Shown here: positions 1 to 43,239 of the stretch, one piece after another
How the letters are laid out: each line of letters starts with the position of its first letter
Position numbering within the stretch: position 1 is the first letter of the stretch
Source: an uncultured Clostridia bacterium
GTDB lineage: Bacteria; Bacillota; Clostridia; Christensenellales; UBA1242
Direction: 5' to 3'
Length of the DNA stretch: 43,239 nucleotides
Assembly: GCA_945921465.1 (NCBI GenBank)
Contig: CAMEKS010000007.1
Location: 1-43,239 of the forward strand
Made by a program: the position numbers and the translations under genes
The notes under the pieces: generated by a model
What the model was told of the DNA's origin: nothing
The model's database searches: none
Seen by the model: only the letters and a program-made list of their open reading frames with translations

Positions 1-3000
1 TCTGTTAACTTTGATGCAAAGACACAGACAGAGCAAGATCTAAATATATATGCACACAATTACACATCTAGTGCTAATCGTACTACGCAACTATTTGGTA
101 CTTATGTAACTTCATCTAATGGTACTAGAAGTTATAAGGATGTGGTGGCAATAGGTGGTATTGCTGGATACAACCAAGGTGCTATCATAGATAGTTACAA
201 CAAGGTAGATGTTACCAATAACACAACCAATGGTGCTGCGTTAATTGCTGGAGGTATAATTGGTTATGCAGACCAGGGCACATATATTGGCTACACCTAT
301 ACTACTGCCAATGTAATTGCTAAGCAAATTATTGGTGGATTAATCGGTTACTATCGATTAATAGAGTTAAATAAGGCTATCAATAATGACATTACAATAG
401 AACATTGTATTGCACTTAACCAATGGGATGGTCAGGTAGAGGCTATAATCAAGAACAACCTAAAGGGAGTATTTGGCAATGACCCAGTCGTAGTGCGTAT
501 GCCAGAACTTGGCAACCAAATGATGACCGATATTTATAAAACTGAGACATTAGAGAATACTTATAAATATGTATTAAATGTAACCAATAATGTGGCATAT
601 AATGTAGCAGTTGGTTCTCTGATAGGTACTATTGGTGGCAACAAGAGTATTACTAATAATGTAGATTATTTCACTGGCAGCTTCTTTACTAATAATAAAT
701 TGGCATTTGACAATATTTCTGCTATTAGTACTACATATGCTACATTCTACAAGACTGGCGAAGCAGGGAATGAGGCTAATTATTACGACAAATATCACAA
801 CCTTGCTGGCGCAGATGTATATTCTAGTGGTGTTACTAAGTGGGATCTAGGCTCAATTGTTAAGACTGCGATATCCGTAGAAGAAGCGACATATGTCTTG
901 ATTGATGACAAAGAAGAAATGCTTCTAGAAGGTAGCGGATATGAAGATACCAACATTATAACTAAGGTAGAATACGAAGCAAACATTAGCAAGTTTAAGG
1001 AAGGATATAAATCATTGTCTGATATGCTTGCTAATAATAAGTTAGTAATCATATCTCCTGCAGATGGCTACAGTCCAACTGAAGTATATTGCGATTACAA
1101 GTTTGATCGAATGTTTGAGAAAACTCAACAATTGCAGTTGCAGACAATTATTGGCTATTTCAATAACTTGGAAGAAATTAATAATGGCCAAAATAGCCAA
1201 GAGATTATAGACAAGAACAATTCGGTTAACTTGTTTGATAATGAGTATAACCAATATCAATACAAAGAGAATGGAGATAGAGATTATTCTAAAGAAGTAA
1301 TTAATATTGATGCTCGATTGGTGGATAGTAGCGAGGTATGGAAGATTCAACGCAACGGGTTCTTGCCAGAATATATTCGTGGCAATTATGAGCGAATAGT
1401 AATTGTCGATAGCACCGAAGACTTGATTTCTATGCTAAGCGACAGCGGAACTAACAAGATTTATCATATTTACAAGAATGATAAGAATTTAGCTGACATT
1501 AATTACAATATATATATTAATAACGAAAATTACACCTATAATTATGCTATGTTCAATAGCGTATTTAAGGGACAAATGATTGGTTATTATTATGACAATA
1601 ATGGTAGCGATAAGCAATCGGATAACAAAGATAATCGTCCTACTATCAATATATATACTGGCAACTCTAAGGGCTTATATTCTCTAATAAGTAGACTAGA
1701 TAGTGCATTGATAGATGGCGTTAACTTCCAGTTCTATATTCAGTATAATGAAGAATATATCAATGTACACGGCAATAGCGCAGGAGCATTTGGCTTACTT
1801 ACTCCTACTATGATATCTACCGATATACACAATGTAGATATATCCATATCTTCAACTTCTAATATCGTAAATCAAAACAAATTGACTCTTGTAGACGATG
1901 TGTCAGAAGAAGGACTATATAATGTCAAGAACTTTGGCCTATTTGCAGGCTCGTCTATTAATGGAACAATTAATAATGTAAATGTTGATATAAATACCGA
2001 TTTGCATATCACTACGGGTATATCTAATACAATTGGCGGATTTGTTGGATATGTGTCTGGTAATATCGTAAAAGATCTACATATCAATAATAATTCAAAT
2101 GGTAAAATGTCTATAGAAATAGACAATCGTAGGGCAGGTACTGGCGAATACTTGTATGTATCTACAGCAATGCCTAAGAACTATTACAACTCAATAACTA
2201 ATATTTCTAGTACTTTGCCTATCGCGGTAGGATACTATGTAGACAATGAGATAGAGCTAAGCAGTTATGGTATCAATTTCGATATTTATGTAGGTGGATT
2301 ATTTGCCAATACAATTGCAGGTAATATCAATACTGCATCATATGTGGCTAATGTTGATATCAACCTGTATAGAACAAGTTCGTCATTATCTTATTATTAT
2401 CTATACCTTGGTGCAATCTCTGGCAAAACAGCTGAATGCAGTATGACTGACTTGACCACATCAGGTAATATAGCTAACAAAGTTAATTTTAATAAATATA
2501 ATATTACAGCACAATATATCAATGCATATATAGGTGGATTAATTGGTTACAATGGCTCTAATTCTCCTATTAATGGTAGCACCAATAAGATTTATAGCAC
2601 TATTACTATCAAGCCACTAGGCATAAGCAGATATTATGTAGGTGGTGCTATAGGTTATAATGCTAATGGTAATAATACTACTAATAATAATATAATTGCT
2701 ATGGGCGATATATTGGTCGATACCAAAGAAAACATTTCTGCAGCTCAATTATTCCTAGGCGGAATAGTTGGCTACTCTGCATCGGGTTCATTCGATAATG
2801 TAACAACTACTGGGGACATCAAGACATATAATTCGGTTAATTTAACTAATGTATCCAATGCAACATACTATGTAGGTGGTATAGTAGGTTATGCTCGCAA
2901 TTGTACTATTACAGACTTTGAAGTATTGGGCGACATCTATTATGTCGTAGGATCCAACAACTACTATGCAGGCGTTATTGGATATTCTAAGAACACAGCT

Positions 3001-6000
3001 ATCAATCTGCAAAGAGGCAAATCTATTGCTAGATTCTATGCTAATCAGCCAGCTCAGGAGACTAAATACAATGCCAACTTGTATTCTATAGCCGAGAATT
3101 GCGTACAGCAATATACTACTCAGATAGTAGAGGAAAATGGCCAGCAAGTAGAGAAACAAATAAAGAATCCTTACTATACTGAAAAGGTATATTATATAGA
3201 GGAATTCTATGCTAAGTATGCTGATTTATACAATTCTTACGAATACTCATCTTCATACAACGGCACACAAGTATATTCGTATTATAATTTAAGCAAAATG
3301 AATATTAATAGTTATGATGAGGCCTTATTATCCAACAACTTATATCAAAAATTAAATCCTACAACTGTAACTGAGAATTCAGGTGATATTACAGAAGATA
3401 AATATTATATTATTAATGGTACTATTAGTAGTATTAAGGATGATTTTAATGGCGTAATTGCTGCTGATCCTAATAATAATACTGCTGATCCTAATAATAA
3501 TAATATTCAATCTATTACTAGTGGCACATTTGCTAATTCTTTAGATAGCAATGCTATTATAAGCGGAATCAAATTAAATGTTAGCAATGCTAGTGATATT
3601 ACTTCCAACTTTATCCCATTTGTTGGCACTAATAATGGTAGAATTATCAATTGTGTAACATTTGGCGAAGTTAGTGGAACTATTAATCCAGAGACTGAAG
3701 AGAATAATATCAAAGTTGTTACTTTTGTCAATGATAACAAAGGCGACATAGTCAGATCTGGCTCGGTAGTTACATTCACTGGTGCCTTCGGTAACAGTAA
3801 TGCCGAGAATAATAAACTAAAAGTGAATTATACTTATGTTAAGGATGCTGAGGGTAAGGATACTTCCACGATAGAGACTATCACAGCTACTCTGTCATTT
3901 ACAGGGCTAGTATATAATAATAAAGGTATGATATCTGACTGCTACTCACTAGTCAATGTCAACCATATTAACAAATCAACTACTCAAGATAGAGACTTGT
4001 TATTTATTAAGGACGGAGGCACTATTAAGACTGCCAAGGATATTAAATCTAGTCAACTTAATATCGCGGGGTTGGTGTATAATCAATATTCTCCATCTAA
4101 TCCTAATGCTAGCATCGGAATTTCTAACTCCTTCCATGCGGGCAAGATATTTGACACTACTACCAGTGCAATCAAATATTCTTATACCAATACTGGAATT
4201 GATGGTACACCTAGTGATACTACATTATTATCAACCAATCCTACCAATGCAATTAATGTATATGCTAATTCGTACAAGGACGATATTGAGGACGGAACTA
4301 ACCAGTACTTTGCAAACAATTCCATAACTAGTTGGCAAAATACTGAGGGGAACAAACAAAATACTATCTATGGTATAGATAACTGCGTCATCCCTAACAC
4401 TTACACCGGCAACGCTATTTGGGTTAAGACCAACAGCCGTGATGTTAACTATAATATGTATTATATTAACAACATCGCTATATCAAGCAATCCTAATAAT
4501 GTCAATACTGGCATCTCAGCAAAATTCGGTATTGAGACTAATACCGCGCAGACTTCAGTAGGCTATATAGATTCTAATGATAAGACTACTAAAGACATTT
4601 TGGATCAGTCATCTAATCTATATTCAGTCCCTGCAAGGGAACAATCAACTAAAGATCCTAACTTTGTATTGTTCCAAGATAAGTCTGATGCTATTATTGT
4701 CGAGACTAGTAGGGATTTGGCTAGATTGCTAAGAGACTATGCTAATAAGCCTTTGGATAATTCGGTTTATATAATAGCTGACGAGTTGGATATGTCGGGA
4801 TTGACCAACAATGGAGCCGGATTCAGTATCGGAAGCATTAAAGAGGACTGCGGTATTTACGGCATAGGCGGAAACCCTATTAGTACTAAAGATAATAAAT
4901 TCTATAGCCAAGGTACAATTATTAAGAACTTGAGTATTGCAAATTCTTTGGTGGGTGACAATAATGGTACAATCACAGGTATAGTATTAGAAAATGCTAC
5001 AGTCGTTAATTCAGACAATGCAACTGCAGTATTGGTCAACAGTAATAATGGAAGAATCTCAGGTGTGACAATTACTGGTGCAAAACTTACTGGTGGCAAA
5101 AATGCTAAATCAGTTGGCTTGGTGGCAGGCATTAACAATGGGACTATAGACAACATATATATTGGCGACTCAACCATATCCAAGGAGTATGGAACAGACT
5201 CTGATGTGATGGGCGGTGCAGTAGGTATTAACTATGGCAAGATGTTATACATATTTGCAGGCACTAGTTCCGAAGCTGATGGCAAAGGCATTATAATGTC
5301 TTATGCTGGCAACTATTCACTTGTAGCAGTAGGTGGATTGATAGGCAAGAATATTAAGAATACAAATCAACCAGATTCCCCAGACCCAATAGTAGACCAA
5401 TTAGGAATACATTTCTCTACCATTACGGCCAATAACTGTAGCAATGTCGGCGGTATCGTAGGCTATGGTGACTTGGATAATGGTGCAGAGATAGAGACTG
5501 CTCGTGCATATGTGTATTCTTCGTCTATTACAGGTAGGCAATATGTAGGCGGCATTGCAGGTCAATCTGCCCAACTTAATGGTGGTGATACTAGCGAAGG
5601 CGAGTATACGCTATTTGTATATAATTCTACTATTACAGCTACTGGTATATCTGATAGTGGCGCGTATGTGGGTGGTATTGTTGGTTCTATGTCTAAAGGT
5701 GAATTATCCAATGCCTATCTACTTAATGTCACTGTAAATGGTATTGATAATTATATTGGTGGCGTAGTTGGTAGTGCAGAAAGAGAAACAAGAAGCATAG
5801 ACAATATCATACTTCACAATATTACAGTTAATGCTAGTGGTAGCTATGTTGGTGGTTTGGTAGGTTATTCTATGGCCAATATATCTAATTGCACTATCAA
5901 TATTGTTAACGTTTCTAATACTTCAATCTCTGGCCAATATACAGCTGGTGCTATTGGATCTAATAATGGTGGTGAATTATCTAGTATTGCTATTAATAAT

Positions 6001-9000
6001 CTTGGCTCTGCAACTAATAACTCTATTTCTTCTGTTTATGCCAACACAATTAATAGAGCATATGTAGCAGGATTGGCTGGATACAATAGCGGAGCAGTTA
6101 GCAATTGCTCGATAGCGAATACTAATGTTTCCGCCAATGATGAGTTTGTTGCAGGTTTTATAGCATACAATAATTCTGAATCTAATGAGATCGAATTAAA
6201 TTGTGTGGCAGCCAATAACGAAACACTTCCAACTCTATCCAATATCAATGTTACTGTTGAAGTAGTAAAAGTAGGGGAGTCATTAACCACTAATGACTAT
6301 GTTGGCGGACTTTTTGGATATTTTAATTCAGGTAAAGTTACTGGCTCAGCTTCAATCACAGACATCACAATTACTGGTGGTCAATTTGTAGGTGGTGTCG
6401 CTGGCGCTAATAATGCTGAGATTAGTCCTACTAACATCACTATTAAAGGTATTGATATCCGTGCTCACCAGTGTGTTGGTGGTGCAGTGGGACAAGCAGA
6501 TGCAACAGTCAAAAATATTACAGTATTGGGTAAAGACGCAAGTAGTTATGCTACAATCAATGCGAGTTGGTATGTTGGTGGTATAGTAGGAAAAGCAACC
6601 AATCAAGATAACGAAATTAGTAATTGCAAAGTACAGTTTGCGACGATTACTTCTACCAACACTACTATGAAAGAATCTAATACAGTAGTAGAGGCTTATG
6701 CAGGTGGTATCGTAGGATTATCAAACAGCTCTATCAAAAATTCAATCGTGTCAGATATCACAGTTGTCGCTAGCGGATATTGTGTTGGTGGAATAGCTGG
6801 TTTGAGCAAAAAAGAGATCACTAATTCATTTGTTGACTCATCCATTGGAACAATTAACAATATCATTTCGTCTAGCGCAGGCGACTTTGTAGGCGGTGTT
6901 ACTGGTTATGCTGAAGGCGAAATATCCAATAGTGGTGCATACAATATCACTGTTTCTGGATACGCTATTTACGAAGCTGCTACAGATGATAGGGCTGCTG
7001 GATATTCATCATATGTCGGTGGTATAGCAGGCTACTCTAAGGCAAAGATAAGTAATGTCGTTGTCAGCACCACATCTTGGTCTATTTCTAATATCATCAC
7101 CTCTACCAAGTCGGATAGCAGATATATCGGTGGTATTGTGGGTTATTATGAAAGGCCAACAGGTCAAAGTGATTCACAACTAACTCAAATTACCGTAGCT
7201 AATACATCGATTAATGGTAATGCCAGTCAATATATTGGTGGTGTTGTAGGTTTTTATAGGGTCAAAGACACGTCAAGTAGCGTCGCTGAATCCGATATTG
7301 GTTATTATAGTACTGTAAATACACCAGATAATCTTAAAGCATTTATTCCAAACACAAATAATAACAAACAAACCATATTTAATGTCACTGTAGACGGTAA
7401 TCAATATATCGGCGGAATTATTGGTTCGGTATACACCTCAATTCCATTTACCTTAAGTAATATGGATCTATATAGCATCCGTGTCTCAGCATCTGGCAGT
7501 TATGTAGGTGGAGTCGTTGGTAGATTAACAAACGAGACGAGAGATGCCAGCGGAAAAGTAACAACAAAAGGTACTTCGACTATCTACGGAATCACTATAT
7601 CTGGCGGAAATACCGAGTCTACCTACTCATCAGTATTCTCATCTACAACAACTGGCCAATATGTAGGTGGCGTGGCTGGTTATGCAGATACATTGCTAGG
7701 AGGAATCAATACATCAAAAGGAATAATTGGGCATCAAATACAGGTATCCAACACCAAGATAGAGTCTGGTGCCAAGTATACTGGCGGTATCGTCGGATAT
7801 ACTAATTCTGTAGCAAACGATTATGAAGGAATCTATTCAGGCAAAGAAACGAATCATAATAATTACCTATTTGTCCTAGACAATATTAATATGGTAGTAG
7901 GTAATAGCGTGGCAGGTGGCGTAGCAGGACACGCCGACTATGTCAAAGGAATATTCCTAATGGAAAACTCTACTATCACCGCCTCTAGTACCACATCGAT
8001 TTCTAGAATAGGTGGTATGTTCGGTGAAATTATCGGTTCCTTGTATAGTGGATTAAGCAGTGGCAGCGGCCCTGCAATGCTGGCCAATTATAACACCATT
8101 ACAGTGAACAATGGTAGTAATGTGATTGGTACAGATGGGGCTGGTATTGGTGGTATTGTTGGCTACTTGGTGTATGAACAAGGTAGTAATATGACTAGTA
8201 TACTTGCCCAACAAGCAATCAAGTCTAATCAACTTACCTTAAATGTTAGTGGTTGCTATGTAGGTGGCGTATACGGATATGTCAAATCAGAGTATGTTAC
8301 TGATGATTGCAATGTATATAGTGGATATACATATGCCAGCACAATCAATTGCTCAGGTGTTGCCGAATATGTAGGCGGCGTAATTGGTAAAGCAGACCAA
8401 GCAAACCTATATAGAATGCTTGTAAACGATGTAATTATTAATGTTTCTGGCACATATGGCCACTATGTCGGCGGAATTGTTGGCGAATTAACAGGTAATA
8501 TCGAAGAAGCCACAGTATCTGAATGGGGTAATGGGCTATCCATTACCACTACAGGTAGATATGTGGGCGGTATTGCCGGCAAAGTAAAAGGCAAAATCAC
8601 TGGCAATATTTATTTGCTTAGCCAAGTTAGTATTACTTCCACATTCTCTGGCAACTACACGGTGACCGAAAATGGTCAAGGTGTAGGATTGACCAAGGTA
8701 TATGATGTGTATCTTGGTGGTGTAGTAGGTTATATTAGTGGTGAACTTGGAAAGGCAAACAAAACATCTGATAACAATCTAGTCAAGATTAAAAATATGA
8801 ATATATCTGCTTTGCAGGGTGTAGTAGGTGGCGTTGCAGGTTGGGCTGATTATATTTATAGCAATATAGATATACAAGGTATCAATATCAACTGTGCAGG
8901 ACAATCAGTAGGTGGCGTTGTTGGTTACCTTAACAAAGAAATGAAAGGCACAGGAGATAATACCTACGCCGCAGTCAAAATTCGTGGTATTAAGAATTTT

Positions 9001-12000
9001 GAAACAATCACAGGAGATCAATTTGTAGGTGGCATTACTGGTGGTGGAACAGTCCTAAAATATTATGATGGTTCAAATATCCGAACAATAACTGATACGA
9101 GCAAAGAATATACTTATAATGTTGTTCCAACGCAGTATATATACGGCAGTGAAGATGAAAGCAAAAAATATTTTGGTAAATCTCTATTAACCGATAGTAA
9201 TTTCCAAACTATCAAAAATATATATAATGGCAAAACCGTTAACTTTACATTTATGAAATCTGATCGCACAGTACTTGCAAATAATGTTCCTGTTACTAAT
9301 TTGGATGGTACATATAACTCATATAAAAATGATATTTATTACATATTATGTAGTGATGGTACAGAATACTCCAATGCGTACTTCAAAATTAATGATATAG
9401 TATATAATGTTAATAGTTATGCCGATAATAGTGGAAACCCTAAGGACAGTAAACTAATATTATATACCAGTGTAGGTACATATAAATTTGAACATACTTA
9501 TGATACTGCTACAGGTAATTCTGTATACATAGACGTACAAAATATAGCAAAGTCTATATCATTAGACAATATCGAATATGCACAATTTACTGATGGAAGT
9601 GGTAAAGTAATAGAAACTTATGGAATGGAAAATGTGGCAGGCTCTATACAGGATGAGAATGTTACTAAGTCAATATTGTCATACTTGTCTGAATTGGGTG
9701 ATGGAACGCTTATTTTATATAACAAATATGATAAGGTTGTTGCGCAATACAGGCAAAGAGATTTCAAGGCCAATGTAAATGGTACAAAGGCTGTAATAGA
9801 CAATATTCAAAATACCAATTGTCAATATGTTAAATATGTGACTGATGATAGCAAAATCTATGTATTTGGGCAATCATACACATATTCTAAGAATCATATC
9901 TATAATATGTATCTTAGCCTTGCCGAAAGGTTGGGAAATAATATAATTATTACTATTAAAGGACCAAAAGATACTAGTCCCCGTACTGTTTATGGTAGTA
10001 AATACAAGGATATATTGCAAGAAGTCAGAGAAAATGGATTGGATAAATTTGAAATTAATAGTGTTACTATCAAAGAAATAGAGCAAGGGTCTTTAGGTCA
10101 AGGTGGCAATAATTATTTCATCTCTGTAGACAACCTTAATATCGAAGCTAGCAACTATGTTGGTGGCGTAATAGGTTACTCTGGCAACAACGATAATATA
10201 GTAATAGATAACCAAGGTCACGTGGTTGGTTGTACTATCTCTGCCACAGGCGACTATGTGGGCGGCGTAGTAGGATTTGCTGCAGGCACCAACGCTATTA
10301 TAAGTGGCGTGTCAAAGGCAAATACTGTTACTGGTAAAGATTATGTCGGCGGATTTGCTGGATTGCATACTGGCGGAATAATTAATTCTTCGCAATATAG
10401 CACCGAAAACAATATATCTGGTAATATGTACATCGGTGGTGTAGTAGGACATACATCTGGCAATATGTCAGCCAAGATTGGCAATAGCAATATATCTGGT
10501 AAATCTTATGTGGGTGGTATTGCTGGTAGAATTGCTTCAACTGACACAGTAGAGTTTGGTACAACCTTTGTTAAGTCTAGTACTATAGAGGGTGAGACAT
10601 ATGTAGGTGGTATTGCGGGAAGTATAGAAGTAAAGAATACTTCTCAAAGATTGGATCAATATATTGGTATCTACGATAGTACTGTTAAGTCTATACTTAA
10701 CTCATCCGATACTTATACCTATGTAGGTGGAATCTTCGGCTATGCTAGTAGTAGTATTACTGATGTAACAAAAGGTATATTTATTAACCAAATAGAGACT
10801 ATCAATACGCTAGTCAATGGTGTATCTGGCGTAGGTGGCGTAGTCGGCGTAATGGCAGGAACACTAACTAGCGCTAGAGATAGCATTAAAAAAATCGGTG
10901 GAATCTATGTAATAGGCGACAAGTTTGGTAAATATGCTATTACTGGCAACTCTGGTGTAGGTGGAGTAATTGGTATATTGCAGAATTATTCTAATACTAG
11001 AGCAGGTTGGTACAAATCTAGTTCATTTGTAATGGATTACAAGATCGGCGACTTGGCTGCCAATAATGTTGGCGGCATTATAGGTTTGGCAATCAATGCG
11101 GGCGGCGGAATGGATGGCAGTATGCGTGTAGTCAATGGGCTTAATACGTCTACTGCGGCAGGTGGTTTGAGTCTAGGATATGGCACAGGCTCAATATCTC
11201 ATAACAATGTTGTTAATAATAATATGCAATATTCTACCGCTCCATCTTCGGATAATTTCTACATCCAAGGTAACTCTAATGTCGGCTCATTGGTCGGCGG
11301 TATAGATAATTCTGATAATAGATCTAAGAGTATTACTGTACCAAGACTTACCGCTAGTACTATTAATAGCAATGTTATAGGCAATAGCAATGTGGGTGGT
11401 TGGTTCGGTAGTGTTACTGGAGCTGATGTTACTGTTGCAAATTACAATGCGTCTAAGTCACCAGCAACAGACTTTGAAGCTAATGGATACTATGCTACAT
11501 CTATTCAAGCAACTGGTAATAATATAGGTGGTGTATTCGGATATATGTCAGATAGTTCTACCAATGGCAATATGTTTGTATTACCTACGATCAATGCTAC
11601 TTCGTCTAACTACTTAGGTGGTGCAATAGGTTATGCTATTAATACTGATGTATCTAATATATTTATAAATGGTTCTGAATCGTCCAAAGTATTTATTACT
11701 GGGCAGAACTATATAGGTGGTATTGCTGGGTACTTTGGCAGAGATGATGCTGACAAGTCCGCTATCATGACTAATTGCGGTATTACATATACTGCGGTTA
11801 AGGGCGACTCTATAGTAGGTGGCATAATTGGTCAGTGCGTCAATGCAGGAGTATCTAATGTAACTAACGACACCAACTCTACCGTAGATGGTAACCAATA
11901 TGTAGGCGGTATTATAGGATACTTGTATTCTACTGATGAATTGCCTACCGCAACTACCGTATCTTCTCTTAATATTATAGAAGACGAGTTTACTCCGGTA

Positions 12001-14211
12001 ATTAAGACATCGGTACTTGCAGCTAGTACGAGTGCAAAACTATATGCACACGTTTCTAATGTTACTAACAATTCTAATGTGACTGGAAATAAATATATTG
12101 GCGGTATAGTAGGTTATACCAACAAGGCAGTATTAGATGCTGATAGCGTAAGTTGTAATATAGAATCAGAAATCAGATATAATGGAGCATTTACCAAAGA
12201 TACTTTAATTGAGCCAAACATAGGATTAGATGAGAAATATCCTATTCATGATGAAAATTATGATGTTATAGAAGAATTTTCAATAAAAGATTTCCTAGAT
12301 GGGATATGCACTATAACAATTTATTTCTATAATGCAGCTGCAGAAAACCAAGAGGAACCAAATATACCTACCCTAAGTCCATATTATCACGATTCTTATA
12401 AAAATACTTATAGCCAAAGTCCTAATAAGGTTGAAATTCAAGCAAGTAAATTAACACTATCACAACTAATTAAAATGCTTTATTCAACTTATATGAACAT
12501 AACTTATAAAAACAGTGCACGGAATGGAATAGCTGTTGGTTATATCAATAAAATTGAAGTTAAGAGAACATATACTTATAAATATAACGAGCTTGTAGAT
12601 ACTCTTGATTCAGAAGGAGATTGGCGAACTGCTTTACCTATTGGACCAATTATTGGCAATGCATTTAATGATTGCGATTTGGCAGAAAGTAATAAATACA
12701 ATTATAACAATATGATAACAGATGGAGATTTTGATAGTGAAAAAATTAATGTATATGACTCTAATAACAATAAGCCTTTAAGTGAAAATAGCTTAAAAGA
12801 TTATGATATAAAGATAAAACAATATGAAGTTAAAGAAAAAAGTTTTGAAGCATCATTAACGCTATTGCCACTTAGCACCTATATGAGCGCTAATGCATTA
12901 ACAAATCGAAGTGTAGACTTGTGGGGAATACAAGAAAATACTGATGGTTCTATAAACCATGGAGTTAAACTTGATTTACATATTAATGAAAGTGATTACT
13001 CAATGTATGTTTATAAGAATTTAGTTACCATTAGTGATTCAATCACTAAGATGTGTGGAATTTCCGGTATTAAAGCTGAAAATGATTTGTTGTTTATTCA
13101 TGAAACAAGCAATTCTTCATTATATTTGGCAGATAATAGTTGTTTAGTACATTTTGAGAATGTTAAATTGGAATCAGATCCAAATAATAGCATGTATTAT
13201 AATTATTTTCAAAGAATTCCAACATATACAAATTCTTTCAGTTCTGATTTTGTAGCAACATGCAATCTTATAGAAAAAATAAAGCTCTATCAAACAGAGT
13301 ATTTAGCTAATGGTTTTAATCTAAAACATAAATACATACAAAATAGTTATGATTCAGATTTATATAATTTCAAATATGCAGAGATTGAATTAATAAACGC
13401 AGATGTTTGGAATCCATTAAATAATGATTCTGCTGGTGGATGGTGGGTAAAGAGAATAAGCAATGCAACTATTAGTTGTAATACAGAAATGACTGTTGGT
13501 AATTATATATATAAATTAACATGGTCTACGGGGTCTAGGATACCATTACCTACTGATTTAATAATAAGTGACAAACAGTATACAGAAAGTAATATAGGTA
13601 ATATATTGAAATTACAACAAGGCAATAGTGATTGCGTGGCTACCTCGTTTGCAATAGCAACAAGCGCCTTAGCAACAAGAAACAGAGATCATTTTGATAT
13701 AACAAACCTAATTGAAGGTAATGAATATTGCGATGGAAAATTTGGAGATGGCAATACCAATTCTACGTTAAAAAATATTTGGAAACAGCAAGGATTTGTT
13801 TCTGGAGATAATGTATCCTATACAGGAACTCCAGAAAAATTAAAAAATTATTATAGTGTTTATTATGATCATTATGAAACCAATCCATATTTCCAAACAT
13901 TATTTGCAAAAGATAAGCTAAATCAAGGATGTGTATTGGTTTTGGTTTTCAAGTATAAACATAGCCCAACAACTGCTACATATGATGGTACTCATGCTAT
14001 AGTTATATATAAAAGTGTTGGTAATTATATTAATTATATAGATCCTTCAATGACATTATTTGCCAATAAAAATAAAGTAGATGGAACTATAAATTACAAT
14101 AAGCTTACACTAGATGACCTTTTAACAGATATTAGTACCCTAGTAAGATCTGAAAAAATTTATTACTATAATAGTCAATTAAAAGCTATAAATGTGTTAA
14201 GAGTGGCATAA
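1..14211 (+). CDS. Giant GLUG-repeat surface protein with C-terminal C39-like cysteine peptidase domain (5' end outside window)
   Basis: The frame is open from base 1, so the tracked start at 142 is not the real start; 4736 residues are visible. Most of the protein is built from GLUG-type repeats with the core YVGGIVGY and variants, densest at nt 4900-9060 and 10130-12130; such repeats are expected to form a long beta-solenoid on the cell surface. Non-repeat islands lie at about 420-2000, 3050-4850 and 9060-10120. From about 12150 the repeats stop. The last ~210 residues look like a papain/C39-like peptidase: QQGNSDC (Gln 4492, Cys 4498 in ORF-track numbering), GTHAIVIY (His 4618) and YIDPS (Asp 4634), the expected order of oxyanion Gln, Cys, His and Asp. 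No LPXTG motif or C-terminal membrane helix is visible, so anchoring is unexplained. Adhesin-like role is inferred. A convergent terminator follows the TAA. Confidence 0.85.
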   Translation, partial: SVNFDAKTQTEQDLNIYAHNYTSSANRTTQLFGTYVTSSNGTRSYKDVVAIGGIAGYNQGAIIDSYNKVDVTNNTTNGAALIAGGIIGYADQGTYIGYTYTTANVIAKQIIGGLIGYYRLIELNKAINNDITIEHCIALNQWDGQVEAIIKNNLKGVFGNDPVVVRMPELGNQMMTDIYKTETLENTYKYVLNVTNNVAYNVAVGSLIGTIGGNKSITNNVDYFTGSFFTNNKLAFDNISAISTTYATFYKTGEAGNEANYYDKYHNLAGADVYSSGVTKWDLGSIVKTAISVEEATYVLIDDKEEMLLEGSGYEDTNIITKVEYEANISKFKEGYKSLSDMLANNKLVIISPADGYSPTEVYCDYKFDRMFEKTQQLQLQTIIGYFNNLEEINNGQNSQEIIDKNNSVNLFDNEYNQYQYKENGDRDYSKEVINIDARLVDSSEVWKIQRNGFLPEYIRGNYERIVIVDSTEDLISMLSDSGTNKIYHIYKNDKNLADINYNIYINNENYTYNYAMFNSVFKGQMIGYYYDNNGSDKQSDNKDNRPTINIYTGNSKGLYSLISRLDSALIDGVNFQFYIQYNEEYINVHGNSAGAFGLLTPTMISTDIHNVDISISSTSNIVNQNKLTLVDDVSEEGLYNVKNFGLFAGSSINGTINNVNVDINTDLHITTGISNTIGGFVGYVSGNIVKDLHINNNSNGKMSIEIDNRRAGTGEYLYVSTAMPKNYYNSITNISSTLPIAVGYYVDNEIELSSYGINFDIYVGGLFANTIAGNINTASYVANVDINLYRTSSSLSYYYLYLGAISGKTAECSMTDLTTSGNIANKVNFNKYNITAQYINAYIGGLIGYNGSNSPINGSTNKIYSTITIKPLGISRYYVGGAIGYNANGNNTTNNNIIAMGDILVDTKENISAAQLFLGGIVGYSASGSFDNVTTTGDIKTYNSVNLTNVSNATYYVGGIVGYARNCTITDFEVLGDIYYVVGSNNYYAGVIGYSKNTAINLQRGKSIARFYANQPAQETKYNANLYSIAENCVQQYTTQIVEENGQQVEKQIKNPYYTEKVYYIEEFYAKYADLYNSYEYSSSYNGTQVYSYYNLSKMNINSYDEALLSNNLYQKLNPTTVTENSGDITEDKYYIINGTISSIKDDFNGVIAADPNNNTADPNNNNIQSITSGTFANSLDSNAIISGIKLNVSNASDITSNFIPFVGTNNGRIINCVTFGEVSGTINPETEENNIKVVTFVNDNKGDIVRSGSVVTFTGAFGNSNAENNKLKVNYTYVKDAEGKDTSTIETITATLSFTGLVYNNKGMISDCYSLVNVNHINKSTTQDRDLLFIKDGGTIKTAKDIKSSQLNIAGLVYNQYSPSNPNASIGISNSFHAGKIFDTTTSAIKYSYTNTGIDGTPSDTTLLSTNPTNAINVYANSYKDDIEDGTNQYFANNSITSWQNTEGNKQNTIYGIDNCVIPNTYTGNAIWVKTNSRDVNYNMYYINNIAISSNPNNVNTGISAKFGIETNTAQTSVGYIDSNDKTTKDILDQSSNLYSVPAREQSTKDPNFVLFQDKSDAIIVETSRDLARLLRDYANKPLDNSVYIIADELDMSGLTNNGAGFSIGSIKEDCGIYGIGGNPISTKDNKFYSQGTIIKNLSIANSLVGDNNGTITGIVLENATVVNSDNATAVLVNSNNGRISGVTITGAKLTGGKNAKSVGLVAGINNGTIDNIYIGDSTISKEYGTDSDVMGGAVGINYGKMLYIFAGTSSEADGKGIIMSYAGNYSLVAVGGLIGKNIKNTNQPDSPDPIVDQLGIHFSTITANNCSNVGGIVGYGDLDNGAEIETARAYVYSSSITGRQYVGGIAGQSAQLNGGDTSEGEYTLFVYNSTITATGISDSGAYVGGIVGSMSKGELSNAYLLNVTVNGIDNYIGGVVGSAERETRSIDNIILHNITVNASGSYVGGLVGYSMANISNCTINIVNVSNTSISGQYTAGAIGSNNGGELSSIAINNLGSATNNSISSVYANTINRAYVAGLAGYNSGAVSNCSIANTNVSANDEFVAGFIAYNNSESNEIELNCVAANNETLPTLSNINVTVEVVKVGESLTTNDYVGGLFGYFNSGKVTGSASITDITITGGQFVGGVAGANNAEISPTNITIKGIDIRAHQCVGGAVGQADATVKNITVLGKDASSYATINASWYVGGIVGKATNQDNEISNCKVQFATITSTNTTMKESNTVVEAYAGGIVGLSNSSIKNSIVSDITVVASGYCVGGIAGLSKKEITNSFVDSSIGTINNIISSSAGDFVGGVTGYAEGEISNSGAYNITVSGYAIYEAATDDRAAGYSSYVGGIAGYSKAKISNVVVSTTSWSISNIITSTKSDSRYIGGIVGYYERPTGQSDSQLTQITVANTSINGNASQYIGGVVGFYRVKDTSSSVAESDIGYYSTVNTPDNLKAFIPNTNNNKQTIFNVTVDGNQYIGGIIGSVYTSIPFTLSNMDLYSIRVSASGSYVGGVVGRLTNETRDASGKVTTKGTSTIYGITISGGNTESTYSSVFSSTTTGQYVGGVAGYADTLLGGINTSKGIIGHQIQVSNTKIESGAKYTGGIVGYTNSVANDYEGIYSGKETNHNNYLFVLDNINMVVGNSVAGGVAGHADYVKGIFLMENSTITASSTTSISRIGGMFGEIIGSLYSGLSSGSGPAMLANYNTITVNNGSNVIGTDGAGIGGIVGYLVYEQGSNMTSILAQQAIKSNQLTLNVSGCYVGGVYGYVKSEYVTDDCNVYSGYTYASTINCSGVAEYVGGVIGKADQANLYRMLVNDVIINVSGTYGHYVGGIVGELTGNIEEATVSEWGNGLSITTTGRYVGGIAGKVKGKITGNIYLLSQVSITSTFSGNYTVTENGQGVGLTKVYDVYLGGVVGYISGELGKANKTSDNNLVKIKNMNISALQGVVGGVAGWADYIYSNIDIQGININCAGQSVGGVVGYLNKEMKGTGDNTYAAVKIRGIKNFETITGDQFVGGITGGGTVLKYYDGSNIRTITDTSKEYTYNVVPTQYIYGSEDESKKYFGKSLLTDSNFQTIKNIYNGKTVNFTFMKSDRTVLANNVPVTNLDGTYNSYKNDIYYILCSDGTEYSNAYFKINDIVYNVNSYADNSGNPKDSKLILYTSVGTYKFEHTYDTATGNSVYIDVQNIAKSISLDNIEYAQFTDGSGKVIETYGMENVAGSIQDENVTKSILSYLSELGDGTLILYNKYDKVVAQYRQRDFKANVNGTKAVIDNIQNTNCQYVKYVTDDSKIYVFGQSYTYSKNHIYNMYLSLAERLGNNIIITIKGPKDTSPRTVYGSKYKDILQEVRENGLDKFEINSVTIKEIEQGSLGQGGNNYFISVDNLNIEASNYVGGVIGYSGNNDNIVIDNQGHVVGCTISATGDYVGGVVGFAAGTNAIISGVSKANTVTGKDYVGGFAGLHTGGIINSSQYSTENNISGNMYIGGVVGHTSGNMSAKIGNSNISGKSYVGGIAGRIASTDTVEFGTTFVKSSTIEGETYVGGIAGSIEVKNTSQRLDQYIGIYDSTVKSILNSSDTYTYVGGIFGYASSSITDVTKGIFINQIETINTLVNGVSGVGGVVGVMAGTLTSARDSIKKIGGIYVIGDKFGKYAITGNSGVGGVIGILQNYSNTRAGWYKSSSFVMDYKIGDLAANNVGGIIGLAINAGGGMDGSMRVVNGLNTSTAAGGLSLGYGTGSISHNNVVNNNMQYSTAPSSDNFYIQGNSNVGSLVGGIDNSDNRSKSITVPRLTASTINSNVIGNSNVGGWFGSVTGADVTVANYNASKSPATDFEANGYYATSIQATGNNIGGVFGYMSDSSTNGNMFVLPTINATSSNYLGGAIGYAINTDVSNIFINGSESSKVFITGQNYIGGIAGYFGRDDADKSAIMTNCGITYTAVKGDSIVGGIIGQCVNAGVSNVTNDTNSTVDGNQYVGGIIGYLYSTDELPTATTVSSLNIIEDEFTPVIKTSVLAASTSAKLYAHVSNVTNNSNVTGNKYIGGIVGYTNKAVLDADSVSCNIESEIRYNGAFTKDTLIEPNIGLDEKYPIHDENYDVIEEFSIKDFLDGICTITIYFYNAAAENQEEPNIPTLSPYYHDSYKNTYSQSPNKVEIQASKLTLSQLIKMLYSTYMNITYKNSARNGIAVGYINKIEVKRTYTYKYNELVDTLDSEGDWRTALPIGPIIGNAFNDCDLAESNKYNYNNMITDGDFDSEKINVYDSNNNKPLSENSLKDYDIKIKQYEVKEKSFEASLTLLPLSTYMSANALTNRSVDLWGIQENTDGSINHGVKLDLHINESDYSMYVYKNLVTISDSITKMCGISGIKAENDLLFIHETSNSSLYLADNSCLVHFENVKLESDPNNSMYYNYFQRIPTYTNSFSSDFVATCNLIEKIKLYQTEYLANGFNLKHKYIQNSYDSDLYNFKYAEIELINADVWNPLNNDSAGGWWVKRISNATISCNTEMTVGNYIYKLTWSTGSRIPLPTDLIISDKQYTESNIGNILKLQQGNSDCVATSFAIATSALATRNRDHFDITNLIEGNEYCDGKFGDGNTNSTLKNIWKQQGFVSGDNVSYTGTPEKLKNYYSVYYDHYETNPYFQTLFAKDKLNQGCVLVLVFKYKHSPTTATYDGTHAIVIYKSVGNYINYIDPSMTLFANKNKVDGTINYNKLTLDDLLTDISTLVRSEKIYYYNSQLKAINVLRVA
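4900..9060 (+). repeat. GLUG-type protein repeat array, main block
   Basis: Within the giant gene, the peptide core YVGGIVGY (variants YIGGVVG, FVGGVAG, YAGGIVG) recurs roughly every 35-60 residues, usually after a short Thr/Ser/Asn-rich beta segment. At DNA level the cores are similar but not identical, so this is an old, diverged protein repeat rather than a fresh tandem DNA duplication. Confidence 0.85.
10130..12130 (+). repeat. GLUG-type protein repeat array, second block
   Basis: The same YVGGVIGY-type repeats resume after a roughly 340-residue island that lacks them. The last clear unit is YIGGIVGYTNK near nt 12100. Downstream sequence is AT-richer and has no GLUG cores. Confidence 0.85.
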
Positions 14212-14230
14212 TTTTATGTTAGTCGCTTAA

Positions 14231-14270
14231 AAAAAATCTCATTGATGTATGTTCATCAATGAGATTTTTT
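14231..14270. terminator. Bidirectional intrinsic terminator
   Basis: A perfect stem AATCTCATTGATG / CATCAATGAGATT with a 6-base loop is flanked by A-run and T-run. It sits 20 bases after the giant gene's stop and 16 bases from the stop of the convergent lipoprotein gene, so it can serve both. Confidence 0.9.
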
Positions 14271-14285
14271 TGTGAAAAGAAATTA

Positions 14286-14942
14286 CTACTTATTTATTTC
14301 AGATTCCATTTTGAAATCTTTGTAGTATTGAATTTTATCGCCGTTATATGGTGTATCTGAAGAATTAACTACGTCAAAGAATTGATCCTTATCTTTTTGC
14401 TCGTCAAAGCATTTATCACAAAAATAATAATCAGTATTAGATATTTGTTGAAAGGGTTGATCACAGAAAATGTAAAAGTGACTGTTGTTATAATCAACAT
14501 ATGTATTGGAAAAATTATCCATATTGTCATTATCTATTCCACAACCCAAAATCATTCTTAAGTTATTATCCTTATCTGTTTGAAAAATAGTGTTAAATTT
14601 ATGAATAACTGCGTTATTGATACTGTCATTATAAATGGCACAATAACTAAAGTTTCTCATTTTTTGTTCAGAGATAACATTATAAATTTTTCTAAAATCT
14701 AGTGGATTAGGGAAATCGAAATCGATATGTTTTTCGATGGTTGGCTCGCAGGTGCAAGCTGGTTGAACTGGCTCGGTTGTTTGGCTAGTGCTAGGTGCAG
14801 AGGTAATATCACTGACGCTAGTGCTAGGCTCTGTATTTGAGGTAGAGATTGTGGTCTCGGCTGGTTTGTTGCCCATACAAGATGTTAGCAACATAGTAGC
14901 AAGGCTTAGGGCAGATAATTTTGCTATTGTTTCTTTTTTCAT
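14286..14942 (-). CDS. Lipoprotein of a four-member H-C-CxxC family (paralog 1)
   Basis: 218 residues. A short Lys-rich start and hydrophobic segment end in the lipobox LLTSC, so Cys22 should be lipidated and the protein held on the outer face of the membrane. A Thr/Ser/Pro-rich linker follows to about residue 65. The core shared with the three neighbours holds FSYC (Cys101), AVIHKF (His114), LGCGIDND (Cys134) and YYFCDKCFD (Cys175, Cys178). The His plus three Cys could bind a metal, but this is inference; I do not recognise the family. The end, DFKMESE, is shared with paralog 2. ATG start chosen with AAAGGA upstream. Signal region and promoter are almost identical to paralog 2, while the rest differs strongly. 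Confidence 0.85.
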   Translation of the reverse strand: MKKETIAKLSALSLATMLLTSCMGNKPAETTISTSNTEPSTSVSDITSAPSTSQTTEPVQPACTCEPTIEKHIDFDFPNPLDFRKIYNVISEQKMRNFSYCAIYNDSINNAVIHKFNTIFQTDKDNNLRMILGCGIDNDNMDNFSNTYVDYNNSHFYIFCDQPFQQISNTDYYFCDKCFDEQKDKDQFFDVVNSSDTPYNGDKIQYYKDFKMESEINK

Positions 14943-14969
14943 AATTATTTTTTCCTTTGGATATATATT

Positions 14970-14990
14970 TATGGGTACTATACTCCCATA
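14970..14990 (-). promoter_or_regulatory. Leader hairpin at predicted 5' end of paralog 1 mRNA
   Basis: TATGGG...CCCATA inverted repeat lies about 6-26 bases downstream of the predicted transcription start on the minus strand. The same hairpin with one base change occurs in the leader of paralog 2 (15920-15940). A 5'-terminal hairpin may stabilise mRNA; this is inferred. Confidence 0.5.
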
Positions 14991-15002
14991 TTTCTCATAG
15001 TA

Positions 15003-15030
15003 ATTGTACCACCGATTTTTTGTTTGTCAA
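15003..15030 (-). promoter_or_regulatory. Promoter of lipoprotein paralog 1
   Basis: On the minus strand TTGACA, 16-base spacer, TACAAT. The spacer ends in GGTGG directly before the -10 box, as in paralogs 2 and 4. Confidence 0.75.
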
Positions 15031-15109
15031 TACCTTGGCAAAAAATACCTTGTCACATTTTTGTTCAAAAACTCGATTATGTTAGTCGCTATTTTGTCGT
15101 ATTTTGTCG
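15029..15109 (-). promoter_or_regulatory. Phased direct repeats upstream of paralog 1 promoter
   Basis: Two AATACCTTG repeats 15 bases apart abut the -35 box (15029-15037, 15044-15052), and three GTCG elements occur at 15085, 15096 and 15106, spaced 10-11 bases. All are preserved in the copy upstream of paralog 2. Possible regulator sites; no regulator is identified. Confidence 0.35.
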
Positions 15110-15207
15110 AAATTGACAAATATGGATGGTTTGCTTAGTAGTATCGACAGCTATTATGTTAACAGTAGGTTGACTGGTGTAAATTGGTTTTGGCGTGCAT
15201 AAATTAT

Positions 15208-15243
15208 AAAAGAATTCCCAACGTTAAGTTAGGAATTCTTTTT
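15208..15243. terminator. Intrinsic terminator after paralog 2
   Basis: Stem AGAATTCC / GGAATTCT with an inner AAC/GTT extension, flanked by A- and T-rich tracts. It lies 11 bases past the stop of paralog 2 on the minus strand. Confidence 0.75.
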
Positions 15244-15253
15244 ATTATATAGT

Positions 15254-15892
15254 CTACTTTTCAATTTCAAGTTCAGATTCCATTTTGAAATCTATCTCAG
15301 GTGAAATATAATACCATTCTAAGTTTTTAGCACCTGCTTTTGATACTTCTTCTTTAAACTTTCTTATGTCATCTTCATTATTAAAACATGAATCGCATAG
15401 ATATACTTTATTACTAGGACATATACGGTCTATACTTGTGGATTGAGATGGAGCAAATTCAGATTTATATAGATTGTTTATTTCATCATTAGGTGTGTTG
15501 TCACGTCCACAAGCTAGAGTATAAACATAATGTGTTCTAAATTCAGAAATATCTTTACCATATGTGTCATAACAACATAAATCTCTAAATTTATGATAAA
15601 CAATACCTTCCTTTACGTTTTGATCAATTTTGAATCCAATAAATTCGTATGGTTCTACATGTTCTAATACATCTAAATTATGAATATTTTTATTATTTTT
15701 CATAATTTCAACTGGATCGGGATAATCAAAATCTATATGGTTAGTAGTTATTGGCTCGGTTGTTTGGCTAGTGCTAGGTTCTGTATTTGAGGTAGAGATT
15801 GTGGTCTCGGCTGGTTTGTTGCCCATACAAGATGTTAGCAACATAGTAGCAAGGCTTAGGGCAGATAATTTTGCTATTGTTTCTTTTTTCAT
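15254..15892 (-). CDS. Lipoprotein of the H-C-CxxC family (paralog 2)
   Basis: 212 residues. The first 42 residues, including the lipobox LLTSC (Cys22), are identical to paralog 1. The mature part is divergent but keeps the family core: IVYHKF (His100), TLACGRDN (Cys128) and VYLCDSCFN (Cys166, Cys169), and it ends in IDFKMESE like paralog 1. It lacks the cysteine that precedes the His in the other three, but has CC just after the His (Cys106-107). A surface-exposed, possibly metal- or disulfide-stabilised protein is inferred. Start supported by AAAGGA and by the promoter 60 bases upstream. Identical front and divergent body suggest recent duplication with module exchange or strong diversification. 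Confidence 0.85.
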   Translation of the reverse strand: MKKETIAKLSALSLATMLLTSCMGNKPAETTISTSNTEPSTSQTTEPITTNHIDFDYPDPVEIMKNNKNIHNLDVLEHVEPYEFIGFKIDQNVKEGIVYHKFRDLCCYDTYGKDISEFRTHYVYTLACGRDNTPNDEINNLYKSEFAPSQSTSIDRICPSNKVYLCDSCFNNEDDIRKFKEEVSKAGAKNLEWYYISPEIDFKMESELEIEK

Positions 15893-15919
15893 AACTATTT
15901 TTTCCTTTGGATATATATT

Positions 15920-15940
15920 TATGGGTGCTATACTCCCATA
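15920..15940 (-). promoter_or_regulatory. Leader hairpin at predicted 5' end of paralog 2 mRNA
   Basis: TATGGG...CCCATA inverted repeat, same position relative to the promoter as in paralog 1. Confidence 0.5.
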
Positions 15941-15952
15941 TCTGTCGTAATA

Positions 15953-15980
15953 ATTGTACCACCAATTATTTGTTTGTCAA
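15953..15980 (-). promoter_or_regulatory. Promoter of lipoprotein paralog 2
   Basis: Minus-strand TTGACA, 16-base spacer ending in TTGGTGG, TACAAT. Three GTCG elements (16035, 16046, 16057) and two AATACCTTG repeats are kept upstream. Confidence 0.75.
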
Positions 15981-16114
15981 TACCTTGGCAAAAAATACCT
16001 TGTCCCATTTTTGTTCAAAAACTCGATTATGTTAGTCGCTATTATGTCGTTTTTTTGTCGAAATTGACAAATGTGGATATGTTGTGGCAGTTATTGATGG
16101 AGAATAGTGGACAA

Positions 16115-16152
16115 AAAAATCTCTAATCAAAGTGTTAATTGATTAGAGATTT
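16115..16152. terminator. Intrinsic terminator after paralog 3
   Basis: Stem AAATCTCTAATCAA / TTGATTAGAGATTT with an 8-base loop; the plus-strand A-run gives a U-run for minus-strand transcripts ending just after paralog 3. Confidence 0.9.
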
Positions 16153-16159
16153 GAGTCTA

Positions 16160-16996
16160 TTATTCCATTTCTGGTTCTGCTGGTTCTACTTTTTCTTCTG
16201 ATGTTGCGTCAGATGTAGCAAAGTACGCCTCTTTGGCTTCTTTTAATTTGGCCAATTCCGAAGCATATTTTACCTTGAAATATTTATCTCTAAATTTTTG
16301 CTTCATAGGGGAATCGTTAATGTTACTAGCATATCCAAATAGGAAAATCATCATATTGTCATCCATACATTTGTCGCAGAAGTACATATAACTTTTGTTT
16401 GCGATTTCTTCAGGTATTTCGCAATAATCATAGATGCTGTTGTCATAATTAACATAAGTGTGCTCAAATTTATCCTTGTCGTCATTATCCAGACCGCAAC
16501 CTAGTACAAAGTGGTCAAACTTGGCATTAGGCGCTTCGGTGGTAGACTCTGTGGTAGACTCTGCAATTGATTCTTGTTCATTATCCTTGCCGGTAAAGAT
16601 AGTATTGTATGTATGTACAACTACGCTCTTCATATCTTTATCATATACTAGGCAAAATTTTATGCCCGAAGTCCTATATTTTACATACAATTCCTTTAGT
16701 TCGTCTAGATCTACTGGGTTAGGAAAGTTGAAGTCACTATAATCTGGTACTGTAATTTCTGTGGTTTCAGTGGTCTCAACTGGTTCAGTAGTTATGATAG
16801 GCTCGGTTGTGATAATAGCTTCACTGGTGGTCTCTACTGGCTCGGATGTATTCTTAGTAACTACTGTGGTCTTGGTAGGTTCGGTAATGGTTGTGTCGGT
16901 TGTGGTAGCATCATTTGGCTTGTGTTGATTGCACGCAGTTAGCAAAGCAGCAGAAAGCATTAGTGCAGATAGTTTAGTCAATGTTTCTTTTTTCAT
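16160..16996 (-). CDS. Lipoprotein of the H-C-CxxC family (paralog 3), long Thr/Glu linker
   Basis: 278 residues, the longest of the four. Signal peptide with lipobox LLTAC (Cys22). A Thr/Glu/Val-rich low-complexity linker with TTEP repeats (about residues 28-85) probably spans the cell wall. The core repeats the family order: KFCLVYD (Cys115), VVVHTYN (His128), LGCGLDND (Cys167) and MYFCDKCMD (Cys207, Cys210). A second Ser/Thr/Glu insertion (about 140-157) sits between His128 and Cys167, and the C-terminus is acidic. Start supported by AAGGAAGA. Leader is about 105 bases from the predicted promoter at 17109-17136. Function unknown; surface exposure inferred from lipobox. Confidence 0.85.
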   Translation of the reverse strand: MKKETLTKLSALMLSAALLTACNQHKPNDATTTDTTITEPTKTTVVTKNTSEPVETTSEAIITTEPIITTEPVETTETTEITVPDYSDFNFPNPVDLDELKELYVKYRTSGIKFCLVYDKDMKSVVVHTYNTIFTGKDNEQESIAESTTESTTEAPNAKFDHFVLGCGLDNDDKDKFEHTYVNYDNSIYDYCEIPEEIANKSYMYFCDKCMDDNMMIFLFGYASNINDSPMKQKFRDKYFKVKYASELAKLKEAKEAYFATSDATSEEKVEPAEPEME

Positions 16997-17108
16997 AATC
17001 TATTCTTCCTTTCTTTATTTGGTGGTAATGATATCTAAGAAATTATATTCTGCTAATTTAATTATATCGGTAATTGCTAGATATCTATTGCCAATAATTT
17101 GTAATATG

Positions 17109-17136
17109 ATTGTATCACTGATTTTCAATTTGTCAA
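17109..17136 (-). promoter_or_regulatory. Promoter of lipoprotein paralog 3
   Basis: Minus-strand TTGACA, 16-base spacer, TACAAT, with GTGA before the -10 box. Same geometry as the three other family promoters. Confidence 0.65.
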
Positions 17137-17248
17137 TAGACGACAATAAAAAATCTCGTTATGATGGCCTATACATATAGTAATGTGGCTAATTTGCATA
17201 TATTATTAGAAGCACTACTATCGGTGATATTGATACACAAAACTTAAT

Positions 17249-17818
17249 TTATCTCTCTAGTTCGGATAGAGAGCGATAGCCTAGCGACTCGTGATTAACA
17301 ATATTTGATACAGGATAAATATTTTCTTCGGGGTAGCCATAGTTCATAGTGTGATAGTATTGTTGCACCTTGGCACTATCATTGATGTGGTTAGGCGATT
17401 GTATATCAAAACATTTATCGCAAAGATATAGGTTGAAATTAACCAAGTCATCTGCCGAAAAATGGAACATATCGCCGCATTCTTCTTTGTGTTGGTCTAG
17501 TATGTAAGTATTCTCGTACTTATCCGTTGGGTTATTGTCTAACTGACAGTCTAGGTTAAGATATTCTACATTGGGCACATTAACATTTTGTCTAATTGCT
17601 TTTGCAGAGTGAACAACAATATCACTAAAGCCATTGGTTACTATTCCGCAGTACAATTCTTTGCCTTGTTGTCTGCTAGCGATTGTGACCATAGATGGGT
17701 CTTGCACAGGTTCGTATTTAATTAGGTTGTCCTCATTGTTTTTGGTTGTGCTTTGACTAAGTAATTGTAGCAAGATTGCTGATGTAGCAATAGCTCCGAT
17801 TATTTTTGATTTTGTCAT
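17249..17818 (-). CDS. Secreted member of the H-C-CxxC family lacking the lipobox cysteine (paralog 4)
   Basis: 189 residues. The N-terminus has a hydrophobic segment (IIGAIATSAILLQLL) but no lipobox Cys: the equivalent place reads LLSQS, so it is either cleaved by another peptidase or stays membrane-tethered. The family core is intact: LYCGIV (Cys57), IVVHSA (His70), LDCQLDN (Cys91) and LYLCDKCFD (Cys133, Cys136). The low-complexity linker is very short. Start chosen with AGGAG eight bases upstream. Its promoter (17848-17875) is the same type as its neighbours' and diverges from the carboxypeptidase gene. No terminator as clear as those of the other paralogs is seen after the stop. Confidence 0.8.
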   Translation of the reverse strand: MTKSKIIGAIATSAILLQLLSQSTTKNNEDNLIKYEPVQDPSMVTIASRQQGKELYCGIVTNGFSDIVVHSAKAIRQNVNVPNVEYLNLDCQLDNNPTDKYENTYILDQHKEECGDMFHFSADDLVNFNLYLCDKCFDIQSPNHINDSAKVQQYYHTMNYGYPEENIYPVSNIVNHESLGYRSLSELER

Positions 17819-17847
17819 GTTATTTATCTCCTATTATTGTTCAGAAT

Positions 17848-17875
17848 ATTGTACCACCGAATTTTTGTTTGTCAA
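17848..17875 (-). promoter_or_regulatory. Promoter of paralog 4
   Basis: Minus-strand TTGACA, 16-base spacer ending TCGGTGG, TACAAT; nearly identical to the promoter of paralog 1. Predicted leader about 23 bases. Confidence 0.75.
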
Positions 17876-17969
17876 GGGGATTAATTATGGAAACTGGCAA
17901 TCAAAAGTGCATATTATGCAAGGAAATAGCAGACAATAAATTAAAACCATAACAGAGAGGAGTGATATT

Positions 17970-19139
17970 ATGAGAAAAATATTATGTGCAATAATTGTTA
18001 TGTTGTTGATGTTGTCTGCCGTAGTTACTGGGCAGGTCAATGCCAGCACTAATGGTGCGACAATTGGGGCCTTTGATAATTTTTCCTCCACTAGTTATAT
18101 ACTAATGGATGCTGGCACTGGCAAAGTACTTGTCAATTTTAACGAAGAAGAGCGTGTGCCAGTAGCAAGTATTTGCAAACTTATGACTAGCCTACTTACG
18201 TTAGAAGCAATAGAGCGTGGTGACATTAGCCTAGAGACCATGGCTCTGGCCAGCGAACACGCTTGCGAGGTAGAGGGTAGTCAGGCATTCTTGGATGCGG
18301 GCAGTCAGTATAGTGTGGCGGACTTGCTTAAGAGTGTAGTAGTGGCATCTGCCAATGATAGTGCGATTGTATTAGCAGAACTGATTGGAGGTACCGAGGA
18401 GAGGTTTGTAGACAAGATGAATTTGCGAGCGAACGAGTTGGGGATGAACAATACTCATTACACCAATTCAACCGGCTTAACAACTATAGACCAATATAGT
18501 ACTGCCTACGACACATGCTTGATCCTTAGAGCAATCAATGGATATGCAACATATCAAGAATATGCCAAGATATGGATGGATAACCTTACTCATCCATCCG
18601 GTAGGGTAACCGAACTGGTTAATACCAATAGACTAATAAGATATTATCCGTATTGTGTAGACGGCAAGACTGGTTTTACAGACGAGGCAGGCTATTGCCT
18701 AAGTAGTGTAGCAGAAAAGGACGGTGTTAAGCTAGTTGCAGTAGCATTGCATTGCAAAGATGCCGCCAGTCGTTTTTTGGAAGTAAAAGACTTGTTTAAT
18801 TATGGGTTTGCTACATTTACTAATAGACTGGTATTGGCGGCTGATGACTACAATGCCGAAGTTGCTGTAACTGGCGGAGATATCAGTAAAGCAGCAATTG
18901 GATTATCTAATGACTTGAAGTATCTAGCCGATAAGTCAGATAATAGCGAATATAGTGTAGTATACAATATTCCTAATAGTATCGATGCCCCTAGGAGTTC
19001 AGGAGATGTAGTTGGTACGGTGGATGTGCTATTAGGTGATGAGGTTGTCTCAAGTGCCGACATTGTACTATTGCAAGACATATCTAAGCAAAATTTATGG
19101 AATGTTTTGCAGAAGATATTTGCTGATTGGGCTATTTAA
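17970..19139 (+). CDS. D-alanyl-D-alanine carboxypeptidase, PBP5/DacF type
   Basis: 389 residues. Removes the terminal D-Ala from peptidoglycan pentapeptides outside the membrane, limiting cross-linking. A signal peptide (residues 1-25) is followed by an S11 serine peptidase domain with all three motifs: SICK (Ser67, Lys70), SAN (127-129) and KTG (233-235). A PBP5-type C-terminal beta domain follows from about residue 280, and the final LWNVLQKIFADWAI looks like the amphipathic membrane-binding helix of this family. Length is normal. Start ATG has GAGAGGAG eight bases upstream. It diverges from the lipoprotein array and is followed by a terminator, so it is probably monocistronic. The exact paralog (dacA/dacB/dacF) cannot be decided; sporulation role unknown. 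Confidence 0.93.
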   Translation: MRKILCAIIVMLLMLSAVVTGQVNASTNGATIGAFDNFSSTSYILMDAGTGKVLVNFNEEERVPVASICKLMTSLLTLEAIERGDISLETMALASEHACEVEGSQAFLDAGSQYSVADLLKSVVVASANDSAIVLAELIGGTEERFVDKMNLRANELGMNNTHYTNSTGLTTIDQYSTAYDTCLILRAINGYATYQEYAKIWMDNLTHPSGRVTELVNTNRLIRYYPYCVDGKTGFTDEAGYCLSSVAEKDGVKLVAVALHCKDAASRFLEVKDLFNYGFATFTNRLVLAADDYNAEVAVTGGDISKAAIGLSNDLKYLADKSDNSEYSVVYNIPNSIDAPRSSGDVVGTVDVLLGDEVVSSADIVLLQDISKQNLWNVLQKIFADWAI

Positions 19140-19221
19140 CCATGGGCAAGTAGTATTCTTATAATGAAATCTTAGATATTATATATAATTGATATGTTTA
19201 TATAGATACAACAAAACACAT

Positions 19222-19259
19222 AAAGTCTAATGGCAGAAAATATGTCATTAGGCTTTTTT
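19222..19259 (+). terminator. Intrinsic terminator after carboxypeptidase gene
   Basis: Stem AAAGTCTAATG / CATTAGGCTTT (one G-U pair) followed by TTT; 82 bases past the stop codon. Confidence 0.75.
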
Positions 19260-19300
19260 AAGTAAGTATATTTCCTCAATCATCAAATATTTTCCAAAAA

Positions 19301-19318
19301 ATGTAAATTATTTTACAT
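19301..19318. promoter_or_regulatory. Operator-like palindrome
   Basis: ATGTAAA / TTTACAT inverted repeat with a 4-base centre, about 80 bases upstream of the predicted promoter of the next gene. No T-run follows, so it is not a terminator. Confidence 0.3.
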
Positions 19319-19399
19319 AATTTGGTAAAAGCTACGCATAGTAAACGTAACAAGCAGCAGAAGATTTTGTTAAAATGGCTTGATACCCGTTAATATTAG

Positions 19400-19428
19400 T
19401 TGACAATTAATTGAATTAAGTATAAACT
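19400..19428 (+). promoter_or_regulatory. Promoter of Ig-like surface protein gene
   Basis: Consensus TTGACA at 19400, then TATAAACT with spacing 15 (TATAAA) or 17 (TAAACT). The leader to the ATG would be about 45 bases. Confidence 0.5.
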
Positions 19429-19476
19429 CTACTTGTTACAATACAACAATTATCTTTAAGGAGAATATTTACTATT

Positions 19477-22176
19477 ATGAAAGGCAACAAAGTAATAAAA
19501 CAATCATCTAAGTTATTAATTGCACTTTGTCTTATTTTTGCATTTCTAATCTCTCCAGTAACCAGATTATTTAGCAGAATTACTAAAGTTTTTGCTAGCA
19601 CATCTTATACTGATTTAGAGGGCAGTAATGTCAAGATAGAGGGCTTTAAGTCTAAAGGAACTGTTGGCGAAAAGGTGTATTTGCCAAAAGTTTATGTTGA
19701 TGGCAGTGTATATTATGCCAATACCACCAATACATCTATTGTGTATGACATCAAGACTCCTGTAGGCGTTAGCGGAGATGTAACAATTCAAGGCAACGAT
19801 TCAGAGGGTTACTATTTTATTCCCGCTGCCAAAGGCGTATACAAGTTGGATATCTACACCAAGATCAGCAATAAGTTGCAGACTGTGGCAACCGACCTGC
19901 AAATCAATGTAGGCACAACTACAGCAAGCTATACTGTCAACACTTCTGCAGTAGTTAAGGACGGCGATAATGCATATGTGTTGCCTAGCAAATTATCTAT
20001 CACTACACTTGCTAGCGATTCTTTTATGCTAGACGCTCCTACTATGGATGAAGATAGCGACATCAATAACGTTAGCCTAGTTTGTATCCCAGTAGGCGAG
20101 ACTAACGAAGCAAATTATTTGCAAATGGAATATGATGCGACAAACAAAGTGTTCAAATTTACTACCGAGGCTAAGGCAAAACTGGCTGATCTTAAGGAAA
20201 ACAACAAAATTGGTCAATATTCCTTTGTATATTCGTACAAAGTTAATGGCAAGAAGATTATCGATGATGTTATCAAGACTACTACAGTTGTAGCTGATGC
20301 TAGTTTTGCAGACGAATTAGATTTAAGAATCGGGACATTGTCTTCTTCTAGCGAATTAGACTCTAAGCAAATTGGCGAGTGGGTTACTTTACCTTCTGCT
20401 AATGTGTATGATGCCAAGACTGGTACTACCGATTCTATCCCAGCGATTGTTTCTATTAAGGTTACTCCTAGCACAACTATTACTGGGACACCAAATATCG
20501 AATACGACGGATATTCATTTAAGGCAGATAAGTTGGGTACTTATACTATCACATATACAGCAACGTATCCATTTACTAACAAGACTGCAGAGAAGACTTT
20601 TATAATAGAATTAAAAGATACAACCAACCCAGAGGTGTTGATTGTTGATTCTTACACCGCACGTAATGATTACTTCACTTCTAATACTGATGCGACTGAG
20701 GAAGATTATCTAGATACACTAGAAAATGCACGTATCAAGTCTATTTATGTATTAGGAGATGCTGCTGATGCTACTGTAGATATTACTATTCCAGCAATTT
20801 ATGCCAAAGATAATACAGCAGACGGCAATTATAAATTTGAGCGTACTTTGAAGAGAGGTAGCGAGGTATTACTTACTCTTAATTCTGAGTCTACTACCGG
20901 CAACAATGCTGCATATACTTATGCTGCTAACAAAGAGGGTGTGTACACTGTAGAATATAAGGCTACTGATTCTAACGGACATACCGGCAAGAAAACAGCT
21001 ACAATTGCAGTAGTTAAGGAGTCTACTATTAATGGTTTGGTAGAGTCTGGCAAGACTATTGCAGACTATCTTCCTTCTGTCACAACCGCTACTATGTCAA
21101 GGTATATTAAATCTGGCGAGACATTGACTTTTGCTATTCCTACAGCAACCGATTTGATGGCATCTAAGATTGCAGACTTGTCTCAATTTGATAGATTGAA
21201 ACTATCTTCTTATAATTGGTCTAGTTATGTAGAATTAACTACTGTTATTAAAGCGTATAAAGACGGAGTGGCTAATCCAGTAGCAAGTTATACATTCACC
21301 AAAGACGATGTCAAGAATGGTAAATACGAACTTGACCTAACCAAGCACAATGATTTGGTTGATAACCAAGTAAGTTACTTTGTAGTAGAGACTACTGCCA
21401 AGACTGATTGGATGGATGCATTGGGTCAATCTGCTAGTCCTGTTCTTTCTAAGCAAATTAACTTTATCAATACTGCATCAGATACCACTGCTCCTATAGT
21501 TGCTTTGGCGCAAGATGGTTCTTATACTGTTTTATCAGATATTATGCAAAATAAGAATTTGAGCCTAATTAAAGCCAATATTGCGGCTTATAATGAAACA
21601 AAAAATACTCATTATGATGTCAATACTTTCACATTTGGTGCTGATGGCTATATCACTTTGACTTCTACCGAGCCAGGAGAAGATGATGTTAAGATTGCTC
21701 CATTTAATCAACATTCTAATGAGGCTAGTCAGACTGTGAAGTTGCCTAATGTTACTATCACAGATGTAGAAGATATAGATGCTGTATCTATTACTGCAAC
21801 CATTACTGACTCTTTGGGTAATACTACTACTCTTAATACTAAGCGTGAATCGTCTACTACTAATTCTAGGGAAGTATCGCTAGGGGAAATTAGCGTGCTT
21901 ACTGCAGGTATGTATACTGTTAATGTCAAAGCGGTAGACAAGGGTGGCAATATCTCTTATTACAACTATGCATTTATGGTAAATGACACAACCAGTCCAT
22001 CAGACATTATATTGGATGAGGATATTATAGGTGAGTCCACTATTAATAAGACATATTATACTGGGGAATTTATCGAATTCCCAGCAGCGAAGGTAGAAGA
22101 TAACTCTGGCGCTGAGATTACTGTAGAATTGACTAACATTCCATACTTATACGGCTGTAGACAACAGTCCATTTAG
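19477..22176 (+). CDS. Ig-like-repeat surface protein, N-terminal part (reading frame broken near 22150)
   Basis: 899 residues before a premature TAG. A long signal peptide (about residues 1-41, ending KVFAS) is followed by several bacterial Ig-like modules whose boundaries read DTTNPEV, DTTAPIV and DTTSPSD. The last 15 or so residues (LYGCRQQSI) look like out-of-frame translation: in the +1 frame the sequence continues smoothly as AVDNSPFSNTTVKEY and runs into the ORF at 22316-22963. Removing one G from GG near 22153 restores one protein of about 1160 residues. AAGGAGA lies 13 bases before the ATG, rather far. Surface protein of unknown ligand; probably a single transcription unit with its own promoter and terminator. 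Confidence 0.85.
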   Translation: MKGNKVIKQSSKLLIALCLIFAFLISPVTRLFSRITKVFASTSYTDLEGSNVKIEGFKSKGTVGEKVYLPKVYVDGSVYYANTTNTSIVYDIKTPVGVSGDVTIQGNDSEGYYFIPAAKGVYKLDIYTKISNKLQTVATDLQINVGTTTASYTVNTSAVVKDGDNAYVLPSKLSITTLASDSFMLDAPTMDEDSDINNVSLVCIPVGETNEANYLQMEYDATNKVFKFTTEAKAKLADLKENNKIGQYSFVYSYKVNGKKIIDDVIKTTTVVADASFADELDLRIGTLSSSSELDSKQIGEWVTLPSANVYDAKTGTTDSIPAIVSIKVTPSTTITGTPNIEYDGYSFKADKLGTYTITYTATYPFTNKTAEKTFIIELKDTTNPEVLIVDSYTARNDYFTSNTDATEEDYLDTLENARIKSIYVLGDAADATVDITIPAIYAKDNTADGNYKFERTLKRGSEVLLTLNSESTTGNNAAYTYAANKEGVYTVEYKATDSNGHTGKKTATIAVVKESTINGLVESGKTIADYLPSVTTATMSRYIKSGETLTFAIPTATDLMASKIADLSQFDRLKLSSYNWSSYVELTTVIKAYKDGVANPVASYTFTKDDVKNGKYELDLTKHNDLVDNQVSYFVVETTAKTDWMDALGQSASPVLSKQINFINTASDTTAPIVALAQDGSYTVLSDIMQNKNLSLIKANIAAYNETKNTHYDVNTFTFGADGYITLTSTEPGEDDVKIAPFNQHSNEASQTVKLPNVTITDVEDIDAVSITATITDSLGNTTTLNTKRESSTTNSREVSLGEISVLTAGMYTVNVKAVDKGGNISYYNYAFMVNDTTSPSDIILDEDIIGESTINKTYYTGEFIEFPAAKVEDNSGAEITVELTNIPYLYGCRQQSI

Positions 22177-22315
22177 CAATACTACTGTTAAGGAATATAC
22201 TATCCAAGTAACAGCTAAGAATCATAACACAATTGAGATTAAAGAAACCGATAACGCAAAATTCCCAGTAGCTAACAAATATGCTTGGGATACAGCATCT
22301 CTTGTAAATAACAAA

Positions 22316-22963
22316 TTGCAAATTAATATCCCTTATGCAGAGATTCTTAACGAAGTAGATGCTACTATTAATGGTACTAAGGTTACTCCTAAGGTAACTA
22401 AGAACTCTGTCACAATGACTGTAACCGAAGGTAGTGATTATTGCACATTTGCAGCAACTCAGGGTACTTATACTATTACTTGGGCTGATTCTAAGAATAC
22501 TGTTTCTAAGTCTATTACTATCTATGTAGGTGACTGCGATGCTCCAGAACTTACTTGGAATGAAGAAGTTCCATCTACTATCAAGTTAGGTGAGAAATGG
22601 GGTGCTAACCTTAAAGATATGTATACAATCACAGATGTTAATAATGGCGTAACTTCTACTATTACCGCTAAGGAGATTAAGATTACTGCTCCAGACAATA
22701 CTAAGACAGTATTAAGTGGAAGCGAAAATTATACTTTCTCTCAAGAAGGTGATTATAAATTAACCATTACTTATACCGATGGTGTTAATGATCGTACAGA
22801 GACTAAGACTATTAAGGTAACTTCGGACACAACCGAGGCTGCTACTAATACTTCTAATGTAGTTGGTACTATATTGCTTATTGCATCAATCTTAGTAGTT
22901 GGTGGCGTAATAGTATACTTGATTGTTAGCAGCAGAAAGAAAGTGAATAAATCTAAGAAATAA
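22316..22963 (+). CDS. Ig-like-repeat surface protein, C-terminal part with membrane anchor
   Basis: The frame is open well upstream of the tracked TTG at 22316, back to about 22142, and this piece has no ribosome binding site of its own; it is best read as the rest of the gene at 19477. It carries at least one more Ig-like unit (boundary GDCDAPEL) with aromatic-rich strands, then a single hydrophobic helix VVGTILLIASILVVGGVIVY and a basic tail SSRKKVNKSKK. This is a membrane-spanning C-terminus without LPXTG, so the whole protein would be membrane-anchored with its Ig modules outside. Whether the break is a mutation, recoding or sequencing error cannot be told here. Confidence 0.75.
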   Translation: MQINIPYAEILNEVDATINGTKVTPKVTKNSVTMTVTEGSDYCTFAATQGTYTITWADSKNTVSKSITIYVGDCDAPELTWNEEVPSTIKLGEKWGANLKDMYTITDVNNGVTSTITAKEIKITAPDNTKTVLSGSENYTFSQEGDYKLTITYTDGVNDRTETKTIKVTSDTTEAATNTSNVVGTILLIASILVVGGVIVYLIVSSRKKVNKSKK

Positions 22964-23068
22964 GCATTACTAATATCTTAGTTTGTTGTTTATTGCTATA
23001 TAATATTTTGATAATTTTGTTGGCTTATAATTAAATAAAAACAATAATTCTTTAATAAATTAAATTAT

Positions 23069-23103
23069 AAAAAATTGTGCGAAATCGCTTGCACAATTTT
23101 TTT
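23069..23103 (+). terminator. Intrinsic terminator after Ig-like protein gene
   Basis: Stem AAAATTGTGC / GCACAATTTT with a 10-base loop and a run of T; 106 bases past the stop. Confidence 0.88.
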
Positions 23104-23707
23104 GTCGTTTTTTTGCTATTTTGGCTTTTATACCAATTTACTTTACTAATAACTGTATTTTTAGTACAATACAAATGAGTAGTTATAAAGGTCTGTTTAG
23201 CGTTGTGAAGTATGTTTGTTAATAATTTTGTATTTGGTATATAGATAATTATTATGTTATATTTTTTTGACGAATATTTCTTTTGTTATTTTAATACATA
23301 ATATAACGCTTTTATCTCAACAATATATCAGCCAATCAACATAACTATTTGCAATTTGGATAAACTATTATTAGAACGTTTTATAAAAAATTTTGATCGT
23401 TGAATGCCTGATTTTACGTTCTATATTAGATGCTAATAATTATTATCAATTTGATACTTAATTAACTATTTTGTAGAATAATAATTGACAATGTCAGCAA
23501 CAAGTTTAAGCGAGGCAATACAATCTCTTAAGCTTATCTACTGCTAACACATCAAATTGTTTGCAAAGCATACTCATGGCTAATATTTTATTTCTACAAT
23601 AATCTAACAACGCTATAATTTTACATATTATCAATCTACATTTTGAATTAATATAGTTATATAAATACCTTAATAAGTCATCCAACATCTACTACTTCGG
23701 AGGAAAT
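23104..23707. other. AT-rich intergenic stretch before the TrbL-like unit
   Basis: No convincing gene; the 60-codon minus ORF here has no ribosome binding site. A weak promoter candidate is TTTACT, 17 bases, TACAAT at 23142-23170. An 8-base perfect inverted repeat TAGAACGT / ACGTTCTA (23372-23379 and 23416-23423) encloses 36 bases. A long leader is possible. Confidence 0.4.
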
Positions 23708-26386
23708 ATGATTACAGCACTTTTAGTAACGCTTGTTGCAATTTTATCAATTACAGTGGTATTTGGTTCACAAGCAATAATGCAATTAATATTTAACTTT
23801 TTGTATTTTATATGCAAATGGTTCTTGGTGTTTATTGATTTTTGTCAGTCAATGTTTCGATCTCTTGTTGGATTGGGACCAGTCCCAGGCAGCGACGCGG
23901 GTTCTAAAAATATATTGTTTGATGGCGTACTAAATAATTCAATGGTAAGAGGTGCGTTCTTTGCAATTCTGGCTTTGTCATTCTTTCTTGTTTTTGGCTT
24001 CGCTTTAGTTCAAATTATTCGTACCGAATGGACAACAGAAGGAGGCAAGAATGCAAAAGGACCAATTATTAAATCTGCCCTTAAGTCTTTTTTCCTATTC
24101 TTCTTGATCCCATTTTGTAGTATGTTGGGTGTATATGTATCTAATATGTTGCTTGGTGTAGTAGACGTCGCAACGGCAGGCGGTACCGGTTCTTCTTCTA
24201 TAGCGGGAAAAATATTTAGATCTGCAGTTGATGATGCTAATCCAATTAGACGCCTCGAACAATTAAAGCAAGAAAATAAAACTTCCTACGAAGACCTTAA
24301 TGACAGTGTAGAATGGGTTAATGGGGGTTTTGGTACATTAATTGGTTATGGGATTATAGGTAGATACGATGTCAATACGGGCATTTATTGGTGGGAAGCT
24401 GATGGCGAGTATGGCCTATTGCACTCCAATCGTGGCGAAAAAAAAGTGTATTATGACAATGCAACCAAATCAATAAAGGGCTTTAGTTTGATTACTGTAT
24501 CAGATGGCTCAATACATGACGGAATAACTGCTGAGGCTCTGGATGAAGTTTTTAGCAGGTATACATATTCTGAGAATGTGGTAACAATTACTGGTAAGTC
24601 ATCTGAAGCCTCTGCCAACAACAAAGCAAGTAATTTATCTATCGGAATGATATTAAATTATACCAACCAAGATGCAGTTTACTTTTTCTATAATATGCAC
24701 AGTATTAATTATATTGTTATGATTGTGGCTAGTTGGTTCGCATTATCTGCATTGACAAGTACATTATTTGGGCTTGTTATGAGGATGTACAAGGTAGCAA
24801 TACTATTTATTATATCTCCATATCCAGTATCTCTATCCGTGCTAGATAATGGGTCTGCACTTAACAAATGGAAAGGCAAGTTTATTGGGGAATTATTCTC
24901 TGCCTATGGAGTCGTAGTGGGCTTAAATTTATTCTTCATTTTGCTGCCAGTATTTGATAATCTTGTTTTATTTGAGAATAATAATTTCTTCAACAGTTTA
25001 GCTCAAATGCTATTTGTCATCATTGGCTGCTATATGATTAAGGATATTGTATCGACAGTATCCGAATTCACTGGCGGTGGAGACGTATTGAAGACTGGTG
25101 AAGGTATGAAAAAGCAAGTAAGCAATGGAGTAGTGAGCGGAATATCTAAGGCTGTAGGAATCGCTACTGGTATAGGTGCAGGAGCGTCTGCTGCAGCTAG
25201 TGCTGCTAGTCAAGCCATTCATGGTGTAGGACAAGCAATGGACAACAAAAAAAGAGAAAAACTGGTTGAAAGCAATAGAGATATTGATGCACAATTATCG
25301 GATAAAAATCTAAGTGATGCTGATAGGCAAAGATTATTAGCAGAAAAGCAGAACAACAGCGCTAAAATAGATAATATAGATTCTAGACAAGAAGCTCGTA
25401 CTGCAAAGTTAGAGAGAGGTAGGTCAACTTATCTTAGAAGTAAACAATTGCTTGTTAACAAATTTACTGGCAATAAAGCATTCCAAACAATTAATAATGC
25501 TGCGGGAGGAATATTAACCGCAGACGGTAGAGCGAAGTTGGACAAGGCTGCTGCAGGTGGTTCGGAAGAGAATGCCAATATTATTAAGTCTGCGGACAAA
25601 GATAGGCAGTCTTATGGAGCGTGGGGCAGGCATTTGAATTCTAACTCTTTGCTTGGCAGGGGTGATGCTGCAGCACATCGTTTGGCGTATGAAAGAAAGA
25701 ATTTAGATGGCACTACATATCAAAGGCAGAAGGGTGATAGTATAGTTGGATTTGCGAGAAAAGGTGAATTAGATGCAACTAATAGGTCTGCATATAACGA
25801 AACTTACAAATTAGCTATGAATGCTGCACAAGAGAATAACAAAGCGGTAAAGCATGTAGATTCTGTGTTAAATTTAGATAATATTAGGCAAATGTCTAAT
25901 GAAGCCGCTGCGGAAGAAATCAAGCAGGCAAAGTTGGAGATAGAGTCTATTGATATTAGTGATGCAGCCAAAAAAGAGGCAAGGCGAGAACTAAGCGAAT
26001 TATCAGAAGCTGTAAAGTACGAAAAAGGCAGTGATAAGTATAATGAGGCTCTAGAAAGAGTGTCAAGGACTAGAGACGCAAGTGGAGTGTGGCATGATGA
26101 TGCCAATAAACAGGCACAAATTGCTAATCTAAGAGCAGAAGTTAGTTCTGCAACAGTATCTGCAGAAGACATCCAAAGGATGAAAAATAATAGAGATAAT
26201 AAAGATTATCAACGAATAGTAACAGATCCAGACTATGCAGACGGCTTTAAGAAAATCATTGCTAAAGCAAATGAAGAATCAATGACAAAAGCAAAGGCAA
26301 TGAAGGATGACCAAAAGACAGCAAACGTTGTTCCTGATATAATTAGACAAGTATTAACAGTATTGAAGGATGATAAGAAAAAATAA
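23708..26386 (+). CDS. TrbL/VirB6-like polytopic membrane protein
   Basis: 892 residues. The first ~470 hold about six to eight hydrophobic helices: 2-50 (two), 80-105, 127-152, about 340-385 (two), 400-430 and 440-455, with an extracellular-looking polar loop at 160-330. A Gly/Ala-rich stretch (about 470-510) then leads to a ~380-residue charged, coiled-coil-prone tail. This plan, with the Gly/Ala-rich segment after the last helix, resembles TrbL/VirB6-type channel components of Gram-positive conjugation (type IV secretion) systems; the match is by architecture and general sequence feel, not a diagnostic motif. Start ATG has GGAGGAAAT directly upstream. The stop overlaps the next start (TAATG). 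No VirB4/VirD4 ATPase or relaxase lies in the window, so its role is open. Confidence 0.6.
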   Translation: MITALLVTLVAILSITVVFGSQAIMQLIFNFLYFICKWFLVFIDFCQSMFRSLVGLGPVPGSDAGSKNILFDGVLNNSMVRGAFFAILALSFFLVFGFALVQIIRTEWTTEGGKNAKGPIIKSALKSFFLFFLIPFCSMLGVYVSNMLLGVVDVATAGGTGSSSIAGKIFRSAVDDANPIRRLEQLKQENKTSYEDLNDSVEWVNGGFGTLIGYGIIGRYDVNTGIYWWEADGEYGLLHSNRGEKKVYYDNATKSIKGFSLITVSDGSIHDGITAEALDEVFSRYTYSENVVTITGKSSEASANNKASNLSIGMILNYTNQDAVYFFYNMHSINYIVMIVASWFALSALTSTLFGLVMRMYKVAILFIISPYPVSLSVLDNGSALNKWKGKFIGELFSAYGVVVGLNLFFILLPVFDNLVLFENNNFFNSLAQMLFVIIGCYMIKDIVSTVSEFTGGGDVLKTGEGMKKQVSNGVVSGISKAVGIATGIGAGASAAASAASQAIHGVGQAMDNKKREKLVESNRDIDAQLSDKNLSDADRQRLLAEKQNNSAKIDNIDSRQEARTAKLERGRSTYLRSKQLLVNKFTGNKAFQTINNAAGGILTADGRAKLDKAAAGGSEENANIIKSADKDRQSYGAWGRHLNSNSLLGRGDAAAHRLAYERKNLDGTTYQRQKGDSIVGFARKGELDATNRSAYNETYKLAMNAAQENNKAVKHVDSVLNLDNIRQMSNEAAAEEIKQAKLEIESIDISDAAKKEARRELSELSEAVKYEKGSDKYNEALERVSRTRDASGVWHDDANKQAQIANLRAEVSSATVSAEDIQRMKNNRDNKDYQRIVTDPDYADGFKKIIAKANEESMTKAKAMKDDQKTANVVPDIIRQVLTVLKDDKKK

Positions 26387-27408
26387 TGTTAAAAGACAAA
26401 ATAAAATTTAGAAAAATTAGATATGATGTACTAGAATATTTAGATCAAGTTAGTTACATTAATCGAATAGACGACTACATTGCCAATAAGGAACTGTATG
26501 AGGGGAATTCCTCTCATGCAGAGTCTTTGTTGCGCGAAGCTCGATTAGATACCTCCAATCTAGATTACGACGTTGTAGCAAAGATATTGTCTGATTACAA
26601 GAATGAGTTGATGAGTATTGATTCTATTAACAAAGCAACAATGATGGAATATATTAACAATGTAGTTAAAGCAACTGGTATACCTAATGCGGAAGAAGAA
26701 TATAATTTGGCATATGATGAATTAGAGAATTTTCTGTTGCAATTTCTACAAATACAGACTCTTCAGAGCCAGATGATTAATTCCGTTACAAATGTATTAT
26801 ATATGGGTGACGACAATTGTTTGCATGATATCAAGGATGATTCTATTGTAATCAATGTCACTCAATACGCATCAGGTCTGAATGTAGAAGAGATAGAGAA
26901 TTATGATGAATTAGCTATTAATTATATTGCTGACAAAATAATAGGTAGACAGAGAGCATTGTTTACATCCTTTGATTATGATGATGATGGCTACTATTTG
27001 ACTGGCGATGGAGAAGAAGTATTTGTTGAAGATGTGAGGAAAGAATTGCTGCATAGAGCAGATGAGATATTGACTCAATTGTTGGATGTAGATGATCAAG
27101 GCGTAATTAATTCGCAAATAAATGATATTTATAATGATGGTACTGCAGATGCTAGCTTTGGCAATAGCAGCAATAGAAAGATTGGAAGAGCTGCATGGGA
27201 AGAGTCTAAGAAGAAGTTTAGTTCTAATAATCGAACAAAGAATCGTTTTGTAGATGACAATGACGAGGACGAGGAACAACTTGACAATTTAGAAAAATCT
27301 GATATAATAGATGATGTATCAGAAACATATAATAATGAATCAAAGACTAGACTTAATAATCTGAAAAAATCTCTAGGGGAACATAGCGTCAAGATAAATA
27401 AGAGATAA
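26386..27408 (+). CDS. Unrecognised soluble protein, second gene of TrbL-like unit
   Basis: 340 residues, no signal peptide or membrane helix, so cytoplasmic. The N-terminal ~250 residues look helical and acidic; the tail (about 260-340) is polar and very charged with DDNDEDEEQ and likely disordered. The ATG shares one base with the TAA of the TrbL-like gene, which implies translational coupling and a functional link. I do not recognise a family. A cytoplasmic partner of the membrane protein, whose own C-terminal tail is also charged, is a reasonable inference. Confidence 0.8.
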   Translation: MLKDKIKFRKIRYDVLEYLDQVSYINRIDDYIANKELYEGNSSHAESLLREARLDTSNLDYDVVAKILSDYKNELMSIDSINKATMMEYINNVVKATGIPNAEEEYNLAYDELENFLLQFLQIQTLQSQMINSVTNVLYMGDDNCLHDIKDDSIVINVTQYASGLNVEEIENYDELAINYIADKIIGRQRALFTSFDYDDDGYYLTGDGEEVFVEDVRKELLHRADEILTQLLDVDDQGVINSQINDIYNDGTADASFGNSSNRKIGRAAWEESKKKFSSNNRTKNRFVDDNDEDEEQLDNLEKSDIIDDVSETYNNESKTRLNNLKKSLGEHSVKINKR

Positions 27409-27424
27409 AGGGTAGGTGAGTAAA

Positions 27425-28888
27425 TTGGCTAATAACGGAAGCAATAATACACCAATAATAAGGGCATCGCAAGTAGATTTGAGCGGCAAAGAATATTTAT
27501 TTGATTGGGATAAGTGGACCAACAAAGGTTTTCGTAAAACTTTAGGAATGGAATATGAATATCTGGCAGATTTCTTCAGTCAGTTAAATGATATGATAGT
27601 TTTGAAAGGTAATAAGAAGACCAAACAGCCTATTAACAAAGAACCAGCTCCGTCCAAACCAGAGCCAAAGGGTAAGGAGCCCGAGCCAAAGGAAAAAGAT
27701 CCTGAGAAGAAGAAAAAAACTGAACACAAGACTACTAGAGAGCGAAAACCAAGACCAAAGGTCAAGATTCCTCCTATGCCAGCAATGACTCCACAGCAGA
27801 AAGAAAGAGAAACTGATAGAGTAATGCGTATGCACGGCGTCAATGTAAATAATTCTACACCTGAAAGAAGACAAGAAATATCTAATTTTTATGGACAATT
27901 TTTGGATAAAACACCTGATGAAATTAGCAAAATATTAAAAGACGCAATTGCAAAAGATAAAAGCCACAAACTTAATCCAGCGGTGCTTACTGCATTAGAT
28001 AGTGCTTTTACTGCATATAACCCAGATAGCAGAGTGGGCGGTACTCAGTCTAAAAATGCTAAAGATACTTTTCTTAAAATAATGGCAGAACTGGGAAGTG
28101 ACAATGACAAAGGTAGAAGAATAATGATGGATGTTATTCCTACCGAGCATATGAAAATTGTTCTTGACGCTGCTAGATCTATGGATCCTAATAATAGTAA
28201 TAAGGAATTTGTGATGCCTTACAAGTCTGATTTGCATAATATGGGGATAGATGGATTAGTTATTTTTGGCATACAACAAGCACTTGCCAAAATTGATGCC
28301 AACGATTTAAGTTCTGAAAAAGCTTCGAATATGTTGAAATCTGCAAGAGCGAACATCAAAGAAGTAAGAGAAGCATACCATGATACATACAAGGCCAATG
28401 GTCGTGCTACCAAGACTATTGGCAAAGAGGCAACTGAGGCTTCTAAATTTGTAGACAAAGAGCGAGAAAAAGTCAATAAAGAGCTCTATAAAGAATCGGT
28501 AGAAAAATCAATAGAAGAAGATAATTTGGCTAAAGAAACCGAAGGAATGAGCGACCACGAGAAGAAGAATTACGAGCATGATAAACAAGAGCGAGCCAAG
28601 TTATCAGAGACTAAGAAACGATTGCAAAGATCTAAGGAAGAGAGAGAAGGTGTAGAACAAGACGCGCCAGATCCTACTGTGCAAGAACCTATTAATGCCA
28701 AGAAGTATTACGAAGATAGATTGAAGAACTTGGAGGTTGAAGGTGAGATGGTGGTGCCAGAACAAACAACAGAAGTTGGTTTGCAGCCAAGACCTAGTAC
28801 AAGAGCACAACAACCAAAACCTAATACACCTAACCAAGATGCAAGAAAGAAACAAGAAGAATTGGAAAATGAAGAAAGGGACATGTAG
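27425..28888 (+). CDS. Unrecognised Pro/Lys-rich soluble protein, third gene of TrbL-like unit
   Basis: About 487 residues if started at TTG 27425, which has a good AGGTGAG four bases upstream; the tracked GTG at 27416 has poorer spacing. No signal peptide or membrane helix. Order: short N-terminal globular part (to ~60), a strongly basic Pro/Lys/Glu linker (PKGKEPEPKEKDPEKKKK, ~65-110), a helical central region (~120-330), then a highly charged coiled-coil-like tail (~340-490). The stop codon lies in the loop of a terminator, closing the three-gene unit. Family not recognised. The basic linker could contact nucleic acid or membrane; this is only a guess. Confidence 0.8.
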   Translation: MANNGSNNTPIIRASQVDLSGKEYLFDWDKWTNKGFRKTLGMEYEYLADFFSQLNDMIVLKGNKKTKQPINKEPAPSKPEPKGKEPEPKEKDPEKKKKTEHKTTRERKPRPKVKIPPMPAMTPQQKERETDRVMRMHGVNVNNSTPERRQEISNFYGQFLDKTPDEISKILKDAIAKDKSHKLNPAVLTALDSAFTAYNPDSRVGGTQSKNAKDTFLKIMAELGSDNDKGRRIMMDVIPTEHMKIVLDAARSMDPNNSNKEFVMPYKSDLHNMGIDGLVIFGIQQALAKIDANDLSSEKASNMLKSARANIKEVREAYHDTYKANGRATKTIGKEATEASKFVDKEREKVNKELYKESVEKSIEEDNLAKETEGMSDHEKKNYEHDKQERAKLSETKKRLQRSKEEREGVEQDAPDPTVQEPINAKKYYEDRLKNLEVEGEMVVPEQTTEVGLQPRPSTRAQQPKPNTPNQDARKKQEELENEERDM

Positions 28889-28903
28889 ATATGTTCCTTT
28901 TTT
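28875..28903 (+). terminator. Intrinsic terminator overlapping a stop codon
   Basis: Stem AAAGGGACAT / ATGTTCCTTT, loop GTAGAT, followed by T-run. The TAG stop of the preceding gene is inside the loop, so the left arm is coding sequence. Confidence 0.85.
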
Positions 28904-29160
28904 GTATTAAATGATATAAAGAAGTTATTGAACAATATTATAGATATGTTGTTTCGACGAATTGTCATTAATTCTATAAAATCATTATTAAATAATATGA
29001 GTTAGCAATTAAATATTAATAAATATAATAATAGCAGCAATTTGTAATTACATTAGAATGTAGATAATTATTCTACTATGCAATCTATAATTAAGTTATA
29101 AAATATTGATATAGTAATTACTTTATTTGTTAGTCAAATTAGAAGCATATTTGTATCAAT
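28904..29160. other. AT-rich intergenic stretch
   Basis: Very AT-rich with no supported gene, RNA or terminator. Marks the border between the TrbL-like unit and the housekeeping block. Confidence 0.5.
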
Positions 29161-29164
29161 ATAT

Positions 29165-29216
29165 CCCAAAATGTTTGGGGATTCCTAGAGTTTTTGTTAT
29201 ACTAGTACCGAGTAGT
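29165..29216 (+). promoter_or_regulatory. plsX promoter with palindrome and FapR-like site
   Basis: TTGGGG, 17-base spacer, TATACT (29175-29203) is a plausible promoter. A hairpin palindrome CCCAAAATGTTTGGG (29165-29179) overlaps the -35 box. ACTAGTACCGAGTAGT (29201-29216) overlaps the -10 and start point; its TAGTACC half resembles the FapR box known from fatty-acid/phospholipid promoters, the other half matches less well. Confidence 0.4.
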
Positions 29217-29333
29217 GTGACAATTGTAATTTAAGTACGAAAGTTGGCTTAATATACGGATTTTTGACCAATACTGATTGAGATAATCTCTGAGGTTAAG
29301 TACGAGCAAATTAATAAAGAATTGGAGAGAAGT

Positions 29334-29726
29334 ATGACAAAAGTAATAGTAGATGCATTCGGTGGAGATTATTCGCCAGAAGAGATTATCAAAGGTGCTG
29401 GCGAAGCACTAAAAGATAATACAGAATTAGAAATCGTGTTGGTTGGAGAACCTAATAGAGTTGGTGAATTGATGACCGAATACAATGTAGATAAGTCAAG
29501 AGTAGAGATAATCGAGGCTAATGAGATTATAACCAACGATGAAGCACCAACTGTAGCAATACGAACCAAGAAAGACAGTACAATCGTTAAAGCATTTGAT
29601 GCTTTGCGTACTAGGGAAGATATCACTGGATTGGTTAGTGCTGGCTCTACCGGTGCTGTGCTGACTAGGGCTTTTCTAAAACTTGGTAGATTGCCTAATG
29701 AGAGGAGGCCTGCCCTTTGTACATAG
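29334..29726 (+). CDS. plsX: Phosphate acyltransferase PlsX, N-terminal part (ends at in-frame TAG)
   Basis: PlsX makes acyl-phosphate from acyl-ACP, the first step feeding PlsY in phospholipid synthesis. This piece holds the family start VIVDAFGGDYSPEEI, NEIITNDEAPTVAIRTKKDS and the glycine-rich LVSAGSTGAVL. ATG at 29334 is chosen over the tracked TTG at 29322 because GGAGAG precedes it and the protein then starts as PlsX usually does. The reading frame is stopped by one TAG at 29724 inside the conserved RPAL..LP segment, and the rest of PlsX follows in the same frame. With the TAG read through, the protein is 339 residues, normal for PlsX. TAG is used as a real stop at the end of this very gene, so general TAG recoding is unlikely. 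Confidence 0.88.
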   Translation: MTKVIVDAFGGDYSPEEIIKGAGEALKDNTELEIVLVGEPNRVGELMTEYNVDKSRVEIIEANEIITNDEAPTVAIRTKKDSTIVKAFDALRTREDITGLVSAGSTGAVLTRAFLKLGRLPNERRPALCT

Positions 29727-30353
29727 TTGCCAACAGTGACTGGTGGTGTAGTGGGCATTGTAGATTGTGGTGCTAATATGGATTGCAAACCTATCAATTT
29801 GTTGCACTTTGCACTAATGGGTAATGCTTATCTTAAATCTGTGTATGGTATAGCAAATCCAAGAGTAGCTCTGCTTAGTGTAGGCGTAGAGGATCACAAA
29901 GGCAATGAATTGACCAAAGAAGTTTTCCACATGCTTCAGGATTCGCCCGAGATTAATTTTGTGGGAAATATGGAAGCAAGAGATTTGTTGACTGGTCAAT
30001 ATGATTTGGTTGTTTGTGACGGGTTTGCGGGTAATGTATTGCTAAAATCATCAGAGGGCGCTGTTTTGGCACTATTAAAGATGATGAAAACAAGTATAAT
30101 GAGTCATGTAAGCAGCAAAATAGGTGCCTTACTTATGAAGAAGACATTTAAGGAACTGAAAAACACAATGGACTTTAATAACAAAGGCGGATCGGTATTA
30201 TTAGGGACTAAGAAAATTGTAGTTAAATGTCATGGTGCTAGCAAAGCTACTAGTATCAAATGTGCTATTGAGCAAGTAATAGAAGCCAACAAATCAAATG
30301 TGTGCGAAATAATAGAAAAATCTATATCAGCGGCGGAAGAGACAAGTGAATAG
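29727..30353 (+). CDS. plsX: Phosphate acyltransferase PlsX, C-terminal part
   Basis: 208 residues in the same frame directly after the TAG. It carries the rest of PlsX: LPTVTGGVVGIVDCGANMDC, VALLSVGVEDHKGNEL, FVGNMEARDLL, VVCDGFAGNVLLKSSEG and a C-terminal GGSVLLGTKKIVVKCHGAS. The TTG at 29727 has no ribosome binding site, so it is not a separate gene. The end overlaps the start of rnc by 8 bases, showing an operon. Usual neighbours fabD, fabG and acpP are missing between plsX and rnc. Confidence 0.88.
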   Translation: MPTVTGGVVGIVDCGANMDCKPINLLHFALMGNAYLKSVYGIANPRVALLSVGVEDHKGNELTKEVFHMLQDSPEINFVGNMEARDLLTGQYDLVVCDGFAGNVLLKSSEGAVLALLKMMKTSIMSHVSSKIGALLMKKTFKELKNTMDFNNKGGSVLLGTKKIVVKCHGASKATSIKCAIEQVIEANKSNVCEIIEKSISAAEETSE

Positions 30354-31026
30354 TGATGATATTAATAAAATAGAACAGTCGATTGGATACAAATTTCATA
30401 ATAAAGATCTGATTATTACTGCTTTTACCCATTCATCATATGCCAATGAACATGATGTGACTGACTACGAGAGACTGGAATTTCTGGGAGATAGTCTACT
30501 TGGCGCTATTACTACAATATATTTGTATAACAATTCTGCTAAGTCCGAAGGTGACTTAAGTAAATTCAAAGCAAAATTGGTATGTGCCAAAAGTCTTAGA
30601 AATGTAATTGCTGAAATGGGACTTGATAAATATATTTTAGTAGGTCGTAGTATTAATCATAATGCAATTCCTGACAACATTATTGCGGATGTGTTTGAGA
30701 GTATTGTAGGTAGTATATATCTAGATGGCGGAGTAAAAAGTGCATGGGATTTTGTGCACTCTAAGTTGCTAATTAGTCCTGAAAATGTGAGGAAAATATA
30801 TTCGGAATTATTAGATTATAAAACAATGTTGCAAGAGAAATTACAGGCTAAGGGACTGAGTGCTGTGTATTTATCTGAAGATATCGGTACTGATCAGATG
30901 CCTAGATTTCATATTAGGTTAATGGTTGGCGGAAAGGTTTTAACTGAGGCAGAGGCAGAGTCTAAGAAAAAAGCCGAACAATACTGTGCAAAAACTATCC
31001 TGGAGAATAGTGGAGGTTTATTTTGA
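30346..31026 (+). CDS. rnc: Ribonuclease III
   Basis: 226 residues. Cuts double-stranded RNA, including the rRNA precursor. The RNase III signature ERLEFLGDSLL (residues 42-52; Glu45, Asp49) and DVFESIVGSIYLDGG (Asp115, Glu118) hold the metal-binding acidic residues. A double-stranded RNA-binding domain fills about 155-226, starting DYKTMLQEKLQ. GTG start overlaps the end of plsX with GGAAGAG upstream; its TGA overlaps the smc start. The rnc-smc-ftsY order is classic for Firmicutes. Confidence 0.96.
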   Translation: MNSDDINKIEQSIGYKFHNKDLIITAFTHSSYANEHDVTDYERLEFLGDSLLGAITTIYLYNNSAKSEGDLSKFKAKLVCAKSLRNVIAEMGLDKYILVGRSINHNAIPDNIIADVFESIVGSIYLDGGVKSAWDFVHSKLLISPENVRKIYSELLDYKTMLQEKLQAKGLSAVYLSEDIGTDQMPRFHIRLMVGGKVLTEAEAESKKKAEQYCAKTILENSGGLF

Positions 31027-34000
31027 ATTTTAAGCAAATAGAAATGGTGGGTTTTAAGTCTTTTGCCGACCCTATCAAGATAATATTGCAGCCTGGCATC
31101 AATGCAATTGTTGGGCCTAATGGTTGTGGCAAGAGTAATGTTGCTGATGCTATTAAATGGGTATTAGGTGAGCAGAGCAGCAAGAACTTGCGTGGTGATA
31201 CAATGCAAGACGTTATATTTAAGGGTACTGAGAAAAGGAAAGGTACTAGTTTTTGTGAGGTGTCACTTACTTTTGATAACTCTAATAAGTTATTTAATAC
31301 ACCATTTGAAGAATTTACAATTACTAGGAAATTGTATCGAAATGGCGATAGCGAATATATGCTTAATCATACACCATGCAGGCTGAAGCAGATAGTAGAG
31401 ATTGTGCAAAACACAGGTATAGGCAAAGGTGGATATTCTATAATTAGCCAAGGTATGGTTAGTAAAATATTACAAAGCAAACCAGAAGAAAGGCGAGTAA
31501 TATTTGAAGAAGCCGCAGGCATAGCTGGCTACAAAGCTAAAAAGGTAGAGGCTGAGCGAAAACTAGAGCGAACTCAAGCCAATTTGGATAATATTCAGAA
31601 TATTTTGTCTGAGATAGACAGGCAGTTGACACCATTGCGTAAGCAGTCGGAGACAGCAAAAATATACTTGAAGCTAAAAGAAGAATTAAAGATATTAGAA
31701 GTCAATGCTTATATATATCAATATGATTCTGCAAGTGAGAACAAAGAAATAATACAAGCCAAAATAGACTCTATATTGAAGGATATGTCTGGTAAGCAGA
31801 AAGAATTGGATGAGGTAACCAGAAGATATAATGAAGGATTTGCCAAGTTTAACAATTTAGATGTTGATATCAAGGCAGTGCACGATAAGATTTTAGAACT
31901 GACAGTTAATCTAGAGAAACAATTTGGTCAAAGTAATTTGGTTAAAGAAAAGATAAAGAATTTGGTAGGAGAGGTGACTCGTGTAACCGAGGCCATAGAA
32001 AGCAACAAGGCGGCTATAGCAAAGATTAACGATCAGATTTACTTTACCAAGAATAACAAGATTGCCAAAGAGAATAATTTGTTTGTAGAGAAGAATAAAT
32101 TAAAAGAGTATGAGCATTCTTATATGGAGGTTTGTAGCGAGTTAAAGATAGGCGAAGAAGAAGCAATGGATATGCAAAAGAGTCTATTCGATTCGTTAAA
32201 CAAATTATCCGATGTCAAGGCTAAGGTAAGTGCTCTAAAAGTTGAGAAAGAGACATATAATAGCAGTCTAGAAGTTGCGTTGTCCGATAAGTCAGATTTG
32301 AATAAGAAGTTAATTAACTTAAAAGCAGTAGAAGAAGATAGTCTGGCCAAATTGCAACAAATGTCTAAGACCAAGAAAGAATTAGAGTTAGAAATAGGTG
32401 CATTGACCGACAAAAACAAAGAACTGAACGGAAATATCGCACTATATCAGTCTAAATTGCAAGATATTAACGCTAATAGAATATCTCTAAGACAACATCT
32501 TAACATATATCAATCAATGCAGAAAGAATACGAAGGCTTTGCGGGTGCTGTAAGAAAGTTATTGAAAGACTCGGAAAACAATGAAGAATTAAAGAAGAGA
32601 ATTGTTGGCGTAATTGCTAATTTAATTAAAGTCCCAGATAGATATCAGACGGCAATTGAGATGGCGTTGGGTAGCGCAGTTCAAAATATTGTAACTATGT
32701 CTGATGAATATGCTAAGTATTTAATTAATTATTTGAAGCAGCACGAATATGGTAGAGTCACATTCTTACCTATCAATACGGTCAAAGCCCGTTATTTAGA
32801 TAATAGATTCAGAAATAATCTTAAGAGTTCGGGCGTGTGCGGGGTAGCATCAGAACTGATATCTTATGATAAATCGATCGAGCCAGTAATATCATCATTG
32901 CTAGGCACAACAGTAATTGTTGATACAACCGACATTGCCGTTGTTTTGGCCAAAAATACAGGCTACAATTTCCGAATAGTTACGCTAGATGGCGACATAT
33001 TTTCAACTCAAGGCAGTATTACAGGTGGTAGCAAAAAGACACAAGGCACCAATATTTTAAGTAGAGAAACTGAAATAGAGCAAACTGCTAAGGCATTGGC
33101 AAAATCTGACATAGAATACAAAAATACAGCAGATATGTTGGCTGGCCTTAATGCAGAATATACCGAATTAAAGGGCAAAATTGATAATTTGTTGGATAAT
33201 CTGCATAATTTAGACATTGAGTATGCTAAACAAAATGAAATATATTCTAATCTTAATAGCACCAAAGTCGCTATGGAGAACGATATCTGCAAACTTGATT
33301 CGAATATTGGCAAGTTCAATCAAATGGTTCAGAGTATCAATGCTGAATTGGGTAGACTAGAATCCACAGAAGGTGAATTAAGTCAAAATCAGAATAGCAT
33401 CAATGACAATCAGAGCGAATTTGCTGTATTGAAAGCTAAGCGAGATGAATTAGTTAATGCAATGACCGAGACTAAAATAGTAATTGCTAGTGGTGACAGC
33501 GAAATTGCCGCTATCAATGCTGAATTGGATAGACTTAATGAAGAAATTGGGAAAATAACCGAGCAAAACATAGAATTTGGCAAGCAACTTGCATTAAACA
33601 AACGTATGCTAGAAGAATATGAGAAGACTAGCAATATCAATGGTCTAATGGCGATGAATGAGTCTAGCGAAAAAGAGATTAGTGACGCTAAGGCAGAATT
33701 AGACAATCTAGAGAGGTCGAAGGCAAGTTTGCAAGCTGACTTACGTTATTATGATGACGAGAGATTAAGATTGAGCGATGAAGTTAATAAGTTGCAAGAT
33801 CGTAAATATCAGCAAGACCTTAACTTAACCAAAGTTGATACGGATATTGAGGCAATGCAAGAGCGTGTATGGGAAGAATATGAGTTAACATATAACAGTG
33901 CTTTAGCATTTAAGCAAGATATATTTGATGTCAAGTCTGGTTTGCAAGAAATTAATAGAATTAAAAAGCAAATTCAAGGACTAGGCAATATCAATATCAA

Positions 34001-34601
34001 CGCGATAGAAGATTGTAAACTTCTTGAGGCAAGACATGGCAATATGTACGAACAAGCACAAGACTTGTTAAAAGCGGAGGCGGATATTAAGGAAATAATC
34101 AAATCTCTATCTGATGAGATGACTGATATATTCGTAACCGAATTTAACAAAATCAATGAGAATTTTGGCATTATATTTAAGGAATTGTTTGGCGGTGGTC
34201 ATGCATCACTTGAGTTGTTAAAAGCCGATTCTGTGCTTGACGCAGGTGTAGAGATTGTTGCTGTTCCACCAGAGAAAAAACTTAATAGTACCAAGTTGCT
34301 GTCAGGTGGTGAGCAAGCATTGGTAGCTATAGCAATACTGTTCGCTATACTAAAATTAAAGCCAATGCCATTCTGCTTATTAGATGAGATAGAAGCACCA
34401 TTAGATGAGGCAAATGTATATAGATTTGTGCAATACCTAAAACGATATGCAGGTGAAACACAATTTATAGTAATCACCCACAAGAAGCCAACAATGGAAT
34501 ATTCGGATTGTCTATTCGGCATTACTATGGAAGAAAAAGGTGTGTCAAAAGTAGTTTCGGTTAAGTTGAACGAAGCAGTTAGTATGGCAGAGGTAAAATA
34601 A
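31023..34601 (+). CDS. smc: Chromosome segregation protein SMC
   Basis: 1192 residues, normal length. SMC dimers with ScpA/ScpB organise and separate chromosomes. N-terminal ATPase half with Walker A GPNGCGKSN (31-39); first coiled coil about 165-500; hinge about 510-670, starting YEGFAGAVRKLL and ending GSITGGS; second coiled coil to about 1030; C-terminal ATPase half with signature LLSGGEQAL and Walker B FCLLDEIEAPLDEANV. Start is TTG with GGAGG upstream and overlaps rnc by 4 bases; the stop overlaps ftsY (TAATG). All motifs are intact. Confidence 0.97.
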   Translation: MNFKQIEMVGFKSFADPIKIILQPGINAIVGPNGCGKSNVADAIKWVLGEQSSKNLRGDTMQDVIFKGTEKRKGTSFCEVSLTFDNSNKLFNTPFEEFTITRKLYRNGDSEYMLNHTPCRLKQIVEIVQNTGIGKGGYSIISQGMVSKILQSKPEERRVIFEEAAGIAGYKAKKVEAERKLERTQANLDNIQNILSEIDRQLTPLRKQSETAKIYLKLKEELKILEVNAYIYQYDSASENKEIIQAKIDSILKDMSGKQKELDEVTRRYNEGFAKFNNLDVDIKAVHDKILELTVNLEKQFGQSNLVKEKIKNLVGEVTRVTEAIESNKAAIAKINDQIYFTKNNKIAKENNLFVEKNKLKEYEHSYMEVCSELKIGEEEAMDMQKSLFDSLNKLSDVKAKVSALKVEKETYNSSLEVALSDKSDLNKKLINLKAVEEDSLAKLQQMSKTKKELELEIGALTDKNKELNGNIALYQSKLQDINANRISLRQHLNIYQSMQKEYEGFAGAVRKLLKDSENNEELKKRIVGVIANLIKVPDRYQTAIEMALGSAVQNIVTMSDEYAKYLINYLKQHEYGRVTFLPINTVKARYLDNRFRNNLKSSGVCGVASELISYDKSIEPVISSLLGTTVIVDTTDIAVVLAKNTGYNFRIVTLDGDIFSTQGSITGGSKKTQGTNILSRETEIEQTAKALAKSDIEYKNTADMLAGLNAEYTELKGKIDNLLDNLHNLDIEYAKQNEIYSNLNSTKVAMENDICKLDSNIGKFNQMVQSINAELGRLESTEGELSQNQNSINDNQSEFAVLKAKRDELVNAMTETKIVIASGDSEIAAINAELDRLNEEIGKITEQNIEFGKQLALNKRMLEEYEKTSNINGLMAMNESSEKEISDAKAELDNLERSKASLQADLRYYDDERLRLSDEVNKLQDRKYQQDLNLTKVDTDIEAMQERVWEEYELTYNSALAFKQDIFDVKSGLQEINRIKKQIQGLGNININAIEDCKLLEARHGNMYEQAQDLLKAEADIKEIIKSLSDEMTDIFVTEFNKINENFGIIFKELFGGGHASLELLKADSVLDAGVEIVAVPPEKKLNSTKLLSGGEQALVAIAILFAILKLKPMPFCLLDEIEAPLDEANVYRFVQYLKRYAGETQFIVITHKKPTMEYSDCLFGITMEEKGVSKVVSVKLNEAVSMAEVK

Positions 34602-35488
34602 TGGGATTTTTTAGTAAAATATTTGCAGGACTAAAGAAAACAAAAGATGCATTATTTGGCAAAATTAGTGCTATATTTCACGGGGAATTGGATGATGAAT
34701 TCTTTGAAGATTTGGAATATTCGCTGATTTCATCGGACATTTCAGTCAATGCAACTACAGAGATTATAGATAATGTTAAGAAAATCTCGAAGAAGAAAAA
34801 GATTAAAACCATTGACGAATTTAAGGATGCCTTAAGAGAAGCTATGGCAGAAATCTTAGAAGTTGAAGATGAAGAAGAGTCTTATCCTTGTGCTTATACA
34901 ATTGTGGGGGTTAACGGGGTAGGCAAGACTACTGCTATTGGGAAATTATCCAAGAATTTTAAGTCGTTAGGCAAAAGCGTGCTTATGGTTGCAGGAGATA
35001 CATTCCGAGCCGCAGCTGCTGACCAGTTGACCGAATGGTCAAAGCGAGCAGGGGTAAGGATAGTTAAGTATCAAGAAGGTGCCGACCCAGGTGCAGTTGT
35101 GTACGATGGGCTGCTTAGTGCCAAAGCCAAACACGAAGATGTGGTATTGATTGATACCGCTGGCAGATTGCAAAATAAATCTAACTTAATGGAAGAACTG
35201 AAAAAGATTAATAAAGTAATCGACAAAACGTGGGATGGGGCGAGGAAAAATTATATAGTTCTGGATGCAACGACTGGACAAAATGCCCTTAGTCAAGTAG
35301 AAATTTTTAACGAGATTATACCGCTAGATGGCATTATACTGACCAAATTAGATGGTACTGCTAAAGGTGGGGTTGTATTCTCAATTGTTAAAGATTACAA
35401 TATTCCTGTTAAATATATTGGTATAGGCGAAGGAATAGACGATTTGCAAAAATTTGATGCAAAAGCGTTTATAGATTCTATTATATAA
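34601..35488 (+). CDS. ftsY: Signal recognition particle receptor FtsY
   Basis: 295 residues: a compact FtsY of N and G domains with no long acidic A domain. Docks SRP-bound ribosomes at the membrane. GTPase motifs: GVNGVGKTT (P-loop, about 103-111), DTFRAAAADQL, DTAGRLQNK, TKLDGTAKGGV and a C-terminal GIGEGIDDLQKF. ATG overlaps the smc stop by one base, so the two are translationally coupled. No clear terminator follows; a new promoter appears before secG. Confidence 0.97.
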   Translation: MGFFSKIFAGLKKTKDALFGKISAIFHGELDDEFFEDLEYSLISSDISVNATTEIIDNVKKISKKKKIKTIDEFKDALREAMAEILEVEDEEESYPCAYTIVGVNGVGKTTAIGKLSKNFKSLGKSVLMVAGDTFRAAAADQLTEWSKRAGVRIVKYQEGADPGAVVYDGLLSAKAKHEDVVLIDTAGRLQNKSNLMEELKKINKVIDKTWDGARKNYIVLDATTGQNALSQVEIFNEIIPLDGIILTKLDGTAKGGVVFSIVKDYNIPVKYIGIGEGIDDLQKFDAKAFIDSII

Positions 35489-35591
35489 TATTTCAGTTGA
35501 TAAAATTTTACCAAATAGTATATTATTAAGACAAAAAAATTAAAATATTGTTAAATGTTATATCAAATTACTATTAATAAGTATTGTTATT

Positions 35592-35600
35592 TGGTATAAT
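35592..35600 (+). promoter_or_regulatory. Extended -10 promoter candidate before secG
   Basis: TGGTATAAT, a TGn extended -10 with consensus TATAAT; the -35 region is weak. About 115 bases upstream of the chosen secG start. Confidence 0.45.
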
Positions 35601-35721
35601 AACTAAGCAGTGGCAAAATTGTTATAGATTATTTATGTGATGTTATTATGCATTTAGGCTGAATATTATAGAGTATAAATAATTGCAGAAAATATTTAAT
35701 AAAAAAATTAAGGAGAAAAAA

Positions 35722-36036
35722 ATGTTAAGTTTGTTAAACGCAAAAAGTATGCCAGTATGGATAGAGAATTCATTCCCTATTATTCAGATTATATTACTAG
35801 CTCTAATTTCATTATTTTCTATTGTTGTAATTATAGCAGTATTGAAGAATCCATCCAACCCAGAAGGTGGTACTAATGCTATTACTGGCATAAGTGACAG
35901 TTATTATATGCACAACAAAGCAGACACCAAAGAAGGCAGGCTAAAAAGACTAATTATTATATCGGTTTCTAGCATATTTGCTTGCACAATTGTATATTTT
36001 GTTTTGCAATTGATACTTAATTCTTTTGCTGCATAG
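35722..36036 (+). CDS. secG: Preprotein translocase subunit SecG
   Basis: 104 residues from the ATG preceded by AAGGAG; the tracked start at 35683 lies upstream of that site and is not used. SecG is the small accessory subunit of the SecYEG channel. Two membrane helices (about 21-43 and 78-100) flank a polar loop with NPEGGTNAITG and a basic KEGRLKRL, the pattern seen in clostridial SecG proteins. Assigned by topology, size and loop motif; moderate certainty. It stands alone between ftsY and ruvX. Confidence 0.75.
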   Translation: MLSLLNAKSMPVWIENSFPIIQIILLALISLFSIVVIIAVLKNPSNPEGGTNAITGISDSYYMHNKADTKEGRLKRLIIISVSSIFACTIVYFVLQLILNSFAA

Positions 36037-36253
36037 TAGAGTAATATTTGTATTATTTGTTGTGACTACATTATGACAAGCGATAGTATTAAACTAATAA
36101 ATAGTATTACAATATTAATACATTGATACTATAGACTATATTGTGTATAAGTTGCTTAATTTGCTTAGTTTCTAGTACTATGCATAATTAATATTTATGG
36201 CTAAAGATAGCCATAATTATTAAAACAATTATTTTAGAATAAAAGAGTAAATA

Positions 36254-36673
36254 ATGGTTGAATATTATAGGATAATGGCATTAGACTATGGTGATGTTAG
36301 GATAGGTATTGCATTGAGTGATTTAACTCGTACAATTGCCAATGGATATGAAAATTATACTAGAGTTAATGATGGTAAAGATGTGGAGCATATTGCTGAC
36401 ATTGCCAAAGCCAATAATGTAAAACTAGTTGTGTTTGGGTTGCCATACAATATGGACGGAACCGCCAGCAATCAAACAATTAAGACACAAAATTTTGCCA
36501 ATATGTTTGCAGAAAGGACAGGGTTAGAAATCAAATTTCTTGACGAAAGACTGACTTCGAAATTGGCTGAACGAATGTTGATTGATGCGGATATATCTAG
36601 AGCAAAACGAAAAAATGTTCTTGACAAATTATCTGCTACAATTATTCTGCAAGACTATTTGAATCAAATTTAG
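36254..36673 (+). CDS. ruvX: Putative Holliday junction resolvase RuvX/YqgF
   Basis: 139 residues, normal for the family. RNase H-like fold with MALDYGDVRIGIALSD (catalytic-type Asp11), VVFGLPYNMDGT and FLDERLTS. In bacteria YqgF is linked to processing of the 16S rRNA precursor end and to junction resolution. ATG with AAGAG upstream. Followed 58 bases later by the DUF1292 gene, a common Firmicutes pair. Confidence 0.94.
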   Translation: MVEYYRIMALDYGDVRIGIALSDLTRTIANGYENYTRVNDGKDVEHIADIAKANNVKLVVFGLPYNMDGTASNQTIKTQNFANMFAERTGLEIKFLDERLTSKLAERMLIDADISRAKRKNVLDKLSATIILQDYLNQI

Positions 36674-36731
36674 TGAATTAATTGAATATAGTTAGTATAT
36701 TTTGAAAATTTGAATATAAGGAGAATAAATA

Positions 36732-37043
36732 ATGGAAGAGAAATCGCCAGTTGAGTTGTTGTTGGATGAGAACAACAACGACAATATCAAGCTATATGAT
36801 GAGAAAAATAATTGCATAGAGTTTGAGCAAATTGCTACTATCCCTATGGAGGAAAAGATTTATGTTATCTTAAAGCCTGTTACTCCTATGGAAAATGTTG
36901 CCGACGATGAGGCAATTGTATTCGAGATTCAAGAAATTGATGACGAAGATTGCCTGGTTGTTGTAACCGAAGATAAGGTGATTGATAAAGTCTTTGCCGA
37001 ATATTATGAGATGTTAAAGGCAGAGGGTATTGAGGTAGAATAG
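36732..37043 (+). CDS. DUF1292 (YrzB-like) small acidic protein
   Basis: 103 residues, strongly acidic, with the family pattern: a short N-terminal lead, IEFEQIATIPMEEKIYVIL, then ADDEAIVFEIQEIDDEDCLV and a helical end. Function of DUF1292 is unknown. AAGGAGAA precedes the ATG. Context after ruvX supports the call. Confidence 0.85.
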   Translation: MEEKSPVELLLDENNNDNIKLYDEKNNCIEFEQIATIPMEEKIYVILKPVTPMENVADDEAIVFEIQEIDDEDCLVVVTEDKVIDKVFAEYYEMLKAEGIEVE

Positions 37044-37094
37044 GATATATTTATGCTATTCAACATTTACTGGTTTTAATTTAATAAAATTTAT

Positions 37095-37189
37095 AAAAAG
37101 TCTATATAGGTCGTTTTAGAAAATTTGAGTATGGCAGTCAATTTTGGCACTATACAAGTTTTGTGGCGCGTTAATGGATAGACTTTTTT
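37095..37189 (+). ncRNA. Candidate structured RNA or long-loop terminator between DUF1292 and frr
   Basis: An 11-bp outer helix AAAAAGTCTAT / ATAGACTTTTT is followed by a T-run. Inside, AAAATTTG pairs with CAAGTTTT (one G-U) and, past a 2-base bulge, TATGG pairs with CTATA. A ~95-base element with terminator-like base is seen; identity unknown. The rest of 37044-37427 is AT-rich and shows no gene. Confidence 0.45.
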
Positions 37190-37427
37190 GTTTGTAGAAT
37201 CACTGATTAATAATAGTTAGAAGATAATAAATTATTTAGTCTAAAATTGCTGTCATTATAGATGGAGCGAAATTATTAATTATGATTAATTATATTGTAA
37301 ATGCAAATAATAAAAAATTTGGAAATTATGCACAAATATTTGGCGAATTAACATTATATGTTTGGCTAAAATAATATAATTTGTTATCATAATTAGGTAA
37401 ATAAAAAATCAAAACAGGAAGGTTATT

Positions 37428-37997
37428 ATGAACATTGAAGAAATAAATATGTATATGGACGATTATCGTGCTAGTCTAGACAAAGCATATGACCATTTGT
37501 TAGAAGATATGGCCACCATTCGTGCCGGCCGAGCTAATCCTAAATTGGTTGAGAAAATACTGGTAGATTACTATGGTGTACCTACACCTATCAATCAGAT
37601 GGCTACTATATCTGTACCAGAGGCTAGAATGCTGTTAGTGTCTCTATGGGATAATAGTATGCTAAAAGCTGTGACCAAGGCTATTAATGAGGCTAATATT
37701 GGTGTTACACCTAGTGATGATGGCAGAGTAATTAGGCTTGTCTTTCCACAACTAACCGAAGAGCGACGTAAAGAGTTTGCCAAAGAAATCGCTAAAATGA
37801 CAGAGGCGTGCAAGGTTGTGTGCCGTAATGCTCGTCGAGACGTGTTAGATGAATTTAAGAAAATGAAGAAAGACAACGAGTTGACCGAAGACGAGTTGGC
37901 GAAGTTGGAAAAAGATGTTCAGAAAGTTTTGGATGATATCACAGCCAAAATCGACAAATCTAGCGAACAAAAACAAAAAGAAATTATGACAACTTAA
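37428..37997 (+). CDS. frr: Ribosome recycling factor
   Basis: 189 residues, full length. With EF-G it splits the post-termination ribosome. Typical motifs: EDMATIRAGRANPKLVEKI, VDYYGVPTPINQMATI, GVTPSDDGRVIRLVFPQLTEERRKE and RNARRDVLDEFKKM. AGGAAGG precedes the ATG. pyrH, its usual upstream partner, is absent. Confidence 0.97.
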   Translation: MNIEEINMYMDDYRASLDKAYDHLLEDMATIRAGRANPKLVEKILVDYYGVPTPINQMATISVPEARMLLVSLWDNSMLKAVTKAINEANIGVTPSDDGRVIRLVFPQLTEERRKEFAKEIAKMTEACKVVCRNARRDVLDEFKKMKKDNELTEDELAKLEKDVQKVLDDITAKIDKSSEQKQKEIMTT

Positions 37998-38176
37998 GTT
38001 TTTGTGCATATATTATACTAAGAATTAAGTAGTTATTATTTTTTATGACACAACCAAGTAGTGATATGGCATATGTCATAATCTATATGTCGCACTAGTT
38101 AAGGTGATTATTAACTGTTATGAATTAATTAGTCTAACTACATAATTATCAATTTTATTTGGATGTAGGTGCAGAT

Positions 38177-38908
38177 TTGAAAAACGAAACAACTAAGATG
38201 CCTATTCATATAGCATTTATAATAGACGGCAATGGCAGATGGGCGAAAAAACGTGGTTTGCAAAGAAGTGTGGGACACAAAGCGGGATTCAATAGACTAA
38301 AAAAAGTAATTAGAAGATGTTTTGAATTAGGTATTAAATATGTATCAATTTATGCTTTTAGTACCGAAAATTGGAATAGGCCCAAGGCAGAAATTGATGG
38401 ACTAATTAATATTTTTAAGAAATACTTTGACTCTAAAAGTTTTATTGCAAATTATCCCGATACTAAGGTTAATATAATGGGAGATTATTCTGTTTTTCCT
38501 CAAGATTTAGTGGATACAGCAGATGACTTGGTAGCAAGGACCAAACAAAATGACAAATTTATATTAAATATTGGTGTTAATTATGGCGGCAAAGACGAAC
38601 TAGTAAGAGCAGTTAATAATATAATTGCAGATGGTCTAACTAAGGTAGATAGAAATGTAATTGACAGATATCTATACACTGCAGGACAGCCAGAACCAGA
38701 TTTTATCATTAGGACTAGTGGCGAACAGAGACTAAGCAATTTTATGTTATGGCAATGTGCTTATAGCGAATTATATTTCCCAAAAGTCTTGTGGCCTGAT
38801 TTTGATAACAAAGAATTACAAAAAGCACTAGAAGTGTATAGCAAAAGGGTACGCCGATTTGGCAGTATCAAAGAGGAGAATACTAATGAAACAGAGGTTA
38901 ATATCTAG
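38177..38908 (+). CDS. uppS: Isoprenyl transferase (undecaprenyl diphosphate synthase)
   Basis: 243 residues. Adds isopentenyl units in cis to farnesyl diphosphate to give the C55 carrier for peptidoglycan. Motifs: HIAFIIDGNGRWAKKRG (catalytic Asp17), GHKAGF, YAFSTENWNRP and the C-terminal DFIIRTSGEQRLSNFMLWQ plus AYSELYFPKVLWPDF. TTG 38177 is chosen because AGGTG lies five bases upstream; the tracked TTG at 38159 has no ribosome site and ATG 38198 would also fit the family. The end overlaps cdsA by 23 bases. Confidence 0.95.
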   Translation: MKNETTKMPIHIAFIIDGNGRWAKKRGLQRSVGHKAGFNRLKKVIRRCFELGIKYVSIYAFSTENWNRPKAEIDGLINIFKKYFDSKSFIANYPDTKVNIMGDYSVFPQDLVDTADDLVARTKQNDKFILNIGVNYGGKDELVRAVNNIIADGLTKVDRNVIDRYLYTAGQPEPDFIIRTSGEQRLSNFMLWQCAYSELYFPKVLWPDFDNKELQKALEVYSKRVRRFGSIKEENTNETEVNI

Positions 38909-39845
38909 CATATTTATTGTATTATATATGGTAGCTGCTGTGGCTGGCAGACTGATTTCGCCATATATATTTGATGTTCTAGTACTACTAGCAGGAACGG
39001 CTGCGATTGTAGAGATGACCAAAGCATATGCTCATTCTAGGAGATATGTTAACGAATATATTGCAACTTCATATATTTTTATGTTGTATATAGGTGTAAT
39101 GTATGCAGTTTTCTGCAAAGGAAGTATTGGACAAGTACTACTATATTTCTTAATTTTGGGTGCAGCATACTATCTATTGCAATTATTGATTGCTTTAATT
39201 TTCAAAGAGAACACCAAGAATGAAATGTTAAAAGCAAATTGCAATATGGGATATGTGAAATATAGTTTTCGCAAAGCAGGTTATGGGATGCTAATTTATT
39301 TGTATCCTAGTGTTCTGATGGGATTGCTATTTGTAATTAATCATTTTAACAATTTCTTTGTATCTACTCTTACATCTACCGAGGGTATTCAGTCAGTTGC
39401 GATTATTGTAGACTTTATTGTTATTTCTTTGTTTGTTGCAACAACATTTACTGACACATTTGCTTTGCTAGTAGGCAGCCGAGTCAAAGGCCCTAAGTTG
39501 TGCCCAAGAATAAGCCCTAATAAGACTATTAGTGGAGCTATTGGCGGATTCTTATTTGGTCTTATTGGTGTATTGGGAACATATATGTTGTATACAACCA
39601 ATTCAGACTTCAATACTTTGATTGATGGCCTAAAAATTGGATGGGCACCTATAATTGTGTATGCTGTACTGGCACCTATCGTGGCAATCTTGGGCGATAT
39701 GTTAGCAAGTGTAGTGAAGAGAAAGATGGATATAAAGGACTATGGCAGCGTCTTTCCTGGTCACGGCGGAGTAATGGACAGGGTGGATAGTCTATGTATG
39801 GTAGGTGCGCTTGCATTTATGATTGGTTGGATAATTATCTTCTAG
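38886..39845 (+). CDS. cdsA: Phosphatidate cytidylyltransferase
   Basis: 319 residues. Makes CDP-diacylglycerol from phosphatidic acid and CTP in the membrane. Multiple hydrophobic helices throughout; the CdsA signature SVVKRKMDIKDYGSVFPGHG followed by GVMDRVDS is complete near the C-terminus, and TFTDTFALLVGSRVKG precedes it. ATG 38886 with GAGGAG upstream, inside the uppS end, is preferred to the tracked 38859. Operon with uppS; dxr, often next, is missing. Confidence 0.95.
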   Translation: MKQRLISSIFIVLYMVAAVAGRLISPYIFDVLVLLAGTAAIVEMTKAYAHSRRYVNEYIATSYIFMLYIGVMYAVFCKGSIGQVLLYFLILGAAYYLLQLLIALIFKENTKNEMLKANCNMGYVKYSFRKAGYGMLIYLYPSVLMGLLFVINHFNNFFVSTLTSTEGIQSVAIIVDFIVISLFVATTFTDTFALLVGSRVKGPKLCPRISPNKTISGAIGGFLFGLIGVLGTYMLYTTNSDFNTLIDGLKIGWAPIIVYAVLAPIVAILGDMLASVVKRKMDIKDYGSVFPGHGGVMDRVDSLCMVGALAFMIGWIIIF

Positions 39846-39989
39846 GATATACGCATATCAATCAATATGCCAGTAATACAATATTAATATAGTAGTAGTT
39901 AACGGATTTGCTATCGATATACTATAGTTAATGACATAATAGATATTGAGATAGAATTTTTTGATTATTAGTTTACAATATGGCTGTTA

Positions 39990-40121
39990 GCGTCTTTGCT
40001 TGCCACTGTTTGATAGCAGTGGCAAATTGCAGTCTGCTACTAGTTCGTGGCGACTGCATTACAAGCCGTCTGCCTTGGCAAAGACAGCATAACTCAAATA
40101 ACATTGTGCGGCTACGCTGCA
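39990..40121. ncRNA. Candidate structured element upstream of rseP
   Basis: GC-rich compared with its surroundings. An outer helix GTCTTTGC / GCAAAGAC (39992-39999, 40078-40085; two further pairs past one bulge) encloses a 9-bp perfect hairpin TTGCCACTG / CAGTGGCAA and a second hairpin TGCAGTC-GCTAC / GTGGC-GACTGCA with a 6-base loop, forming a three-way junction. A separate hairpin TGCGGC-TAC-GCTGCA follows at 40107-40121. No U-run. Could be a leader, an independent RNA or a small palindromic repeat; strand not determined. The remainder of 39846-40151 shows nothing else. Confidence 0.5.
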
Positions 40122-40151
40122 GTACAAATACCAAGTAAATAGGAGATTACA

Positions 40152-41222
40152 ATGCTTAGTTTACTTAATAGTTTTGCCAGTGTAATGACAACAATTGGAT
40201 ATATAATATTGGCTATAATAATGTTTGCGATTCTTATATTCATCCATGAGTTAGGGCATTACACGGCGGGCAAAATTTTCAAATTCAAAATTAATGAATT
40301 TTCGCTAGGGTTTGGTAAAGCAATTTATTCTAAAAAAAGAAAAAATGGTGAAGTTTTTTCTATCCGTATAGTACCTCTTGGGGGATATTGTGCCTTTGAG
40401 GGCGAAGAAGGCGGAAGCGATGTAGAAGGTGCTTTTAATAAGCAAGCTTGGTGGAAACGCTTAATAGTGTTATTTGCAGGCGTATTTTTCAACTTCGTTT
40501 CAGCAATTAATGTGGCTATTCCGCTACTTATGGTATGCGGCAATGCAATACCTAGGATAGTCAGTTTTACGGATGATTGTCCTAATCATATAGAATATAA
40601 TATGGAGACTTTGCAGCAAGGTGATATTATAACTGCAGTTAATGGCGTCAAGCCTACATATCTTAATGGTGGCATTGTTGGATTAACTAGAGAACAGAAA
40701 GATAACCCTTATACACTAACAGTATCTAGAGATGGTGTAACAGTAGATATAGATGTAACTAATATGCTTTTGACCGATGCTGAGGGAAATGAATATTATG
40801 GCATAGGTATGAATGTAGAAATGGTAAAATATTCGTTCTTCGAAGCATTGGGAATGAGTATTCCATTTTGTTTTGAAATTGCAGGAGAATGCTTAAGGAT
40901 ATTGTGGTTCCTAATTACAGGCAGACTAGACCTCAAACAGTTAGGTGGCCCAATAACAGTTATTAGTCAGGTTGCTAATGCGGCAAGTGTATCACTACTG
41001 TACTTGCTACTATTCTTCCCTGTTATTGCAATTAATTTGGCTGTATTTAATTTCTTACCACTGCCAGCGTTGGATGGTGGCAGATCGGTCTTTGTGTTGA
41101 TAGAGGCCATCCGAGGTAAACCAATCAAACCAGAGATAGAGAATAAAATACATTCTATCGGACTTTTGATATTGTTTGGCTTTGTTGTTGTGGTGGATTT
41201 CTTGCAAGTATTTGTGTGGTAA
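40152..41222 (+). CDS. rseP: Site-2 zinc metalloprotease RseP (M50 family)
   Basis: 356 residues. Cleaves membrane-embedded substrates such as anti-sigma factors and signal peptide remnants. Helix 1 carries HELGH (His32, Glu33, His36), followed by FSLGFGKAIYS; a PDZ domain spans about 140-220 (LQQGDIITAVNGV); the third zinc ligand motif is in PLPALDGGRSVF. Four hydrophobic helices. TAGGAG precedes the ATG. The stop is one base before the PolC-like start. In other Firmicutes ispG and proS often follow; here they do not. Confidence 0.95.
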   Translation: MLSLLNSFASVMTTIGYIILAIIMFAILIFIHELGHYTAGKIFKFKINEFSLGFGKAIYSKKRKNGEVFSIRIVPLGGYCAFEGEEGGSDVEGAFNKQAWWKRLIVLFAGVFFNFVSAINVAIPLLMVCGNAIPRIVSFTDDCPNHIEYNMETLQQGDIITAVNGVKPTYLNGGIVGLTREQKDNPYTLTVSRDGVTVDIDVTNMLLTDAEGNEYYGIGMNVEMVKYSFFEALGMSIPFCFEIAGECLRILWFLITGRLDLKQLGGPITVISQVANAASVSLLYLLLFFPVIAINLAVFNFLPLPALDGGRSVFVLIEAIRGKPIKPEIENKIHSIGLLILFGFVVVVDFLQVFVW

Positions 41223-41223
41223 A

Positions 41224-42813
41224 ATGAACAATTTATTAAATTATCTTTATACACAAGATGAAATATTTAAGCAAATAGTAATCACAAGTGTAGAGTATCA
41301 ATTAACTTCCAATATTTTGGTTGTTAAGGCACAATACACTTGCGATACTTTTTCTGATGTGTCCAAAGAAAAATTAGCAAGTAGCATTTCAGAGTTTTTT
41401 GGCAGAACAATGCGTGTAGAGATTAAATGCAAGAAATATTACGTAGACGAAGATGTAATTACGCAATATATCACTGATTATATTGTTACAAAACTACCTA
41501 GTGTAGATTTGAATACTGATAATCAACATATTGATGTTGCAATCAGTGGCGATAATATGTACATTGTTAATATTTACCTTGCTGCAGATAGTTATGCTTA
41601 TCTAGACAAACTTAACTTTGTGGACACAATTCGTGATTATTTGCAATTAATTACCAAAGAGGAATATACTATTAATCTAATCTCAATAGATACTTCCTCA
41701 CACAATGATGACATTTTGACAGAACGAGAACATGTAGTTAAATCATCGGATATTGCCCAAATAATTGATTACGAGCCAATAGAAGTGAATAACATAACTA
41801 ATATTATAGGAGATATAAGTGCAGATTTTGTCTACCCTATTGCTAGCATTGTGGGGCAAGAAAAAGCCATATTTTGTGGAACAATTAAGTATTATAGGGT
41901 GACAGAATACGAGAGTAGGTTTAAGTCAAAAGATGGCACCGTAAAGAAAAGTCAGAGAGCAAACTTTGTTTTATTTGATGGTAGTGGCAGAATAAATTGT
42001 GTATTGTTTCCTAAGCAATCGGATATTGAAAAATTAGAAGATTTGTCGGATGAAGAACAGGTTATTGTGGCTGCAGACATCGAAGACAACGAAGAACGCG
42101 GACTTAGTTGTAAAATAAAATCTATTGCCAAGTGTACTTTTTCGCCATATCAAGAGCCTGTCAAAGAAATTAAGAAAAAATCCGTTAATGCAGATTATAA
42201 ATACATATTTCCTAAGCCATATATTGTCAAAACTCAAAGTGATTTGTTTACTGAGGCAGAAGTAGTAGATGAGTATTTGCTTAATAATGAGATTGTTGTC
42301 TTTGACTTAGAGACCACTGGATTAAACGTTAACGAATGTGAAATTATTGAGATAGGTGCAGTGAAGATGCGTGGCGGACAAATTGTGGAAACATTTGATA
42401 CATTGGTCAAGCCTAAATTACCTATTCCAGCTGATGCAACTAAGGTTAATAATATCACTAACGAAATGGTTGCTGACTGCTTAGATATAGACAAGGTTTT
42501 TCCGGATTTTTATAAGTTTATAGATGGCACGGTATTAGTGGCCTATAACATTGCATACGACTGTGGTGTATTACAAGCCTATGGTGATAAGAATGGATAC
42601 GATATCAATAATAAACAATTGGATGCTTTGAAACTGGCAAGAATAGCATTGCCTGGATATAAGAGTCACAAGTTGGGCAAAGTGGTAAAGTTATTAAATA
42701 TAAAATTAGATAATGCACATAGGGCACTATTTGATACGATCGCTACGGCTGAGGTGTTGAAGGTAACATTGAATATGTTGACGAAGGAAGATAAGGAGGG
42801 GATTCTCCCATAA
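41224..42813 (+). CDS. polC: PolC-like protein with N-terminal, OB and 3'-5' exonuclease domains only
   Basis: 529 residues from ATG 41224; the tracked start at 41176 lies inside rseP. PolC is usually about 1400 residues. Visible: an N-terminal region (to ~190), an OB-like domain (~195-310, IFCGTIKYYRVTEYESRF and RINCVLFPK) and a DEDDh exonuclease (~355-520) with VVFDLETTGLN, the ITNEMV region, LVAYNIAYDCGVL and HRALFDTIATAEVL. The PHP segment normally between OB and exonuclease (with HxHT motifs) is absent. The gene stops at KEDKEGILP, exactly where PolC leaves the exonuclease, next to a repeat. It could be a split or decayed polC, or a stand-alone proofreading protein. No clear ribosome site; coupling to rseP likely. 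Confidence 0.75.
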   Translation: MNNLLNYLYTQDEIFKQIVITSVEYQLTSNILVVKAQYTCDTFSDVSKEKLASSISEFFGRTMRVEIKCKKYYVDEDVITQYITDYIVTKLPSVDLNTDNQHIDVAISGDNMYIVNIYLAADSYAYLDKLNFVDTIRDYLQLITKEEYTINLISIDTSSHNDDILTEREHVVKSSDIAQIIDYEPIEVNNITNIIGDISADFVYPIASIVGQEKAIFCGTIKYYRVTEYESRFKSKDGTVKKSQRANFVLFDGSGRINCVLFPKQSDIEKLEDLSDEEQVIVAADIEDNEERGLSCKIKSIAKCTFSPYQEPVKEIKKKSVNADYKYIFPKPYIVKTQSDLFTEAEVVDEYLLNNEIVVFDLETTGLNVNECEIIEIGAVKMRGGQIVETFDTLVKPKLPIPADATKVNNITNEMVADCLDIDKVFPDFYKFIDGTVLVAYNIAYDCGVLQAYGDKNGYDINNKQLDALKLARIALPGYKSHKLGKVVKLLNIKLDNAHRALFDTIATAEVLKVTLNMLTKEDKEGILP

Positions 42814-42940
42814 AACGCCGCTCATTTCTTCAAGGCTGATGTTATGAACAAAAAAATAGAGACAAGAGGGTTAGATTTATTCTAGTCGTCAAATATATTA
42901 ATTTCTCCGCTGGTGACGGCAAGGTCAAGGCGTTCGAAAT
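42814..42940. repeat. Bipartite repeat, copy 1
   Basis: Motif A (30 bases, 42814-42843) and motif B (40 bases, 42901-42940) recur at 43120-43149 (28 of 30 identical) and 43200-43239 (31 of 40 identical). The motifs are GC-richer than their surroundings. Copy 1 starts one base after the first T of the PolC-like stop codon region. Confidence 0.75.
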
Positions 42941-42996
42941 TAACATATTTTCCTCCTAGAATTATATGCGTAATCTTAGTCTCTATTTTTTTATTC
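42846..42996. repeat. 18-base inverted repeat pair
   Basis: GAACAAAAAAATAGAGAC (42846-42863) and the reverse complement with one mismatch (42979-42996), 115 bases apart, enclosing motif B of copy 1. Confidence 0.6.
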
Positions 42997-43119
42997 AATC
43001 CACCTCAGTTGAAATTATTCGCTCTTAGAATAATAAGGACGAGAGATAAGTATAGGGGAATAATTGCCGAGATGTGCCCGTAATGAGAGAGTGTAGATAT
43101 ATACTATATTCACAAGTCT

Positions 43120-43239
43120 AACGCCGTTCATTTCTTCACGGCTGATGTTGTGCCGGCGTGTCCATAATTTTTGGTTAACGCAATTAATAAAATACCTATA
43201 TTTCTCCACTGGCAGCGGCGAGGCTGAGGTGTTCGAAAT
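43120..43239. repeat. Bipartite repeat, copy 2
   Basis: Motif A at 43120-43149 and motif B at 43200-43239; spacing between motifs is 50 bases against 57 in copy 1. The window ends exactly with the end of motif B. The rest of 42941-43119 shows no supported gene. Confidence 0.75.

What the first reader, a model, noticed from the sequence alone, without database searches (positions are those of the whole stretch)
13590..14211. C39-like cysteine peptidase domain at the end of a giant GLUG-repeat protein
The last ~210 residues contain QQGNSDC, GTHAIVIY and YIDPS in the order and spacing of papain/C39-like peptidases, attached to more than 4000 residues of GLUG solenoid with no visible anchor. The peptidase could release or cross-link the protein, process neighbours, or act as a toxin-like tip. 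I know of no described system with this pairing.
Basis: partly seen in the sequence, partly recalled or inferred. Interest (0 to 1): 0.7.

Follow-up and report, generated by a model that had tools for sequence, protein, structure and literature searches.

The report
Giant gut lipoprotein with protease-like tip
The window holds the far half of a roughly 9,000-residue surface protein of an uncultured gut Clostridia bacterium, tethered by a lipid at its other end and ending in a small domain with the signature of a cysteine protease; related giant proteins in the same genus end in a different protease-like tip or in none, which makes them look like very long arms carrying exchangeable tools.

Summary
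Observation confirmed. The open frame at 1-14211 (4736 aa, cut by the contig start) is GLUG-rich and ends in a ~210-aa domain with QQGNSDC, GTHAIVIY and YIDPS at the stated place. Two orthologous giants in the same genus (8,428 and 9,182 aa) keep Cys, His and Asp-Pro at only 16-28% tail identity. No Pfam, NCBIfam or PDB sequence match exists. AlphaFold models have low confidence (pLDDT 37-41) but show papain topology, and their weak Foldseek hits are enriched in papain-like cysteine proteases. I take the papain-like fold as probable, not proven; C39 membership was tested and not met.

'No visible anchor' is an assembly artefact. The N-terminal half lies on contig C23 (4216 aa, lipobox) and abuts the window in the orthologs (aa 1-4029 and 4033 onward). 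The genome encodes Lgt and LspA. The protein is therefore a ~8,950-aa lipoprotein, tethered at the N-terminus, with the tail at the distal tip.

All 13 genus genomes carry GLUG proteins, most of them giants. A related group shares ~7,000 residues of shaft, but its tips differ: NlpC/P60 once, twice, or nothing recognisable. Small lipoproteins unique to the same three genomes lie beside the tail gene: possible partner or immunity, confounded by clade. Best reading: a membrane-tethered arm displaying a papain-like hydrolase.

The parts
1..14211 (+). C-terminal 4736 aa of a ~8,950-aa GLUG-rich lipoprotein; 5' end cut by the contig edge
   Evidence: open frame at base 1; window is the whole contig C7; PF07581 hits; co-linear with G001:C18 giant from its aa 4033 on at 33% and with G005:C4 giant from aa 4099
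13588..14208 (+). papain-like (C39-like) tail domain, ~207 aa
   Evidence: conserved in two orthologs; low-confidence models with papain topology
13633..13635 (+). predicted nucleophile Cys (frame aa 4545) in QQGNSDC, at the start of a predicted helix
13993..13995 (+). predicted catalytic His (frame aa 4665) in GTHAIVIY, at the start of a predicted strand
14041..14043 (+). predicted third catalytic residue Asp (frame aa 4681) in YIDPS, at the end of the next predicted strand
12118..13587 (+). poorly conserved stretch (~490 aa) between the last GLUG-like motif (aa 4034) and the tail
14286..14942 (-). small lipoprotein 1 of 4, convergent with the giant gene (lipobox LLTSC, LCxxCF-type motif); candidate partner, inhibitor or immunity protein
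   Evidence: family found only in the three genomes with the papain-like tail
15254..15892 (-). small lipoprotein 2 of 4
16160..16996 (-). small lipoprotein 3 of 4
17249..17818 (-). copy 4 of 4 of the same family (no clear lipobox)
17970..19139 (+). D-Ala-D-Ala carboxypeptidase (peptidase S11 / PBP5), conserved neighbour of the giant in all three genomes
   Evidence: PF00768 E 4e-63; synteny

Best explanation
The window encodes the distal half of a giant (~8,950 aa) lipoprotein. It is exported, lipid-tethered at its N-terminus to the cytoplasmic membrane, and extended outward by thousands of residues of GLUG-type repeats. At its free C-terminal end it displays a small papain-fold cysteine hydrolase (Cys4545-His4665-Asp4681). 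The tip most likely cleaves a peptide or isopeptide bond in a target that the arm reaches: the surface or peptidoglycan of a neighbouring cell, or a protein in the gut content or matrix. The convergent small lipoproteins are candidate partners or self-protection. Shown: sequence, conservation of the three residues, ortholog architecture, lipobox, Lgt and LspA, different tips on related shafts. Inferred: fold, catalysis, extended shape of the arm, target, and role of the small lipoproteins.
For: Cys/His/Asp-Pro are kept in three diverged tails. Predicted secondary structure is papain-like: helix 36-53 with Cys at 38, strand 156-166 with His at 158, strand 169-173 followed by Asp at 174, and the same order in the second model. 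Weak fold hits are enriched in papain-like cysteine proteases. N-terminal half: G000:C23 ORF aligns to ortholog aa 1-4029 and the window from 4033; transketolase lies upstream and dacA downstream of the giant in all three genomes, seen across C23 and C7 in the window's genome. Lipobox pattern in C23, G001, G005 and most sister giants. Lgt and LspA encoded. Frames of 25-28 kb without a stop in several species at 30-40% identity argue for selection. Sister giants share ~7,000 aa of shaft but several differ in the last 1,000-1,450 residues, two of them ending in NlpC/P60, another papain-fold hydrolase family.
Against: No significant sequence or structure match of the tail to any known peptidase. 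The tail was found in only three genomes of one genus. Activity, localisation and target are unknown. The arm is inferred to be extended, not modelled.
Confidence: 0.5

Rival explanations
1. Polymorphic-toxin-like contact weapon: the shaft is a delivery arm, the tips are interchangeable hydrolytic toxins, and the convergent small lipoproteins are immunity proteins.
For: Conserved shaft with variable tips; Tox-PLC39 and Tox-NLPC/P60 are described as polymorphic-toxin tips and one immunity family (Imm65) is a lipoprotein (PMC3482391); small lipoproteins are found only in the three genomes with the papain-like tail.
Against: The small genes are convergent, not co-directional. The three genomes form one clade (transketolase 56-60% against 45-48% to most others), so co-occurrence may be shared ancestry. 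No releasing peptidase or HINT domain found by Pfam. No such gene family in the genomes with NlpC/P60-tipped giants.
Confidence: 0.2
2. Cross-linking adhesin: the Cys enzyme acts as a transglutaminase or transpeptidase and fixes the far end of the arm covalently to a partner surface.
For: Methanogen adhesin-like proteins of gut and rumen carry C-terminal transglutaminase-like domains (PMC11532034). GLUG proteins of a gut archaeon are interpreted as possible adhesins (PMC9723798).
Against: Motif order and model topology look like a canonical papain or C39 arrangement; no transglutaminase profile match.
Confidence: 0.12
3. Self-processing: the tail cleaves its own protein or neighbouring surface proteins to release or mature them.
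For: Papain-like domains act as releasing peptidases in some polymorphic toxins (PMC3482391). A poorly conserved stretch of ~490 aa precedes the tail.
Against: A domain at the extreme C-terminus can release little besides itself; no cargo lies beyond it.
Confidence: 0.1
4. The tail is a degenerate, non-catalytic papain-like or unrelated binding domain.
For: No significant match to any catalytic family; low-confidence models; fast divergence of the tail.
Against: The three putative catalytic residues are kept while almost everything else changes.
Confidence: 0.08

Closest known systems
Adhesin-like proteins of gut methanogens (Methanobrevibacter ruminantium M1, M. smithii, Methanosphaera stadtmanae)
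   Same: long membrane- or wall-anchored surface proteins with beta-helical or Big-type repeats, some with a papain-family (PF00112) or C-terminal transglutaminase-like domain (PMC2812497, PMC11532034)
   Different: archaeal, anchored by transmembrane or wall domains, pseudomurein context; GLUG not mentioned in PMC11532034; here ~9,000-aa lipoproteins
Polymorphic toxins with Tox-PLC39 or Tox-NLPC/P60 tips (PMC3482391)
   Same: N-terminal export signal, long repeat filament, variable C-terminal papain-like domain
   Different: GLUG shaft and lipid anchor rather than RHS or FilH; no proven immunity; no releasing domain found
Pfam Glug PF07581 proteins, including GLUG proteins of Methanimicrococcus blatticola (PMC9723798) and, from memory, streptococcal M26 IgA1 proteases
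   Same: GLUG repeats on surface proteins; in M26 proteins GLUG repeats occur together with a C-terminal protease domain (from memory, not tested)
   Different: M26 is a zinc metalloprotease, wall-anchored and about 2,000 aa (from memory); here a cysteine-protease-type tail on ~9,000 aa
C39 and C39_2 peptidases (PF03412, PF13529)
   Same: Q...C, H, DP motif order; predicted secondary-structure order
   Different: no significant profile match; not fused to an ABC exporter; at the end of a giant exported protein

Membership tests
[quoted passage not shown]
   predicted helix 36-53 with Cys at residue 38, but pLDDT 37; same in the second model, helix 28-45, Cys 30
Papain-like (clan CA) cysteine peptidase superfamily | Cys, His and a third polar residue (Asn, Gln, Asp or Glu) in that order, conserved among homologs | tested here: met
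   C, H and DP in all three tails; His after a one-residue shift in G005
Papain-like (clan CA) cysteine peptidase superfamily | significant profile or fold match to a member | tested here: inconclusive
   no Pfam, NCBIfam or credible PDB sequence hit; Foldseek E >= 0.039 with low-confidence models, hits enriched in papain-like folds; the models are too poor to count as a failed fold test
Papain-like (clan CA) cysteine peptidase superfamily | peptidase activity | not testable with these tools
   needs recombinant protein
Peptidase C39 / C39_2 | match to PF03412 or PF13529 | tested here: not met
   no hit at E <= 10; hhalign with six C39_2 from the same bacterial family P 0.03, in the right register for His and Asp-Pro, control P 0.33
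Peptidase C39 / C39_2 | ABC exporter fusion and double-glycine leader processing (classical C39) | tested here: not met
   domain is the C-terminus of an exported giant; no transporter domain in the frame
GLUG proteins (PF07581) | repeated GLUG motifs above the gathering score | tested here: met
   pieces of the window protein score 22.6, 58.2 and 23.6 against a cut-off of 20.5
Bacterial lipoprotein | N-terminal signal with lipobox, plus Lgt and LspA in the genome | tested here: met
   MKKKIMTLLVILFGSVMTLLGC on C23, matching a PROSITE-type lipobox pattern, assuming that C23 and C7 carry one gene; Lgt and LspA found
Polymorphic toxin | conserved N-terminus and shaft with variable C-terminal tips | tested here: met
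   met for sister (B-type) giants: ~7,000 aa co-linear, last ~1,000-1,450 aa unrelated in several pairs, NlpC/P60 in two; in the window's own orthologs (A-type) the tail is conserved
Polymorphic toxin | adjacent immunity gene | tested here: inconclusive
   clade-specific convergent small lipoproteins
Polymorphic toxin | toxicity neutralised by the immunity protein | not testable with these tools
   needs an experiment
Methanogen adhesin-like protein | sequence homology to archaeal adhesin-like proteins | not tested
   only architecture compared, from papers

The most novel reading that the evidence does not exclude
A genus of reduced-genome gut Clostridia has evolved giant (8,000-9,300 aa) lipid-tethered arms with exchangeable papain-fold tips (a new C39-like family, NlpC/P60 once or twice, or none) together with dedicated small lipoprotein partners: a machine-free, contact-dependent system for attacking or processing neighbouring cells.
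Probability: 0.2. Interest if true: 0.85.

Novelty: new variant of a known kind. Interest (0 to 1): 0.56.

Why it matters
A 1.1-Mb genome that spends several per cent of its DNA on a few 24-28 kb surface-protein genes must get something important from them. The shared shaft with different protease-like tips gives a concrete, testable idea of what giant surface proteins of uncultured gut bacteria do: carry an enzyme far from the cell. The tail is also a candidate new family of papain-like enzymes that current libraries do not recognise.

Tried and rejected
Whole-protein Pfam scan returned nothing, not even Glug; pieces worked. First genome-contig scan with the tail alone found nothing; a scan with the conserved 1,500-aa C-terminal region found the two orthologs with names. 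Weak profile hits in G095 (an SbcD-like nuclease) and G605 (a giant frame whose matched stretch lacks the Cys) were rejected as false. PDB sequence hits 4zgf and 9l08 (cytochrome) are not credible. PHROGs hit at E 0.0085 dismissed. LDL and TRASH Pfam hits on ortholog tails dismissed. WYL regulators CapW and BrxR top the second fold search and are treated as spurious, which also shows how weak that search is. A search for the isolates' source papers found none.
Full report
OBSERVATION. The frame at window 1-14211 is open at the first base and encodes 4736 residues; the window is the complete contig G000:C7 of a 1,165,090-base, 60-contig genome. Pfam Glug is found when the protein is scanned in pieces. 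58 GLUG-like motifs were counted, the last at aa 4034, so about 490 residues of poorly conserved sequence separate repeats and tail.

RELATIVES. A genus search with the tail found one hit in G001 inside an 8428-aa frame. Comparison of all giants then showed a third tail at the end of a 9182-aa frame of G005, confirmed by a profile search. The named records are SVIC01000005.1 (Clostridiales bacterium SIG400) and JAFQDL010000005.1 (Clostridia bacterium RGIG1719, goat cecum). The three tails share 16-28% identity, yet Cys and Asp-Pro are invariant and His aligns after a one-residue shift in G005. Profile searches of 309 genomes of the family and 396 of the order found no further true member (two weak hits rejected). 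The two- and three-sequence profiles are weak, so distant members may have been missed.

FOLD. No Pfam, NCBIfam or credible PDB sequence match supports the tail. AlphaFold2 with three sequences gave pLDDT 37.4 (window first) and 40.8 (G001 first). Both place the Cys at the start of a long helix, the His at the start of a strand and the Asp at or just after the end of the next strand, then a helix and a final strand, which is the order expected for papain and C39 enzymes; [quoted passage not shown] Foldseek found nothing at E <= 1e-3. That these are papain-like enzymes is established knowledge. Given the low confidence of the models this enrichment is suggestive only. hhalign against six C39_2 sequences from the same bacterial family aligned His to His and Asp-Pro to Asp-Pro at P 0.03 (unrelated control 0.33). 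I put the papain-like fold at about 0.85 and catalytic activity somewhat lower. C39 family membership is not claimed.

ANCHOR. Contig C23 holds a frame of 4216 aa on its minus strand that begins MKKKIMTLLVILFGSVMTLLGC (a lipobox) and runs off the contig end. It aligns to aa 1-4029 of the G001 giant and the window frame aligns from aa 4033, and likewise in G005 (5-4095, then 4099 on). Transketolase precedes the giant and dacA follows it in G001 and G005, and the same genes flank the two pieces on C23 and C7. So C23 and C7 almost certainly carry one gene of about 8,950 codons. I compared the two pieces apart and did not join them. Lgt and LspA are encoded.

SISTER GIANTS. All 13 genomes of the genus have Glug matches and most have several giant frames (17 regions read). 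Three lipoprotein groups are clear: A (the window's type, 8,400-9,200 aa, in G000, G001, G005), B (8,000-8,750 aa, in G002, G003, G004, G006, G010, G012) and C (about 4,600-5,400 aa, next to B). A further type is seen in G001:C2 and G005:C12. B proteins are co-linear over about 5,000-7,000 residues at 29-39% identity, but the last 1,000-1,450 residues are unrelated in several pairs. G006 and G010 end in NlpC/P60 (22.2 bits, just under the cut-off of 23, and 30.2 bits, above it, with two copies in G010), 34% identical to each other; the others show no recognised tip. A and B tips are thus different papain-superfamily branches on related shafts; whether this is swapping or separate gain is not resolved.

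NEIGHBOURS. Between the giant and dacA lie convergent genes for small lipoproteins with an LCxxCF-type motif: four in the window, one two-domain gene in G001, one in G005. A profile search finds them in exactly these three of 13 genomes. The three genomes are also a clade by transketolase and DacA identity, so the pairing may be ancestry. Several of the genomes without hits are incomplete.

MECHANISM. Shown: residues, conservation, lipobox, architecture. Inferred: the arm is extended; the tip is outside and far from the membrane; it hydrolyses a peptide or isopeptide bond. I prefer a displayed hydrolase (0.5), then a contact toxin with immunity (0.2), cross-linking adhesin (0.12), self-processing (0.1) and inactive domain (0.08).

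KNOWN KINDS. Long surface proteins with papain-family or transglutaminase domains are described in gut and rumen methanogens (PMC2812497, PMC11532034), GLUG proteins as possible adhesins in a gut archaeon (PMC9723798), and C39-like and NlpC/P60 tips in polymorphic toxins, with one lipoprotein immunity family (PMC3482391). Giant genes in other phyla have been linked to predation (PMC12057145). The combination here - giant lipid-anchored GLUG arm, new papain-like tail, different tips on sister arms - was not found in the papers searched, which are open-access only. Hence: new variant of a known kind.

Noticed in passing
window 19426-22176 and 22133-22963: Two overlapping frames (+) both match one 1203-aa surface protein of G001:C18 (38514-42125), at its aa 4-912 and 933-1192: a frameshift in the window's copy, real or an assembly error.
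   Followed up: partly
G000:C23:13438-15408 (L063, L082): Transketolase upstream of the giant is interrupted by a stop in the window's genome, intact in G001 and G005.
   Followed up: no
L042-L044 (G010:C6:22032-47045): 8337-aa sister giant ends in two tandem NlpC/P60 domains; the G006:C7 8752-aa giant ends in one.
   Followed up: partly
L056-L058 (G001:C2:50661-77879) and L048-L051 (G005:C12:50109-78053): A further lipoprotein giant pair (9072 and 9314 aa, 34% identical end to end) ends in Cys/His-rich tails (HTHDAGCYNSC-like repeats), perhaps metal-binding; a fragment of its ortholog is G000:C27.
   Followed up: no
L048 (G005:C12:572-18922), L052-L053 (G005:C7:141346-162987), L039-L041 (G006:C8:74513-104449): Other giant frames of 6116, 7213 and 9978 aa without a lipobox and with fewer GLUG motifs, with hydrophobic stretches near the N-terminus.
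   Followed up: no
window 23708-28888: Three large frames (892, 340, 490 aa) without Pfam matches, the first two poorly conserved in G001 (33%), between surface genes and well-conserved genes; possibly more fast-evolving surface functions.
   Followed up: no
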